From: Sphingomonas beigongshangi
GTDB lineage: Bacteria > Pseudomonadota > Alphaproteobacteria > Sphingomonadales > Sphingomonadaceae
Reading direction: 5' to 3'
NCBI RefSeq assembly: GCF_016820445.1
Contig: NZ_JADHDT010000001.1
Location: 558,001 to 622,000, forward strand
Length of the DNA: 64,000 nucleotides
Below are positions 1-64,000 of the stretch, piece after piece. The notes beneath the pieces were generated by a model, which worked only from the letters and a program-made list of their open reading frames with translations, made no database searches and was not told where the DNA came from. The translations under genes and the position numbers were made by a program. The first letter of the stretch is position 1. Each line of letters begins with the position of its first letter.

Positions 1-1327
1 CCGCCTGCCGGTCCACCGCGAGCGCCGCATGGTCGGCGCCGACGGGCAGCCATGGCGTGGCGGACGAGAAGCCGAGATGGGGTGCCTCGGCGCGCCACGG
101 CATCGGGGTCCGCGCACCGTCGCGCGACAGCGTGCGCGGCCAGTTGGCGATCGCCTCGGGATCGCGGAGCTGGTCGAACGGCACCTCGACCTGCGTCAGG
201 CCGAGCTCCTCGCCGTAATAGAGGAAGATGTTGCCGCGCAGCGACGCCAGCAGCAGCATCTTCATTCGCGCAAAGGCGCGGGCGTGGGCCGGCTCTGTCC
301 AACGGGAGATCGCGCGCGGCGCGTCGTGGTTCTCGAACGCCCAGCTCGGCCAGCCGACGCCCTCCGCTTCCGGCCATTTCGCGACCGCCTCCGCCACCGC
401 CGCCGGCGTCAGCGCCGGCGCGTAGAGAAAATCGAAGCCATAGGCGCTGTGCAGCCGCCGCCCCTCGGCGGTGAAAAGCTTCATCTCGCGGTCGCTGTCC
501 GCACCACCGACTTCGGCGACGGTGAAGCGCGCGTCGTAGCTGTCGAACAGCGCCCGGATCCGTTCCAGGAACCCGGGGATCGCGTCGTGGCTCTGGTTGT
601 AGCGATGCAGCTGATAGTCGAACGGGCGGGTGCGCGGAATGCCGTCGTCGTCGGGCGCGGGCGGATTGTCGCGGAAGGCGGGATCAAACATCATGAAGTT
701 GATCGCGTCGATCCGGAAACCATCGATGCCGCGCTCCAGCCAGAAGCGGGCGACATCGAGGAACGCCTGTTGCACCGCCGGGTGGTGCCCGTTGACCTGC
801 GGCTGCTCCTTCAGGAAATTGTGCATGTAATATTGGCGCCGGCGCGCGTCCCAGGTCCATGCCGGGCCGCCGAACACCGACTGCCAGTTGTTGGGGGGCG
901 AACCGTCCGGCTGGGGATCGTGCCAGACGTACCAGTCGGCATAGGGGTTGTCGCGGCTCTGGCGGCTTTGCTCGAACCAGGGGTGCCGGTCGCTGGTATG
1001 CGCCCAGACCTGGTCGATGATCACCTTCAGGCCGAGCGCGTGCGCCCGCGCGACGAGCGCGTCGAAATCCGCGAGCGTGCCGAAGATCGGGTCGACGTCG
1101 CAATAGTCGGAGACATCATAGCCGAAGTCGGCCATCGGCGACCGGAAGAAGGGCGACAGCCAGATCGCCTCGACGCCCAGGCCGGCGACGTGATCGAGAT
1201 GCGCCGTGATGCCCGCAAGATCCCCGATTCCATCGCCATTCGAGTCGGCGAAGCTGCGCGGATAGATCTGGTAAATGGTCGCACCGCGCCACCACGGCCG
1301 TTGCTGACGAGGCTGCATACCGCTCAT
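1..1327 (-). CDS. Alpha-glucosidase, GH13 (C-terminus beyond window)
   Basis: This GH13 enzyme probably cleaves maltodextrins, or alpha-1,4/1,6 oligosaccharides, to glucose. About 442 residues lie in the window and the C-terminal end is cut at position 1. It opens with the family signature WWRGATIYQIYPRSFADSNG. The GH13 catalytic triad is visible: nucleophile D207 in GFRIDAIN, acid/base E272 in VAEVGG and transition-state Asp D335 in FENHD. No signal peptide is seen, so it is probably cytoplasmic or periplasmic after a cryptic export. The start ATG at 1327 overlaps the stop of the upstream GH13 gene by ATGA, which implies one operon and coupled translation; a second in-frame ATG lies at 1318. 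Substrate specificity cannot be fixed from sequence alone. The GH13 assignment is firm; alpha-glucosidase rather than trehalose or sucrose hydrolase is inference. Confidence 0.9.
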   Translation of the reverse strand, partial: MSGMQPRQQRPWWRGATIYQIYPRSFADSNGDGIGDLAGITAHLDHVAGLGVEAIWLSPFFRSPMADFGYDVSDYCDVDPIFGTLADFDALVARAHALGLKVIIDQVWAHTSDRHPWFEQSRQSRDNPYADWYVWHDPQPDGSPPNNWQSVFGGPAWTWDARRRQYYMHNFLKEQPQVNGHHPAVQQAFLDVARFWLERGIDGFRIDAINFMMFDPAFRDNPPAPDDDGIPRTRPFDYQLHRYNQSHDAIPGFLERIRALFDSYDARFTVAEVGGADSDREMKLFTAEGRRLHSAYGFDFLYAPALTPAAVAEAVAKWPEAEGVGWPSWAFENHDAPRAISRWTEPAHARAFARMKMLLLASLRGNIFLYYGEELGLTQVEVPFDQLRDPEAIANWPRTLSRDGARTPMPWRAEAPHLGFSSATPWLPVGADHAALAVDRQA

Positions 1328-3174
1328 CGCGGCGCCTTCATCGCGCACACCGCATAGCCGAGCGGCGGCAACGTCACGGTAAGACTGCCGGGCGCCGCCA
1401 CCCTGCCGCATCCGCCGCCGGCCAGCGTCTGCGCCGACATGGCGCCGGCTTCGACCTGGACCTGCCGGGTCAGCGGCGCGGTCGAGCTGTTGAAGGCGAG
1501 CAGCACCTCCGCCTTGGTCGCGGGATCGATGCGGGAGACGGCGATGAGACCCGGCGTGTCCTGGCGAGCGCGCAGGACGGTCGAACCCCGCATCAGCGCC
1601 GGCGTCGCCGTACGCAGCTTCGAGAGCGTGGCGATTTCGCGGAACAGCGGATTGTCACGGCCGAAATGTTCGGTCGCGGTCGTGGTGGTGGTGCCGAGCA
1701 GGCGATTGTCGTTGTAGGAGGCGACCTTGCTGGCGAACATGTCTTCGCGCGAATCCTGGTCGTTGCCATCGCCGACGAAGCCCTGCTCGTCGCCCGAATA
1801 GATCGTCGGCACGCCGCGCAGCGTCAGCAGCATGGCATGCGCCAGTTGGACGCGCTTCAACACCTCGGCATCGTCCGCCTTGGGCAGGGCCTGGCGGACA
1901 TAGGTCGCGAGACGGCCGGCATCGTGGTTGCTGACGAAGGTCGGCAGCGTCTGCGCGGTCGCATAGCCGCCCTCGTACAGAGCATCGCCCAGCGTCAGCT
2001 TGTCCCAGGCACCGGTTTCCTGCTTGCCGGTGACGGTTTCGAGGATCGCCTGCCGGGTCGCGAAGTCGAGAATGCCGGGCAGCTTGTCGATGCGGGTATG
2101 TTCGGCGAGCAGTCCGACATCGAGCGTTTCGAACGCGACCTCGCCGAAGATGTGGAAATTGGGAATTCCCTTCGCCTTTGCGCGGGCCAGCATCGCGGGC
2201 ACGAACTTCTGCCAGAATGCCGGCTCGACATGGCGCGCGGTGTCGATGCGGAAGCCGTCGATGCCGAACCGGTCGATCCAGCCGCCGTAGATGTCGATCA
2301 TCCCGGCGACCACGCGCGGATTTTCGGTCATCACGTCGTCGAGGCCGCCAAAATCGCCCATCGTCGCGCTTTCGTCGAGGAACGTCGTGTTGCCGCGATT
2401 GTGGTAATAAAGCGGGTCGTTGAGCCACGCGGGGACCTTCACCGCCTTCTCCGCATCGGGAACGAAGGGCGTGTAGGCATAATTGGGGTTGGTCAGCTTC
2501 GCGAAATTCGCCGCACTGCCATCCTCGTCGCCGGTAAAGCCGGCGTTGATCGCAGGGCCGGTGACGCCGCCGCGCCGCTGATACGGATAGTCGGCGCGGC
2601 TGCGATACGGGCATTCGTTCTTACCGACGCATTCGCGATACTGGATCACGTCCGCGGTATGGTTGACGACTATGTCCATATAGACCTTCATGCCGCGCTC
2701 GTGGGCGGCGGCGACGAGGTCGGCGAAATCCTGGTTAGTGCCCAGATGGGGGTCGACCTGGGTGAAGTCGGTGATCCAGTAGCCGTGGTAGCCCGCGGAC
2801 TGTTGCCCCGGCGCGCCCTGAACCGCCTTGTTCTTGAATATCGGCCCGACCCAGATCGCGGTGGCGCCGAGCGCCTGGATATAGTCGAGACGGCGGGTCA
2901 ACCCCTTCAGATCGCCGCCGTGATACCATCCCTTCGCAGTCGGGTCGTAGCCGGTCACGCTGCGGTCGCCGGTCAAACCGCCGCGGTCGTTGGACGGATC
3001 GGCGTTGTCGAACCGGTCGGGAAGCAGGAAGTAGATCACTTCGTCCTGGGGCGGCCGCGCGCGGAAGTCGGAAGCGGCGGCCTGCGCTCCCGCGACGCCA
3101 GGAGGCGCAACCGCGGCTACAAGGGCGCAAAGCGCGGCGGCGATGGCGAAATGTCGTGGCGCGTTTCGGCGCAT
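1324..3174 (-). CDS. Exported GH13 alpha-amylase / cyclomaltodextrinase-like
   Basis: A 616-residue GH13 protein with an N-terminal signal peptide (hydrophobic stretch about residues 9-30, Ala-rich cleavage near AGAQA), so it should act in the periplasm or outside the cell on starch or maltodextrin. The four GH13 regions are present: DIVVNH, GFRIDTARH with nucleophile D311, IFGEVAFE with acid/base E345, and SNHDAGR with D418. The C-terminal part (about 520-616) is a beta domain. It is the first gene of an operon with the alpha-glucosidase that follows by ATGA overlap. The divergent LacI gene starts 160 bp away, and the intergenic region holds a palindromic site centred on ATACGTAT that probably controls both directions. 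Family is certain; amylase versus neopullulanase/cyclomaltodextrinase is not settled. Confidence 0.92.
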   Translation of the reverse strand: MRRNAPRHFAIAAALCALVAAVAPPGVAGAQAAASDFRARPPQDEVIYFLLPDRFDNADPSNDRGGLTGDRSVTGYDPTAKGWYHGGDLKGLTRRLDYIQALGATAIWVGPIFKNKAVQGAPGQQSAGYHGYWITDFTQVDPHLGTNQDFADLVAAAHERGMKVYMDIVVNHTADVIQYRECVGKNECPYRSRADYPYQRRGGVTGPAINAGFTGDEDGSAANFAKLTNPNYAYTPFVPDAEKAVKVPAWLNDPLYYHNRGNTTFLDESATMGDFGGLDDVMTENPRVVAGMIDIYGGWIDRFGIDGFRIDTARHVEPAFWQKFVPAMLARAKAKGIPNFHIFGEVAFETLDVGLLAEHTRIDKLPGILDFATRQAILETVTGKQETGAWDKLTLGDALYEGGYATAQTLPTFVSNHDAGRLATYVRQALPKADDAEVLKRVQLAHAMLLTLRGVPTIYSGDEQGFVGDGNDQDSREDMFASKVASYNDNRLLGTTTTTATEHFGRDNPLFREIATLSKLRTATPALMRGSTVLRARQDTPGLIAVSRIDPATKAEVLLAFNSSTAPLTRQVQVEAGAMSAQTLAGGGCGRVAAPGSLTVTLPPLGYAVCAMKAPR

Positions 3175-3278
3175 GGCAGGCCCCTCCCGGTCGTATCACA
3201 GGTTCGCGCGGAACGATGCCTGTGCCGCCCGCGTCGGGGCCGTTCTGGGTAAGCGGCACGCACAAGCCAAGCGCAAGG

Positions 3279-3290
3279 CATACGTATTCA
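3279..3290. promoter_or_regulatory. Putative LacI-family operator (alpha-glucan regulon)
   Basis: CATACGTATTCA contains the perfect palindrome ATACGTAT (3280-3287) with a central CpG, typical of LacI/GalR operators. The identical 12-mer recurs at 9179-9190 before the TBDR gene. It lies between the divergent GH13 operon and the LacI gene, so the adjacent regulator is the obvious candidate to bind it. This is inference from position and repetition. Confidence 0.6.
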
Positions 3291-3333
3291 CGCGACCCTT
3301 TCGTCTTTTCTGCCACTGGTCTATTGCGCAGCA

Positions 3334-4377
3334 ATGACGGCGAAGACGCGCAGCAGGGGAACCAGCGACAAGCCGACGTCGTTCGACATTGCCGCCCGCG
3401 CCGGTGTCTCCCAGCCGACGGTCAGCCGGGCGTTGCGTGGCGATCCCACGGTGAGCGCGGCGACCCGGATGCGGATCGAGGCGATCGCGCACCAATTGAA
3501 TTACAAGGTCGACAAGAACGCCTCGTCGCTGCGGCGCGGCCAGACGATGACGCTGGCGCTGCTGTTCTTCGAGGACCCGCTGCCCGACGGTACGTACATC
3601 AATCCCTTCTTCCTTTCGATGTTGGGATCGATCCTGCGGACATGCGCCGCACGCGGCTACGACCTGCTGACGTCGTTCCAGCATCTCTCCGCCGATTGGC
3701 ACATGGACTATGAGGACAGCCGCAAGGCGGACGGGATCATCCTGCTCGGCTACGGCGATTACGAGGTCTACAAGGCGCGCCTCGAGGCGCTGCGCGCGCA
3801 GGGAACGCATTTCGTGCGCTGGGGTGCGGTGGATCCCGACGGGCTGGCGACGACCATCGGGAGCGACAATATCGCCGGCGGACGCGCTGCCGGCGAACAT
3901 CTGATCGCCCGGGGCCGCCGCCGCGTCGCCTTCATCGGGCAAGCGGACGACCATTATCCCGAATTTCGCGATCGCTATCACGGCATGGCGCAAGCGCTCC
4001 GCGCGGCCGGATTGGCGGTCGACCCGGGACTGCATGCGGATTCGCTGTCGGTGGAACAGGGCGGCTATGACGCCATGCAGCGGTTGCTGGTGCGCGGCAT
4101 TCCGTTCGATGCCTTGTTCGCCGCGTCCGACCTCATCGCGCTCGGTGCGATGCGAGCGCTGGCGGAAGCCGGCCTGCGCGTGCCGGCCGACGTGTCGGTG
4201 GTCGGCTTCGACGACATTCCGGCTGCCGCGACGACGCAGCCGTCGCTGACCACCGTGGCGCAGGACTATCGTTTGGCCGGCGAGGTCCTCGTCGACACGC
4301 TGCTGCGCCGTATCGCCGATCAGCCGACACAGGCGAGCCTGCTGCTGCCCCGTCTCGTCGTGCGGGGATCGAGCTGA
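3334..4377 (+). CDS. LacI/GalR-family transcriptional regulator (alpha-glucan locus)
   Basis: A 347-residue LacI-type repressor. The N-terminal helix-turn-helix is clear (DIAARAGVSQPTVSRALRGD, about residues 19-38), followed by the hinge helix region and a periplasmic-binding-protein-like sugar domain ending with the family motif VGFDDIP (about 290). It is divergent from the GH13 operon and convergent with the halogenase gene, and an ATACGTAT operator lies 47 bp upstream of its start. By analogy with maltose regulators of related bacteria it probably derepresses the GH13 genes and the TBDR at 6142-9060 when a maltose-type sugar is present. The effector is not determinable here. No strong Shine-Dalgarno sequence precedes the ATG. 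Confidence 0.93.
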   Translation: MTAKTRSRGTSDKPTSFDIAARAGVSQPTVSRALRGDPTVSAATRMRIEAIAHQLNYKVDKNASSLRRGQTMTLALLFFEDPLPDGTYINPFFLSMLGSILRTCAARGYDLLTSFQHLSADWHMDYEDSRKADGIILLGYGDYEVYKARLEALRAQGTHFVRWGAVDPDGLATTIGSDNIAGGRAAGEHLIARGRRRVAFIGQADDHYPEFRDRYHGMAQALRAAGLAVDPGLHADSLSVEQGGYDAMQRLLVRGIPFDALFAASDLIALGAMRALAEAGLRVPADVSVVGFDDIPAAATTQPSLTTVAQDYRLAGEVLVDTLLRRIADQPTQASLLLPRLVVRGSS

Positions 4378-4459
4378 CGGCTCTGGCCGTAATTCGATCC
4401 GCCACGTGGGAGCGGTGCCGGCCCTCAGCCCCCTCGATCAAGCCTTGCCGGATCGCAAT

Positions 4460-5953
4460 CTAGCGCCGCATCGCGCAGTGGCGCGCGATGAAGGACTCGT
4501 GCGTCGCAAGGGCGCCGGCCTCGCGACGGTAGAGCAGCGGCAGCGTCTCCATATATTCCGCAAGATCGGCGTCGGGGATCGTATCGGCGAACGGATGGTG
4601 CGACCGCGCCGTCACGCCCTGCCCTGCCAGCACCTGCAGCCAGCCGTCCTCGGTGAACAGTTCCTCGTGCTCGCGCGTGATGACGCCCGTCTCGCGCCAC
4701 AGATCGATCTTCGCCTGCAGGCTGTCCGGCAGCGCCATCGTCCGGCAGGCCTGCCAGAAGGGTTCTTCGCGACCGTTCGCCCAATAATGCAGGATCAGGA
4801 AATCGCGGATACGCTCCATCTCGAAATCGGTCTGTCGGTTGTATTCGCTGCGCAGCGCGGCCGCGACGGGCATGGCCGGCAACAGCTTCACGAGCCGCGC
4901 GATCGCCGCCTGGATGAGGTGGATGCTGGTCGACTCAAGCGGTTCGAGAAAGCCGCTGGCAAGGCCGAGTGCAACGACATTGTGGCTCCACGCCTTGCGC
5001 CGACGTCCGGTAACGAAGCGCAGCGGCCGGGGGTCGCCGGTCGGCTCGCCGTCCAGGTTTCCGGCAAGCACCGCCATGGCCTCGTCGTCGCTGGTGAAGG
5101 CGCTGCAATAGACGTGTCCGTTACCGGTTCGATGCTGGAGGGGGATGCGCCACTGCCACCCCGCCGACTTTGCGATCGCCCGCGTATAGGGCATGGGCGC
5201 GCCCGTTCCCGTGCTCGGCTGTGCAACCGCACGGTCGCAGGGCAGCCAGCGCGACCAGTCTTCATAGCCGGCCTGCAAGGCACCTTCGATCAGCAGCGCG
5301 CGAAAGCCCGTGCAATCGAGGAACAGGTCCCCCGCCACGCGCTCGCCGCCGTCGAGCACCAGGGCGGTGACGTCGCCACTTTCTCCATCGCGCTCGACCG
5401 CGGCGATCCGCCCCTCGGTCCGTGACACGCCGCGGTTCTGCGCGAACCGCCGAAGATAGGCGGCGTAGAGGTTCGCGTCGAAGTGGAAGGCATAGGGAAT
5501 CGCCGGGATCGTCCGCGCGGTGAGGGGCGCGCCGCGATGCATGCGGCCGGCACGCGCCGCGACTTCGTTCATGCAATAGTCGCCGAGCGGGCCCGCGACT
5601 CCCTCGGCCTGCGCGCGCAACCAGTAATGCTGGAACGGCACGGGTCCGACGTCTCGGCCAACATCGCCAAAGGCGTGCATGTAACTGTGCCTCGGCGCCG
5701 TCCAGCCGTCGAAGGCGATCCCGAGCTTGAAGGTGCCGCCCGTCGCTCGGAGGAACGCGTCCTCGTCCAGGCCCAGCGCCTGGTTGAAGAGGCGGATCTG
5801 CGGGATTGTCGCCTCACCGACGCCGACGGTGCCGATCGCCTCCGACTCCACCAGGTGGATGCGGATGTGCTCGCCCATCAGATGGCCGAGCGCGGCGGCC
5901 GCCATCCAGCCCGCGGTGCCGCCGCCTGCGATGACGATGGTCTTCAGGGTCAT
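4460..5953 (-). CDS. Flavin-dependent tryptophan-halogenase family protein A
   Basis: A 497-residue member of the FAD-dependent tryptophan halogenase family (Trp_halogenase, PrnA-like). Seen directly: the N-terminal dinucleotide motif GGGTAGW (residues 10-16), a lysine at K76 in TFKLGIAF matching the catalytic Lys of PrnA, the WQWRIPLQHR block and the EPLESTSIHLIQ block that carries the conserved Glu. No signal peptide, so cytoplasmic with reduced FAD. I chose ATG 5953 because AGAGG lies 9 nt upstream; the in-frame ATG at 5962 abuts that sequence. It lies downstream of a TBDR gene but is separated from it by a strong terminator. No biosynthetic cluster is nearby, so halogenation of tryptophan is doubtful and the true substrate is unknown. 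Confidence 0.88.
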   Translation of the reverse strand: MTLKTIVIAGGGTAGWMAAAALGHLMGEHIRIHLVESEAIGTVGVGEATIPQIRLFNQALGLDEDAFLRATGGTFKLGIAFDGWTAPRHSYMHAFGDVGRDVGPVPFQHYWLRAQAEGVAGPLGDYCMNEVAARAGRMHRGAPLTARTIPAIPYAFHFDANLYAAYLRRFAQNRGVSRTEGRIAAVERDGESGDVTALVLDGGERVAGDLFLDCTGFRALLIEGALQAGYEDWSRWLPCDRAVAQPSTGTGAPMPYTRAIAKSAGWQWRIPLQHRTGNGHVYCSAFTSDDEAMAVLAGNLDGEPTGDPRPLRFVTGRRRKAWSHNVVALGLASGFLEPLESTSIHLIQAAIARLVKLLPAMPVAAALRSEYNRQTDFEMERIRDFLILHYWANGREEPFWQACRTMALPDSLQAKIDLWRETGVITREHEELFTEDGWLQVLAGQGVTARSHHPFADTIPDADLAEYMETLPLLYRREAGALATHESFIARHCAMRR

Positions 5954-6083
5954 GAATGGCATCCTCTGCTGTGCCGATCTTCGGGCTGGACCGGTCCCGG
6001 CCCCCACCGTGCCATGTACCTACCGTCCGTACATCTTGCGGAACGGTGCCCGCAGAACAAGCCCGGGGCTGGCGTGAATTGGA

Positions 6084-6122
6084 AACAAAAAGGGCTGCCG
6101 CCGGATCGCGGCGACAGCCCTT
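6084..6122 (-). terminator. Intrinsic terminator after TBDR A
   Basis: Arms AAGGGCTG (6090-6097) and CAGCCCTT (6115-6122) with inner CGCCG/CGGCG pairing form a long GC stem. On the minus strand it is followed by TTTTTGT. It sits 20 bp past the TBDR stop and separates that gene from the halogenase start at 5953. Confidence 0.85.
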
Positions 6123-6141
6123 GAGGCGGGGAGGAAGAGGA

Positions 6142-9060
6142 TCAGAACTTGTAGCTGATGCCGATATAGTAATCGCGGCCGTAGCGCTGATAATCGATGA
6201 CCTGCCGCGGATCGTTGTTCTGGTAGGTGACGAACGGACGGTCGGTCAGGTTCTTGCCCTGCGCGAGGATCGAGAAGCCCTTCAGGAAGCCGCTCTGGAA
6301 CTCGTAGCCGATCTGGGCATCGAGGATCGCCTCGTCCTTCGCCGTCCGGTACGTCGGGCTCGCCGAAAGGCCGGCGACCTCTGCCAGGAACGACGACCGG
6401 TAGCGGTAGTTCGCCCGCGCCTGGAAGCCCCACTTCTCGAAATAGAGCGTGCCGCTAGCCGTGACGTCCGACAGGCCCGGCAGGGTGATCGGGGTCGGGT
6501 TGTTGGCATATTTGATGGTGGAGTCGGTGTAGCCGCCGGTCACGAAGATGCCGAACCCGTCAAGCGCGCTGGTGATCGACTTGAACGGCAGCGAGATCGT
6601 GCCCTCGACACCCAGGATCTCGCCGCGACCCGTGTTCGCGGGCGCCGAGACGGTGCCGATCGTCTGATTCGCCGCAATGACCTGCGCCTGCTGGGCCGAC
6701 GTCAGCGCCGGCAACAGGCCCGAGAAGTCGTAGGCATAGCTGTTGTTCGGATCGACGAAGTCGGTCAGGTGCTTGAAGTAGGTTGCGACCGCGACGTAGC
6801 CGCCGCCCGAAAAGTACTTTTCGAACGAAAGATCGATGTTGGTCGACTGGTAGGGACGCAGCGCGACGTTGCCGCCGCTGGACGAGAAGACCGGGAACAG
6901 CAGGCCGGGCTGCGTGCGTCCGATGTTGGCGATGTTGATCGACACGTCCTGCGTCACGCGCTCCTGGTCGAGACGCGGCCGGATCATCGTCTGCGACGCA
7001 CCCATCTTCACATAGCCGCTCGGTATCAGCTCGACCGAGAAGGTCGCGCTCGGCAGGAAGTTGGTGTACGTTTCCTTCTGGTTCGCCGGGGCGATCGTCA
7101 CGACGCCGTTGTTAACGCTGGCGATCTGTCCGGTGCCACGCTGCTGGCTGCGTACGACCTGTGCGCCCAGCGCGCCCTTGACGGCCTTGCCGCCGACCTC
7201 GCCGTCGAGATTGATCTGCGCATAGCCAGTCCACACGTCCTCGGTGACGACATTGTCGCGGACCAGCGAGGACGGACGACCGTCGAACGCCTTGTTGAGC
7301 GCGTTGTTATAAACGTAGAGCGGGTCCCACGTCAGCATCGCGGGGATGCCGAGATAGGCGAGCGGCACGTTGGTGCCGAGCAGCGCCGCGGTCGGCACCG
7401 GCGCACTGGTCGGCGTGCCGCTGGCCACGGTGCAGCCCGTGCCGCCGCCGGTCGGGCACAGGAAATAGGACGAATAGGCGCTGGTCTTCTCGCGACGGCT
7501 GTAGTTGCCGCCGACTTCCCAGCTCTTCACCACGCTGCCGTCGATCTCGCCGTTGAAGCTCGCACGCAGCGACTTCAGATCGTCCTTGAAGCTCGGCCGG
7601 TTGAGGAAGCCCGACTGAACCACGGGCTGCGTGCCGTTGTAGCCCCAACCCTGCGGGTCGGTGAGCTTGAAGATGTTGGTGTTGGTATAGTCGAGCGTCG
7701 GCACGATGCGATACGTGCCGTTGGCATTCTGCGTCACGGTGACGCGATCGGGAACCCCGCTCTTCTGATAGCCGGTGCCGGCGTTGGTCTCGAGCAGGAA
7801 GTCCGTGCGGGTCGCGCGGCTCCAGCTCGCATCGACGTTGAAGTGGATCCGGTCGGTGACCTTCAGGTCGTTGTTCCAGCCGAGCGACAGGTTCTCCGCG
7901 TCGCGACGATTATAGTCGTTGCGCATGACGGCGAACACGTTGCTGAAGGTGGTCGCGGTCGCAAACCCGTTCGAGGTCTGGATGCCGCTCTTGACCGGAT
8001 CGGAGAAGCCCAGCGGGAATTCGACGCCGCGCAGGTGCTGCTCTTCCTTGAACTTCGAGTAGAGCGCATCGAACGTCGAATGGAAATTCTCCGACGGCTG
8101 CCATTCGATCGTCGCGACGCCACCGTAGCGGCGCAGCTCGTTCGACTGGACATAGGGCTTGGCGCCGCCGAGCACATAAGGATCGGCCGCGGTGCCGCTG
8201 CCCGAATAGCCCCAGGCGTTGTAGCGCTCGTCCTGCGACGGCGTCTGGGTCGCCGAGACGCCGAGCGCGATGCCGAGCGTGTCGTTGGCGAACTTGTCGA
8301 CATAGGTCGCCGACGCACGATAGCCGTAGCGCGACGAGTCCGGGTTGAGGTTGTCGATGCCGTTCATCTGGCCACGGGCATTGATCGCGAACACGCGGCC
8401 GGGCTGGTCCAGCGGACGCAGCATGCGCAGGTCGACGGTGCCCGAGATGCCCGCGGCGATCAGCGACGCATTGGCGGACTTGTAGACGTTGACGTTGCGG
8501 AAGAATTCCGACGGATACTGGTCGTATTCGACGCCGCGGTTGTCACCGACGGTCACCTGCTCGCGACCGTTCAGCAGCGTGGTCGAGAAGTCGGGGCCGA
8601 GGCCGCGGATCGACAGGCGCTGGTCGCGCCCTTCCAGGCGCTGCGCGGTGACGCCGGGAAGACGCGCCAGGCTGTCGGCGATCGACACGTCGGGCAGCTT
8701 GCCGACGTCCTCGGCCGAGACGCTGTCGACGATCAGCGCGGAGTCGCGCTTGATCTTGGCGGAGCTGGCGAGGCTGGCGCGGATGCCGGTGACGACGATG
8801 TCCTGGCCACCTTCGTCCTGCACGGCGTTCGACTGGGTCTGCGCCTGCTCGGCATTCTGGTTCGGGGTCGGTTCCGCGGCGGGAGCCGGCGCCTGGACCG
8901 TCGCGGCCGCCGGCGGGTTGGCGTTGGGCGACTGCGGGTTCGGGGTTTCCTGCGCAAACGCAGCGCCGCCCGTTACCAGGAACAGGCTGCCGAGGCCGAC
9001 GGTGGTGGAGCGGAGTGCGCAGCGGCTGCGCAGCGAAAACGACGAAACGGAACGGGCCAC
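6142..9060 (-). CDS. TonB-dependent receptor A (probable maltodextrin uptake)
   Basis: A 972-residue outer-membrane receptor. It has a signal peptide (residues 1-36, ending GGAAFAQ), a Pro/Ala/Gln-rich spacer, a TonB box-like DIVVTGIRAS near residue 88, a plug domain (GKLPDVSIADSLARLPGV, RLSIRGLGPDFSTTLLNG) and a beta-barrel ending in the C-terminal aromatic YKF. The layout matches the Xanthomonas/Caulobacter TBDR family for glycans (TIGR01782-like). The start is GTG at 9060 with GGGGGAGGA 8 nt upstream. An ATACGTAT site lies 120 bp upstream, identical to the site at the GH13 operon, so it probably imports maltodextrins under the same LacI regulator. A strong terminator follows. Receptor class is certain; ligand is inference from context. 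Confidence 0.93.
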   Translation of the reverse strand: MARSVSSFSLRSRCALRSTTVGLGSLFLVTGGAAFAQETPNPQSPNANPPAAATVQAPAPAAEPTPNQNAEQAQTQSNAVQDEGGQDIVVTGIRASLASSAKIKRDSALIVDSVSAEDVGKLPDVSIADSLARLPGVTAQRLEGRDQRLSIRGLGPDFSTTLLNGREQVTVGDNRGVEYDQYPSEFFRNVNVYKSANASLIAAGISGTVDLRMLRPLDQPGRVFAINARGQMNGIDNLNPDSSRYGYRASATYVDKFANDTLGIALGVSATQTPSQDERYNAWGYSGSGTAADPYVLGGAKPYVQSNELRRYGGVATIEWQPSENFHSTFDALYSKFKEEQHLRGVEFPLGFSDPVKSGIQTSNGFATATTFSNVFAVMRNDYNRRDAENLSLGWNNDLKVTDRIHFNVDASWSRATRTDFLLETNAGTGYQKSGVPDRVTVTQNANGTYRIVPTLDYTNTNIFKLTDPQGWGYNGTQPVVQSGFLNRPSFKDDLKSLRASFNGEIDGSVVKSWEVGGNYSRREKTSAYSSYFLCPTGGGTGCTVASGTPTSAPVPTAALLGTNVPLAYLGIPAMLTWDPLYVYNNALNKAFDGRPSSLVRDNVVTEDVWTGYAQINLDGEVGGKAVKGALGAQVVRSQQRGTGQIASVNNGVVTIAPANQKETYTNFLPSATFSVELIPSGYVKMGASQTMIRPRLDQERVTQDVSINIANIGRTQPGLLFPVFSSSGGNVALRPYQSTNIDLSFEKYFSGGGYVAVATYFKHLTDFVDPNNSYAYDFSGLLPALTSAQQAQVIAANQTIGTVSAPANTGRGEILGVEGTISLPFKSITSALDGFGIFVTGGYTDSTIKYANNPTPITLPGLSDVTASGTLYFEKWGFQARANYRYRSSFLAEVAGLSASPTYRTAKDEAILDAQIGYEFQSGFLKGFSILAQGKNLTDRPFVTYQNNDPRQVIDYQRYGRDYYIGISYKF

Positions 9061-9178
9061 GAGAAGAATCCTCCCCCTTGAAGTGATACCGTGCCCTCGC
9101 CCCCTGGCATGGGAGGACGATCGGCCGGTCTAACCCGAGCGCTTGTGAACAAAGGGGGATTTCGTGCCAACATGGCCA

Positions 9179-9190
9179 CATACGTATTCA
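9179..9190. promoter_or_regulatory. Putative LacI-family operator before TBDR A
   Basis: CATACGTATTCA, identical over 12 bases to 3279-3290, with the palindrome ATACGTAT at 9180-9187. It lies 119 bp upstream of the GTG start of the minus-strand TBDR. It probably links that gene to the regulator at 3334-4377. Confidence 0.6.
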
Positions 9191-9229
9191 TGCGCCACGG
9201 GGGGCGCGTGATATTCCGGCAACATACCG

Positions 9230-9907
9230 TTACGAAATGGTTCGTCCGTCGAGGAAGGTATTCACCGTCAGCCGACCCTCCAACGCGTCGTCGGACAGCG
9301 CCATGTCGGGCGGGATGACCGCGCAATGCAGCGTATTGGACCGATAGAGAATCGCACGATTGAATCGGCCTTCGTGGCGCGCGACCTGCTCGAACAGCGG
9401 CGTATCGCCCGCGATGTACGCCGGATCGGGCAGCCCATGCTGCGCCAGATCGGCCTGCAGCGCGGCGCGATAGCCGGCGAGCCGCGCCGCATCGACGGAC
9501 TCGAAGCCCGTGCTGCGCTGGCGGTAGAAGGCGGTACCGCTGCGTTGGTCCGGCGACAGATAGTGGAGCAGCGCCAGCCGTGTCGGCGACACCTCGTCGA
9601 AATGCGGCAAGCGCTGGATCGGCGCGAGGCGTGCGGGCGGCGTGGTGACCAGCGAGTAGAAGGCGTCCACCACGTCCAGGTCGTGCAGCCCAAATACGTC
9701 CGCAGCGACGGGCGCGACGGTGGCCAGCATCGGGCGCAGCATCGCCGCGGCGACATGCGCGCGGACGCCGGGATAATGTTCGCCGATCGACGCGAACGAC
9801 AGGAAACCGGCGTCGTCGCGCAGCGCCTCCGCATCGGCGAAATCGTCGAACACGACGACCGGCTGGGCTTCCGCGCCGTGGCGAGTGACGGTGATCCTGG
9901 GCGTCAT
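9230..9907 (-). CDS. DUF6445 family protein A (possible 2OG/Fe(II) oxygenase)
   Basis: A 225-residue protein recognised as DUF6445-like, with no signal peptide. It resembles the protein at 11771-12451: shared blocks are PHFD, LHYLS, GTAFYRQRSTG, RAILYRSNTLH and RLTVNTFL. H102-x-D104, H194 and R212 are arranged like the HxD...H...R set of prolyl-4-hydroxylase-type 2-oxoglutarate/Fe(II) oxygenases, which is inference and not an established assignment. It follows the GH43-like gene after 70 bp on the same strand. The ATACGTAT operator lies between it and TBDR A, so it more likely ends the beta-glucan operon than starts the alpha-glucan one. Its biochemical function is unknown. Confidence 0.8.
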   Translation of the reverse strand: MTPRITVTRHGAEAQPVVVFDDFADAEALRDDAGFLSFASIGEHYPGVRAHVAAAMLRPMLATVAPVAADVFGLHDLDVVDAFYSLVTTPPARLAPIQRLPHFDEVSPTRLALLHYLSPDQRSGTAFYRQRSTGFESVDAARLAGYRAALQADLAQHGLPDPAYIAGDTPLFEQVARHEGRFNRAILYRSNTLHCAVIPPDMALSDDALEGRLTVNTFLDGRTIS

Positions 9908-9977
9908 GGCGGCGGGTTAGCAGGGGTCGGTCGAGTCTTTAAGCCCCCCTTCTCCAGCGGCGTAACCGGCCGACGCA

Positions 9978-11774
9978 TCACATCGCCTGAACCCTGCTCA
10001 ACCGCGACACGCCGTTCTCGTCGAACGCCTCGACCGCGACATAATAACGCTGCCCGACCGTGAGGGCCCGCAGCGGCAGCGTCGCGGCGTCGCCGGTCGC
10101 GACGCGGTCCGCAAAGACCTGGTACGTCAGGGCCAGCCGGTCCGGCCGGATGCCCCAGCGGACGTTGTAGCCGACCGCCCCGGGTACGCGCCGCCATCGG
10201 ATCGTCGCGTCGCGCGTATCGGCGGCGCGCGTCGCGCCGACCAGCTCGGGCGCGGACGGTGCGCCGCCGCCCGCGGTGCCGAACACCCTGAGGTCGCTGA
10301 TCGCGAGATTGGCGCCGCCGATATGGCCGTGGACGTAGCGCACGTAGCGCGCCGTGACGGGTGCGGGCAGTTCGAAATAGGCGTTCGGCCGATCGCGACG
10401 CGGCCCCGTCGTGCGGGCGAGCGGTCGCCAATCGCGTCCGTCGCGCGACGATTCGAGGCGGAATTCCGTATAGATGTCCGGCGCATCGCCGAAGCGGCCC
10501 GCCTTGTAATCGGCGAAGTTGACCTGCACCGCGCGCACGGTCTTCGCGGCGCCCAGGTCGATCGTCAGCGTCGTCCCGGCCGCCTTGGACGGCGACAGCC
10601 AGAAGCTCCGGGGGTTCTCGTCGGTCGCGTCTGCCGGCGCATGGCCGGTGACGCTTGCGCTGGCGGTCGCGGCCTTGCGGTAGGACAGCAACATCCAGCC
10701 CGTGAACAGCGAGTCGGGATCGGCGAAGCGCGTCGTCGGCATGCGCTGCGGGAAATCGCCAAAGCGCGTGGAGACGCGCATCTGCCCATCGGCATCGAAC
10801 ATGGTCGGCCACAGGCCGATCCGCCGCTCGAACGTCCAGTTGTAGCCGATCCATGGCGTTCCGGTGTTCCACCAGTTGCCGTGGAGATCCTGGAACGTGT
10901 TGCCATGGCCTGCGCCCTGGACGAAGCCGCCGGGCTTGTAGCCGACCGGATTGTACGCGGCGTAGGTGAACGGCCCCATCGGCGACGTCCCGACATAGGT
11001 ACCGGTCGCATAGGCGTTATATTCGGTGCCGGGCGCGCCATATTGCAGATAGTAGCGCCCGCCGACCTTCGTCATCCAGGCGCCTTCCATGAACGGCGTG
11101 ATCGGCGTGCCATCGGGCAGGGTGCCGCTATGGTCCTGGCCGAAGCGTTCCCAGCCGTGCCGCGTCGGGTCGAGCAGGATGAACGATTTGCGCGGACTGC
11201 CATAGGTCATCCGACCATCGGCGAACGACACCGGCGCGCCGTAGATCGGAAAGACGTTCGAAGAATTCCAGTACAGGTACCAGCGCTTGTCGTCGTCCTG
11301 GAACAGGTCGGGGTCCCATGGACCGGGCGGAACCTGCCCCGGCCTGATCGTATCCTCCAGACCCGACTTCACCGCGCCGGGCAGCGGCGGCATGCGGCGG
11401 ACGACATAGTCGATCCGGCCGCTCTCGGGATCCGACGTGCCGTATATCGTGCCCTGCGCCGTCATCGACGGCATGATGAGCAGCCGCGTTCCGTCGGAGG
11501 TGACGGCGGGGGCGACGATCCCTTCCGCCGGCCAGCGGCTGGGCGTGACGAAGCGCCAGGTCACGAGGTCGGTGGAGCGCCAATAACCGTCCGCCAGCGT
11601 CAGGAAGAGGTAATAGGCGCCCTTGAACGGCACGATCACCGGATCGGCCCCCGTCCGGTAGGAAATGCCTTCGTTCACCTGCTCGAAATTGTAGCGGTAA
11701 TCGATGTCGACGGGATTGGCGTAGGTGTGCTGCGCGGCCGGCGCGGCGGTGGCGAGAAGGAGGGCTGCGATCAT
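9978..11774 (-). CDS. Exported GH43-like glycosidase with F5/8 C (discoidin) domain
   Basis: A 598-residue protein with a short signal peptide (MIAALLLATAAPAAQ) that places it in the periplasm or beyond. Residues about 35-390 look like a five-bladed beta-propeller glycosidase: GADPVIVPFKGAYYLFLT gives the candidate catalytic base Asp, PWDPDLFQDDDKRWYLYW a supporting Asp, and PFMEGAWMTKVGGRYYLQY the candidate acid Glu. About 395-500 is a discoidin-type carbohydrate-binding domain (DLGAAKTVRAVQV, ARYVRYVHGHIGG) and about 505-598 an FN3-like domain. ATG 11774 overlaps the stop of the DUF6445 gene by ATGA, so the two are co-translated. The exact CAZy family and substrate are not certain; it could act on side chains or on the main glycan of this locus. 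Confidence 0.78.
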   Translation of the reverse strand: MIAALLLATAAPAAQHTYANPVDIDYRYNFEQVNEGISYRTGADPVIVPFKGAYYLFLTLADGYWRSTDLVTWRFVTPSRWPAEGIVAPAVTSDGTRLLIMPSMTAQGTIYGTSDPESGRIDYVVRRMPPLPGAVKSGLEDTIRPGQVPPGPWDPDLFQDDDKRWYLYWNSSNVFPIYGAPVSFADGRMTYGSPRKSFILLDPTRHGWERFGQDHSGTLPDGTPITPFMEGAWMTKVGGRYYLQYGAPGTEYNAYATGTYVGTSPMGPFTYAAYNPVGYKPGGFVQGAGHGNTFQDLHGNWWNTGTPWIGYNWTFERRIGLWPTMFDADGQMRVSTRFGDFPQRMPTTRFADPDSLFTGWMLLSYRKAATASASVTGHAPADATDENPRSFWLSPSKAAGTTLTIDLGAAKTVRAVQVNFADYKAGRFGDAPDIYTEFRLESSRDGRDWRPLARTTGPRRDRPNAYFELPAPVTARYVRYVHGHIGGANLAISDLRVFGTAGGGAPSAPELVGATRAADTRDATIRWRRVPGAVGYNVRWGIRPDRLALTYQVFADRVATGDAATLPLRALTVGQRYYVAVEAFDENGVSRLSRVQAM

Positions 11775-12451
11775 CGATGCGCCTGGATGAAGAGGTTGGC
11801 GGTCAGCCGCCCGACGCGCGGATCGGCGCTCAGCGGCATGGCGGCGGGGATGATGCCCGAATGAAGCAGGCTCCCCTGGTAGAGAACGACGCGATTGCGC
11901 CGCCCCTCCACCGCCCCGATCCGTTCGAACGCGGCGTTGCTGGCGTTGGTGTAGCCGCTCAGGGCCGTGCTGTCGCGGCGCGCGGCGGCGACGAACGTCT
12001 CGCGGTTGGCGGCGTCGACGCACTCGATGCCGGTCGATCGCTGGCGGTAGAAGGCGGTGCCGGTCCCGGGCGTGTCCGACAGATAGTGGAGCACCGCGAG
12101 ATAGCCGGGATCGGTCGAGTCGAAGTGCGGCGCGCGCTGCGCGGGCGACAGCGTGGCCGGATCGGCGGTCACGATCGAGAAGCTGCCCTCGATCCAGTCG
12201 AAGCCATCGACGTCGAACGCGCCGCCGATGAACGGCGCGAGGGATCGCAACAGGGCGGTCGCATAGTCGTGCGCGGCGCCGTCGGCGGCGGTCAGGACGC
12301 GGCGGACGCCGGGATAAAAGCTGCTCGCGACGCTGGGGAACGGCGCCAGCGCGGCGGCCAGATCGACGACGGCGTCCACGTCGGGAACGGCATCGTCCAC
12401 GACGACCACCGGGCTCTCGCTTCGGCCGACACGGATGAGGCTGGGGGTCAT
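11771..12451 (-). CDS. DUF6445 family protein B (possible 2OG/Fe(II) oxygenase)
   Basis: A 226-residue paralogue of the protein at 9230-9907. The same blocks are present: APHFDSTDPG, LHYLSDTPGTGTAFYRQRSTG, RVVLYQGSLLHSG and RLTANLFIQ. Candidate iron ligands are H109, D111 and H197, with R215 as the possible 2-oxoglutarate arginine. The start ATG 12451 begins MTPSLIRVG, like the MTPRITVT start of paralogue A. It lies downstream of TBDR B, separated by a REP-like hairpin element, and is coupled to the GH43-like gene. No signal peptide. Real function unknown; the oxygenase idea rests only on the motif spacing and on the link to flavin halogenase genes. Confidence 0.8.
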   Translation of the reverse strand: MTPSLIRVGRSESPVVVVDDAVPDVDAVVDLAAALAPFPSVASSFYPGVRRVLTAADGAAHDYATALLRSLAPFIGGAFDVDGFDWIEGSFSIVTADPATLSPAQRAPHFDSTDPGYLAVLHYLSDTPGTGTAFYRQRSTGIECVDAANRETFVAAARRDSTALSGYTNASNAAFERIGAVEGRRNRVVLYQGSLLHSGIIPAAMPLSADPRVGRLTANLFIQAHR

Positions 12452-12474
12452 GCTACCGCCCCTCCCATTCCAGT

Positions 12475-12554
12475 GTTCCCGCGAACGCGGGAACCCAGAG
12501 CCACACAGGACATCGCCTGCCGTCCTGGGCTCCTGCGTCCGCAGGAGCACGGAA
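12475..12554. repeat. REP-like palindromic element, copy 1
   Basis: An imperfect double-hairpin element: GTTCCCGCGAACGCGGGAAC is itself a palindrome, followed by CCCAGAGCC and, about 25 bases on, CCTGGGCTCCTGCGTCCGCAGGAGCACGG. A close copy occurs at 52121-52199. This copy lies between TBDR B and the DUF6445 gene inside an apparent operon, where it may dampen transcription or protect mRNA ends. Confidence 0.75.
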
Positions 12555-12560
12555 AACGCA

Positions 12561-15500
12561 TCAGAACTTGTAGCGCGCGCCGACCTGGAACGAGCGCGGC
12601 ACGCCCTGCGTGTCGTTCTCGCGCTTGGTCGGGTTGACCCCCGATCCGGCGCCCCAGGCCGAATAGGTGCGATTGACCGAGTCGAAGAGGTTGAACGCCG
12701 CGAAGTTGACCTCGAGGTCGTGGCCCCAGGGCATGGTGAACGTCTTCGAGATGCGCGCATCGACCGAGGCATAGCCGACGATCTGGTCAGGCCAGAACAC
12801 GCCGCCGAAATTGCCGTAGGCACTGGCGTTCTCGGGCTTGACGGTCGGGAAGATGACCTGGCCGAACGACGGGCCCGAGCTGAACGTGCCGGTGACCGAC
12901 AGCTTCGTGTCCCATGGGCCGCGGGCGATGCCGGTGCCGACGAAGCGCCACTTCTCGACGCCCGCGACATAATTGATGCCATAGGCATCGACGCGCGGAC
13001 CGTTGTAGAATTCGTCGCCCTGCAGTTCCTGCGCGACGTTCGACCGGGCACGCTGCAACGTCAGCGTCGAGGTGAAGCCCCAGGTCGAACCCGTGACGAA
13101 CGGCTTTTCCGCGGTGAAGTAGATCGCGGTGTAATAGGCCTTGCCGTCATTCGACCCGATGTTCAGCTTGCCGCTATAGCCGGGCAGGATGCCCTGCGCG
13201 GGGAAGGTATCCTCGATCCACTGGTCGCCCTGGCTGGTGTACTGGCCGCTGGGCAGACGATTGCCGCGCACATATTTGAAGATGTTGTGGCTGCGGATGT
13301 GGCTGAAGGTGATCGAGGTCTGGACCGCGCCCAGGCGCTTGCGGACGCCGAAGTTGAACTGGTCCGAATAGGGCAGCTTGGTGTCGTTGTTGAGCAGCCA
13401 TACCTCGCCGCCCACGCCGGTTGCGGTCGCCGCGGCACGAAGGGCATCGACGTTCTTGTAATTGGCATTCCACGCCAGCGTCGTCGCCGGCAGGGCACCG
13501 TTGTTGCCGGCGCGCACCGAGGCGCAGCTCGGCTGGCCCGGGCCGTCGCAGAAGCTGAGCGTGATGGTCCGCTGGTAGAGCGCCTTGATCGTCTCGATGC
13601 CCGAGTCGATGAACAGCGGGCGGTCGTAATAGCGACCGGCACCCGCGAAGAGCACGATGTCGCGATCGCCATTGACGTCGTACGACAGGCCCAGACGCGG
13701 CTGGAACGCCTTCCAATACGGCTTACGATTGGTGCCGGTCGAGATATAGTCGTTCGGGTTGATCCCCGCCGCCTGCCACGGCTGGTAGTTGCGCAGCGCG
13801 GTGACGATGCCGGCGGGCGTGACGAACTTCTCGTTCTTCGCGTTGGTCTCGTAATCCCAGCGGATGCCGGCGTTGATCGTCAGGTGATCGTTGACGGTCC
13901 AGTCGTCCTGGATGAACAGGCCGATCTGCGTATCCTTGGCCATCGCCGGACGCACTGGGACGACGGAAACCGCCGCCTGCTGCGGCGTCGAGGCGTCGAA
14001 GGTCGTGAACGTCGAAGGCTGGAAAAAGTAGGACCCGTTGCCGAGATTGTCCTCGGCACGCGACAGATCATTCAGCGTGACCTTGACGCCCGCCTTCACG
14101 ACATGCGCCGCGCCGTAGAAGGTGACATTGTCCTTGAAGGTCCATGTCTTCTGATTGTCGGCCTGCTCGAAGCCGTTGGTTCCCAGCGACGCGACCACGG
14201 CGCCCGGCTTGCCCAGCACGATCTCCGGCCCGCTGCTGGTGCGCGGTGTGCCGTTGAAGACGGTGTTGTACGCGACCGTCGCCTCGTTCAGCCAATTGTC
14301 GCCGCGGTGGTTCCATTCGAGCTGGTACAGGTCGATCTTCGACTGCAGCAGATGGCCGTGCGACGGAACCGACGTACCGCCGAAGTCGGCGAGATTGCTC
14401 TCGCGACGGAAGAAACCGCTGAAGTTCACCGTATCGGCATTGCTGACGAAGGCGGTCAGCTTGCCGAAATACAGCTTCTGGTGGAAATCCTGCGGATAGC
14501 TGCCGTTATACTGCTGCACGATCGCCTGCGGCACGATCTGCGTCGGGTCGGCGGAGGTGCCGTTGCCGAGCAGGACCGCGGCCGAAGGCGCCTTCTGGTC
14601 GGTCGCCTCGAACGCGCCGTAGAAATGCAGCACGTTCTTGATGATCGGACCGCCCAGGTCGCCGCCATATTGCTTGCGGTCGTAATTGCCCTGCGTGCGC
14701 GAGCCATCGAGATTGTTGGCGTTGCCGGGACGATCGAAATATTTGGTGCCGTAGAACGAGCTGGGCTGCCATTCGCCGAACAGGTCGCCGTGGAAGGACG
14801 TGCCGCCCGACTTGGTCACCGCGGTGATGATCGCGGAGCCGGCCTGCTCGTATTCCGCCTTGTAGTTCTGCGTATCGACCTTGAATTCCTGCACCGCGAG
14901 CTGCGGGAAGGGATTGCCCTGGCTGAAGTTCTGGCCCGCGACGCCGCCGTGGTTGACCTGGTTCTTGAGGCTTAGGCCGTCGACGAAGACGTTGATGTTG
15001 TCGGCGCTGATGCCGCCCGCCTGCACCTGACGGTTGCCGCGACCCGGCGTCACCGCGACGCCCGGCGCGAGCGCGGCGAAATTCAGGAAGTTGCGGTCGC
15101 TCTGCGGCAGGCTCTCGATCTGCTGCTGCGACACGTTGGTTGCGACTTCGGCGGTGCGCACCTCCTGCGTGCGGCGGCCGGTGACGATGATGTCGCTACC
15201 CGACCCCGTGCCGGCATCGGCGGAGGTGGTCGTCTCGGTCGTCGCGGCTTCCGCATTGGCGGCCGGCGTGCCGATGTCGAGCGTGATCGTCTGGCCGACG
15301 GGAACGACGACCTGCTCCGGCCGCTGGCCAGCCACGTCGACGCGATAGGTGCTCGGGCGGATGCCGGGAATGGTATAGTCGCCCGCCGCATTGGTGCGGC
15401 TGTTGATCACCTGGCCCGTGGTCAGATCGGTGATGACGACGGCCGTCCCCGCGGCCGCGCCCTCGATATGGCCGCGCAGCGTCGAGGTCGCCTGGGCGAA

Positions 15501-15587
15501 TGCCGGCGCGCCGATGACGAGTGCCGCGGCGAGCGCCGCCGCCGAAATGCCGCGACGGACGGACGCGCGCTGAATCTTGGAAGCCAT
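12561..15587 (-). CDS. TonB-dependent receptor B, Oar-like with carboxypeptidase-regulatory-like domain
   Basis: A 1008-residue outer-membrane receptor. After a signal peptide (cleavage near GAPAFAQA) comes a CarboxypepD_reg-like Ig domain (about residues 28-95: STLRGHIEGAAAGTAVVITDL, GDYTIPGIRPSTYRVDV), a TonB box-like DIIVTGRRTQE, a plug (NFLNFAALAPGVAVTPGRGN) and a barrel ending FQVGARYKF. This is the Oar/SusC-related architecture used for large substrates. Start: ATG 15587 has AGGGG 6 nt upstream; the ATG at 15593 touches the Shine-Dalgarno sequence. Two GTAACCGGTTAC-type operators lie 87-117 bp upstream, so it is probably controlled by the LacI regulator at 18782-19789 and imports the oligosaccharide made by the GH144-like enzyme. 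Ligand is inference. Confidence 0.92.
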   Translation of the reverse strand: MASKIQRASVRRGISAAALAAALVIGAPAFAQATSTLRGHIEGAAAGTAVVITDLTTGQVINSRTNAAGDYTIPGIRPSTYRVDVAGQRPEQVVVPVGQTITLDIGTPAANAEAATTETTTSADAGTGSGSDIIVTGRRTQEVRTAEVATNVSQQQIESLPQSDRNFLNFAALAPGVAVTPGRGNRQVQAGGISADNINVFVDGLSLKNQVNHGGVAGQNFSQGNPFPQLAVQEFKVDTQNYKAEYEQAGSAIITAVTKSGGTSFHGDLFGEWQPSSFYGTKYFDRPGNANNLDGSRTQGNYDRKQYGGDLGGPIIKNVLHFYGAFEATDQKAPSAAVLLGNGTSADPTQIVPQAIVQQYNGSYPQDFHQKLYFGKLTAFVSNADTVNFSGFFRRESNLADFGGTSVPSHGHLLQSKIDLYQLEWNHRGDNWLNEATVAYNTVFNGTPRTSSGPEIVLGKPGAVVASLGTNGFEQADNQKTWTFKDNVTFYGAAHVVKAGVKVTLNDLSRAEDNLGNGSYFFQPSTFTTFDASTPQQAAVSVVPVRPAMAKDTQIGLFIQDDWTVNDHLTINAGIRWDYETNAKNEKFVTPAGIVTALRNYQPWQAAGINPNDYISTGTNRKPYWKAFQPRLGLSYDVNGDRDIVLFAGAGRYYDRPLFIDSGIETIKALYQRTITLSFCDGPGQPSCASVRAGNNGALPATTLAWNANYKNVDALRAAATATGVGGEVWLLNNDTKLPYSDQFNFGVRKRLGAVQTSITFSHIRSHNIFKYVRGNRLPSGQYTSQGDQWIEDTFPAQGILPGYSGKLNIGSNDGKAYYTAIYFTAEKPFVTGSTWGFTSTLTLQRARSNVAQELQGDEFYNGPRVDAYGINYVAGVEKWRFVGTGIARGPWDTKLSVTGTFSSGPSFGQVIFPTVKPENASAYGNFGGVFWPDQIVGYASVDARISKTFTMPWGHDLEVNFAAFNLFDSVNRTYSAWGAGSGVNPTKRENDTQGVPRSFQVGARYKF

Positions 15588-15673
15588 TTTCATCCCCTCT
15601 CGGTCGACCAGCCCCCTTTTTGCTCCCGGAAGACCGACGACAGGCATCGGCCGCGGATCGCGGAGGGCGTATG

Positions 15674-15704
15674 GAACCGGTTACTCCCCCGCGTAACCGG
15701 TTAC
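15674..15704. promoter_or_regulatory. Tandem LacI-type operators upstream of TBDR B
   Basis: Two sites with centres 20 bp apart, two helical turns: GAACCGGTTAC at 15674-15684 and the perfect palindrome GTAACCGGTTAC at 15693-15704. The same perfect site occurs at 19866-19877 between the LacI and GH3 genes. A central CpG is typical of LacI operators. Confidence 0.7.
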
Positions 15705-15778
15705 AACAATCTAGCTATAGCCCCGCTCAATATCGTCCCGGCTGTTGCCGAACTGTCACAGTTTGTTGATGATTCCCG

Positions 15779-17311
15779 TCAGGCGGAAGGCGGAGGCGCA
15801 AGGCAGTGCCGGGCGATGAACGCCTCGTGCGTCGGCAGTCCCTGCGCGACGTCGGCGATCACCTCCTCGACATCCTGGAGGAACGCCCGCGCCTGATCGT
15901 CGGGGATCATGTCCACCATCGGGTCATAGGCGGCCTGGAGCCCCTGACCCAGCAGCACCTGCACCCAGCTTTCCTCGCGGAACAGTTCCGCCTTGCCGTG
16001 CATGAAGAACCGGGCAGAGGCGCGGAACAGGTCGAGCCGCTCCGCCAGGCTATCTGGCACATCCATATGCTTCAGATAGCGCCAGAATTCGGAGTCCTCG
16101 CGATCGGTAACCTTGTAATGGGCGATGATGAAGTCGCGGACGTCGCGATATTCGAAGTCGGTCTGGCGATTGTATTCGTCGATATCGGCGGCATTGAAGC
16201 CTTGCCCCGGGAACAGCGCGACCAGGCGCAGGATACCGGTCTGGATCAGGTGGATGCTGGTCGATTCGAGCGGTTCGAGGAAGCCGCCGGCGAGACCGAG
16301 GGCGACGACGTTCTTTTCCCAGGCGCGCAGGCGCTTGCCGGGACGGAAGCGGACCGGGCGCGGATCGGCCAGCGCGGGCGTATCCAGATGCGCGAGCAGC
16401 GTCTGCGCCGCCGCCTCGTCCGACACGAAGCGGCTGGCATAGACATGGCCGTTGCCGGTGCGATGCTGGAGGGGGATGCGCCACTGCCACCCTGCGTCAT
16501 GCGCGGTCGAGCGGGTATAGGGCGTCAGCGGCCCCGTTCCGCGCGCACTCGGCACGGCCAGCGCGCGGTCGCACAGCAGCCACCGGTCCCAATCCTCGTA
16601 CCCGACGCCCATCGCGCCGCCGATCAACAGGCCGCGCATACCCGAACAGTCGATGAACAGGTCGCCGTCGACCGTGCGGCCGTCGGCGAGCACGACATGG
16701 TCCAGGAAGCCGTCCTGCCCGCGCCGGTTGGCAGCGACGATCCGCCCCTCGATCCGGAGGACACCCGCCTGTTCCGCGCGGGATCGCAGGAAGCGGGCGA
16801 ACAACGACGCATCGAAGTGATAGGCATAGTCGAGGTCGGCCACCGGCGAATACGGATTCGACGGATCGGGCATGGCGAAGCGATTCATCCGCGCCGCCAG
16901 CGTGTTGAGGGCATAATGGTCGAGGTGCTTGGCGCGTCCCGCCGCCTGTTCCTTGAGCCAGAACTGGTGGCAGTGCAGCCAGTAGAGGTCCTGGCCGATC
17001 TTGCCAAAGCCATGGATGTAGCTGTGGCCGGGGGCGCGCCAGTTACGGAATTCGATGCCGAGCTTGAACGTCGCCTGCGTCGCGCGGACCATCTCGAACT
17101 CGTCGATGCCCGCAAGGCCGTTGTAGGTGCGGATCGCAGGGATCGTCGCCTCGCCGACGCCGATCGTGCCGATCTCCTCCGACTCGATCAGCCGTATCTG
17201 ATAGGCGCCGAGGAACAGGCGCGAGAGCAGCGCCGCCGTCATCCAGCCTGCCGTGCCACCGCCGACGATGGTGATGGTCTTGATCGGCGGATTGGGGTGG
17301 GAGGCGGTCAT
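15779..17311 (-). CDS. Flavin-dependent tryptophan-halogenase family protein B
   Basis: A 510-residue paralogue of halogenase A. It has GGGTAGW at residues 17-23, the catalytic-type lysine K83 in TFKLGIEF, WQWRIPLQHRTGNGHVY and EPLESTSIHLIQ with the conserved Glu. ATG 17311 is chosen because GGAG lies 9 nt upstream and the FAD motif then starts at the usual place. It sits between the GH144-like gene and TBDR B on one strand; the TBDR operators lie just past its stop, so the TBDR may also be transcribed alone. With a DUF6445 gene and a TBDR beside it, it repeats the pattern of the alpha-glucan locus. Substrate unknown; a role linked to the receptor or its glycan is speculation. Confidence 0.88.
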   Translation of the reverse strand: MTASHPNPPIKTITIVGGGTAGWMTAALLSRLFLGAYQIRLIESEEIGTIGVGEATIPAIRTYNGLAGIDEFEMVRATQATFKLGIEFRNWRAPGHSYIHGFGKIGQDLYWLHCHQFWLKEQAAGRAKHLDHYALNTLAARMNRFAMPDPSNPYSPVADLDYAYHFDASLFARFLRSRAEQAGVLRIEGRIVAANRRGQDGFLDHVVLADGRTVDGDLFIDCSGMRGLLIGGAMGVGYEDWDRWLLCDRALAVPSARGTGPLTPYTRSTAHDAGWQWRIPLQHRTGNGHVYASRFVSDEAAAQTLLAHLDTPALADPRPVRFRPGKRLRAWEKNVVALGLAGGFLEPLESTSIHLIQTGILRLVALFPGQGFNAADIDEYNRQTDFEYRDVRDFIIAHYKVTDREDSEFWRYLKHMDVPDSLAERLDLFRASARFFMHGKAELFREESWVQVLLGQGLQAAYDPMVDMIPDDQARAFLQDVEEVIADVAQGLPTHEAFIARHCLAPPPSA

Positions 17312-17357
17312 GCCGGGACGCTCCAATCGCCCACCACGTCGCGCCGGAAGGTCATCG

Positions 17358-18785
17358 TCATCCCAGCCACCCGCCGGTGAACCCCGCGCGCTGCAGCCCG
17401 CGCCGGATCGTCGGCGACCGACGCATGACCCGCCACACCCCCTCGTCGCGCGCATTGGCGATAGCACCCGTGATCGCGCCCTGGTCGATGCCGAGGTAAT
17501 CGCGCGCCACCCAGCCGGCAGCCGGGTCGACCGAGCCCGTTTCCAGCTTGGCGGACGCGTAGCGGAACGAGGGGTTGAAGCTGTCGAGGAATCCGTATTT
17601 GCCGTACAGCCCCGGCCAGCGACGCAGCGCATCGCCTGCCGGCACCGCGATCTCCGGCGCGAAGGCGAGGCTGCCGAGCGCGGCGGTCGGGGCCAGCGTG
17701 CCATCGTCGCGCCCGTCGGGCTGGCCGAGCGGCCCGCGCGCCGAATAGCCGTAGAAGGTGGCGCTGCCGCCCCGGTACGGCAGCTCGAAATTGCCCGGTC
17801 CGTCGCAAGCGGTCAGGCCCCAGATTTCGCCGGAATAGCCGCGCCAGCCCATCGGGTTGGCGATGCAATAGGCGCGATTGGCATAGGTCGCGCGGCGGCT
17901 GTTCTCGAAATAGTCGAGGCCCGCCTGCCGCATCGTGGCATCGCGGATGCCGCGGAAGTCGATCCACATCTGGCTGTACTGGTGCCCGAACAGCGGCGCG
18001 AAGGCGAGGTGCCGCGTCGCGCCCTGCCCACGCCAGAATTCCGGATAGGTCTTCGCCCAGGCATTCCATGCCCCGTCATGGAGCGATCTGCCGCGACTGC
18101 CGAGGCCGACGATATAGACCATCATCCCCTCGTTATACCCTTCCCACGACCGCTCGATGAAGCCCTGGCCCGGATGCCAGCCCATCGACACGCTGCCACG
18201 CGCGTTGGTGAACCATGGCCAGTCGGCGCGATCGGTGATGCGCTGCGCCAGCGTACGGATCTCCGTCTCCGCCGGATCGGCACGGTCGTACCAGGCCCCC
18301 GCGAATAGGATGCCCAGAAAGAGCAGGGTCGTGTCGACGCTGGAAAGCTCGGTATCGCGAAAGCGCTTGCCGGTTTCCATGTCGAGGAAATGGTAGAAGA
18401 ACCCCTTGTGGCCGCTCATCCCGGCCGGCGCGTCGCCCTGCGGCGCGGTATCGAAGAAGCGTAGCGTCGTCAGCGTCAGGTCGCGCGCTTCCTCGCGCCG
18501 TATCCAGCCGCGCGCGACGCCGATCGGATAGGCGGTCAGGGCGAAACCGACCGCGGCGATGCTGGCGAAGGACGGCGTCGGCCAGCGATCGGGGACCAGG
18601 CCGTTCTTGCGGTTGGCGAGATCCCAGAAATAGCGGAACGTGCGATGCTCCAGATCGTCGAACCATCCGGGCAGCGCGGGTCGGCCCGCCGCCAGCGTGG
18701 GCAGCGACTGGCTCGCCGCGACGGCGGCCAGGGGCGTCCGCGCCAACAGGGTCCGACGATCAAGCGGCTTAGAGATAAAGGTCAT
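17358..18785 (-). CDS. PF10091 glucoamylase-like / GH144-type beta-1,2-glucanase
   Basis: A 475-residue exported protein with a twin-arginine-like leader (DRRTLLARTPLAAVAA) and the alpha/alpha-barrel PF10091 fold: WFDDLEHRTFRYFWDLAN at about 41, GFFYHFLDMETG at about 130, ELSSVDTTLLFLGILFAG, WEGYNEGMMVYIVGLGS and GLTACDGP. Families with this domain include GH144 endo-beta-1,2-glucanases, which cut beta-1,2-glucan to sophoro-oligosaccharides; other glucosidase activities are possible. Its ATG overlaps the stop of the LacI gene (ATGA), so regulator and enzyme form one operon. The nearby GH3 beta-glucosidase, GPH permease and Oar-like TBDR fit a complete beta-glucan pathway. The domain is confident, the beta-1,2 linkage is inference. 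Confidence 0.82.
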   Translation of the reverse strand: MTFISKPLDRRTLLARTPLAAVAASQSLPTLAAGRPALPGWFDDLEHRTFRYFWDLANRKNGLVPDRWPTPSFASIAAVGFALTAYPIGVARGWIRREEARDLTLTTLRFFDTAPQGDAPAGMSGHKGFFYHFLDMETGKRFRDTELSSVDTTLLFLGILFAGAWYDRADPAETEIRTLAQRITDRADWPWFTNARGSVSMGWHPGQGFIERSWEGYNEGMMVYIVGLGSRGRSLHDGAWNAWAKTYPEFWRGQGATRHLAFAPLFGHQYSQMWIDFRGIRDATMRQAGLDYFENSRRATYANRAYCIANPMGWRGYSGEIWGLTACDGPGNFELPYRGGSATFYGYSARGPLGQPDGRDDGTLAPTAALGSLAFAPEIAVPAGDALRRWPGLYGKYGFLDSFNPSFRYASAKLETGSVDPAAGWVARDYLGIDQGAITGAIANARDEGVWRVMRRSPTIRRGLQRAGFTGGWLG

Positions 18786-19789
18786 GGAGTACCCGGGGAA
18801 AGAGCGGTGGTACCGCGCACGACGAGTTCCGTCGCCACGGTGAGCGTATCGGGGGACAGGTCGCCCCCTTCGAGGGCATCGACCAGTCGGCCGACGGCAC
18901 GCGCGCCGATCTCCGCCAGCGGAACGCGGACGGTGGTGAGCCCCAGATAGCGGGCGAGCGGAATGTCGTCGAAACCGGTCACCGCGACCGTCCCCGGCAC
19001 GTCCATGCCGGCTTCGCGAAGTCCCCGCAGTACGCCGAGCGCCATCATGTCGTTCGCCGCGACGATCGCATCAAATGTTGCATCCATGCTGCGCAGCATC
19101 GCGACGGCGTCGGCGCCCGACTGTTCATGGAAGTCGCCCTCGATGACGATCGGGGCGATACCCGGAGCATGCGCCGCCATGGCGGCATGATAGGCCTCGC
19201 TCCGTTCGCGCGCGTCGATGTTGCCGGCTGGTCCCGCGACATGCACGATCCGGCGGCGACCCAGGGCGGCGAGGTGCGCGACACTGGCGATGATGCCCGC
19301 GCCATTGTCGATGCGGAACGAGGCGCGGCCGATCCCGTCATGCGAATTGACCAGCACCGCCGGCACGCCCTTCGGCAAGGCGGCATCGAGTCCGGCCGCA
19401 TCCAGTTGCGGCGCCATGACGATCAGCCCGTCGACCCGCCCGCGCATCGACCGCATCGCCTGCGCCGCCAGCGACGCGTCGGCATGCATGTTCGACAGCA
19501 GCAGATGATAGCCGCGCGCGTTCACCTCGCGGTCCATGCCGCGCACGATTTCGGAAAAGAACTCGCCGTGAAGGTCGGGCAGGATCACCCCGATCGCATG
19601 GCTGCGCGCCAAGGACAGGCTGCGTGCGCCCGCGTGCGGCACGTACCCCAGCGCCTCCGCCGCGGCGACGACGCGCGCGCGGGTTTCCGGATGGACGCTG
19701 CTGTGCCCGTTGAGCGCGCGCGATACCGACGCAACCGATACCGAAGCCTCGCGCGCCACGTCGCGTATCGTGGCGGATGCCTGACCCAA
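18782..19789 (-). CDS. LacI/GalR-family transcriptional regulator (beta-glucan locus)
   Basis: A repressor of about 335 residues. HTH: ATIRDVAREASVSVASVSRA near the N-terminus, then the hinge helix and a sugar-binding domain with the family marker VTGFDDIPLARY. The start is uncertain: no ATG precedes the HTH. A TTG at 19789 has GGAGG about 8 nt upstream and is the best choice; the reading frame stays open a little further to a TTG at 19807 that overlaps the Shine-Dalgarno region. It is co-transcribed with the GH144-like gene and divergent from GH3. The GTAACCGGTTAC palindrome lies about 76 bp upstream, and copies precede TBDR B, so autoregulation and control of the locus are likely. The inducer is unknown, probably a beta-gluco-oligosaccharide. 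Confidence 0.9.
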   Translation of the reverse strand: MGQASATIRDVAREASVSVASVSRALNGHSSVHPETRARVVAAAEALGYVPHAGARSLSLARSHAIGVILPDLHGEFFSEIVRGMDREVNARGYHLLLSNMHADASLAAQAMRSMRGRVDGLIVMAPQLDAAGLDAALPKGVPAVLVNSHDGIGRASFRIDNGAGIIASVAHLAALGRRRIVHVAGPAGNIDARERSEAYHAAMAAHAPGIAPIVIEGDFHEQSGADAVAMLRSMDATFDAIVAANDMMALGVLRGLREAGMDVPGTVAVTGFDDIPLARYLGLTTVRVPLAEIGARAVGRLVDALEGGDLSPDTLTVATELVVRGTTALSPGTP

Positions 19790-19864
19790 GACTCGCCCCC
19801 TCCTCAAATGTTCGCCCGGGCGCTATACCCGACCCATCGCATCTTGTGCGAGCCTCCCAGCCTG

Positions 19865-19878
19865 TGTAACCGGTTACA
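19865..19878. promoter_or_regulatory. LacI-type operator between LacI and GH3 genes
   Basis: TGTAACCGGTTACA is a perfect 14-bp palindrome with a central CpG, in the divergent promoter region, 86 bp before the GH3 start. Its 12-bp core matches the site at 15693-15704. Confidence 0.7.
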
Positions 19879-19963
19879 GGAAAGCGTCAACGCGAAAAGC
19901 TGAATGGCCGCCGCGGCGGGAAAGTTCGAGCGTTCGGCGCATGTGAGGGGAGTTTCGCAAGGC

Positions 19964-22240
19964 ATGACCGACATCACCATCTCGCGGCGCGCGGCGCTGC
20001 TCGGCGCGGGCGCGGTGGTCGCCTGGGCGTCCAGCCCGGCGCGTGCGCTGCTGGCGCAGGCGGACGGCGCCGCGCTGTCCAAGCGGGTCGAGGCGATCCT
20101 GGCGACGATGACGCTGGAGGAGAAGGCCGGCCAGTTGCAACTCAATGCCGCGGCCTGGGGTGGCGGCATCGCCACCGCGCTCAACCCGCCGTCGACCGGT
20201 CCGAGCTTCGAGGGCCAGATCGCCGATGCGGTCGCGGGCAAGCTGACCGGCGTGTTCAACGGCAACGGCGCGGAGATGGCGCGGCGGATGCAGGCCGCGG
20301 TGATGCGCGATTCGCGGCTCAAGATCCCGCTGATCTTCGCCGCAGACGTCATTCATGGCCACCGCACCATCTTCCCGGTCCCCGTCGCGGAAGCCGCCAG
20401 CTTCGAGCCCGATCTGGCGATGCGCACCGCGCGCATGGCCGCGTTCGAGGCGGCCGGCGCGGGTATCGACTGGACCTTCTTCCCGATGGTCGACATCGCG
20501 CGCGACCAGCGCTGGGGCCGCACGATGGAGGGCGCGGGCGAGGACGTGCTGCTCGGCAACATGTTCGCCGCCGCGCGGGTGAAGGGCTTCCAGGGCAAGA
20601 GCCTGGCCGCGGACGACGCGGTTATGGCCTGCGTCAAGCATTTCGCCGCCTATGGCGCGGCGGAAAGCGGCCTCGACTATAACATCGTCGACCTGTCCGA
20701 GCGGACGCTGCGCGAGGTGTATCTGCCGCCCTACAAGGCCGGTTTCGATGCGGGCGCGATGAGCGGCATGGCCTCGTTCAACGAGATCGACGGCATCCCC
20801 TCCACGGGCAATCCGTGGCTGATGAAGCAGGTGCTGCGCGACGAGTGGAAGTTCCCCGGCATCATCGTCTCCGACTATACCGGCGACGAGGAGATGATCG
20901 CCGCGGGCTTCGCCAAGGACGGCAAGGACGCGGCACGCATCGCCTTCCTCGCCGGCGTCGACATGAGCATGCAGTCGAACCTTTACGCGCTCCACCTCCC
21001 CAGCCTGGTGCGTGAAGGTGCGGTACCGCAGGAGGCGCTGGACCGGTCGGTGCGGCGCGTGCTCGCGGTCAAGCAGATGCTCGGCCTGTTCGACGATCCC
21101 TTCCGCCGCATCGACAAGAAGCGCGAGGCGACGCGCTCGCGGACCAAGGCGGCGATCGCCCTGTCGCGCGAGGCGGCGCAGAAGGCGATGGTGCTGCTGA
21201 AGAACGACGGCGACCTGCTGCCGCTGGACAAGGGCCGCAAGCTCGCGCTGATCGGCCCCTTCGCCAGCGGCCAGCACGATCTCAATGGCCCCTGGGTCGT
21301 CTATGGCGACAACAACCAGGCGATCGACCTCGCCACCGGCCTCCGCGCGGCGGGCGCCACCAGCATCACCGTCACGGCGGGGTCGGGCGTCGAGGCGCCG
21401 CTCGCCGGCGGGATCGAGGCGGCGGTCGCGGCGGCGCAGGCGGCGGACGTCGTCGTGCTGGCGATCGGCGAGAGCGAGACCATGTCGGGCGAGGCGCAGT
21501 CGCGCACCTCGATCACCGTGCCCGCGCCGCAGATGGCGCTGGCGGAGGCGGTGGCGAAAACCGGCAAGCCGATCGTCGTGCTGCTCAAGAACGGCCGTGG
21601 CCTTGCACTGGAAGGGGCGGTGAAGGACGCGCCCGCGATCCTCGTCACCTGGTTTCTGGGATCCGAGACCGGCCATGCCATCGCCGACGTGCTGTTCGGC
21701 AAGGTCGGACCGTCGGGCCGCCTGCCCCTCAGCTTCCCGCATGAGAGCGGGCAGGAGCCCTATTATTATGCGCATAAGGCGACCGGCCGCCCCGCGCCCG
21801 ACGGCCCGCGCGAGCCGTACAAGGCGCAGTGGCGGACCGCGCCCAATGCGGCCCTGTATCCGTTCGGCCATGGCCTGACCTATGGCAAGGTCAGCTACGA
21901 CGCCGCCAGCGTGCCGGCCACCTTGCCGTGGGACGGACGCATCGAGGTAGCGGCGACCGTCACCAACACCGGCACGAGAGCGTGCGAGGAGCTGGTGCAG
22001 CTCTATATCCGCGACCGCGTCGCGAGCATCACGCGACCGGTCCGCGAGATGAAGGCGTTCCGCAAGGTGGCGCTTGCGCCGGGCAAGAGCGAGCGGGTGA
22101 TCTTCACGCTGACGCGGCAGCAGCTGGAATTCCTGGGGAAGGACCTGCAACCGACGGTGGAGCCGGGTACGTTCGACGTATGGATCGCCCCGTCCGCGCA
22201 GGCACCGGGCGCGCACGGCACGTTCGACCTGCTGCGATAA
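19964..22240 (+). CDS. GH3 beta-glucosidase, Tat-type leader
   Basis: A 758-residue GH3 enzyme that should hydrolyse beta-linked gluco-oligosaccharides from the non-reducing end. ATG 19964 gives a leader MTDITISRRAALLGAGAV with twin arginines, suggesting Tat export to the periplasm. The N-terminal TIM barrel has GRTMEGAGED and the nucleophile region GIIVSDYTGDEE with D304; the alpha/beta sandwich (ALIGPFASG, GRLPLSFPHESGQEP) and a C-terminal FN3-like domain (AATVTNTGTRACEELVQLYI) follow, the standard three-domain layout for bacterial BglX-type enzymes. It is divergent from the LacI-GH144 operon and has its own operator. Linkage specificity is unknown; beta-1,2 is suggested only by the neighbour. 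Confidence 0.93.
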   Translation: MTDITISRRAALLGAGAVVAWASSPARALLAQADGAALSKRVEAILATMTLEEKAGQLQLNAAAWGGGIATALNPPSTGPSFEGQIADAVAGKLTGVFNGNGAEMARRMQAAVMRDSRLKIPLIFAADVIHGHRTIFPVPVAEAASFEPDLAMRTARMAAFEAAGAGIDWTFFPMVDIARDQRWGRTMEGAGEDVLLGNMFAAARVKGFQGKSLAADDAVMACVKHFAAYGAAESGLDYNIVDLSERTLREVYLPPYKAGFDAGAMSGMASFNEIDGIPSTGNPWLMKQVLRDEWKFPGIIVSDYTGDEEMIAAGFAKDGKDAARIAFLAGVDMSMQSNLYALHLPSLVREGAVPQEALDRSVRRVLAVKQMLGLFDDPFRRIDKKREATRSRTKAAIALSREAAQKAMVLLKNDGDLLPLDKGRKLALIGPFASGQHDLNGPWVVYGDNNQAIDLATGLRAAGATSITVTAGSGVEAPLAGGIEAAVAAAQAADVVVLAIGESETMSGEAQSRTSITVPAPQMALAEAVAKTGKPIVVLLKNGRGLALEGAVKDAPAILVTWFLGSETGHAIADVLFGKVGPSGRLPLSFPHESGQEPYYYAHKATGRPAPDGPREPYKAQWRTAPNAALYPFGHGLTYGKVSYDAASVPATLPWDGRIEVAATVTNTGTRACEELVQLYIRDRVASITRPVREMKAFRKVALAPGKSERVIFTLTRQQLEFLGKDLQPTVEPGTFDVWIAPSAQAPGAHGTFDLLR

Positions 22241-22358
22241 ACGCGCCGCCCCCTCCCGCGACGTGGCGAGGGGGGGGGGCATCGCGCTGCGATCACGGCC
22301 GCCCGCGCATCGATGCCCGCGGGCGCGAATCCCCTCTCCCGCGCCCGGCGGGATCGGG

Positions 22359-23693
22359 CTATGTCGCGCGCCGCCGCGACGCTGCGGGCGCGAGCGCCAT
22401 CAGAAGACCCGACACGACGAATCCCGCCAGCGGTACCAGGGCGATCGTCATCCGCATCGCGGCCAGGGTCGCCGGCGTCTGCACGACATTGGCGACATAG
22501 CCTGCCTCGCCGAACGAAACGCCGATCAGCAGCGTCGCCAGGCCGATCGCGATCCGCTGCAGCAGCGCGGCGAGACCGAACACGATGCCCTCGGTCCGCA
22601 CGCCGCCGGTCCGCTCGCCATGGTCGATGACCTCGGGCAGCAGCGCCCAGAAGGCGAAGTGCAAGCCGACGGTCGCCGACTGCATGCCGACCAGGAACAG
22701 CTGCATCGCGCCTGCGCGCGGCAGGTCGCCGAGCGCGAACAGGGACAGCCCCAGGCTGCTCACCAGGACCGCCGCGAACCACACGCGCCGCACGCCGATG
22801 GCACGCGCGATCGCCATCCACACCGGCACCGCCGCCGCGCTGACCGCCATCATCGCGCCGAGCGCGAGCTGTCCCGCGGCCTGATCGCCGAAGACGTATT
22901 TGAAATAGTAGAGCACCGACTTGTTGAGCACGCTGGTCGCGACGATCATCGCCATCATCGCCGCGACCAGGGTGGTGAAGGCCCGGTTGCGCACCACCGC
23001 ACGAAGCGCGCGGCCGAGCGGCACTCTGGGCGGCGGCGGGGCATCATCGCGCGCCAGCGCATCGCGGAACGTTCGGCCGACCAGGATCAGGATCACGCTC
23101 GCTATGGCGGCGAAGAGCAGGGCCGCGCCCAGGAATGCCTTCGGACCGCCCTTCACGCCCATGATCATGCCGCCGAGCGGCACCGTGCCGAGCGCGACGA
23201 CGACCGCCGCCGCCGTGCCGGCCAGCATGCGCAGCCCTGCCACGAAGGCGCGATCGCCGGCGTGGGGGCTGACGCGCGCGGACATGGCGAGATAGGGAAT
23301 GTTCACCAGCGCATAGGCGGTACGGAAGACGAGATGCCCGACCAGAATGCCGATCGCCGCCATGCCACCCGTGCCGTGCAGCGGCAGATAGGCGGCGCAG
23401 AACGCCAGGCCGAGCGGCACCGCTCCCCAGATCAGCACGCGCCGGTAATCCCCCGCCGCGCCGCGCCGGTCGACGAGCACGCCGACCGCGAAGCTGACCA
23501 GGCCGTCCCAGATCGACGCGGCGAGATAGATTGCCGCCGCCGTCTCCACCTTCAGTCCCAGCGCATCGGTGTAATAGAACAGCAGGTAGAGCATCGCGCT
23601 CTGCCAGTAGAGGTTGAAGGCGAAGTCGCCGGCGGCGAACCCCGCCAGCCGCAGCCGCCCGACGCGCGCCGATCCCTCGTCATCCCGCTCCAT
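22359..23693 (-). CDS. GPH-type MFS sugar permease
   Basis: A permease of about 444 residues with roughly 12 hydrophobic segments, of the glycoside-pentoside-hexuronide:cation symporter type: FAFNLYWQSAMLYLLFYYTDALGL, SIWDGLVSFAVGVLVDR (the WDG/D..DR signature) and a large cytoplasmic loop near the middle. I prefer ATG 23693, preceded by AAGGA at 7 nt, over the longer open frame. It is convergent with the GH3 gene, and the 118-bp gap holds a run of ten G (22270-22279). It probably carries the glycoside or disaccharide produced by the periplasmic enzymes of this locus across the inner membrane; the exact substrate is inference. Confidence 0.85.
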   Translation of the reverse strand: MERDDEGSARVGRLRLAGFAAGDFAFNLYWQSAMLYLLFYYTDALGLKVETAAAIYLAASIWDGLVSFAVGVLVDRRGAAGDYRRVLIWGAVPLGLAFCAAYLPLHGTGGMAAIGILVGHLVFRTAYALVNIPYLAMSARVSPHAGDRAFVAGLRMLAGTAAAVVVALGTVPLGGMIMGVKGGPKAFLGAALLFAAIASVILILVGRTFRDALARDDAPPPPRVPLGRALRAVVRNRAFTTLVAAMMAMIVATSVLNKSVLYYFKYVFGDQAAGQLALGAMMAVSAAAVPVWMAIARAIGVRRVWFAAVLVSSLGLSLFALGDLPRAGAMQLFLVGMQSATVGLHFAFWALLPEVIDHGERTGGVRTEGIVFGLAALLQRIAIGLATLLIGVSFGEAGYVANVVQTPATLAAMRMTIALVPLAGFVVSGLLMALAPAASRRRAT

Positions 23694-23855
23694 GCCGCCG
23701 TCCTTCGACGGTCGCTCGCCGAAAGTCGAGGGAGAAGGCGGCCTATGCCGGGGCATGGTTTGACAGCGCGTGACGGCCGGCTACCCCATGCCGAATTCGA
23801 TCGAAGGAAAGCCCGTGCACGCAGACCGGCCCCGCCGCTTCGCCAGGAACGACCG

Positions 23856-24401
23856 ATGAGGCGCGCACTCGGCGGGGTGGCGATGGCTCTGGCGCTCTCC
23901 GCCTGCGCCGGCGGGTACCGGCCGGTCAGCGACACGCCGGTCCGGATCGGCCGGCCCTATATCGTGCGCGGTCGCACCTACGTTCCGGCCGCCCAGCCGG
24001 CCTATGACATGCTCGGCTATGCCACGGTTTATGGTGGCGAATCGGGTAACCGCACCGCGCTGGGCGAGAAGTTCCGGCCGCGCTGGCCGACCGCGGCGCA
24101 TCGCACGCTGCCGCTGCCCACCTATGTCGAGGTAACCGCGCTCGACAGCGGCGCACGGATCGTCGTGCGCGTCAACGACCGCGGCCCCTTCGCGGGTGGC
24201 GATGCGCAGATCATAGACCTGTCTCGCGGCGCCGCAGCGCTGCTCGGGATCGGAAGCGGACATGCACCCGTCAGGGTGCGCGTCGTCGACCCCGCCGAAC
24301 GCGACCGCGAACGCCTTCGGCGCGGCAAGGCAGCCGCCCCGCTCCCGCCCCTGCCGCAAGCCACGGTGCGCGCCCTTCGTGCGCAGCTGGCTGCCGGATA
24401 G
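23856..24401 (+). CDS. rlpA: RlpA-like lipoprotein (septal ring / DPBB domain)
   Basis: A 181-residue lipoprotein: the leader ends in the lipobox LSAC (Cys at about residue 17), then a double-psi beta-barrel domain with YATVYGGESGNRTALGEKF, LPTYVEVTALDSGARIVVRVNDRGPF and IIDLSRGAAALLGI. These are hallmarks of RlpA, a peptidoglycan lytic transglycosylase acting on naked glycan at the septum. It lacks the C-terminal SPOR domain of the E. coli protein; the tail is a short Ala/Pro/Arg-rich segment. The His usual in the RlpA active site (Y-x-H) is replaced here by YGG, so activity is uncertain. AGGAA stands 6 nt before the ATG. The neighbours are unrelated catabolic genes. Confidence 0.85.
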   Translation: MRRALGGVAMALALSACAGGYRPVSDTPVRIGRPYIVRGRTYVPAAQPAYDMLGYATVYGGESGNRTALGEKFRPRWPTAAHRTLPLPTYVEVTALDSGARIVVRVNDRGPFAGGDAQIIDLSRGAAALLGIGSGHAPVRVRVVDPAERDRERLRRGKAAAPLPPLPQATVRALRAQLAAG

Positions 24402-24565
24402 CTCACGCCCCGTCTGCCGGCCCGACGGGAAACGACAGCCGCATTGCACTGAAGCCGAAGCATTAAATTTATTTGTTATACGAACGTAACGTAATCGCCT
24501 CAATTCGGACCTAGCGGGCGTCGCCAGCGGCAGAGACCGCATCGCTTGCTTCCTTGGGGGACATC

Positions 24566-27388
24566 ATGAACTCGACGCTTACGTCGCGGGCCTGCCTGCG
24601 GCGTTCCGACCGCGCATCCGCGGCCCACCGCACCTGCGCCTCGCTTCTCGCGCTGACGCTGGCCGGATTGCCCGCCGCCGCGCTGGCCCAGCAGGAAACC
24701 GTGCAATCGCCTGCCGAACGCGCCGAAGAGGCGCGGGAGAAAAGCGTCAGCGAGGCGATCACCGCCGACATCGTCGTCAACGGCCGGCGCGACCGCAGCG
24801 CCGTCGCAGAGGAAAAGGCCGCGATCGCCACGATCGACATCGTCACCACGGGCGACGTCGCGATCAATTCGCAGACCAACGTCACCGATCTCGCCCGCCG
24901 CCTGCCCGGCGTTTCCGTTTCCCGCGATCAGGGTCGCAACCAGAGCGCCACCGGCGAAACGCAATACGCCACGATCCGCGGATTCGACGCCAGCTACAAC
25001 AGCTATACGCTGGACGGCGTCCGCCTGCCGCAGACGTCGGGCAGCAATCGCGCGATCTCGCTGAACCTCTTCTCCCCTTTTGCGATCGGTGCCATCGTCG
25101 CCGACAAGACGCCGGGTGCGGACAAGGATGCCGACTCGATCGCGGGCAACATCGACCTGCGCACGCCAACCGCCTTCGATTTCTCGACCGGCTTCGTCCG
25201 CGCGCGCACCGTCGCGCAAGGGGCACAGCTGGCGATCGATCGCAAGCAGGGCGGCTGGGGCGGCATGGTCGGTATCGACAGCGCGCAGCGTTTCGGATCG
25301 TCGAACCAGCTCGGCGTCTATCTCGCCGGCTATTTCGAGGAGCGCAGCAACGCCGCCGAATCGACCGCGGTCCAGAACGACTACAAGACGACCGCTTTCA
25401 ACGTCGGCACCGCGCGCGCCAACGGCAATGCCCTTTCTGCGGATGGCGTGCAGTGGAATTTCTACAACAACCGTATCCGCCGCTACGGCGCGAGTGGGTC
25501 GTTCGACATGCGGACGGAGCCGGTCGACCTCTATGCGCGCGTCAACTACGCGACCTATCTCGACACCAATACGATGAACCAGACCGGCCTGCGCAACGAG
25601 CTGACCGCGGGCCAGACCAACCCCAATCCGCGGCGAACGCTGAGCAACGGCAGCACCACCACCGCGTATAATGCGGCGGGCGTGTACACGCCGTACGGCA
25701 TCAATCCGGCCAGCTATTTCCGCACCGAGGATGTCGATCAGGGCCTCTTCTCCGCGCAGATCGGCGGCAAGGCGCGTTGGAACGGCTTCACCGCGGCGCT
25801 GGAGGGCGCCTATGCGGACGGGCATTTCAACCAGCCCAAACGCATCGAGGCGGCGTTCCGTGGAATCGCCTATAACGGCGCAACCGGCAACACCGGCGCC
25901 GCGACGGAAGGGCTGACCGTCGACCTGTCCGACCCCCGCTCGCCGCGACCGGTCCTCTCGAGCGCCGCCGCAGCCTATGTCGGCTCGCTGGACCGGCCGA
26001 CGCAGCTCTACATCCAGCAGGGCTATGACTATCTCGCCGAGACGAAGAAGACGCTGCGCGGAAGCATCGGCTGGAGCGGCGAGGGGCTGGTGCGCGGCAT
26101 CGGCGTCGGCGGCCTGTACGAGGATTCGCATCGCACCGGCCGCAGCCTTGCCCCGGATCCGACCCGCTACCGGTTCCTGACGCCGCTGCAGGCGGGCACG
26201 GTCCAGGGGCCGACGATCAACCAGTATTTCGGCGAGGTGCTGACCGATTTCCTGGACTATTATCCGCAGCGCCCGATCAAGGTTCTGTCGAGGAGCCAGC
26301 TCGACGCGCAGGTCAGCCAGTATGTCGACCTGACCAAGGTCTCGCCGACACTGATCAGCCAGGGCCTGCTCGACGGCACGGAGACGCGCAAGGCGCTCTA
26401 CGCCACCGCAACGCTCGGCTATGGCACGTTCGAACTGGTGCCGGGCATCCGCTACGAGGACAACCGCTTCGCCGCGCGCTACTTCCTGTCCGACGCGGAC
26501 GGGGCGCGGTTCGTCGACGCGGGCCGCTCCTATCACCACGTCGATCCCAGTCTGCTCGCGACGTGGCGTCCGAACGACGCGCTCGTCGTGCGCGGCGCGA
26601 TCCGATCCAGTTACGCCCGGCCCGCCTTTGACCAGCTTGCCGGCCCGACGCAGATTTCGCGCGACGCGGCGACCAACGCGATCCTGTCGATCACCCAGCC
26701 CAATCCGAACCTGAAACCCGTCGAGGCATGGAGCTACGATCTCGGCTTCGACTATTATGCGGGCGTCGGCCGCTACCTGCAGGTCGCGGCCTATCACAAG
26801 GATCTGCGCAACGTGCTGGTGCCGACCGGCACGCGATCGGTCGGCGAGACGCTGGACGGCATCGTCTATATCCGCCCCGCCAACGGTGGTCGTGGCAACG
26901 CCACGGGGATCGAGGTGTCGGGCCGCTACACGATCGGCGATCTCGTCGCGTCGCGCATGCTCGGAGGATTCGGCGTCGGCGGCAATGTTACCTGGCAGCG
27001 GACCCGGGCGACCTATACGATCGCGGCGACCGACATACGCACCACGCAGCTGCCCCAGGCGCCCGACCTCGTCTACAACGCCGAACTCTTCTATGCGACC
27101 GGGCCAATGCGCGCCAACCTGTGGTACAATTGGACGAGCCGCATCCTGGCGACGGTGCAGGACAGTCAGCCCGACATCTACATCCAGCCGGTCGGCGAGC
27201 TGAATGCCGGCCTCGCCTTCGAGGCGACCGACACGCTGGAGATCGGCCTGTCCGCGCGCAACCTGCTCGACCAGCATGCGCTGTGGAGCACCGTCGGCGA
27301 ACCGCAGCGCTATATCGCCAACGACCGCAATGGGGGCTTCCTCAAGACCGGCCGCGTCTTCCAGTTCAGCCTGACCATGAAGATGTAA
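24566..27388 (+). CDS. TonB-dependent receptor C (next to phosphatase)
   Basis: A 940-residue outer-membrane receptor with a signal peptide (cleavage after LPAAALAQ), a TonB box-like DIVVNGRRD, a plug domain (TDLARRLPGVSVSRDQGRNQSATGE begins it, then TIRGFDASYNSYTLDGVRLP) and a long barrel. It ends FQFSLTMKM, so the usual final aromatic is replaced by Met. ATG 24566 has GGGGG 5 nt upstream. The 160 bp before it are AT-rich for this genome (ATTAAATTTATTTGTTATAC near 24463-24482), probably the promoter. A secreted histidine acid phosphatase follows 90 bp later on the same strand, which suggests uptake of a phosphorylated or phosphate-bearing compound. The ligand is unknown. Confidence 0.92.
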   Translation: MNSTLTSRACLRRSDRASAAHRTCASLLALTLAGLPAAALAQQETVQSPAERAEEAREKSVSEAITADIVVNGRRDRSAVAEEKAAIATIDIVTTGDVAINSQTNVTDLARRLPGVSVSRDQGRNQSATGETQYATIRGFDASYNSYTLDGVRLPQTSGSNRAISLNLFSPFAIGAIVADKTPGADKDADSIAGNIDLRTPTAFDFSTGFVRARTVAQGAQLAIDRKQGGWGGMVGIDSAQRFGSSNQLGVYLAGYFEERSNAAESTAVQNDYKTTAFNVGTARANGNALSADGVQWNFYNNRIRRYGASGSFDMRTEPVDLYARVNYATYLDTNTMNQTGLRNELTAGQTNPNPRRTLSNGSTTTAYNAAGVYTPYGINPASYFRTEDVDQGLFSAQIGGKARWNGFTAALEGAYADGHFNQPKRIEAAFRGIAYNGATGNTGAATEGLTVDLSDPRSPRPVLSSAAAAYVGSLDRPTQLYIQQGYDYLAETKKTLRGSIGWSGEGLVRGIGVGGLYEDSHRTGRSLAPDPTRYRFLTPLQAGTVQGPTINQYFGEVLTDFLDYYPQRPIKVLSRSQLDAQVSQYVDLTKVSPTLISQGLLDGTETRKALYATATLGYGTFELVPGIRYEDNRFAARYFLSDADGARFVDAGRSYHHVDPSLLATWRPNDALVVRGAIRSSYARPAFDQLAGPTQISRDAATNAILSITQPNPNLKPVEAWSYDLGFDYYAGVGRYLQVAAYHKDLRNVLVPTGTRSVGETLDGIVYIRPANGGRGNATGIEVSGRYTIGDLVASRMLGGFGVGGNVTWQRTRATYTIAATDIRTTQLPQAPDLVYNAELFYATGPMRANLWYNWTSRILATVQDSQPDIYIQPVGELNAGLAFEATDTLEIGLSARNLLDQHALWSTVGEPQRYIANDRNGGFLKTGRVFQFSLTMKM

Positions 27389-27478
27389 CGCAGGCGTAAT
27401 AAGGTATAGGGGCGGACGGGGTGCGCCAGCGCCCTGTCCGCCTTGCCGTTTTTCCTGCTTTCCGGAGCCCTGTCGACG

Positions 27479-28693
27479 ATGTTCCTCCTGCTGCTCGCCG
27501 CGCTGTCGCAAGCCGCCCTGTCCCGGCCCGCGACGACGGCCCCGGCCGCCGCGCAGACGACACCGCACCGGCTGCTGCTGGAGCGCGTCGTGATGGTGAT
27601 GCGGCACGGCGTGCGCGCGCCGATCGATGGCGAGGTTCCGGCCGACACGCACACCGGCGCGCCCTGGCCACACTGGCCGGTCGCGGCGGAGCAGATGACG
27701 CCGCACGGTCTCGCGGCGCTGGAGCTGCGCGGAGCGGACGACCGCGCCTGGCTCGACCGCAGCGGCCTGTTCACGCCGGGCCGGTGCCCGGCCCCGACGA
27801 CCGTGCGCATCCACAGCAACGTCAGCCAGCGCACGATCGACAGCGCAAACGCCTTCGCGCGGGGCTTCGCCCCCGGCTGCGGCCTGACGGTGGATCACCA
27901 GGCGGCCGGTACCGTCGACCCGCTGTTCGAGCCTCTCCGCGACCGTAACGCCCGCTTCGATGCCGCGGCCGCCATGGCATCGATCGATCTCCACACCGGC
28001 GGCATGGACGCGCTGACGCGGCGACACCGGGCGGAGCTCGACGCACTCGACCGCGTGCTCGACTGTCCGCAGCGCGTCGCCTGCACGCCCCGCGACGCGG
28101 CATCGGTGCGTGCGAGCGCGGACGGCCGAAGCATCGTGCTGACCGGCCCCATCCGCCGCGCATCGGGCATCGCGCAGGTCCTGCTGCTGCAATATGTACA
28201 GGGCATGCCCGCGGCGCAGGTGGGCTGGGGTCGCGTCGACGCGGCCGCACTCAAGCGGCTCGGCGCATTGCATGCGGCGCTCTTCGATGTCTTCACGCGT
28301 GCGCCCTATATGGCGGCCAAACAGGCAGGCCCGCTGGCCCGCGCGATGCTGGCGGCGCTGGAAGCGCATGGGGACCGGCGGCTCGACCTGTTCGTCGGCC
28401 ACGACACCAACGTCACCGCCTTGGCCGCAGCCTTGCGCGTCGACCTCTCTTCGCCCGACTATGCGACGGGCGACGTGCCGCCGGACGGCGCCCTGGTGCT
28501 GACGCTGCTGCGCGATCCCGCCACCGGCGCGCGGTTCGTGCGCACCAGCTATCGCGTCCAGCCGATCATGGCACTGCGGTACCTCCAGTCCGGCATCGAC
28601 GACGTCGTGCTGCGCGTACCTGGCTGTTCCGCGACCTGTCCGCTGGATCGGTTCGCGACCTTGCTGATGATGCGCACCGCCGCCGCCGGCTGA
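27479..28693 (+). CDS. Exported histidine acid phosphatase (phytase / glucose-1-phosphatase-like)
   Basis: A protein of about 404 residues with a signal peptide (MFLLLLAALSQAAL). The histidine acid phosphatase signature VMVMRHGVRAPIDGE holds the nucleophile His and the phosphate-binding Arg residues, and FVGHDTNVTALAAAL is the distal HD proton-donor motif. Periplasmic enzymes with this fold (AppA, Agp) hydrolyse phytate, glucose-1-phosphate or other phosphomonoesters. ATG 27479 is preferred; an upstream TTG in frame would only lengthen the leader. It follows TBDR C by 90 bp and precedes a MFS-phosphoesterase-permease set. Whether phytate is the real substrate cannot be told from sequence. Confidence 0.9.
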   Translation: MFLLLLAALSQAALSRPATTAPAAAQTTPHRLLLERVVMVMRHGVRAPIDGEVPADTHTGAPWPHWPVAAEQMTPHGLAALELRGADDRAWLDRSGLFTPGRCPAPTTVRIHSNVSQRTIDSANAFARGFAPGCGLTVDHQAAGTVDPLFEPLRDRNARFDAAAAMASIDLHTGGMDALTRRHRAELDALDRVLDCPQRVACTPRDAASVRASADGRSIVLTGPIRRASGIAQVLLLQYVQGMPAAQVGWGRVDAAALKRLGALHAALFDVFTRAPYMAAKQAGPLARAMLAALEAHGDRRLDLFVGHDTNVTALAAALRVDLSSPDYATGDVPPDGALVLTLLRDPATGARFVRTSYRVQPIMALRYLQSGIDDVVLRVPGCSATCPLDRFATLLMMRTAAAG

Positions 28694-28814
28694 GGCTTGT
28701 CAGTGGAAGATCATAACGGAGGCGTATACAATTATTTGATCCACATCGCTCCGGCGCGGACCCAATCCATAGTAACATAGTTTTGCTGCGGCCCCCTCCA
28801 CACGAAGGTGACCG

Positions 28815-30121
28815 ATGGCGACGACGCTTCCGATGGACCGGTCCGGCGCCGCGCCGGATCGCGATGAAACACGCCGTGCGCGCGGCTTCCTGCAGGCGCT
28901 CAACTTCTTCATGGCCGACATGCAGGCGGGTATCGGCCCGTTCCTGGGCGTCTTCCTCCAGCAGCGCGGCTGGCAGACCGGACCGATCGGCACGGTCATG
29001 ACGGCAGGTGGCGTCGCCGGCATGATCATGACGGTCCCCGCCGGCGCGTTCATCGATCATACCGAGCGCAAACGCTGGGTGGTGGTGATCACCGGCATCT
29101 GCACCGTGCTCGCCTCATTCCTGATCCTGTGGTCGCAATCGGGATCGTCGTCACCGTCAGCCAGGTCGCCACCGCGATCGCAGGCGCGGCGATCGGGCCG
29201 GCGGTGACGGGCATGACGCTGGGCATCGTGCGACAAAAGGGCTTCAACGCGCAGAACGGCCGCAACCAGGCGTGGAACCACGCCGGCAACATGGTGGGCG
29301 CCGGCCTGTCGGGCTATCTCGGCTGGAAGTTCGGCATGCCAGCGATCTTCTACCTCGCCGCCGCCTTCGGCGTGCTCGCGATCACGTCGGTACTCCTGAT
29401 TCCCGAACGCGCCATCGACCACAAGGCGGCGCGCGGGCTCGAGAAGGACGAGGACGGCGACGGGGACGGCGACGGGGACGGGGACGACGCCACCGACGGC
29501 AAGGCGGAGGGGTTCAAGACCCTGCTCTCGAACAAGCCGATGCTGATCCTCGCCGCCGCTCTTGCCTGTTTCCACCTCGGCAACGGCGCGATGCTGCCGC
29601 TCTACGGCCTCGCCGTGGTGGGGGCGGGCAAGGGCAATGCCGCAACCTTCACCGCCACCACCGTCGTCGTCGCGCAGGCCGTGATGATCGTGACCAGCCT
29701 GATCGCCATGAAGATGGCGGCGGGTCGCGGCTATTGGCTGGTGATGCTGATCTCCTTTGCCGCCTTGCCCGTGCGCGGCCTGCTCGCGGGCAGCTTCATC
29801 GAACATTGGGGCGTCTGGCCGGTGCAGGCGCTCGACGGCATCGGTGCGGGGTTGCAGAGCGTTGCGGTGCCGGGCCTCGTCGCCTGCCTGCTGAACGGCA
29901 CGGGGTGCGTCAACGTCGGCCAGGGCGCCGTGATGACGATCCAGGGCGTCGGCGCCAGCCTGTCGCCCGCGATCGGAGGGTGGCTCGCGCAGTTGCTAGG
30001 CTACAAGGCGGCCTTCTTCATCCTCGGCAGCTTCGCACTGGTCAGCCTGGCGCTGTGGATCGGTTTTGCGGCGACGTTGCGTCCCGCCTGCGCCGGCGCC
30101 CGCAAGGAAGCCGCGCGATGA
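28815..30121 (+). pseudogene. MFS transporter, frameshifted near 29130-29146
   Basis: The 5' part (28815 to about 29145) reads MATTLPMDRS...IDHTERKRWVVVITGICTVLASFLILWSQSG and then runs into nonsense (SSSPSARSPP) to a stop at 29207. The next frame from about 29129 continues the same MFS fold: IVVTVSQVATAIAGAAIGPAVTG, then 300 further residues with the remaining membrane segments. One base appears to be missing between 29129 and 29146. Together they would give a transporter of about 435 residues. Either the gene is inactivated or the base is a sequencing error; codon usage on both sides is normal and the downstream gene overlaps by ATGA, which favours a recent lesion or an error. Substrate unknown. 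The central loop contains an Asp-Gly repeat. Confidence 0.75.
29453..29488 (+). repeat. In-frame GACGG(C/G) tandem repeat (Asp-Gly loop)
   Basis: Five hexamer units GACGG(C/G) plus GACGAC encode an acidic Asp-Gly stretch in the cytoplasmic loop of the MFS protein. It is a simple-sequence tract that could vary in length by slippage in units of two residues. Confidence 0.8.
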
Positions 30122-31239
30122 CCGGGTCGATCGCCTGGGTGCATATCGGCGACCTGCATCTGGAGTCCGCCGCGCCGGAGAACCTTGAGCGGCTTGCGGA
30201 CATCGTCGCCGAAGTTGCGGACAATCTGGCGGGAGAGGTCGATCTCGTCTTCCTTCCGGGCGACAATGCCAATCACGGCGAGGCGTCGGACTATGCCGCG
30301 ATGTGCGCGACCCTGGGCGGACTGCCCGCCGGTCTGCCGTGGCGCATCATCCCCGGCGACCATGACTATGAACCCGGCGACCTGCGCGCCTACGAAGCCG
30401 CCGTACCCGAAGAGAATCGACCCGAAGGCGAGACGATCGGCACGCACCGCTGCATCTATCTCGACATCGTGTCGGCGGGACATGGCGGCCCGGACTTCCG
30501 CCTGACCATGCATCATCGCAACCGGCTGCGCGAGGAACTGGCGACGGCAGCGGCGCTGGGGCAGGTCCCTTTGGTCTTCATGCACGCCTTCCCCTGCGAC
30601 CTTGCCGCGGATGGTGACGAAATCGCGCGCACCTTCGCCGCGGCGGGGGTCGCCTTCGTCGATACCGGGCACACGCACTACAACGAACTGCTCAACGACG
30701 GCGCCGTGATCTATGGTGCGACGCGCTCGACGGGCCAGATCGAAGAGGACGGCGGGGCGCACGGCTATACGATCGTCGCCGTCCACGATCGCGTGCCCAG
30801 CTGGCGCTTCCGCCGTCTGGGCGCGCCCTGGCCGCACGTGCAGATCGTGTCGCCCTGCGACCTGCGGCTGGTGACGCGACCGCACGATCCGACCCAGGTC
30901 GCGCGCCCCGGCGCGGTCGAGATCGTGGCGCGCGTCTTCGGGGATGTCGCGACCCCGGCGCTGCTGACGGTCGACGACGGCGCATCCATGGTGATGGCGC
31001 GTGGTGACGACGGATGCTGGCGCGCCCGCGTCGTCCTTCCCGCGGGTCGCCACGCGATCTGCGTGCGGGCGGGCGGGGGCGAGGACAGGATCGACCTGCT
31101 CGTCCGCCCCGCCGACCAGACGCCGAAGCGTTTCGGGCTGGTCGCCCCCGGCCATAGCTGCCACAGCATCGGCGCATGGCCGGTGGCAGGGATCGACGGG
31201 TTCCAGCTCGGCCCCAACCGGAACGGGGGAAAGCCGTGA
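30118..31239 (+). CDS. Calcineurin-like metallophosphoesterase
   Basis: A 373-residue metallophosphoesterase with all metal-binding blocks: HIGDLHLES near the N-terminus (D-x-H), FLPGDNANHG, IIPGDHDYE in place of the usual GNHE, FMHAFPCD and GHTHYNE. After about residue 250 comes a beta-rich C-terminal domain of unknown role. No signal peptide, so probably cytoplasmic. Its ATG overlaps the stop of the preceding MFS gene (ATGA) and its stop overlaps the GTG of the permease, so the three genes form one tightly packed operon. Substrate is unknown; phosphodiesters imported by the MFS protein would be a reasonable guess. Confidence 0.87.
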   Translation: MTGSIAWVHIGDLHLESAAPENLERLADIVAEVADNLAGEVDLVFLPGDNANHGEASDYAAMCATLGGLPAGLPWRIIPGDHDYEPGDLRAYEAAVPEENRPEGETIGTHRCIYLDIVSAGHGGPDFRLTMHHRNRLREELATAAALGQVPLVFMHAFPCDLAADGDEIARTFAAAGVAFVDTGHTHYNELLNDGAVIYGATRSTGQIEEDGGAHGYTIVAVHDRVPSWRFRRLGAPWPHVQIVSPCDLRLVTRPHDPTQVARPGAVEIVARVFGDVATPALLTVDDGASMVMARGDDGCWRARVVLPAGRHAICVRAGGGEDRIDLLVRPADQTPKRFGLVAPGHSCHSIGAWPVAGIDGFQLGPNRNGGKP

Positions 31240-32486
31240 TCCTGGCCACGGGTGCGACCTGGGGGGTCGCGGGCCTTGCTACCGCCGGCGTGATCGTGCG
31301 GCCGATGCGCTGGCCGGAATGGATCTGGGCGGTCGGCGGCGCGGCGCTGCTCGTCGTCACCGGCCTTGTCCCCGTGGCGGCGGCGGGCGGCGCGATCGCC
31401 AAGGGGCTCGACGTCTATCTCTTCCTGACCGGCATGATGCTGCTGAGCGAGGCCGCGCGCGCGCATGGCGTCTTCGACTGGATCGCGGCGCTGGCCGTCA
31501 ATCGGGCGGGCGGCTCGACACCGCGGCTCTTCACGCTCGTCTATCTGACCGGTGTCGTCGTCACCACGTTCATGTCGAACGACGCGACCGCGGTCGTCCT
31601 GACGCCCGCGGTCTTCGCGGTGGCGCGCCGGGCGGAGGCCAATCCGTTGCCGCTGCTGCTCGCCTGCGCCCTGATCGCCAACGCGGCCAGCTTCGTCCTG
31701 CCGATCTCAAACCCCGCCAATCTCGTCCTGTACGGCGGGCATATGCCACCGCTCGGCCAGTGGCTCGCCTCGTTCGCGCTGCCGTCGCTCGCGTCGATCG
31801 GCGTGACCTATATGGTGCTGCGGCTCGTCGAGCGGTCGCGGCTGCAGGGCGCCTGCGCCTGCGACGTCGAATCACCGACGCTGAGCCGCGAGGGCAAGGC
31901 CGCGCTTGCCGGGATCATCGCGACGGCGGTGCTGCTGCTGGCGGTTTCCGCGCTCGACATCGAACTCGGCCTGCCGACCGCGCTCGCGGGCATCGCCACC
32001 GCCTTGTTCGTGTCCGTCATCGCGCGACGATCGCCGCTGGCGCTGGCCCGGGACGTGTCATGGGGCGTGCTGCCGCTCGTCGCGGGGTTGTTCGTGCTGG
32101 TCGAGGCGCTCGATCGTACCGGGGTCATCGGTCGCGTCGCGCAGATGCTGCGCGACGCCAGTGCGCATCCGGTCGAGGGGGTAGCCTGGGCGGGTGCGAT
32201 CCTCGCCTTCGCGTCGAACCTGATGAACAACCTGCCGGCCGGCCTGATCGCCAGCACCGCGGTCGCGCAGGCGCACCCGCCGCGCCTGATCGTCGACGCG
32301 CTGCTGATCGGTGTCGACCTGGGGCCGAACCTGTCCGTGACGGGTTCGCTGGCGACGATCCTGTGGCTGCAGGCGATCCGGCGGGAGGGCGAGGACGTCG
32401 GGTTCTGGCGTTTCCTCCGCGTCGGCGCGGTCGCGATGCCGCTCGCGCTCGTCGCGGCGCTGGGGGTGCGACTGGCTCTCGGCTGA
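31236..32486 (+). CDS. ArsB/NhaD-superfamily anion permease
   Basis: A 416-residue membrane protein with about 11 hydrophobic segments and the inverted-repeat signatures of the ArsB/NhaD ion-transporter superfamily: TTFMSNDATAVVLTPAVF and SNLMNNLPAGLIAS, plus LPISNPANLVLYGG. Such proteins export arsenite or move other anions. The start is GTG 31236 with GGGGGAAA upstream, overlapping the phosphoesterase stop. No arsR, arsC or acr gene is nearby, so a role in arsenic resistance is not supported by context; phosphate or organic-anion transport is equally possible. Family assignment is good, substrate open. Confidence 0.8.
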   Translation: MILATGATWGVAGLATAGVIVRPMRWPEWIWAVGGAALLVVTGLVPVAAAGGAIAKGLDVYLFLTGMMLLSEAARAHGVFDWIAALAVNRAGGSTPRLFTLVYLTGVVVTTFMSNDATAVVLTPAVFAVARRAEANPLPLLLACALIANAASFVLPISNPANLVLYGGHMPPLGQWLASFALPSLASIGVTYMVLRLVERSRLQGACACDVESPTLSREGKAALAGIIATAVLLLAVSALDIELGLPTALAGIATALFVSVIARRSPLALARDVSWGVLPLVAGLFVLVEALDRTGVIGRVAQMLRDASAHPVEGVAWAGAILAFASNLMNNLPAGLIASTAVAQAHPPRLIVDALLIGVDLGPNLSVTGSLATILWLQAIRREGEDVGFWRFLRVGAVAMPLALVAALGVRLALG

Positions 32487-32542
32487 GGCGGGCGGCCGTC
32501 CCGGTCGCCCCCCTTCCCGACCACCCCCTACAGACCGCCGGG

Positions 32543-33412
32543 TCAACCCAGCCGCGCCAGGACCTGCGTCTGCCCCGGTATGTCGACACGAAACGCAAAA
32601 ACGTTGCCCGCCTCCGGCTGCGCCGCGCGCTCGGCCTCGCTCAGCCCCTTGCTCGCGCTGGTCGCATAGGCGGTCATCAGGTCGGGACCGCCGAGCGCGA
32701 CCTTGGTGATGTTGGCCGCGGGCATGCGCACCTCGGTGCGCAGGCTGCCGTCGGGCGCGTAGCAGCGTGCCGCCCAGCCACCCCAAAGCCCGAGCCAGAC
32801 GTTGCCGGCCGAATCGATCGACACGCCGTCGGGCCAGCCGTGCGCCGGATCGATGCGCGCGAATTCGCGGGGACTGCCGGTCGTGCCGTCCGGCTCGATC
32901 GGCACGGCATGGATGATCCCGCCCAGCGTATCGACGTGGTAGAGGGTACGGCCGTCCGGGCTCACGCCAGGACCATTGGTGATCGCTACCGCGGGAATGG
33001 CGGTGGTGGTGACGCGCGCGCCGTCGAACCGATGGACGCGGCCGGTCACCTGCGCCTCGCCGTCGTCCATCGTCCCGAACCAGACGATACCGTCCGGCGC
33101 GACGGTCGCATCGTTCAGGCGATTGCCGGGCAGATCGGGCTCGGGATCGTGCAGCGGCGTGAAGCTGCCGTCCGCAGGATCGAAGCACGCGATCCCGGTC
33201 TGCAGCCCGGCGAGCAGACGGCCGTCGGCCGCGGGAAGCACCCATCCAACCTGGGCGGGTGCGTCCCAAAGATCGGCGTCGCGACCTTCGATGAGGCGGT
33301 AGACACGCTGCTGCTTGATATCGACGAACCACAGACAGCCGCGCCGCGCATCCCATACCGGGCCCTCGCCCAGCGTCGCATGTCCCCGCCACACGGTGCG
33401 CACTTCGCTCAT
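32543..33412 (-). CDS. SMP-30/gluconolactonase family sugar lactonase
   Basis: A 289-residue six-bladed propeller lactonase. SMP-30 features: LGEGPVWDARRGCLWFVDI at the start, GNRLNDATVAPDGIVWFGTMDD, AITNGPGVSPDGRTLYHVDT and WPDGVSIDSAGNVWLGLWGG; the Glu, Asn and Asp residues in these blocks match the divalent-metal ligands. ATG 33412 has GAGAGGAAG 5 nt upstream. It should open D-galactono-lactone or L-arabinono-lactone made by the Gfo/Idh dehydrogenase of the same locus. It is divergent from the semialdehyde dehydrogenase gene, with a GTCAGAC operator between them. Confidence 0.88.
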   Translation of the reverse strand: MSEVRTVWRGHATLGEGPVWDARRGCLWFVDIKQQRVYRLIEGRDADLWDAPAQVGWVLPAADGRLLAGLQTGIACFDPADGSFTPLHDPEPDLPGNRLNDATVAPDGIVWFGTMDDGEAQVTGRVHRFDGARVTTTAIPAVAITNGPGVSPDGRTLYHVDTLGGIIHAVPIEPDGTTGSPREFARIDPAHGWPDGVSIDSAGNVWLGLWGGWAARCYAPDGSLRTEVRMPAANITKVALGGPDLMTAYATSASKGLSEAERAAQPEAGNVFAFRVDIPGQTQVLARLG

Positions 33413-33485
33413 CGAAACTTCCTCTCTCACCGACCCGACGTTGTTGTGGTTCGCCGGGTGCCTTCCTATAGACGCTCCTATATCA

Positions 33486-33506
33486 TCAAATAAGTCAGAC
33501 AGAAGT
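33486..33506. promoter_or_regulatory. Putative operator 1, galactose/arabinose regulon
   Basis: GTCAGAC at 33494-33500 in an A/T-flanked context, between the divergent lactonase and dehydrogenase genes. It shares its core with the sites at 35122, 41966 and 45105. The palindromic GTC-N-GAC core resembles FadR-subfamily GntR operators; the regulator is not in the window. Confidence 0.5.
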
Positions 33507-33516
33507 GGAGACCGTC

Positions 33517-35052
33517 GTGAGTGAAGCCGACCCCCAGCAGAGCTTCCGCGGTGTCGAGGCCGCAACCGGCCAGCCGCTCGAACCCGCCTATGCGGTGAGC
33601 ACGCTCGCCGACGTCGATGCGGCCTGCGCCGCGGCGGACGCGGCCTTCGATGCCTATCGTGCCACCGATGCGGAGGCGCGCGCCGCGTTCCTGGAGGCGA
33701 TCGCGGAGGAGATCATGGCGCTCGGCGACGCTTTGCTCGATCGCGCCGCAAAGGAAAGCGGCCTCCCGCTCGCACGCCTGACCGGCGAGCGTGGCCGTAC
33801 GGTCGGCCAGCTCAAGCTGTTCGCGGAGGTGGTACGCGCCGGCCGCTGGCGCGGTGTGCGGGTCGATCCCGCGCAGCCCGATCGGCAGCCGTTGCCGCGC
33901 CCTGACCTTCGTCTCCGCATGATTCCCGTCGGCCCGGTGGCGGTGTTCGGCGCATCCAACTTCCCCCTCGCCTTCTCCACCGCCGGCGGCGACACCGCGA
34001 GCGCCCTGGCGGCAGGGTGCCCGGTGGTGGTGAAGGGTCATCCCGCGCACCCCGGCACCGACGCGATGGTCGCCGACGCTATCCGCGCGGCGGCCAAGCG
34101 CACCGGCATGCCCGACGGCGTATTCGGCCATGTGCGCGGACCCGCCAACGATCTCGGCGCGGCGCTGGTCGCGGACCCGCGCATCGCGGCGGTCGGATTC
34201 ACCGGTTCGCGCGCCGGCGGCCTGGCGCTCGTCCGCATCGCGCAGAGCCGCGACGTGCCGATCCCCGTCTATGCGGAGATGTCGAGCATCAACCCCGTAG
34301 TACTGATGCCGCACGCGCTCGCCGATCGCGGCGCCGCGCTCGGCACGGCTTTCGTCGGATCGCTGACGATGGGCGCCGGGCAGTTCTGCACCAATCCGGG
34401 GCTGTTGCTCGCGGTGGAGGGGCCCGGTCTCGACGCCTTCGTCGTGGCGGCGCAGGAGGCGCTGGCCGCACACGACCCGCAGCCGATGCTGACCGGCGGC
34501 ATCCGCCAGGCGTTCGCGCATGGCACCGCGGCGCTCGCCGCCAATCCGCAGGTCGACGAACTCGGTGCCGGCCGCACCGGCGACGGCGTGGCGCGCGAAA
34601 CGGCGCGCTTCTTCTCGACCACGTCGGATGCGTTCCTCGCCGACGAGTCGATGGGGCACGAAGTGTTCGGCGCCTCTTCGTTGCTCGTCCGTTGCGCGGA
34701 CATGGCGGCGCTCGCCAAGGTGCTCGCGACGGTTGAGGGGCAGCTCACCGCGACCTTGCACATGGACGCTGAGGACCGCGCCGCCGCCGCGCCCTTGATC
34801 CCGATCCTGGAGCGGAAGGCCGGCCGCATCCTCGCCAATGGCTGGCCGACGGGTGTCGAAGTCGCGCATGCGATGGTGCATGGCGGCCCGTTCCCTGCAA
34901 CGTCTGATGGCCGCACCACCTCGGTTGGAACGCTGGCGATCGACCGCTATCTCCGCCCCGTCTGCTACCAGGACCTGCCCGCAGACCTGCTGCCGCCCGA
35001 ACTGCGCGACGGTGCCGCGGGTCCCAGGCTCGTTGACGGCAAGGCGGAATAA
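33517..35052 (+). CDS. Alpha-ketoglutarate semialdehyde dehydrogenase (ALDH family)
   Basis: A 511-residue aldehyde dehydrogenase of the ketoglutarate-semialdehyde type. Visible: GPVAVFGASNFPLAFSTAGG in the NAD(P)-binding domain, GFTGSRAGG, EMSSINPV with the general-base Glu, and GQFCTNPGL with the catalytic Cys. It would oxidise 2,5-dioxopentanoate to 2-oxoglutarate, the last step of the non-phosphorylating L-arabinose, D-xylose or glucarate routes. GTG 33517 is preferred over GTG 33505 because GGAG lies 6 nt upstream. It stands at the head of the strand carrying dgoK-dgoA-AraD1-galDH, but a hairpin and an operator separate it from them. Confidence 0.87.
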   Translation: MSEADPQQSFRGVEAATGQPLEPAYAVSTLADVDAACAAADAAFDAYRATDAEARAAFLEAIAEEIMALGDALLDRAAKESGLPLARLTGERGRTVGQLKLFAEVVRAGRWRGVRVDPAQPDRQPLPRPDLRLRMIPVGPVAVFGASNFPLAFSTAGGDTASALAAGCPVVVKGHPAHPGTDAMVADAIRAAAKRTGMPDGVFGHVRGPANDLGAALVADPRIAAVGFTGSRAGGLALVRIAQSRDVPIPVYAEMSSINPVVLMPHALADRGAALGTAFVGSLTMGAGQFCTNPGLLLAVEGPGLDAFVVAAQEALAAHDPQPMLTGGIRQAFAHGTAALAANPQVDELGAGRTGDGVARETARFFSTTSDAFLADESMGHEVFGASSLLVRCADMAALAKVLATVEGQLTATLHMDAEDRAAAAPLIPILERKAGRILANGWPTGVEVAHAMVHGGPFPATSDGRTTSVGTLAIDRYLRPVCYQDLPADLLPPELRDGAAGPRLVDGKAE

Positions 35053-35058
35053 GCATTT

Positions 35059-35085
35059 GTCCCCCTCCCCAGGCCGGAGGGGGAC
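35059..35085 (+). terminator. Hairpin after the ALDH gene
   Basis: Perfect 10-bp stem GTCCCCCTCC / GGAGGGGGAC with a 7-base loop, 7 bp past the stop. It has no clear U-tract, so it may be a weak terminator or an mRNA-end stabiliser. Confidence 0.6.
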
Positions 35086-35116
35086 GCAACGGGTTGACCC
35101 GGCAGCCAAGCAGAAG

Positions 35117-35134
35117 ATATTGTCTAACAAATAG
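35117..35134. promoter_or_regulatory. Putative operator 2, before dgoK
   Basis: ATATTGTCTAACAAATAG with core GTCTAAC (35122-35128), the least perfect of the four related sites, 27 bp upstream of the dgoK GTG. Confidence 0.5.
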
Positions 35135-35154
35135 GGAGAGGAGCATCTGCGCCG

Positions 35155-36024
35155 GTGAGCGACGCCTGTATCGCGATCGACTGGGGAACGACCAACCGCC
35201 GCGCCTATCTGCTGGGCGCGGACGGTACGATCCGCGATTCGATCCGCGACGATCGCGGCGTGCTGGCGATGGCGCCCGACGGCTATCGGCGGGATATCGC
35301 CGCGTTCCGCAGCCGCTGGGGCGCCCTGCCGGTGATCGCGGCCGGAATGGTCGGCTCGACGCGCGGCTGGCACGAGGCCCCCTATGTCCCCGCTCCGACG
35401 GACCTCGATGCGCTCGCCGCGGCCTGCCTGCGGCTCGACGGCGATGTGGCGATCGTCCCGGGCGTCGCGCTGACCGGACCGCGCAGCGACGTCATGCGCG
35501 GCGAAGAGGTCCAGGCGCTCGGTGCGGTCGCTGCCCGCCTCGTTCCGGCCGATGCCCTGCTCGCGCAGCCCGGCACGCACAACAAGTGGATCAGCATGCG
35601 GGGCGGCCGGATCGCCGATTTCGCGACCGCGATGACGGGCGAACTTTTCGCGCTGCTGAAGGGGCATGGCATCCTCGCAGGCATGCTCGACGGTGCGGTT
35701 GCCGATGGCGGAGCCTTTCGCGCCGGCATCGCCCGGGGCGTAAAGGCGTGCGATCTCGCGACCGCCCTGTTCGAGGTCCGGGCCGGCGTCTTGCTTGGGA
35801 CACTCGCGGGGGAGGACGCCGCCGCCTTCGCCAGCGGCGTGCTGATCGGCGCGGACGTCGGCGCGCGCAGCGATGTGTCCGGCGCTACCGTGCACCTGCT
35901 GGCGACCGGCGCGCTCGCCGATCTCTATGCCGCCGCGATCCGCATCTGCGGCGGCACGACGGTAACGATCGACAGCCAGGCTGCCTTCGCCGCCGGCGCC
36001 CATGCTCTTTGGAAGCGGATATGA
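35155..36024 (+). CDS. dgoK: 2-dehydro-3-deoxygalactonokinase
   Basis: A 289-residue DgoK-family sugar-acid kinase phosphorylating 2-keto-3-deoxygalactonate at C6. Seen: N-terminal ACIAIDWGTTNRRAYLL (phosphate-1 motif), AAGMVGSTRGWHEAPY, PGTHNKWISMRGGRI and the C-terminal ICGGTTVTIDSQAA. Length matches the family (about 290). The start is GTG 35155, with GAGGAG 11 nt upstream. Its stop overlaps the dgoA ATG, and the product goes straight to that aldolase. The operon continues dgoA, AraD1, galactose dehydrogenase with start-stop overlaps throughout. Confidence 0.93.
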   Translation: MSDACIAIDWGTTNRRAYLLGADGTIRDSIRDDRGVLAMAPDGYRRDIAAFRSRWGALPVIAAGMVGSTRGWHEAPYVPAPTDLDALAAACLRLDGDVAIVPGVALTGPRSDVMRGEEVQALGAVAARLVPADALLAQPGTHNKWISMRGGRIADFATAMTGELFALLKGHGILAGMLDGAVADGGAFRAGIARGVKACDLATALFEVRAGVLLGTLAGEDAAAFASGVLIGADVGARSDVSGATVHLLATGALADLYAAAIRICGGTTVTIDSQAAFAAGAHALWKRI

Positions 36025-36662
36025 TGACCGACCTTGCCGATCGTTACCGGGCAGCCTTCGCCGCCTGCCCCCTCATCGCGATTTTGCGCGGCCTGACTCC
36101 CGAGGAAGCGCCCGCGATCGGCGATGCGCTGGTGGAGGCGGGCATCACGCTGATCGAGGTGCCGCTCAACTCGCCGCGACCGCTCGACAGCATCCGGTTG
36201 CTCGCCGACCGGCTGTCCGGGCGCGCGCTGGTCGGCGCGGGGACGGTACTGACCGAGGGCGCGGTCGCCGATGTCGCGGCCGCCGGTGGGGCGTTGATCG
36301 TCTCTCCCAACACCGATCCGATCGTGATCCGTGCCAGCGCCGCGCGCGGGCTGATCTCGCTGCCCGGCTACTTCACGCCGAGCGAGGCCTTTGCGGCGCT
36401 GGCGGCGGGCGCGACCGCGCTGAAACTCTTCCCCGCAGAGGGCGCCAGCCCCGCGATGCTCAAGGCGCAGCGTGCGGTGTTGCCCCGCGACATCGCCGTG
36501 CTCGCCGTCGGCGGTGTTTCGCCGGAGACGATCCCGGCCTGGCGCGCCGCCGGCGCCGACGGATTCGGGCTCGGCTCCAACCTCTACCGCAGCGGCAAGG
36601 CCGCCGCCGATGTCGCGGCGGATGCCGCGCGTTTCGTTTCCGCCATCAAGGATCCGGCATGA
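36021..36662 (+). CDS. dgoA: 2-dehydro-3-deoxy-6-phosphogalactonate aldolase
   Basis: A 213-residue class I aldolase of the KDPG/KDPGal family that splits KDPGal to pyruvate and glyceraldehyde-3-phosphate. Markers: PLIAILRGLTPEEA, the acid/base Glu in ITLIEVPLNSPRP, GAGTVLT, and the Schiff-base Lys in ATALKLFPAE. The ILRG start and PLNSP block favour galactonate over gluconate specificity, in line with the neighbour dgoK. ATG 36021 overlaps the dgoK stop; a second ATG follows at 36024. Ends with ATGA overlap into the AraD1 gene. Confidence 0.92.
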   Translation: MMTDLADRYRAAFAACPLIAILRGLTPEEAPAIGDALVEAGITLIEVPLNSPRPLDSIRLLADRLSGRALVGAGTVLTEGAVADVAAAGGALIVSPNTDPIVIRASAARGLISLPGYFTPSEAFAALAAGATALKLFPAEGASPAMLKAQRAVLPRDIAVLAVGGVSPETIPAWRAAGADGFGLGSNLYRSGKAAADVAADAARFVSAIKDPA

Positions 36663-37654
36663 CCTCTACCCGCCTCCTCCAGCATCGCGGCGTCGACGGC
36701 CGTCGTCGGGTCATCCTGTCGGACGCCGACGGCAGCCGCTTCCTCAACGGTGTCGACAGCACGCTGGCCCTCGCCCGCGCCGCGATCGCGGACGGCGTCA
36801 CGCTTCTCGGGGCCGCCCGTGCGCGGGCGACCGACGACCGTATCGACCTCGATGCGGCGCTTGCCGACGGCCACCTGCTTCCCGCGATCGACCATGACGA
36901 CACGGCGCGGCTGACGCTCGCCGGGACCGGGCTCACCCACCTCGGTTCCGCCGAGGGGCGCGACGCGATGCACAAGGCGGCGGCGTCCAGCGACACGCCG
37001 ACCGATTCGATGCGCATGTTCCTGGAGGGCGTCGAGGGCGGCAAGCCGGCCGCCGGCACGGTCGGCCAGCAGCCGGAATGGTTCTACAAGGGCGATGGTC
37101 TGGCGCTGGTCGGCCCCGGCCAGCCGCTGACGTCGCCTTCCTTCGCGCAGGACGGCGGCGAGGAACCGGAACTCGCAGGCATATACCTGATCGGGGATGA
37201 CGGCACGCCCTTCCGTCTCGGCGTCGCGCTCGCCAACGAATTCAGCGACCATGTCACCGAGCGGCACAATTATCTGTGGCTCGCGCATTCGAAGCTGCGC
37301 CAGGCGGCGCTGGGCGCCGAGCTGCTGATCGGCGACGTGCCCCGCGACATCCGCGGCACCAGTCGCATCCTCCGCGATGGCCAGACGTTGTGGGAGAAGC
37401 CGTTCCTGACGGGCGAGGACAACATGTCCCATACGCTCGCCAATCTGGAGCATCACCACTTCAAATATGCCGGCTTCCGCCGCCCGGGGGATGTCCACGT
37501 GCACTTCTTCGGCACCGCCACCCTGTCCTTTTCCGATCAGGTCCGGACGCAGCCGGGTGACGTCTTCGAAATCGAGGCCGCGCCATTCACGCTGCCGCTG
37601 CGCAATCCGCTGGCGGTCGCCGGGGACGCGCCGGTCGCGGTGCGCGTGCTGTGA
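36659..37654 (+). CDS. araD1: AraD1-type fumarylacetoacetate-hydrolase-fold protein
   Basis: A 331-residue protein of the FAH fold (AraD1 type). PEWFYKGDG, EEPELAGIYLIGDDG, LANEFSDH and FGTATLSF match the metal-binding FAH core. FAH-fold members of this type act as 2-keto-3-deoxy-L-arabonate or -D-xylonate dehydratases giving ketoglutarate semialdehyde. That fits the semialdehyde dehydrogenase 1.6 kb upstream and gives the locus an oxidative pentose route next to DgoK/DgoA. Start ATG overlaps dgoA, stop overlaps the galDH GTG. Exact substrate not proven; a hydrolase of another 2-keto-3-deoxy acid remains possible. Confidence 0.85.
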   Translation: MTSTRLLQHRGVDGRRRVILSDADGSRFLNGVDSTLALARAAIADGVTLLGAARARATDDRIDLDAALADGHLLPAIDHDDTARLTLAGTGLTHLGSAEGRDAMHKAAASSDTPTDSMRMFLEGVEGGKPAAGTVGQQPEWFYKGDGLALVGPGQPLTSPSFAQDGGEEPELAGIYLIGDDGTPFRLGVALANEFSDHVTERHNYLWLAHSKLRQAALGAELLIGDVPRDIRGTSRILRDGQTLWEKPFLTGEDNMSHTLANLEHHHFKYAGFRRPGDVHVHFFGTATLSFSDQVRTQPGDVFEIEAAPFTLPLRNPLAVAGDAPVAVRVL

Positions 37655-38592
37655 GCGGGCCGATCCGCCTCGCACTCGTCGGCATGGGCAAGATCGCGCG
37701 CGACCAGCATCTGCCCGCGATCGCCGCCGATCCGCACTTCGAACTCGTCGCGACGGTCAGCCGCCATGGCGGCCCCGAAGGCGACCTGCCCTTCTTTCCC
37801 GATATCCACGCGCTCGCCGCCAGCGACGTTTCGGTCGATGCGGTCGCGCTGTGCACGCCGCCGCAGGTCCGCCGCGCCATTGCCGAGACGGCGATCGCGA
37901 AGGGCTGGCACGTCTTCCTGGAAAAGCCGCCCGGCGCGACGCTGGCGGAGGTGGAGTCGCTGCGCCTTGCTGCGGAGGCCAGGGGCATCAGCCTCTTCGC
38001 CAGTTGGCATTCACGCTATGCGCCAGGCGTCGAACCCGCGCGGGCATGGCTCGCCGGCAAGACGCTGCGCGGGGTGACGATCACCTGGCGCGAGGACGTG
38101 CGCGTCTGGCATCCCGGACAGGCCTGGATATGGCAGCCGGGTGGCTTCGGCGTCTTCGACCCCGGGATCAACGCGCTGTCGATCGCGACGCATATCCTGC
38201 CGCGGCCGTTCTTCGTCGAGGAGGCGGAACTCGACGTACCGTCAAATTGCGCGGCGCCGATCGCGGCAAGGATCGCCTTTCGCGACACCGCCGATGTGCC
38301 GATCGCGATGGATCTCGATTTCCGCCAGGAAGGACCGCAGAGCTGGGACATCGTCGTCGAGACCGAGTCCGGCACGCTGACGCTCGCCAAGGGCGGATCG
38401 GAACTGTCGATCGGGGGCGGCGAGATCCCGGTGGCGGAAGACGCGCTGCATGGCGAATATCCCGGCCTCTATGCGCGCTTCGCGGAGATCGTCGCGGCGG
38501 GCGTTTCCGACGTCGATGTCGCGCCCCTGCGCCATGTCGCCGATGCGTTCCTGCGCGGGCGCCACGTCAGCGTCGACCCCTTCTTCGAATGA
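37651..38592 (+). CDS. D-galactose / L-arabinose 1-dehydrogenase (Gfo/Idh/MocA)
   Basis: A 313-residue NAD(P)-dependent dehydrogenase. The Rossmann motif LALVGMGKIARDQHLPAI is at the N-terminus, the conserved catalytic-site EKPPGAT follows at about residue 91, and GGFGVFDPGINALSI holds the Asp and Asn region of the substrate pocket. It oxidises the sugar at C1 to the lactone. Related Azospirillum and pseudomonad enzymes use both D-galactose and L-arabinose, whose C1-C4 stereochemistry is the same. The GTG start overlaps the previous stop (GTGA). It is the last gene of the operon and is followed by a convergent hairpin shared with the beta-galactosidase gene. Confidence 0.88.
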   Translation: MSGPIRLALVGMGKIARDQHLPAIAADPHFELVATVSRHGGPEGDLPFFPDIHALAASDVSVDAVALCTPPQVRRAIAETAIAKGWHVFLEKPPGATLAEVESLRLAAEARGISLFASWHSRYAPGVEPARAWLAGKTLRGVTITWREDVRVWHPGQAWIWQPGGFGVFDPGINALSIATHILPRPFFVEEAELDVPSNCAAPIAARIAFRDTADVPIAMDLDFRQEGPQSWDIVVETESGTLTLAKGGSELSIGGGEIPVAEDALHGEYPGLYARFAEIVAAGVSDVDVAPLRHVADAFLRGRHVSVDPFFE

Positions 38593-38598
38593 TCCCGC

Positions 38599-38633
38599 GA
38601 GGGAACGGCGCGACGACGACGCGCCCTTCCCTC
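38599..38633. terminator. Hairpin between convergent galDH and lacZ
   Basis: Arms GAGGGAA (38599-38605) and TTCCCTC (38627-38633) with an inner GGCGCG/CGCGCC stem. It lies 7 bp past the dehydrogenase stop and could terminate transcription from both sides, although the T-run is weak. Confidence 0.6.
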
Positions 38634-38698
38634 CTGGCACGGATCGCCCGATCGAGCGAACGCGCGGCGCTACGCCGTCCGTACCAGGAAGAGACGCA

Positions 38699-42082
<3,384 letters not shown>

Positions 42083-43894
42083 TCAGTGATTGTCGCGCGG
42101 TAGCCCCATGGTCTGCGCGATGCGCTGATACTTCTCCGCGCCCTCCAGGATCGCGCCCGTGTTCATCTGACCGACGACGGACCGCTGGATTTCCTGCCAG
42201 GGCGTCTGCGACGCCGGATAGGGGTAGCCGCCCGCCGCCTCGAGCGCCGCGCGGCGTTCAGCAAGTTCCTCGTCCGGGATCAGCACGTCGACCGAGCCCT
42301 TGTTGAGGTCGATGCGGACGCGGTCGCCGGTGCGGAGCAGCGCGAGGCCACCCATTGCCGCCGCCTCAGGCGAGGCATTGAGGATCGACGGGCTGCCGCT
42401 GGTGCCGGACTGGCGGCCATCGCCGACGCACGGCAGCGCATGGACGCCTTCGGTGATCAGATAGGCGGGCGGACGCATGTTGACGACCTCCGCCGCACCC
42501 GGATAGCCGACGGGCCCGGCGCCCCGCATGAACATCAGCGTCTGCGGCGTGATGCCGAGCGCGGGATCGTCGATACGGTGATGGTAATCCTCCGGGCCGT
42601 CGAACACCACCGCCGGCCCCTCGAACGCACCCGGATCATCCGGGTTGGACAGGTAGCGCGTCCGGAATTCCTCGGAGATCACGCTGGTCTTCATGATCGC
42701 GGCGTCGAACAGATTGCCCGACAGGACGATGAAGCCCGCCCGCTCCTTCAACGGCCGGTCGAACGGGCGGATCACCGCCTCGTCCTCGATCCGCGCGTCG
42801 CGGCAATTGTCGCCCATCGTGCGTCCGTTGGCCGTGATCGCGTCCTCGTGGATCAGCCCCTGCGCCATTAGCTGGCTGACCACCGCGGGCACGCCGCCGG
42901 CCCGATAGTAATCCTCACCCAGATATTCGCCCGCCGGCTGCAGGTTGACGAGAAGCGGCACGTCGTGTCCCTGCTCCTGCCAGTCGGTCAGCGGCAGGTC
43001 GACGCCGACATGACGCGCCAGCGCGGCCAGATGGATCGGCGCGTTGGTCGACCCGCCGATCGCCGAGTTGACGCGGATCGCGTTGTGGAAGGCCTGCTTC
43101 GTCAGGATGTCGGACGGCTTCAGGTCCTCGTGCACCATGTCGACGATGCGCTTGCCCGTGCGCCACGCCACTTCCTGGCGGTCGCGATAGGGGGCCGGGA
43201 TCGCAGCCGACCCCGGCAACGACATGCCCAGCGCCTCCGCGAGGCTGTTCATCGTCGTCGCCGTACCCATGGTGTTGCAATAGCCGGTCGAGGGCGCCGA
43301 GGAGGCGACGAGGCGGATGAATTCCGCGTCGTCGATCTCGCCGGCGGCGAGCATCTGACGCGCCTTCCAGACGATCGTGCCGGAGCCCGTCCGCTCGCCC
43401 TTGTGCCAGCCGTTCAGCATCGGCCCGACCGACAGCGCGATCGCCGGGATGTTCACCGTCGCCGCCGCCATCAGACAGGCCGGCGTGGTCTTGTCGCAAC
43501 CGATCGTCAGCACGACGCCGTCGAGCGGATAGCCGTACAGCACCTCGACGATGCCCAGATAGGCGAGGTTGCGATCGAGGCCCGCGGTTGGGCGCTTGCC
43601 GGTCTCCTGGATCGGGTGGACCGGAAATTCGATCGCGATGCCGCCGGCCTCGCGGATACCCTCCCGCACCCGCTCCGCCAGCACCAGATGGTGCCGGTTG
43701 CACGGCGACAGGTCGCTGCCCGTCTGCGCGATACCGATGATCGGCTTGCCGGAGCGCAGTTCCTCCAGGCTGAGGCCGAAATTGAGATACCGCTCCAGAT
43801 AGAGCGCCGTCATGTCGATGTTCGCCGGATTGTCGAACCAGGCGCGACTGCGCAGTTGCTTCGGGGCGTCGCCCATCTGGGCATCGGTGGTCAT
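42083..43894 (-). CDS. IlvD/EDD-family sugar-acid dehydratase (galactonate/arabinonate)
   Basis: A 603-residue dehydratase of the IlvD/EDD family. The pattern fits the sugar-acid subgroup with a [2Fe-2S] cluster: candidate ligands C65 (LSPCNRHH), C133 ([10 protein letters not shown], with K135 next to the Mg site) and C206 (STGYCNTMG), and the catalytic Ser in [11 protein letters not shown]. It removes water from galactonate or L-arabinonate to give the 2-keto-3-deoxy acid used by DgoK or by AraD1. ATG 43894 has GGAG 7 nt upstream and lies 13 bp after the epimerase stop, so galM and this gene are one operon. Acid specificity cannot be fixed; family members often accept several. Confidence 0.9.
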
Positions 43895-43907
43895 GGATAG
43901 GCTCCGG

Positions 43908-45050
43908 TCAGCGCGCCACGGAGACGCGATAGATCATGCGGTGGTGATAGGGCTTGCCCGGGTCGACGCGGGCCGATCCGAACGCGGGGTGATTGGGGGT
44001 GTCCGGAAACTTCTGCGGCTCCAGCGCGAAACCGTCGCCCATCCGATAGACGTGGCCCTGCTTGCCGACGATCGTCCCGTCGAGGAAATTGCCCGAATAG
44101 AATTGCACGCCCGGCTCCGTCGTCAGCACCTCGAGCACGCGTCCCGACGCGGGGTCCTCGACGCGCGCCGCCAGCTTCGGCTGCGCGGTAGAGCCGCTGT
44201 CCAGGACGAAATTGTGATCGTAACCGCGGCCGATCACGATCTGCGGATCGCGTCCGTCGCGCACGTCCTGACCGATGACGCGTCCGCGCGTGAAGTCGAA
44301 CACCGTCCCTGCCACGGCCTTCATCTCGCCCGTGGGGATCAGCTTGTCGTCCACCGGGGTGTAGCGCGCGGCGGGCACCGTCATCCGCTGCGCATAAATT
44401 CCCCCTGCCGATCCCTCACCGGCCAGGTTGAATAGGGCGTGGTTGGTCAGGTTGACGATCGTCGGCGCGTCGGTTTTCGCCTCATAGTCGATCGTGAGCG
44501 CCCCCGTATCGTCCAGCGTGTAGGTGGTCGTCACCTCCAGCTTGCCGGGATAGCCCTGATCGCCCGCAGGGCTGGTCATCGCCAGCGTCACGCTCGCCTG
44601 CGGCCCCTGACGGACCGAGACGATCCGCCACACCGCCTTGTCGAAGCCGGTCGTGCCGCCGTGCAGCGAATTGGTCTTGTCGTTGAGCGGCAGCTGATAG
44701 GTCTTGCCGTCGAGCACGAACCGACCGCCCGCGATGCGGTTGGCGTAGCGGCCGACCGTCTGCCCCCAGAAATTCGGCTGGGTGACATATTCCGACGCCG
44801 TATCGTGGCCGAGCGTGATGTCGGCCACCTTGCCGTTGCGATCGGGCGCCTCGAACGCCTGCAGCGTCGCGCCGAGCGTCATGATGCGCGCCTTGACCCC
44901 ATTGGCGCCGGCCAGCGTCACGGCCTCGATCTTCGTTCCGTCCGGCAATTGACCGAAGGCGCCGCGCGTCGCGGTGGCGGCGGAGGCCGCTCCGGGGATC
45001 GACAGACTCGCTAGCACGGCGGACGACAACAGCGTGGCAACCTTTCGCAT
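43908..45050 (-). CDS. galM: Exported aldose 1-epimerase (mutarotase)
   Basis: A 380-residue GalM-type mutarotase with a signal peptide (cleavage near GAASA), acting in the periplasm on galactose freed by the exported beta-galactosidase. Family residues: [27 protein letters not shown], the catalytic His in [21 protein letters not shown] and the catalytic Glu in [22 protein letters not shown] lies 4 nt before the ATG. It heads the operon with the dehydratase and is divergent from the sugar permease, with operator 4 between them. Confidence 0.92.
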
Positions 45051-45096
45051 CGTTCTCCTCCCGACCGGCCGTTTCCTGATTGACCGTGTCTAGGAC

Positions 45097-45120
45097 GGCT
45101 TATAGTCAGACATATAAGAG
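45097..45120. promoter_or_regulatory. Putative operator 4, galM / permease divergent promoter
   Basis: CTTATAGTCAGACATATAAG, a near-perfect palindrome around GTCAGAC (45105-45111), lies between the galM and permease starts. It is the most symmetrical of the four related sites and the best template for the motif. Confidence 0.6.
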
Positions 45121-45198
45121 CGCAAGCGATTGTGCCGGGGGATACCAGACTTGATGTCCGCCCGGCCGCAACAGCGCCGCGTTGCCAAGGAGAGGATC

Positions 45199-46500
45199 AT
45201 GCCCGGACCGATGGTTGCCAACACCGCAGCGAGAGGGGGGACGGGCTCTTCGGCGTCCTATGGCCCCGCGCTCGCGCTGCTCGCCTCCCTGTTCTTCATG
45301 TGGGGCTTCATCACCGTCATCAACAACACGCTGCTGCCGCACCTGCGCAGCGTGTTCGAGCTGAACTATTTCCAGACGGGCCTGATCGAGTCGGTATGGT
45401 TCATCGGCTATCTGCTGGCCTCGATCCCGGCCGCGAAACTGATCGAGCGGATCGGCTATCAGCGTGCGTTGACGGCGGGCCTGGGCGTGATGACGATCGG
45501 CTCGCTCGGCATGATCCTGGCGGCGTCGCTGGTGTCTTATGGCATCACCGTCGCATCGCTGTTCGTCGTTTCATGCGGCATCGCATTGCTGCAGGTTGCG
45601 GCGAATCCGTATGTCGCGGTGATCGGCCCGCCGGAAAGTGCCGAGGGGCGACTGACGCTCGTCCAGGCCTTCAACACGACGGGTGACGTGCTCGCGATCA
45701 TCTTCGGCAAATATCTGATCCTCGCCCGCACCACGGCGGGCACGGCCGCTCACGGCACGCAGCTCACCGCCGCGCAGCGCATGGCCGACGCGCAGGCGAC
45801 CGAACTGCCCTATCTGATCGTCGCCATCGTGCTGGCGCTGCTTGCGGCCCTGATCGCCCGCGCGAAGCTGCCGGCGCTTGGCGCTGCGACGCAGCGGGTC
45901 AATGCGGAGGATCGCAAGGGCCTGTCGCTATGGAACCATCGCAACCTGGTCCTCGGCTGCGTCGGGATCGCGCTGTGCGTGCTCGGCGAGATCGGCGTCA
46001 GCAGCTATTTCATCAACTTCGTGTCGCAACCCGACGTCGCCAACCTGACCCAGGAACATGCGGCGTCGTACCTGCTGTTCTTCTGGGCGGGAATGATGGT
46101 CGGCCGCTTCGCCGGCGCCGCGCTGATGCGCAAGATCGCGCCGCAGCATGTGCTCGCGCTATTCTCCCTGATCGCGCTGGCCGGCACGTTGACCGCGGCC
46201 TTCGTGACGGGTCCGGCGGCAATGTATGGCCTTATCGTGTCGGGCCTCGGCATCTCGATCATGTTCCCGGCGATCTTCGCACTGGCGATCCGCGGTCTGG
46301 GCCCCCTCACCGAGGAGGGATCGGGACTATTGATCATGTCGATCGCGGGCGGTGCGCTTGCGTCGATCCAGGGCAAGATCGGCGACACCTATGGCCTGCA
46401 CTGGGGCTTTCTGATCCCGGCGGCGTGCGCGCTCTACGTCTTGTCCTATGCGCTCTGGGGCTCGAGACCGACGAACGCGCTGCCCGACCAGCAGCTGTAA
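45199..46500 (+). CDS. FucP/GluP-type MFS sugar permease
   Basis: A 433-residue permease with about 12 hydrophobic segments and the features of the L-fucose/glucose-galactose MFS family: FFMWGFITVINNTLLPHLR at the first helix, FIGYLLASIPAAKLIERIGY, LQVAANPYVAVIGPPESAEGRLTLVQAFNTTG, and GLGISIMFPAIFALAIRGLG. The NPYV and Q-x-x-N-T motifs are characteristic. ATG 45199 has AAGGAGAGG just upstream. It should bring galactose (or glucose, arabinose) across the inner membrane. It is divergent from galM across operator 4. Confidence 0.92.
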   Translation: MPGPMVANTAARGGTGSSASYGPALALLASLFFMWGFITVINNTLLPHLRSVFELNYFQTGLIESVWFIGYLLASIPAAKLIERIGYQRALTAGLGVMTIGSLGMILAASLVSYGITVASLFVVSCGIALLQVAANPYVAVIGPPESAEGRLTLVQAFNTTGDVLAIIFGKYLILARTTAGTAAHGTQLTAAQRMADAQATELPYLIVAIVLALLAALIARAKLPALGAATQRVNAEDRKGLSLWNHRNLVLGCVGIALCVLGEIGVSSYFINFVSQPDVANLTQEHAASYLLFFWAGMMVGRFAGAALMRKIAPQHVLALFSLIALAGTLTAAFVTGPAAMYGLIVSGLGISIMFPAIFALAIRGLGPLTEEGSGLLIMSIAGGALASIQGKIGDTYGLHWGFLIPAACALYVLSYALWGSRPTNALPDQQL

Positions 46501-46630
46501 GCGTCCCCGGATCGACGATCGCGCCGAGGCCGCACTCCCCGTCATCTCGGTCTATCCCGGGGTGGCGTGGGCAGATGGACGGTGCGCGTTGGCAATGTGG
46601 CCGACCCTTCCGGCGAACAGCGTCGCATAA
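46501..46630. other. Intergenic, no feature seen
   Basis: The gap between the permease and metE is more than 500 bp. This first part shows no convincing gene or hairpin; the rest holds the palindrome (46631-46654), the cobalamin riboswitch (46692-46887) and a GC-rich leader to 47033. Confidence 0.5.
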
Positions 46631-46654
46631 AGATATAAAGATATCTTTATATCT
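46631..46654. promoter_or_regulatory. Perfect 24-bp AT-rich palindrome in the metE promoter
   Basis: A perfect inverted repeat whose left half is AGATATAAAGAT and whose right half is ATCTTTATATCT, strikingly AT-rich in this genome. It lies about 40 bp before the riboswitch. AT-rich palindromes of this kind occur at methionine-cycle genes and are bound by ArsR-type SAH-sensing regulators (SahR) in some proteobacteria; that match is from memory and unverified. It could also overlap the promoter. Confidence 0.7.
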
Positions 46655-46691
46655 ATCTTGACGTGGCGGCGAGCATCACCGATGCTTGGGC

Positions 46692-46887
46692 GGTCGAAGG
46701 TTCTTCGGTCGGGTCCGCCCGCGCCGGAGCTAAGACGGGAAGCCGGTGCGCCTCCGGGCAAGGCCGGCGCTGCCCCCGCAACTGTAAGCGGCGAGCGGCT
46801 GGTCGATCATGGGTCACTGGGCGCTCGCGCCCGGGAAGGCCGGACCAGTCGCAAGGACCCGCGAGCCAGGAGACCTGCCTTCCGACG
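46692..46887 (+). promoter_or_regulatory. Cobalamin (adenosyl/methylcobalamin) riboswitch
   Basis: The conserved blocks are in order: GGGAAGCCGGTGCGCCTCCG, GGCGCTGCCCCCGCAACTGT, GTCACTGG, GGGAAGGCCGG and GCGAGCCAGGAGACCTGCC. The outer stem pairs GGTCGAAGG (46692-46700) with CCTTCCGAC near 46878-46886. It lies before metE, the B12-independent methionine synthase, where vitamin B12 normally switches expression off. The leader after the aptamer runs about 146 bp to the ATG and would hold the expression platform. Confidence 0.93.
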
Positions 46888-47033
46888 CGATAACGTCCAC
46901 CGGCGGGGTGCCCGGTCTGGCCGCCTGTCCGCGTGCGGTCGCCGGTCGGCGCCCGCCTGCGGCCGCCTGCCGGCATCCGTCGACGGGAGCGCGCGTCCGA
47001 TTCCATCCCCGCCCTTCTTCGGGGTATAGGAAG

Positions 47034-49325
47034 ATGACCGTCACCATTGCCACTCTGGGCTTTCCGCGTATCGGCCCGCGGCGCGAATTGAAGACCGCGC
47101 TCGAATCCTTCTGGTCGGGCGAAACAGGGGCGATACAGCTGCAGGAGTCGACGGCGGCGTTGCGCGCCGCCAACTGGGCACGCCAGCACGCGCTCGGCAC
47201 GGACTGGCTGCCCTCGGGCGACTTCTCGCTCTACGATCACGTGCTGGACACCAGCCTGATGCTCGGCGCGGTGCCGGCACGGTACGGCGCGGCCGACGGC
47301 ACGGCGGATCTCGCGACCTATTTCGCGATGGCGCGCGGCGCGGCGGGCGGCTGCGGCCACGCCAGCGTCACCGCGGGCGAGATGACCAAATGGTTCGACA
47401 CGAATTATCATTATATCGTCCCGGAGATCGAACCAGGCTGCAAGCTCAGCCTCGGCCGGCTGAAGGTACTCGACGATTACCGCGAGGCGAAGGCGCTGGG
47501 CTACCAGACGCGGCCCGTGCTGCTCGGCCCGGTCACCTGGCTCAGCCTCGCCAAGGGGCATGACGATCCCTTCGCGCTGCTCGACGAGGTGCTCGGCCTC
47601 TACGGCGTCATTCTGGGTCATCTCGCGCGGGCCGGCGCGGAATGGGTGCAGATCGACGAACCCATCCTCGTCACGGACCTGAGCGACGTACAGCGGCGCG
47701 CGCTGGTGCGTGCCTATGCGAGGCTCGGCCGCGTGGGGCCGAAGCTGATGCTGACCACCTATTTCGGCGGCTTGGGTGACAATCTGTCCTTCGCGGCCGC
47801 GCTTCCTGTCGCGGGCCTGCACGTCGACCTCGTCCGCGCGCCGGATCAGATCGATGCCCTGGTGAAGGTCGCGCCCGCACACCTGCTGCTGTCGCTCGGC
47901 GTCGTCGACGGCCGTAACGTGTGGCGGACCGACCTCGACGCTCTGCTTTTCCGGCTGGAGCCGGTCGCCGCGACGCGCGACCTGATCCTCGCACCCTCCT
48001 GCTCGCTGTTGCACGTACCCGTCGATCTGGCGCTCGAGACCCGGCTCGACGACGAGGTCCGCCAATGGCTCGCCTTCGCGGTCCAGAAGGTCGAGGAACT
48101 TGCGCTGCTCAAGCTCGCCCTGAACGGGGGGCGCGCCAGCGTTTCGGGCCCGCTCGCCGCCGCCACCCGCGCCGTCATCGCGCGCGGGACCAGCGCGCGC
48201 ATCCACGACCAGGCGGTACAGGCGCGGCTCGCCGCAGTGTCCCCCGCGATGCGCGAGCGCGGCGCCAGTCATGCCGAACGCGAGGCCGCGCAGGCTGCCG
48301 TCCTCGGGCTGCCGCGCTACCCGACGACGACGATCGGCTCCTTCCCGCAAACGGCGGCCGTCCGGCACGCGCGGGCCGAGCACAATCGCGGCCGGCTGGA
48401 CGATGCGACCTATGCGGCGTTCCTGCGGGACGAGACAGCCCGCGCTATCCGTTGGCAGGAGGAGGTCGGCCTCGACATGCTCGTTCACGGTGAATTCGAG
48501 CGCAACGACATGGTGCAGTATTTCGGCGAGCGGTTGTCGGGCTTCGCCTTCACGACCAATGGCTGGGTCCAGAGCTATGGCTCGCGCTGCGTACGGCCCC
48601 CGATCCTGTACGGCGATGTCGCGCGCCCGGAACCGATGACGGTCGCGTGGTGGCGCTATGCCCAGGGGCTGACCGACAGACCGGTCAAGGGCATGCTGAC
48701 CGGTCCGGTCACCATTCTCAACTGGAGCTTCGTGCGCGACGATCAGCCGCGTGCGGCGTCATGCCGCCAGATCGCGCTGGCGATCCGCGACGAGGTCCGT
48801 GATCTGGAGGCGGCGGGGTGCAAGGCGATCCAGATCGACGAGGCGGCATTGCGCGAAGGGCTGCCGCTGCGCAGGTCCGACTGGCAGACCTATCTCGACT
48901 GGGCCGTCGACTGTTTCCGCCTGACCGCCGCGGGCGTCGGCCCCGCGACGCAGATCCACACGCACATGTGCTATTCGGAGTTCAACGAGATCCTGCCCGC
49001 TATCGGCGCGATGGACACCGACGTCATCTCGATCGAGACGGCGCGTTCGCAGATGGAGCTGCTCGAAGGTTTCGCGCGCTACCGCTACCCCAGCATGATC
49101 GGGCCCGGCGTCTATGACATCCATTCCGCCCGTGTCCCCGACGAGGCGGATATGGTCCGGCTGATCCGCCTGGCAGAGACGCATCTGCGGCCCGAGCAAT
49201 TGTGGATCAACCCGGATTGCGGACTGAAGACGCGCCGCTGGGAGGAGGTTCGACCGGCGATCGAGGCGATGGTCGCCGCGGCGCGAACGCTGCGGTCGGA
49301 AGCGAGGGCGACGCCGCCGGCGTAA
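47034..49325 (+). CDS. metE: B12-independent methionine synthase
   Basis: A 763-residue MetE, transferring a methyl group from 5-methyltetrahydropteroyl-triglutamate to homocysteine. Two tandem barrels: the N-terminal one begins ATLGFPRIGPRRELKTALESFW, the C-terminal one is catalytic. The zinc ligands are H644 and C646 (HMCYSEFN), the Glu about 20 residues on (ISIETARS), and C729 (NPDCGLK). Length equals the E. coli enzyme. The ATG sits right after AGGAAG. Expression is probably repressed by cobalamin through the upstream riboswitch, which implies that a B12-dependent MetH is encoded elsewhere. Confidence 0.97.
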   Translation: MTVTIATLGFPRIGPRRELKTALESFWSGETGAIQLQESTAALRAANWARQHALGTDWLPSGDFSLYDHVLDTSLMLGAVPARYGAADGTADLATYFAMARGAAGGCGHASVTAGEMTKWFDTNYHYIVPEIEPGCKLSLGRLKVLDDYREAKALGYQTRPVLLGPVTWLSLAKGHDDPFALLDEVLGLYGVILGHLARAGAEWVQIDEPILVTDLSDVQRRALVRAYARLGRVGPKLMLTTYFGGLGDNLSFAAALPVAGLHVDLVRAPDQIDALVKVAPAHLLLSLGVVDGRNVWRTDLDALLFRLEPVAATRDLILAPSCSLLHVPVDLALETRLDDEVRQWLAFAVQKVEELALLKLALNGGRASVSGPLAAATRAVIARGTSARIHDQAVQARLAAVSPAMRERGASHAEREAAQAAVLGLPRYPTTTIGSFPQTAAVRHARAEHNRGRLDDATYAAFLRDETARAIRWQEEVGLDMLVHGEFERNDMVQYFGERLSGFAFTTNGWVQSYGSRCVRPPILYGDVARPEPMTVAWWRYAQGLTDRPVKGMLTGPVTILNWSFVRDDQPRAASCRQIALAIRDEVRDLEAAGCKAIQIDEAALREGLPLRRSDWQTYLDWAVDCFRLTAAGVGPATQIHTHMCYSEFNEILPAIGAMDTDVISIETARSQMELLEGFARYRYPSMIGPGVYDIHSARVPDEADMVRLIRLAETHLRPEQLWINPDCGLKTRRWEEVRPAIEAMVAAARTLRSEARATPPA

Positions 49326-49549
49326 TCGATAGCTTGCGCGGCAGCGGTGCCACCCTCACGCCGCACTTAGCGTATCCTGGATAGGCGGCCGGGTGGGGGT
49401 GGGAGGGCCGGTACCGCGCCGATCCAGCCGTGCCGGATCGCACACCGGGCCTACCGGGCCCGTTCCCGGCTCCACCGTCGCAGGAGCGCCGCCGTCGGCG
49501 CGCCTGTCGAACGGTGGATGCCGGAACGGACCCTGTCCGACGGACGCGA

Positions 49550-50152
49550 CTAACCCTTCGCGGCCTTCCGCAAGGCCAGTCGCACCAACGCGTCCAGCGT
49601 CGCGCCCGTCCCCAATTCCTCTTCCGCAGCGCCGACAGCGCTCGCCGCCTCGGCGGAGCGGAACCCCAGGTTGAGCAGCGCCGACACCGCATCCGCACCC
49701 GCCCCGACCGGCGCGACCTGCGACACCGCCGCCGGCCCGAGCGTCGCGACCGCGCCGACCTTGTCCTTCAATTCCCGCACGATCCGCTCGGCGAGCTTCG
49801 GGCCGACGCCGTTCGCGCGGGCGACCATCGCCTTGTCCTGCGCCGCCACCGCCCGCGACAGTTCCGATGGCTCCAGCGCCGACAGGATCGCCAGCGCGAC
49901 CCGCGCGCCCACGCCCTGCACCCCGGTCAGCAGGCGGAACCAGTCACGCTCCCCCGCCGTCGCGAACCCGACCAGGCGCAGGAAATCCTCGCCGACCAGC
50001 ATCTCGGTGAACAGCGTCGCCGCCTCCCCGACAGGGCCGATCGCGGCGAGCGTGCGCGACGACGCCCCGACCAGATAGCCGACGCCGCCGACATCGATCA
50101 CGGCATGGTCGATGCCCGTCGAATCGAGGCGGCCCTTCAGATGTGCGATCAT
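49550..50152 (-). CDS. ruvA: Holliday junction branch-migration protein RuvA
   Basis: A 200-residue RuvA: N-terminal OB-fold domain ([27 protein letters not shown]), two helix-hairpin-helix motifs ([31 protein letters not shown]) and a C-terminal RuvB-binding domain ([16 protein letters not shown]). It binds four-way junctions and loads RuvB. Its ATG overlaps the ruvC stop (ATGA). ruvB does not follow; the next gene is the convergent metE. Confidence 0.97.
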
Positions 50153-50661
50153 GCCATGATCCTTGCCCGGCGCGCCATGCCGGCCGCGCTCGCCAGATGA
50201 TGCGCGTGCGTGATCGCCACTGCCAGCGCATCCGCCGCGTCAGGCCCCGCCAGCTTGGCACCGGGCAGCAGCACCGCCATCATCGCCTGGATCTGCCGCT
50301 TCTCCGCGCCGCCGGTACCGACCACCGCCTTCTTGACGGTCGACGGATGATATTCCCCGACGATCAGCCCCGCCGTGGCGGCCGTCAGCAGCACGACGCC
50401 GCGCGCCTGCCCCAGCTTCAGCGTCGATTGCGCGTTGGTGTTGCCCAGCACTTCCTCCACCGCCGCGCTGTCGGGTCGCTCGGCGAGAATGACGTCGGTC
50501 AGCGCTGCGTTGAGATTGGCGAGCCGCCGCGGCAGCGCCATCGACGGATCGGTCTTGATCTGGCCGTTCGCGATATGGCGCAGGCGGTTGCCGTCGGCGT
50601 GGATGACGCCCCAACCGGTCGTCCCCAGCCCGGGGTCGAGACCCAGGATGATCACGGCCAT
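50149..50661 (-). CDS. ruvC: Holliday junction resolvase RuvC
   Basis: A 170-residue RuvC nuclease. The RNase-H-like fold begins [18 protein letters not shown] with the first catalytic Asp; [23 protein letters not shown] carries the catalytic Glu, and [17 protein letters not shown] the C-terminal acidic pair. Works with RuvAB to resolve recombination intermediates. Operon order on this strand is yebC, ruvC, ruvA. Confidence 0.97.
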
Positions 50662-50725
50662 GCCTTCCCGCCGACCGGACCCGACCGGAGGAAGCCGGTC
50701 AGGCAGGCGGCGTGTCCGCGGCGCT

Positions 50726-50760
50726 GCCCCCCCCTGACCGACCCGGCAAGCGGGGGGGCC
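50726..50760 (-). terminator. Possible hairpin between yebC and ruvC
   Basis: A C8 run (50727-50734) can pair with a G7 run (50752-50758) across a 17-base loop. It has no U-tract, so it may be only a pause or attenuation structure between the two genes. Confidence 0.3.
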
Positions 50761-50764
50761 ATGA

Positions 50765-51508
50765 TCAACCCAGCTTCTCCATCACCTCGTCGGACACTTC
50801 GTAATTGCCCCAGACGGTCTGCACGTCGTCGTCGTCGTCCAGCGCGTCGATCAGCTTGAACAGCGTCGCCGCATCGGCCTCCGTCACCGCGACCATCGTC
50901 TGCGGACGCCAGGCGAGCTTCGCGCCTTCCGCCTCGCCCAGCACCGGCTCCAGCGCCTTGGCAACCTCGTGCAGGTCGGCCTGCGCGGTCCAGATCTCGT
51001 GGCCGTCCTCGTTCGACGTCACATCCTCCGCACCCGCCTCCAGCGCCGCCTCGAACACCGTCTCGGCGTCGCCCGCGCTCGCGGGATAGGTGATCAGGCC
51101 CATGCGGTCGAAGCCGTGGCTGACTGATCCGCTCGCGCCCAGATTGCCGCCGTTCTTCGACACCGCGGTGCGGACGTTGGTCGCGGTACGGTTCCGGTTG
51201 TCGGTCAACGCCTCAATGATCAGCGACACGCCGCCGGGGCCGAAACCCTCGTAGCGGATTTCCTCGTAATTCTCCGCGTCACCCTTCGACGCCTTGTCGA
51301 TCGAGCGCTGGATATTGTCCTTGGGCATCGACTGCGCCTTCGCCGCGGCGATCGCGGCGCGCAGGCGCGGGTTCATGTCGGGGTCGGGCAGCCCCATCTT
51401 CGCCGCGACGGTGATTTCGCGGCTGAGCTTGGAAAACATGCTCGAGCGCTTCTTATCCTGCGCGCCCTTGCGGTGCATGATGTTCTTGAACTTGGAATGG
51501 CCTGCCAT
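50765..51508 (-). CDS. yebC: YebC/PmpR-family protein
   Basis: A 247-residue YebC-family protein: starts [20 protein letters not shown], with [21 protein letters not shown] and CDS-typical VSHGFDRMG blocks. The family has been described as a transcription factor and more recently in ribosome rescue at polyproline stretches. It commonly sits before ruvC, as here. Length and domain order are normal. Confidence 0.95.
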
Positions 51509-51537
51509 GATCGCCTCTGACGGATAATCGTGTGCCT

Positions 51538-52080
51538 TTAGGACGCGGACCCCGTCTTCGCCAAGCGGTCGATTTTCTCCTCCAGCCCCGCCAGCCGATC
51601 GGCGACCAGCAAGTCGAGCTTCTCATGGAGGCGCAAGATCTCCAGTTCGGCGCGCAGGTTCGTCTCATAGTCCAGGCTGGCCGCCAGCCGGTCCTTCGCC
51701 GCCTGCCGGTTCTGGCTCATCATGATCACCGGGGCCTGGATCGCCGCCAGCGTCGACAGCATCAGGTTGAGGAAGATGTAGGGATAGGGATCGAAGACCA
51801 GCCCGAAATGCCCGAGCACGTCGGAATTGAGGACCATCCAGGCAAGCAGCACGAGCGCGAAGGCGATGATGAAGCCCCACGAACCGCCGACCGCGGCGAC
51901 CTTGTCCGCCAGACGATCGCCGACGCTGGCGCGCGCGTCCGCCTCGTCCGCCGCGTCGCGGCTGACCAGGGTTCCCGCATCGATGCTGGCCAGCACGCGC
52001 CGTTCCTCGGGATCGAGCGCATGACTTGGCTTGCGCAGCAGGCGGAGAGCGATGTCGGCAAACGGCGGACGCTGGGCCAT
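51538..52080 (-). CDS. DUF1003 membrane protein
   Basis: A 180-residue inner-membrane protein. Residues about 55-125 carry the DUF1003 signature: [62 protein letters not shown], giving two membrane helices. A charged C-terminal helix ([19 protein letters not shown]) may form a coiled coil. Function of the family is unknown. It is 29 bp upstream of yebC on the same strand, and a REP-like element lies just before its start. Confidence 0.9.
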
Positions 52081-52120
52081 GGACGTGTTTCCGGAATAAA
52101 GGCCGTTCGACCTTGGCCGT

Positions 52121-52199
52121 GTTCCTGCGAATGCGGGAACCCAGAGCCAAACCCGTCATCGCACGCGGCTCTGGGCTCCTGTGTTCGCAGGCGCACGGG
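52121..52199. repeat. REP-like palindromic element, copy 2
   Basis: GTTCCTGCGAATGCGGGAAC, then CCCAGAGCC, then GGCTCTGGGCTCCTGTGTTC and GCAGGCGCACGG. It matches copy 1 at 12475-12554 in order and nearly in sequence, 40 kb away. It lies between divergent genes. Confidence 0.75.
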
Positions 52200-52301
52200 T
52201 GCAGATCGATCAAAACTCGCCCTAGCCGCCTGTGTCGCGCCGGCCAACCCGCCGCAAAGCGCTTGCCCCTCCCCCACGCATCGGCCAAACGATCCGCGAT
52301 C

Positions 52302-53768
52302 ATGACCGTCAGCGTAGACATGGGCAGCGACGAACGCGGCGCGCCCGTGACCATGGACCTCGAAGAACTGCTCGCCACCCGGTTGCTCGTCCAGGGCAAT
52401 TCCGGGTCGGGCAAGTCGCACCTGCTGCGCAGGATGCTCGAGCGGTCGGCCGGTCAGGTGCAGCAGGTGGTGATCGACCCGGAGGGCGACTTCGTGACCC
52501 TGTCCGACGCCTATGGCCATGTCGTGGTCGAGGCGGCGGATTATTCGGAGCGCGAGATCGCGCGCATCGCCGGCAGGCTCCGCGAACATCGCGCGAGCGT
52601 CGTGCTCAGCCTGGAGGGACTGGAAGCGGAAGGGCAGATGCGCTGCGCCGCCGCCTTCCTGTCGGCGCTGTTCGACGCCCCGCGCGAACATTGGTATCCC
52701 GCGCTCGTCGTCGTCGACGAGGCACAGCTGTTCGCGCCGACGACGGGCGGCGAGGTCGCGGAAGAGGTGCGCCGCGCGTCGCTGTCGGCGATGACCAACC
52801 TGATGTGCCGCGGCCGCAAGCGCGGCCTCGCCGGCGTGATTGCGACGCAGCGGCTTGCGAAGCTCGCGAAGAACGTCGCCGCCGAGGCGTCGAACTTCCT
52901 GATGGGCCGTACCTTTCTCGACATCGACATGGCGCGGGCCGCCGACCTGCTCGGCATGGAGCGGCGTCAGGCCGAATCGATCCGCGATCTCGCGCGCGGC
53001 ACCTTCCTCGCGCTGGGCCCGGCGGTGTCGCGCCGGCCGATCACCGTGAAAATCGGCGCCGTCGAAACCTCGGCGCGGTCGGGTAGCCCGAAGCTCACGC
53101 CGCTGCCGAGCGCGCCCGTCGAGAATCTGCAGGAACTGATCTTCGCCCCCCCGCCGGAAGCCGCGCCGCAGCTGCCGATGACGTTCGACCCGCGCCCGCG
53201 CCGCGTGCCCGCGGACGAGTTGCTCGACACGATCGAGCGGCCCGCGCCGGCGCAGCCCAGCCTGGCCCCCGTTCCCGACAAATCGGACGAAGAGGTCGAC
53301 GCCATCTACGCCGACGTCCTGCGCGCGATCGTGGCGGACGGCGACGCGGCGATGCGGCCGCCGTCGGTCCTGTTCCAGGATTTCCAGGTCCGCTGTCGCA
53401 TGGCAGGGCTTGCCCGGCCCGCGCTCGACCTCGCCGGCTTCACCCGGCGGCTGTCGGCGGCGCGCGCCGGCATCTTCGACATCGGCGATCCCGAATGGGC
53501 GGAGGCGATGACGCTGGCCGATACGCTGCCCGAAGACATGATCGGCCCCTTCCTGCTCGTCGCACGCGCCGCGCGCGAGGGCGCACCCTGTCCGTCCGAC
53601 ACGGCGTTGGCGGAAACGTACGGCACCAGTTCGCTCGGCCGCGTCCGCCGCCTCGTCGGCTATATCGAGAGCCGCGAGCTCTTCGTGCTGCGCACCGACC
53701 TGTCGGGGAAGCGCTCGATCACGATCCCGCGCCTCGGCTGGACCACCGCGGCGAGCGAGGCGGCCTGA
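52302..53768 (+). CDS. HerA-like ATP-binding protein (DUF87/DUF853 type)
   Basis: A 488-residue P-loop ATPase of the HerA/FtsK group. Walker A GNSGSGKS is at residues 32-39, Walker B-type ALVVVDEAQ near 140, and the sensor-like GVIATQRLAKLAKNV near 180. Residues about 255-360 are a Pro-rich linker, and the C-terminal 110 residues look like a winged-helix domain (TALAETYGTSSLGRVRRLVGYIESRELF). HerA-type proteins translocate DNA or extract substrates with nucleases such as NurA, but no nuclease gene is adjacent. It is divergent from the DUF1003-yebC-ruv operon. Exact role unknown. Confidence 0.8.
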   Translation: MTVSVDMGSDERGAPVTMDLEELLATRLLVQGNSGSGKSHLLRRMLERSAGQVQQVVIDPEGDFVTLSDAYGHVVVEAADYSEREIARIAGRLREHRASVVLSLEGLEAEGQMRCAAAFLSALFDAPREHWYPALVVVDEAQLFAPTTGGEVAEEVRRASLSAMTNLMCRGRKRGLAGVIATQRLAKLAKNVAAEASNFLMGRTFLDIDMARAADLLGMERRQAESIRDLARGTFLALGPAVSRRPITVKIGAVETSARSGSPKLTPLPSAPVENLQELIFAPPPEAAPQLPMTFDPRPRRVPADELLDTIERPAPAQPSLAPVPDKSDEEVDAIYADVLRAIVADGDAAMRPPSVLFQDFQVRCRMAGLARPALDLAGFTRRLSAARAGIFDIGDPEWAEAMTLADTLPEDMIGPFLLVARAAREGAPCPSDTALAETYGTSSLGRVRRLVGYIESRELFVLRTDLSGKRSITIPRLGWTTAASEAA

Positions 53769-53781
53769 ACCGCCGGCGGCA

Positions 53782-54210
53782 TCATCTGGCGGCGGGCATG
53801 CCGGTATATTGCGCCGATACCAGCTGCCAGCCGCTCCGGCCCCTTGCCGCGACATAGCGGACGCGGATCGATCGCGTGATCGTGGTGCCGTCGGGCTTCG
53901 GCACGGCGAAGGACAAACGCTCCGTGACGATGCCCCATGTGCCGTGCAGCGCGACATTGCGTTCGCTGCCGGTCATCGCCGGTACGGGGGTGCGCTTGTC
54001 GGGGCGATAGAAGCTCAGGACTTCGGCCCGGCTGTCGACATCCCCGACCGGAGAAATCTCCTGATAGTCCGGGGCCAGCGTCGCTGCCAGATCCGTGTCG
54101 GCGAAGGCGGCGCGGGCGGCGTTGAACCGGTCGACCAGCTGCGCGACGGTCACACCGTCGGTCGTAGCGCCAGCGGTCGCGAGCAGGGTGAACGCGAGCA
54201 AGATAGGCAT
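53782..54210 (-). CDS. Exported SnoaL/NTF2-like protein
   Basis: A 142-residue protein with a signal peptide (MPILLAFTLLATAGA) and an NTF2-like alpha/beta cone domain: VAQLVDRFNAARAAFADTDLAATLAPDYQEISPVGDVDS, then GSERNVALHGTWGIVTERLSF and SIRVRYVAARGRSGWQLVSAQYT. The pattern resembles DUF4440-type proteins. No catalytic residues can be named. ATG 54210 has GGAGG 11 nt upstream; a GTG at 54228 would swallow that site. Convergent with the ATPase gene, 13 bp apart. Confidence 0.78.
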   Translation of the reverse strand: MPILLAFTLLATAGATTDGVTVAQLVDRFNAARAAFADTDLAATLAPDYQEISPVGDVDSRAEVLSFYRPDKRTPVPAMTGSERNVALHGTWGIVTERLSFAVPKPDGTTITRSIRVRYVAARGRSGWQLVSAQYTGMPAAR

Positions 54211-54359
54211 GAAGACGACGTCCTCCACAGGGTGTACGGCACGCCTAACACACCGATGGCAATCGTCAAACGGTTCGATCGTCCACCGAGGCCGCGGACC
54301 GTGGCCGCGACCCTCGCACGATCCGCGGGCGACGACCGGAACGGCCGCCGCCCATGCCG

Positions 54360-54626
54360 TCAGATCATGCCGAGCGCCTGCATGTAGACCTCAAGGATCG
54401 CTTCCTCCTCTTGATACTCTTCCTTCTTTTTCTTGCGGATCGACAGGATCTTGCGAATGGCCTTGGGGTCGTAGCCGCGGCCCTTGGCCTCTGCCATCAC
54501 GTCCTTGATGTCGTCGGCGATGCCCTTCTTCTCTTCCTCGAGCCGCTCCGCACGTTCGATCAGCAGGCGCAGCTCATCCGCCGCGACGTGCCCGCCACCC
54601 ATGCCTTCGCCACGATCTTCCGCCAT
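54360..54626 (-). CDS. gapR: GapR-type DUF2312 nucleoid-associated protein
   Basis: An 88-residue DUF2312 (UPF0335) protein. It matches the Caulobacter GapR pattern: [42 protein letters not shown], with a long coiled coil followed by a basic helix ([18 protein letters not shown]). GapR encircles overtwisted DNA ahead of replication and transcription and helps topoisomerases relax positive supercoils. ATG 54626 gives the usual length of about 90; a GTG 9 bases earlier is possible. It is the last gene on this strand before the DUF1244 gene. Confidence 0.92.
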
Positions 54627-54758
54627 ATGTCCCACCCGCCGCGCACGCCGCGCGGCCCTTTCCTTGTCCGATTCGATGATGTCGCCGGTTCGCCGGCAGG
54701 CGTGCGCGTCTAGGCGTTTACCAAGAGGGGCTCAAGCCTTGTCGGCGCGCTACCCCGA

Positions 54759-55058
54759 TCAGGCTGACGGGTTCCTGGCGACGCTGTTCTTCATGCGTTC
54801 GAGTTGCTCCGGCGTCGCCTCCGTCTGGTAGCGCGCCTTCCATTCGGCCTGCGGCATGCCGTAGATCGTCTCCCGCGCCACGTCCTTCGGCAGGCCGCCC
54901 GCTTCCTCGATCCAGTCCGACAGGCAGTTGCGGCAGAAGCCGGCGAGACCCATCAGGTCGATATTCTGTGCGTCGGTCCGGTGCCGAAGATGACGGACGA
55001 GGCGGCGGAATGCGGCCGCCGCGACGGCATCGTCCAGCGAATCGATAGGATCGTTCAT
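54759..55058 (-). CDS. DUF1244 family protein
   Basis: A 99-residue protein of the DUF1244 family, common in alphaproteobacteria. Core: AAAFRRLVRHLRHRTDAQNIDLMGLAGFCRNCLSDWIEEAGGLPKDVARETIYGMPQAEWKARYQ. The CxxC-like pair (FCRNC) suggests metal or redox binding, but the function is unknown. It is divergent from pyk, with 81 bp between the starts. Confidence 0.9.
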   Translation of the reverse strand: MNDPIDSLDDAVAAAAFRRLVRHLRHRTDAQNIDLMGLAGFCRNCLSDWIEEAGGLPKDVARETIYGMPQAEWKARYQTEATPEQLERMKNSVARNPSA

Positions 55059-55139
55059 GCGCGAGCCAGGCCTTCCAATGGTTGATCCCGACCAGATAGG
55101 GACTAGAGGGGACGGCGGCCAATCCCCAGGAGCCCATTC

Positions 55140-56594
55140 ATGACCACTGCCATCGCGCCCCGATCCCGGAAAGTGCGCGTGCTCGCGACCCTCGGGCCAG
55201 CAAGCAACAGCCCCGAGATGATCGCCAATCTGTTCCAGGCGGGCGCCGACGCCTTCCGCATCAACATGAGCCATGGCGACCAGGCATCGAAGGTGCCCGT
55301 GATCCAGGCGATCCGCGACCTGGAACGCGAGTTCCGTCGCCCCACCACCATCCTGGCCGATCTTCAGGGTCCCAAGCTGCGTGTCGGCAAGTTCGATGGT
55401 GGCAAGGTCGTTCTGGAACACGGCAGCACGTTCGTGCTCGATCGCGATCCGACGCCCGGAGACGCGACACGCGTCGAGCTGCCGCATCGCGAGATCTTCG
55501 AGGCGATCGAGCCGGGCGCGCGGCTGTTGCTCGACGACGGCAAGCTCGTGCTGCGCGTCAGCGAGCATGATGCCGATCGCATCGTCACCACCGTCGAGGT
55601 CGGCGGCCCGCTGTCGAACAACAAGGGGCTGAACGTCCCGGACGTGGTGCTGCCGATGGCGGCCCTGACCGAGAAGGACCGCAGCGACCTGGCCTTTGCG
55701 GTCGAGCAGGGCGTCGACTGGATCGCCCTCTCCTTCGTGCAGCGGCCGGAGGACCTCGCCGAGGCGCGCAAGCTGATCGAGGGCAAGGCCGCCCTCCTTG
55801 CCAAGATCGAGAAGCCGGCGGCGATCGATCGGCTCGAAGAGATCGTCGAGATGTGCGACGGCGTCATGGTCGCGCGCGGTGACCTGGGCGTGGAACTGCC
55901 GCCGCAGACGGTGCCACCGCTGCAGAAGCGGATCGTCGAAACCGCGCGCCGCCTTGGCCGCCCCGTCGTCGTCGCGACGCAGATGCTCGAATCGATGATC
56001 ACCAGCCCCTCGCCGACGCGCGCCGAAGTGTCCGACGTCGCCACCGCGATCTACGACGGCGCCGACGCGATCATGCTGTCGGCGGAGAGCGCGGCGGGTG
56101 CCTGGCCGGTCGAATCGGTCGCAATGATGAATGCGATCGGCATCTCGGTGGAAAGCGATCCCGGCCATGGCGACCGCATCCACTTCACCGTGACGCGCCC
56201 CGACCCGACGACCGCCGACGCCCTGGCGGAAGCCGCCAAGTCGATCGCGCGCACCACGTCTGCGACCGCGATCATCTGCTTCACCACGTCGGGCTCGACC
56301 GCGCGCCGCATCGCGCGCGAACGGCCGCCGGTGCCGATCCTGACGCTCACGCCGAACAAGGATACGGCGCGTCGCCTCGGCCTGCTGTGGGGCACGCACG
56401 CGGTCCATACCCGCGACGTCGAATCTTTCGAGGACATGGTCGGCAAGTCGAAGCGCATGGCGCTGCGCACGGGCATCGCCAAGGCGGGCGATCGGGTCAT
56501 CGTGATGGCCGGCGTCCCCTTCCGCACACCGGGGTCGACCAACGTCATCCACGTCGTGCGCATCATCGGCGACGAGCTGAAGGACTATAGCTGA
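55140..56594 (+). CDS. pyk: Pyruvate kinase
   Basis: A 484-residue pyruvate kinase converting phosphoenolpyruvate and ADP to pyruvate and ATP. Seen: VRVLATLGPASNS, AFRINMSHGD with the phosphate-binding Asn, the metal-site block LLAKIEKPAAIDRLEEIV (catalytic Lys), VARGDLGVELPPQTVP and TQMLESMITSPSPTRAEVSDVA; the last 120 residues are the C-terminal allosteric domain. AGGAG lies 7 nt before the ATG. It is followed by a strong hairpin terminator. Confidence 0.97.
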   Translation: MTTAIAPRSRKVRVLATLGPASNSPEMIANLFQAGADAFRINMSHGDQASKVPVIQAIRDLEREFRRPTTILADLQGPKLRVGKFDGGKVVLEHGSTFVLDRDPTPGDATRVELPHREIFEAIEPGARLLLDDGKLVLRVSEHDADRIVTTVEVGGPLSNNKGLNVPDVVLPMAALTEKDRSDLAFAVEQGVDWIALSFVQRPEDLAEARKLIEGKAALLAKIEKPAAIDRLEEIVEMCDGVMVARGDLGVELPPQTVPPLQKRIVETARRLGRPVVVATQMLESMITSPSPTRAEVSDVATAIYDGADAIMLSAESAAGAWPVESVAMMNAIGISVESDPGHGDRIHFTVTRPDPTTADALAEAAKSIARTTSATAIICFTTSGSTARRIARERPPVPILTLTPNKDTARRLGLLWGTHAVHTRDVESFEDMVGKSKRMALRTGIAKAGDRVIVMAGVPFRTPGSTNVIHVVRIIGDELKDYS

Positions 56595-56597
56595 CCG

Positions 56598-56632
56598 ACG
56601 GCCCCCTCCCGCTTGCAACGGGAGGGGCCGTT
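56598..56632 (+). terminator. Terminator after pyk
   Basis: Arms ACGGCCCCCTCCCG and CGGGAGGGGCCGTT around CTTGCAA, starting 4 bp past the stop. The following T-run is short. Confidence 0.75.
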
Positions 56633-56686
56633 CATGACGGCGATTTCACTGGCCCCGCCGCGCCCGCCGGCGCATCGGGCCGCGCC

Positions 56687-57226
56687 ATGGAATTCGAAGT
56701 CAGTGCCGAGGCGAAGGACAAGCGCCTCAACCGCCGGGTCGCGATCACCGTTCTTGCCCTCTCGGTCGTCATGGGCCTTGGCACCATCAAGGACGGGAAC
56801 ATCGTCCAGGCGATGGAGCGCACGGAATCGCGCTCGGTCGATCTGTGGAACGAATATCAGGCGACGCGCACGAAGCTGCGCATGACGGAGATCGCGCAGA
56901 TCCAACTGACCGCGGCGCATGCGGCGCCGTCGGCGAAGCTCGCCGCCGATGCGGCTCGCTATCGTGCCGAGGCGCCCGCTCTTGCCCGAGACGCCCGGAC
57001 CGCCGGCGCGCTCTACGACGCGCTGAACATCCATGACGACCAGTTCGACGCGAGCGAGGCGCTGATCGCCACCGCCATCTCGACCGCCGCGGTCGCCGCC
57101 CTGGTCGAAAGCTCATGGTTGCTCGCCGTCGCCTGGGTGTTCGGCGGCTTCGGCCTGTTCCTGTCGCTGTGCGGCTTCCTGGGCTGGAGCTTCCACCCCG
57201 ATGTGCTCAGCACGGTCCTGGGCTGA
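56687..57226 (+). CDS. DUF4337 membrane protein
   Basis: A 179-residue protein with a cytoplasmic N-terminus (MEFEVSAEAKDKRLNRRVA), one membrane helix at about 18-35 and two more near the C-terminus (TAAVAALVESSWLLAVAWVF, then GGFGLFLSLCGFLGWSF). The middle is a predicted helical periplasmic segment (QATRTKLRMTEIAQIQLTAAH). This matches the DUF4337 layout; function unknown. It starts 93 bp past pyk, after that gene's terminator, and ends 13 bp before the convergent HAD gene. Confidence 0.85.
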   Translation: MEFEVSAEAKDKRLNRRVAITVLALSVVMGLGTIKDGNIVQAMERTESRSVDLWNEYQATRTKLRMTEIAQIQLTAAHAAPSAKLAADAARYRAEAPALARDARTAGALYDALNIHDDQFDASEALIATAISTAAVAALVESSWLLAVAWVFGGFGLFLSLCGFLGWSFHPDVLSTVLG

Positions 57227-57238
57227 TGCCCTGGATCT

Positions 57239-57850
57239 TCAGAGCAACCCCAGCCGGGTGAGCTCCTGCCGCAGCTTCGGCTCGCCGGTGAAGTGCAGGC
57301 CGATCAGCCCGACGCCGTTCGCACCCGCAATATTGGCGACATTGTCGTCGATGAACACCGTGTCCTCCGCCGCCAACCCGAACCGGTCGAGGGCAAGGCG
57401 GTAGATGGCGGGATCGGGCTTCACCATCTTCTCGTCGCCCGACACGACGACGTCGCGGAACCGGTCGAACATCGCCGCCTCACGCGCCCGGAACGGCGGC
57501 CAGAATTCGTGGCTGAAATTGGTGATCGCGAACAGCGGTACGCCGCGGTCATGCAGCTCGTCGACCAGCGCGTGCATGCCCGGCATCGGATCGCCGATGC
57601 TTTCCAGGAAACGCGGTCCCCAGGCATGGATCAGGTCGGCATGGTCCGGATACAGTGCCACGAGCTCCGCCGACGTATCGGCGAAGTCACGTCCGGCGTC
57701 ATGCTGGAAGTGCCAGTCGTGCGTGACGACGTCACGCAGAAACGCATCGAGCGCCCGATCGTCGTCGATCAGGCGCCGATACAGGAACCGGGGGTCCCAG
57801 TCGTACAAGACCCGGCCGACGTCGAAGATGACGGCGGTCGGCAGGCCCAT
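57239..57850 (-). CDS. HAD-superfamily phosphatase (YihX-like)
   Basis: A 203-residue HAD subfamily IA hydrolase. Motif I reads VIFDVGRVLYDWD; motif II is FAITNFS; motif III is EKMVKPDPAIY with the Lys; motif IV is TVFIDDNVAN. The second motif I Asp is replaced by Gly (DVG), as in YihX-type sugar-1-phosphatases. A small cap inserts after motif I. A substrate such as glucose-1-phosphate is possible but unproven. Its strand carries rpmJ 7 bp upstream. Confidence 0.9.
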   Translation of the reverse strand: MGLPTAVIFDVGRVLYDWDPRFLYRRLIDDDRALDAFLRDVVTHDWHFQHDAGRDFADTSAELVALYPDHADLIHAWGPRFLESIGDPMPGMHALVDELHDRGVPLFAITNFSHEFWPPFRAREAAMFDRFRDVVVSGDEKMVKPDPAIYRLALDRFGLAAEDTVFIDDNVANIAGANGVGLIGLHFTGEPKLRQELTRLGLL

Positions 57851-57856
57851 GGCTGC

Positions 57857-57982
57857 TTAGCCCTGGCGCGCCTTGAACCGGCGGTTGGTCTTGTTGATGA
57901 CGTAGGTGCGGCCGCGGCGGCGGATCACGCGGTTGTCCCGGTGGCGGTCCTTGAGCGACTTCAGGCTGTTGCGGATCTTCAT
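57857..57982 (-). CDS. rpmJ: Ribosomal protein bL36
   Basis: A 41-residue L36: [18 protein letters not shown] then [23 protein letters not shown]. It lacks the zinc-binding Cys/His set, like most alphaproteobacterial copies. It is the upstream neighbour of the HAD gene by 7 bp. Found by reading the sequence, since it is too short for most ORF lists. Confidence 0.96.
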
Positions 57983-58115
57983 GATCGATTCGCTTCTTTT
58001 CGAACTAAGAGGTGTCTGAGAAAGCGCGAGCGCCTAGGCAGAAGCGCTGCAATAGTCAAGCAACGCGGGGATGGTTAGAGCGTTTCCGATGCGTAACTTT
58101 ACCGGGATTCGCCGC

Positions 58116-58718
58116 ATGACCCTTCGCCCTTTCCTCGCCCTCGGCCTCGCGGGTGTCACGCTTGCCGGTTGCGCGACAGGCCCGTCGCTCCCGCCGACGC
58201 AGGTCATCCGCTACCACCTCGACCAGCCGATCGCGCGCGGCACGATCTCCGTCCAGCCGCTCGACGCGGGCACGCCGAGCATAGAATTCAAGACCTACGC
58301 CGCCGCCGTCGAAGGCGAGTTGCTCAAGCTAGGCTATACGCTTCCCGCCGCCGGCGCGCGCCCGGATTATGTCGCCACCGTCAACTTCACGCGAACCACG
58401 CGCGAAGGGCCGCCCCGCCAGCCGCCGGTCAGCGTCGGCCTGGGCGGCGGCGGCTTCAGCGGCGGTGGCTGGCATGGCGGCGGTGTCGGGCTTGGCGGCG
58501 GCATCAGCTTCCCGATCGGCAAGCGACGCCCGACCGAGCTGCTCGCGGCGCAATTGTCCGTCACGATCAAGAACGGCCGCGACCAGTCGCCCGTCTGGGA
58601 AGGGCAGGCACAGGGGATCAGCGACCTCAGAAGCGCCGACGAGCAGGCCCCGCGCCTCGCCCGTGCGCTGTTCACGGGGTTCCCCGGTCAGTCCGGTCGC
58701 ACTATCGAGGTGAAATGA
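58116..58718 (+). CDS. DUF4136 lipoprotein
   Basis: A lipoprotein of about 200 residues. The leader is MTLRPFLALGLAGVTLAGC with the lipobox LAGC; in-frame ATGs at 58071 and 58089 would lengthen the leader and cannot be excluded. DUF4136-like body: TYAAAVEGELLKLGYTLPAAGARPDYVATVNF and ELLAAQLSVTIKNGRDQSPVWEGQAQG, with a Gly-rich loop (GLGGGGFSGGGWHGGG) between them. Function unknown; envelope-anchored. It overlaps the carboxypeptidase gene by ATGA. Confidence 0.85.
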   Translation: MTLRPFLALGLAGVTLAGCATGPSLPPTQVIRYHLDQPIARGTISVQPLDAGTPSIEFKTYAAAVEGELLKLGYTLPAAGARPDYVATVNFTRTTREGPPRQPPVSVGLGGGGFSGGGWHGGGVGLGGGISFPIGKRRPTELLAAQLSVTIKNGRDQSPVWEGQAQGISDLRSADEQAPRLARALFTGFPGQSGRTIEVK

Positions 58719-59824
58719 CTATCGCGATCAACGCTGCCTTCGACGGTGGCAACATCAAGCTCGTCGCCATCGAAGGCGACCGTGTGGATCTGGAAATTCT
58801 GAAGGATCACCAGTCGGATTTCTTCCAGTGGTTCTCCTTCCGCATCGCCGGGGCGCGGGGCCGGCGGTTGACCTTTCGCATCCTCAACGCGGGCCAGTCG
58901 GCCTATCCGTTCGGCTGGCCGGGCTACAAGGCCCGCGCCAGCGCGGATCGCGTCTCCTGGCGCATGATCGACACACGGTACGAGGGCGGCGTCCTGTCGT
59001 TCGACTATGACGTCGCGACGGAACTCGCCTGGTTCGCCTATTTTGCGCCCTATACGATGGAGATGCACGTGGCGTTGGTCGCGCGCATCGCGGGCAGGCC
59101 TGGCGTTACCCATCGCGAGCTCGGCACCTCGCTCGACGGTCAGGCCATCGATTATTTCCGCATCGGCTCGGGGTCGAAGCCCGTGTGGCTCTACGCCCGC
59201 CAGCATCCCGGCGAATCGATGGCGGAATGGTGGATGGAGGGCGCGCTCGAATGGTTGACCAGCGCGGCCGCCGCGCCGCTGCTGGCGAAGGCGACCGTCC
59301 ATGTCGTGCCGAACATGAATCCGGACGGCACGCGCCGCGGCCACCTGCGCACCAATGCCGCAGGCGTGAACCTCAATCGCGAATGGCACGCGCCCAGCGC
59401 GGAGCGTAGCCCGGAAGTGCTGTGCGTGCGCGATGCGATGGACGAGACCGGCGTCGTCTTCGCCATCGACGTGCATGGCGACGAGGCGATCCCGGCGAAC
59501 TTCATCGCGGGCTATGAAGGCATTCCGAACTGGACCGAGGATCACGGCGCCAAATTCTACGAATTCGGCCGCCGCCTCGCCGCACACACGCCCGATTTCC
59601 AGGTCGAAAAAGGCTATGAGAAAGCGAGCGCGGGGAATGCCAACCTCTCCATGTCGACCAATCAGCTCGCCCAGCGCTTCGGCGCGGTCTCGGTGACGCT
59701 GGAGATGCCGTTCAAGGACCATGACCCCAATCCGGATCCCGAATTCGGCTGGTCGCCCGAACGGTCGAAAGCGCTTGGAGTCTCCTGCCTGGAGGTGCTG
59801 GCCGGGATGATCGACGACCTGTGA
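58715..59824 (+). CDS. M14-family metallocarboxypeptidase
   Basis: A 369-residue protein of the M14 zinc carboxypeptidase family, close to cytosolic deglutamylase types (AGBL/CCP-like and bacterial homologues). Zinc ligands: H and E in YARQHPGESMAEW and the His in AIDVHGDEAIP; the catalytic Glu is in TLEMPFKD. The N-terminal 130 residues form the typical beta-sandwich prodomain (FFQWFSFRIAGARGRRLTFRILN). No signal peptide. It follows the DUF4136 gene by ATGA overlap and is followed by the GNAT gene by overlapping stop/start. Confidence 0.9.
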   Translation: MTIAINAAFDGGNIKLVAIEGDRVDLEILKDHQSDFFQWFSFRIAGARGRRLTFRILNAGQSAYPFGWPGYKARASADRVSWRMIDTRYEGGVLSFDYDVATELAWFAYFAPYTMEMHVALVARIAGRPGVTHRELGTSLDGQAIDYFRIGSGSKPVWLYARQHPGESMAEWWMEGALEWLTSAAAAPLLAKATVHVVPNMNPDGTRRGHLRTNAAGVNLNREWHAPSAERSPEVLCVRDAMDETGVVFAIDVHGDEAIPANFIAGYEGIPNWTEDHGAKFYEFGRRLAAHTPDFQVEKGYEKASAGNANLSMSTNQLAQRFGAVSVTLEMPFKDHDPNPDPEFGWSPERSKALGVSCLEVLAGMIDDL

Positions 59825-60306
59825 TGCAGGTCCGGGCGGGCGACTTCGGCGATCCGCAGCTCCTGGCGCTGCTCCGCCTCCATGCGGCGGGCATGGAGGC
59901 CCATTCGCCGCCCGGCCATTGCCATTACCTCGACCTGTCGGGGTTGCAGCGACCCGACGTGCGTCTCTGGACGATCTGGGAGCACGACATGCTGCTCGGC
60001 TGCGGCGCGATCAGGACGCTGGCGCCCGGCCATGGCGAGATCAAATCGATGCGCACCGCCCCGACCGCGCTACGTCGCGGCGTGGCGCGCGCGCTGCTCC
60101 GCCATCTCGTCGCGGTGGCGCGCGCCGATGGCATGACGCGGCTCAGCCTGGAAACGGGAACCGGCGCCGCCTTCGCGCCGGCGATCGCGCTTTACGCGGC
60201 GCACGGCTTTGTTGGCGCCGGCCCGTTCGCCGACTATGAGGCGACCCCGTTCAACCAGTTCATGACCCTCGACCTGTCGGAGCCCGTATGCCCACCCTCG
60301 TCCTGA
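59824..60306 (+). CDS. GNAT-family N-acetyltransferase
   Basis: A 160-residue GNAT acetyltransferase. The acetyl-CoA loop region is [36 protein letters not shown] and AALYAAHGF-type [17 protein letters not shown], close to PhnO/AtaT-like small GNATs. Substrate unknown. The ATG 59824 and a GTG at 59821 are both possible; TGATG overlaps the previous stop. Its 3' end overlaps the gpmA start by 19 bp, so it lies in the same operon. Confidence 0.88.
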
Positions 60307-60974
60307 TCCGCCACGGCCAGTCCGCCTGGAACCTCGAGAACCGCTTCACCGGCTGGTGGGACGTCGACGTGACCGAAAAGGGCGCCGCGGAGGCGCGCGC
60401 GGCTGGCGAACTGATGGCGGCGAAGGGCCTCGACTTCGACATGACCTTCACCTCGCTGCAGACGCGCGCGATCAAGACGCTGAACCTCGCGCTGGAGGCG
60501 ATGGGCCGACTGTGGCTGCCGACGGAGAAGGACTGGCGCCTGAACGAGCGGCATTACGGCGGCCTGACCGGGCTCGACAAGGCGGAGACCGCCGCCAGGC
60601 ACGGCGACGAGCAGGTGCACATCTGGCGCCGCAGCTTCGACGTGCCCCCCCCGCCGATGGAGCCGGGCAGCGCCTACGATCTGTCGCAGGATCGCCGTTA
60701 TGCCGGCATCGCCGTTCCGCAGACGGAGAGCCTGAAGGACACGATCGCCCGCGTCCTGCCCTATTGGGAGGAGCGGATCGCCCCCGCGCTGAAGGACGAC
60801 CAGCGCGTCCTGATCTCCGCCCACGGCAATTCGCTGCGAGCGCTGGTCAAGCATCTGTCGGGCATCTCGGACGAAGAGATCACCGGTCTGGAGATCCCGA
60901 CCGGCCAGCCGATCGTCTACGAACTGGACGCGACGCTCAACGCGACCGACCGCTACTATCTCAGCGAGCGCTGA
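60288..60974 (+). CDS. gpmA: 2,3-bisphosphoglycerate-dependent phosphoglycerate mutase
   Basis: A 228-residue dPGM interconverting 3- and 2-phosphoglycerate. The phosphorylated His is in [35 protein letters not shown] and the second His in [15 protein letters not shown] complete the site. The start ATG lies 19 bp inside the GNAT gene, an unusual overlap for a glycolytic gene. Confidence 0.97.
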
Positions 60975-61257
60975 GTGGCCCGATCGAGCGCGCGGCCATA
61001 GCCATGGCTGCGCGCTGATCCTCGCCCAACTGGTTATCCCCCCGAAAGTCGAAGTCCACGGGGGCGATCGGCCTCGATTGCGCGACGTCGATGACGCGCG
61101 TCCCTAGCGCTCGGCTTCCATCGGGACGACGCATGACGCAGCTGCGCGCCCGTTACCGTCGGCATCACGTGAGACGGCCCCCTCGCCTGCTCGACCCTGA
61201 CCGTTGCCCTGCCCCGTACCTTTGGCTAGGCAGCGTCTCCCTCGCGAGGAGCAACGC

Positions 61258-61736
<479 letters not shown>

Positions 61737-61740
<4 letters not shown>

Positions 61741-62792
61741 GGCTCGATCCCGGCGCGACGATCGGTATCCTCGGCGGCGGCCAGCTCGGCCGCATGCTCG
61801 CCGTGGCCGCGGCCCAGCTCGGCTATCGCACGCATGTTCTCGCGCCCGATCGCGAAAGCGTCGCGGCGCAGACGGCGTCCAGCCTGACCCGCGCCGATTA
61901 CCACAATCGCATCGTCCTGGCCGATTTCGCCGCCGCCTGCGATGTCGTGACCTACGAGTTCGAGAACATCGACGTCACGCCCGTCGAGTGGCTGGCGCAG
62001 CGCGTGCCTGTCCATCCCTCCCCCGCCGCGCTGCGCGTCGCGCAGGACCGGATCGCGGAAAAGAAGTTCGTCGAAACGGTCGGAGGTCGCCCGGCGCCCT
62101 GGGCAGCGGTGGACAGCGCCGCGGACCTGGACGCGGCGATCGCGCGGATCGGCTGCCCCGCGATCCTGAAGACCACGCGGTTCGGCTATGACGGCAAGGG
62201 GCAGGCGGTGATCGCCACGCCCGGGGAGGCAGCCCAGGCGTGGGAGACGATCGGCGGCCCGGCGGTGCTCGAAGGTTTCATCCGCTTCGACCATGAGTTC
62301 TCGATCCTGATCGCGCGCGGGCACAACGGTGTAAGCGTGCGGTACGACCCGCCGCACAACGTCCATCGCGATGCGATCCTGCGCACCTCCACCGTCCCAG
62401 CGCCCGCGGAAATCGTAGAACAGGCCGAGGAAGCGACGGCGCTCGCCTGCCGCATCGCCGATGCGCTCGGCTATGTCGGCGTGCTCGCCTGCGAGTTCTT
62501 CGCCACCGTAGACGGCCCGGTGTTCAACGAAATGGCGCCGCGGGTCCATAATTCGGGCCATTGGACGATCGAGGGGGCCGAAACCTCTCAGTTCGAGAAC
62601 CATGTTCGCGCGATTTGCGGCCTGCCGCTGGGGGCGACGACACCAACGGGTCGGGTCGAGATGCGCAACCTGATCGGCGACGATCCCTGGGCGGATGCAC
62701 TGACCGAGCCCGGCGCGCACCTGCATCTCTACGGCAAGGGAGAGGCACGGCCGGGGCGCAAGATGGGGCACGTGACCCGCGTCACACGGTGA
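61737..62792 (+). CDS. purK: N5-carboxyaminoimidazole ribonucleotide synthase
   Basis: A 351-residue ATP-grasp PurK, making N5-CAIR from AIR, ATP and bicarbonate. Visible: [25 protein letters not shown]-grasp [34 protein letters not shown], and [30 protein letters not shown]. Translation is coupled to purE. Confidence 0.97.
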
Positions 62793-62909
62793 TCGCCTCG
62801 ACCGAAGCCGACCTGGCCCCTCGCTGTATCGCGGCGGCGACAGGCCGAGCCGACGCCGTCGTGCTATCTGGCCGCATCGCCTTATCGATCGGACGGCAAT
62901 GGGCCTTGC

Positions 62910-63680
<771 letters not shown>

Positions 63681-63711
63681 CCGCGCCGGCTCCTCGATGG
63701 CGACTGCCGGA

Positions 63712-64000
63712 TCACTTCACCACCGGCAATGCGATGTAGCTCGCATCCGGCCCCGCCACGGTGATCCTCTGCGTCGCCTTGATGAAGTCCGAGGGCTTGG
63801 CGTTGAAGATGTTGGGCACGAACGTCTGCGGATTGCGATCATAGAGCGGGAACCAGCTCGACTGGACCTGCACCATGATGCGGTGGCCGGGCTGGAACAC
63901 GTGATTCACCATCGGCAGCGCGAAGCGATAGGGCAGCGGCGTGTTGGCCGCGATCGGCTTCGCCTGCGACAGGCCTTCACGGTACCGACCGCGGAAGATG
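63712..64000 (-). CDS. CocE/NonD-type hydrolase, C-terminal end only
   Basis: Only the last 95 or so residues lie in the window; the start is beyond position 64000. They read IFRGRYREGLSQAKPIAANT, then LPYRFALPMVNHVFQPGHRIMVQVQSSWFPLYDRNPQTFVPN, ending in VAGPDASYIALPVVK. This is the X-Pro dipeptidyl-peptidase C-terminal beta domain typical of CocE/NonD acylases such as glutaryl-7-ACA acylase. Substrate not determinable. Confidence 0.8.
   Translation of the reverse strand, partial: IFRGRYREGLSQAKPIAANTPLPYRFALPMVNHVFQPGHRIMVQVQSSWFPLYDRNPQTFVPNIFNAKPSDFIKATQRITVAGPDASYIALPVVK

Follow-up and report, generated by a model that had tools for sequence, protein, structure and literature searches.

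The carbohydrate-utilization (CUT) loci of Xanthomonas and the mal locus of Caulobacter, as described in the main text of the study that reports them, combine a TBDR with a regulator, a transporter, and sugar enzymes, maltose loci included (PMC1790865). The term “halogen” is absent from that main text. Halogenases of the BrvH type are known from a separate line of work. In the BrvH report, the enzyme brominates the C3 position of free indole in vitro and leaves tryptophan unbrominated; its authors doubted that indole is the natural substrate and could name none, and a second halogenase gene adjoins brvH (PMC5945002).

Here, we find that sugar-import genes in Sphingomonas-type bacteria repeatedly adjoin a flavin halogenase and a putative new family of iron oxygenases. 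The locus that we describe lies in a 64,000-nucleotide stretch of DNA from Sphingomonas beigongshangi (hereafter, the window). By its gene content, it is a TonB-dependent carbohydrate-utilization (CUT-type) locus of starch type with predicted oxidative accessory enzymes (Table 1). It shares with the Xanthomonas and Caulobacter loci a TBDR, a regulator, a transporter, and sugar enzymes. An earlier note on this DNA had placed two halogenases, two TBDRs, and two DUF6445 paralogs between glycosidases and LacI regulators. Profile matches confirm all of these genes at their places and identify the surroundings as GH13, GH43, GH3, and two LacI genes; one TBDR is a TIGR01782 receptor, and a symporter falls just below its cut-off. 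The note had also remarked that no natural-product cluster is visible, and the window proteins that we scanned with profiles likewise include no natural-product gene. In TBDR2, a PF13620 match falls below its cut-off. The stop codon of DUF6445-2 overlaps the GH43 start (ATGA). A single operon spanning positions 4460 to 18785 was considered and set aside because TBDR1 and halogenase 1 have a terminator-like hairpin between them. This hairpin has the longest stem of the five terminator-like sites between positions 3000 and 20000, a class that is not commoner than chance (5 observed; shuffled mean 7.9).

Table 1. Features of the CUT-type locus, with positions counted from the first nucleotide of the window.
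Feature	Position	Strand	Basis
Alpha-amylase (GH13)	1324..3174	-	PF00128, 204 bits
LacI-type regulator	3334..4377	+	PF00356 + PF13377
Halogenase 1, BrvH-type flavin-dependent halogenase, 497 aa	4460..5953	-	PF04820, 620 bits
Intrinsic-terminator-like hairpin between TBDR1 and halogenase 1	6090..6122	-	14-bp stem, then T-run
TBDR1, TIGR01782 (TonB-Xanth-Caul) receptor	6142..9060	-	525.7 bits (cut-off 310); Plug domain
DUF6445-1, predicted Fe(II)/2-oxoglutarate oxygenase, 225 aa	9230..9907	-	PF20043, 234.7 bits
GH43 glycosidase with F5/8-type C domain	9978..11774	-	PF04616 + PF00754
DUF6445-2, predicted Fe(II)/2-oxoglutarate oxygenase, 226 aa	11771..12451	-	PF20043, 210 bits
TBDR2, carboxypeptidase-regulatory-like N-terminus and PF25183 (OMP_b-brl_4) barrel	12561..15647	-	PF25183, PF00593, PF07715
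Halogenase 2, flavin-dependent halogenase, 510 aa	15779..17311	-	PF04820, 612 bits
PF10091 (“putative glucoamylase”) protein	17358..18785	-	230 bits
LacI-type regulator	18782..19807	-	PF00356 + PF13377
GH3	19904..22240	+	Profile match
GPH-type symporter	22359..23756		220.3 bits, slightly below model cut-off 231.35

Both halogenases are intact and carry the catalytic motifs of the BrvH group: GGGTAG, K76 in FKLGI, EPLESTSI, and WQWRIP at 266 in halogenase 1; GGGTAG, K83, EPLESTSI, and WQWRIP at 275 in halogenase 2. The solved chains closest to halogenase 1 are 6y1w, 9luq, and 6frl, with near full-length alignment of halogenase 1 residues 3-469 to 6frl (449.7 bits) and 3-494 to 6y1w (531.2 bits), which we take to be BrvH and Xanthomonas Xcc4156, respectively. 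Halogenase 1 shares with these two the GxGxxG, catalytic lysine, EP(L/I)EST, and WxWxIP elements, and no decisive sequence difference sets it apart. It also aligns with PrnA (2apg) over the N-terminal FAD domain, catalytic lysine, and glutamate, but the local alignment ends at PrnA residue 428 of 538; the part beyond is presumably the C-terminal tryptophan-binding region. This single-sequence search, in which a remote match could be missed, thus gave no sign that halogenase 1 belongs with the free-tryptophan (PrnA-type) enzymes. The catalytic residues are widely conserved (lysine in 201 and glutamate in 203 of 210 halogenases, after prior removal of matches spanning fewer than about 380 residues).

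Pfam labels DUF6445 (PF20043) as being of “unknown function.” Structure models give good support for placing DUF6445 among the Fe(II)/2-oxoglutarate (2OG) oxygenases, as a hitherto unassigned branch with a predicted fold like that of prolyl hydroxylases. The candidate ligands proposed in the earlier note, H102, D104, H194, and R212 in DUF6445-1 and H109, D111, H197, and R215 in DUF6445-2, are exactly where it put them. The H-x-D...H...R pattern is invariant across the family (98/98 proteins), and the HxD...H triad is kept in every DUF6445 sequence of sets A1 (15/15) and A2 (42/42). The C-terminal arginine (R212/R215), itself invariant in all 98, immediately precedes the last core strand or opens it, and would hold the 2OG carboxylate. 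In the models (pLDDT 95.4 for DUF6445-1 and 94.6 for DUF6445-2), HxD falls shortly before one strand and the second histidine opens another, so that the predicted placement of the four residues relative to strands matches that in 2OG oxygenases.

The best VIA match of both models is OGFOD1 (Z 13.3 for DUF6445-1 and 14.9 for DUF6445-2), and alignments of the top matches span 172-179 residues of the predicted structures. Nearly all of the best 50 matches listed for each paralog are known Fe(II)/2OG oxygenases; the remaining chains (3dkq, 2rg4, and Tpa1) have the same fold and no stated activity. OGFOD1 (4nhx), PHD2, the Pseudomonas putida P4H (4j25), and mimivirus L230 resemble the predicted DUF6445 fold at Z 12-15. 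Such prolyl and lysyl hydroxylases have in common with DUF6445 the HxD...H triad and a C-terminal basic residue, and 150-179 residues align structurally at only 10-16% identity. Small-molecule oxygenases (HygX, SnoN, and AsqJ) reach Z scores tied or nearly tied with those of the protein hydroxylases, and HygX is the first Foldseek match of DUF6445-1. At the sequence level, no link to the hydroxylases emerged: PF20043 is the only Pfam match at E ≤ 0.01, with no known 2OG family among the matches; NCBIfam gave no match at 1e-10, and PDB sequences none that was convincing. A search of nonsubscription literature returned no paper on DUF6445. Seven stretches holding distant relatives (about 200 aa, 45-60 bits) had nothing in common, as judged from the sequence starts. 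The oxygenase proposal of the earlier note thus gains from the invariant residues and from the comparison with prolyl-4-hydroxylases that it had suggested, which both paralogs resemble in predicted fold, and finds no backing in profiles of known 2OG families.

We show that this neighborhood is beyond chance and that a tie between PF04820 halogenases and TBDR genes across the order is well supported. A TBDR is nearby in 58 of 60 halogenase loci. These loci were picked, regardless of receptors, from the best-scoring matches listed, with some short contigs and the loci fetched for DUF6445 omitted; the absence of DUF6445 from them is therefore by construction. Among the 40 PF04820 genes of five genomes, 30 have a TIGR01782 receptor within 5 kb, compared with roughly 2.7% at random (two fragmentary PF04820 rows and all sub-cut-off TIGR01782 rows were left out). 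Conversely, halogenases are present in 65 of 80 named DUF6445 loci, the best 80 of 485 relatives and thus favoring close kin, and in 13 of 15 sampled ones. The halogenase-TBDR link may well already be in print, for example in subscription papers.

The association also extends to gene order and to whole genomes. DUF6445, TBDR, and halogenase genes follow one another in the same direction in 42 of 96 DUF6445 stretches, not counting LacI genes and genes without a profile. A strong halogenase, meaning a match better than 1e-50, is present in 55 of 99 genomes, and these include all 13 that have a strong DUF6445 gene (hypergeometric P = 2.3e-4, kinship of genomes ignored); at 0.001, the halogenase count is 71 of 99. 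Among 81 loci, only five families are present in more than 14: halogenase, DUF6445, TBDR, LacI, and GH13-like, the last defined as the BLAST cluster containing the window’s two amylase/glucosidase genes.

A second type of cassette suggests that the oxygenase slot is exchangeable. The TBDR-SapC-Cupin_8-halogenase cassette (C23, L132), copies of which sit in the same genome outside this locus, resembles the window in uniting a TBDR and a halogenase with a metal-site 2OG-type protein. The window differs in having DUF6445 in place of Cupin_8 and in lacking SapC; a profile search found neither SapC nor Cupin_8 in its first 30 kb. Of 24 SapC cases elsewhere, 16 have a JmjC-like Cupin_8 as the neighbor and 3 have DUF6445, with comparable gaps between domain matches (51-76 nt and 76-114 nt, respectively). 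Because either protein can occupy the same place beside SapC, DUF6445 and Cupin_8 probably do equivalent jobs. The Cupin_8 proteins keep HxD and a histidine (32/32). Comparison by hhalign found no sequence similarity between Cupin_8 and DUF6445, and a common origin of SapC, Cupin_8, and DUF6445 was rejected on the same grounds.

The earlier note had named the receptor as one possible target, an idea to which a column test, which could miss such a role, lent no support. We aligned 142 TIGR01782-like receptors (one duplicate gene dropped), 123 with a halogenase within 3 kb and 19 without. No tryptophan column reaches 80% among the 123 linked receptors, their conserved tyrosine and proline columns are mostly common to the 19 unlinked ones, and no halogenase-specific aromatic column was found in the 142. 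Three nonaromatic columns differ (R at position 189, D433, and E208, numbered in the stop-to-stop TBDR1 frame). These might be clade markers, since the unlinked receptors fall in few clades (5 tree label changes; 18.1 when shuffled). Tryptophan density is 1.12% versus 0.94%, with wide overlap, and six tryptophans of TBDR1 are conserved at 86-100% within the 42-locus group, which is no proof by itself. Furthermore, of 33 receptors above the TIGR01782 cut-off, 16 have no halogenase within 6 kb; such receptors therefore do not require one nearby.

The reading that we favor, at about even odds, is that TBDR loci carry interchangeable 2OG oxygenases and the flavin halogenase as accessory tailoring enzymes whose target is the receptor or a molecule linked to it. 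Both the halogenase and DUF6445 would be cytoplasmic, as no signal peptide is seen by eye. The oxygenase (using 2OG, O2, and Fe(II)) and the halogenase (using FADH2, O2, and halide) would work on a substrate connected with the receptor. The leading candidate for that substrate is the receptor chain ahead of its export; next comes a small aromatic molecule or peptide that is produced or imported during receptor use. Expression would probably follow glycan supply via the neighboring LacI regulators. A narrower form of this reading is rather unlikely: the halogenase and an exchangeable hydroxylase (DUF6445 or Cupin_8), perhaps with SapC serving as adaptor, would modify side chains of the unfolded receptor, or of a peptide tied to it, in the cytoplasm ahead of export.

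The enzymes might instead produce or break down a small aromatic compound that can diffuse, such as an indole derivative, and that guards the released sugars against competitors or signals to neighbors, the receptor being merely coregulated. We consider this somewhat unlikely. In its favor, the relative BrvH brominates the C3 position of free indole in vitro (PMC5945002), and HygX tops the Foldseek matches of DUF6445-1, with SnoN and AsqJ also high in the VIA ranking. The five recurrent families include no biosynthesis, export, or immunity gene, an argument that is weak because only recurrent families were annotated. It is less probable again that the enzymes have separate jobs and are neighbors only through glycan-regulated loci, with some general cellular protein or metabolite as the possible target of DUF6445. 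DUF6445 loci without a halogenase in the stretch (15/80 named and 2/15 sampled) count against the tailoring reading. The named ones come from 15 genomes, five of which lack any strong halogenase. Separate jobs would fit this last count and the orphan DUF6445 genes, which occupy unrelated places, some far from any halogenase; in addition, the 99 genomes contain 17 strong DUF6445 genes versus more than 100 halogenases listed. Against this stand the codirectional gene order, the DUF6445/Cupin_8 swap beside SapC, and the tracking of halogenase lineage by partner type (31 label changes; shuffled mean 91.6, minimum 81), a difference that locus choice inflates.

The earlier note had also raised the aromatic groups of plant glycans as a target. 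Arabinose-containing plant glycans can bear ferulate, and the GH43 gene adjoining DUF6445-2 would suit them. However, the glycosidases recognized among annotated genes of the commonest DUF6445-TBDR-halogenase locus are GH13-like, of alpha-glucan type, which makes action on such decorations unlikely; starch and maltodextrins have no aromatic groups. With no signal peptide visible in either protein, the enzymes would not meet the polymer outside the cell. We therefore regard aromatic or phenolic decorations of an imported glycan as a very improbable target.

The preferred reading, tailoring of the receptor or a molecule linked to it, bears on a standing question about these halogenases. BrvH is active yet has no named natural substrate, and most halogenase genes counted here adjoin a TBDR. 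If the receptor is modified during maturation, the product would be a halogenated or hydroxylated outer-membrane transporter, and this modification would be the native job of BrvH-type halogenases. DUF6445, as a predicted 2OG oxygenase that swaps with Cupin_8, would turn from an odd neighbor into part of a defined, deletable module. Mass spectrometry of a single receptor and of its culture could then put the question of the halogenase target to the test.

Profile annotation recovered all the halogenases (PF04820), TonB-dependent receptors (TBDRs), and DUF6445 (PF20043) proteins that the earlier note had read from the window, which lies in contig C10 of its genome. In reading order, they form a minus-strand series: PF10091 protein, halogenase 2, TBDR2, DUF6445-2, GH43, DUF6445-1, TBDR1, and halogenase 1. 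The series is bordered by genes for LacI regulators, GH13, GH3, and a GPH-type symporter. The GH43 start lies within the DUF6445-2 stop (ATGA), which suggests translational coupling of the two. A 14-bp terminator-like hairpin separates TBDR1 from halogenase 1, which may thus be transcribed on its own. The gene order of Sphingomonas sp. MA1305 (stretch L050) is identical from the PF10091 protein through the GH13 genes, and no LacI gene was found in that stretch.

Pfam assigns DUF6445 no function, and no paper naming the family was found in the literature searched. Structural models indicate that it is very probably a 2OG oxygenase. AlphaFold2 modelled both window proteins with high confidence (pLDDT 95.4 and 94.6), and Foldseek (first model) and VIA-align (both models) place them among 2OG oxygenases, bearing out the fold proposed previously. 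The four residues singled out at that time (H, D, H, and R) are present without exception in three sequence sets (15/15, 42/42, and 98/98). Structural matches comprise OGFOD1, PHD2, P. putida P4H, and a viral lysyl hydroxylase, along with HygX, SnoN, and AsqJ, all differing by only about one to two Z units. Since protein hydroxylases and the latter three score near-equally, the fold points to an oxygenase without a choice between protein and small-molecule targets. The window's genome has three DUF6445 genes, the third of which (contig C20, stretch L133) also adjoins a halogenase. Tandem triplets of a distant relative occur in several genomes of a single genus, g16.

Halogenases 1 and 2 both carry the FAD motif, catalytic Lys, catalytic Glu, and WxWxIP; their genome has nine PF04820 genes. 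Halogenase 1 aligns near full-length with 6y1w, 9luq, and 6frl (BrvH), whereas its PrnA alignment stops at residue 428, which makes free tryptophan an unlikely substrate. This agrees with BrvH, which accepts indole and not tryptophan (PMC5945002). Across 210 halogenase-family genes, the catalytic Lys is lost (R, S, or A) in nine, which have also lost the Ser (9/9) and mostly the Glu (7/9). Their reading frames are open and each stretch has two to four halogenase genes; beyond those tabulated, L165, L169, L181, L184, L187, and L205 hold one each. These nine are predicted to be conserved pseudo-halogenases.

Co-occurrence across sphingomonads, which the earlier note proposed counting, is marked. 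Strong DUF6445 matches (E below 1e-50) occur in 13/99 genomes of the order, all 13 with strong halogenases, which are present in 55/99 (overlap, P = 2.3e-4). A further 20 of the 99 genomes have weak DUF6445 matches only, and a class-wide sample had DUF6445 at 1e-20 in 2/190 genomes. In stretches reaching up to 10 kb either side of DUF6445, a halogenase is found at 65/80 named and 13/15 sampled loci, and a TBDR (by the profiles used) at 64/80 and 11/15. Conversely, 60 halogenase loci include a TBDR in 58, Cupin_8 (a JmjC-like protein) in 24, and SapC in 18. In five genomes, the nearest TIGR01782 receptor is no more than 5 kb away for 30/40 halogenases, where random placement would give about 2.7%; 17/33 such receptors have a halogenase within 5 kb. 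A co-directional DUF6445>TBDR>halogenase series recurs in 42/96 stretches, commonly near LacI and GH13-like genes, a setting typical of loci for starch or maltodextrin.

The same-strand gene directly beside SapC is Cupin_8 in 16/24 cases and DUF6445 in 3/24 (L136, L138, and L147, from three families: genomes G063, G031, and G085); neither lies within 2.5 kb in 5/24. Spacing from SapC, between domain hits, is 51 to 76 nt for Cupin_8 and 76 to 114 nt for DUF6445, and Cupin_8 keeps its own HxD...H in 32/32. This sharing of one slot by two unrelated oxygenase-type proteins gives the strongest evidence that the module requires the oxidation chemistry of DUF6445. Elsewhere, the DUF6445 and Cupin_8 genes are adjacent, in opposite directions, in L098, L102, L105, L109, L111, and L135.

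We consider a functional link between oxygenase and halogenase reasonably probable. A tight pair is argued against by the 15/80 named loci without a halogenase in the stretch analyzed (two of these stretches are < 8 kb), 14 of the 80 also lacking a receptor by the profiles used. Strong halogenases occur elsewhere in ten of these 15 genomes and are absent from five; several are draft metagenome assemblies. The two sampled orphans, L139 and L144, come from genomes in which PF04820 has seven and six matches, respectively. Orphan neighbors, judged from sequence starts, seem unrelated, and include 2'-5' RNA ligase-like and rod-shape-like genes. Thus, DUF6445 can exist alone. The contigs of L103, L108, L113, L124, and L125, where DUF6445 adjoins the ligase-like gene, are alike, yet carry the labels Hyphomonas, Hyphomonadaceae, Acidobacteria, and Sulfopaludibacter, a sign of probable bin contamination.

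As the common partner, the receptor, a target proposed earlier, is the first substrate candidate, although modification of its chain seems rather improbable. Across 123 halogenase-linked receptors, Trp reaches 80% conservation in no alignment column, but a target may lie in a variable loop. The main rival is a diffusible indole-like compound, as substrate or product. Aromatic groups of plant glycans, also suggested previously, are argued against by the alpha-glucan setting. In the TBDR1 stop-to-stop frame, position 189 is Arg in the plug (DQRLSIRG) and position 433 Asp in the barrel. Their conservation is 97% and 89% (weighted) among halogenase-linked receptors, against 22% among those without linkage, which may reflect either clade membership or a difference in function.

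Coordinates of additional features in the window and in other stretches (L)
Stretch	Positions	Feature	Remark
Window	24554-27388	TIGR01782 receptor	407.7 bits; no halogenase within 7 kb
Window	27443-28690	Histidine-phosphatase-family gene	Follows this receptor
L130	9335-11029	Lys-less halogenase gene	
L135	14589-16202	Lys-less halogenase gene	
L149	8044-9564	Lys-less halogenase gene	
L225	6118-8065	Triplet of distant DUF6445 relative	Copies of about 200 aa
L139	10221-12107	thiC-like gene (sequence start only)	Adjoins DUF6445
L231	4670-6613	thiC-like gene (sequence start only)	Adjoins distant DUF6445 relative
L100	15552-17438	thiC-like gene (sequence start only)	About 5 kb from DUF6445

The recurrent arrangement joins a TBDR, a BrvH-type halogenase, and an exchangeable 2OG oxygenase, and SapC may be present or absent; no description of it was found in the literature searched. 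Our finding extends this arrangement. What is new here is a predicted 2OG-oxygenase function for DUF6445, within a known type of TonB-dependent carbohydrate-utilisation (CUT) locus.
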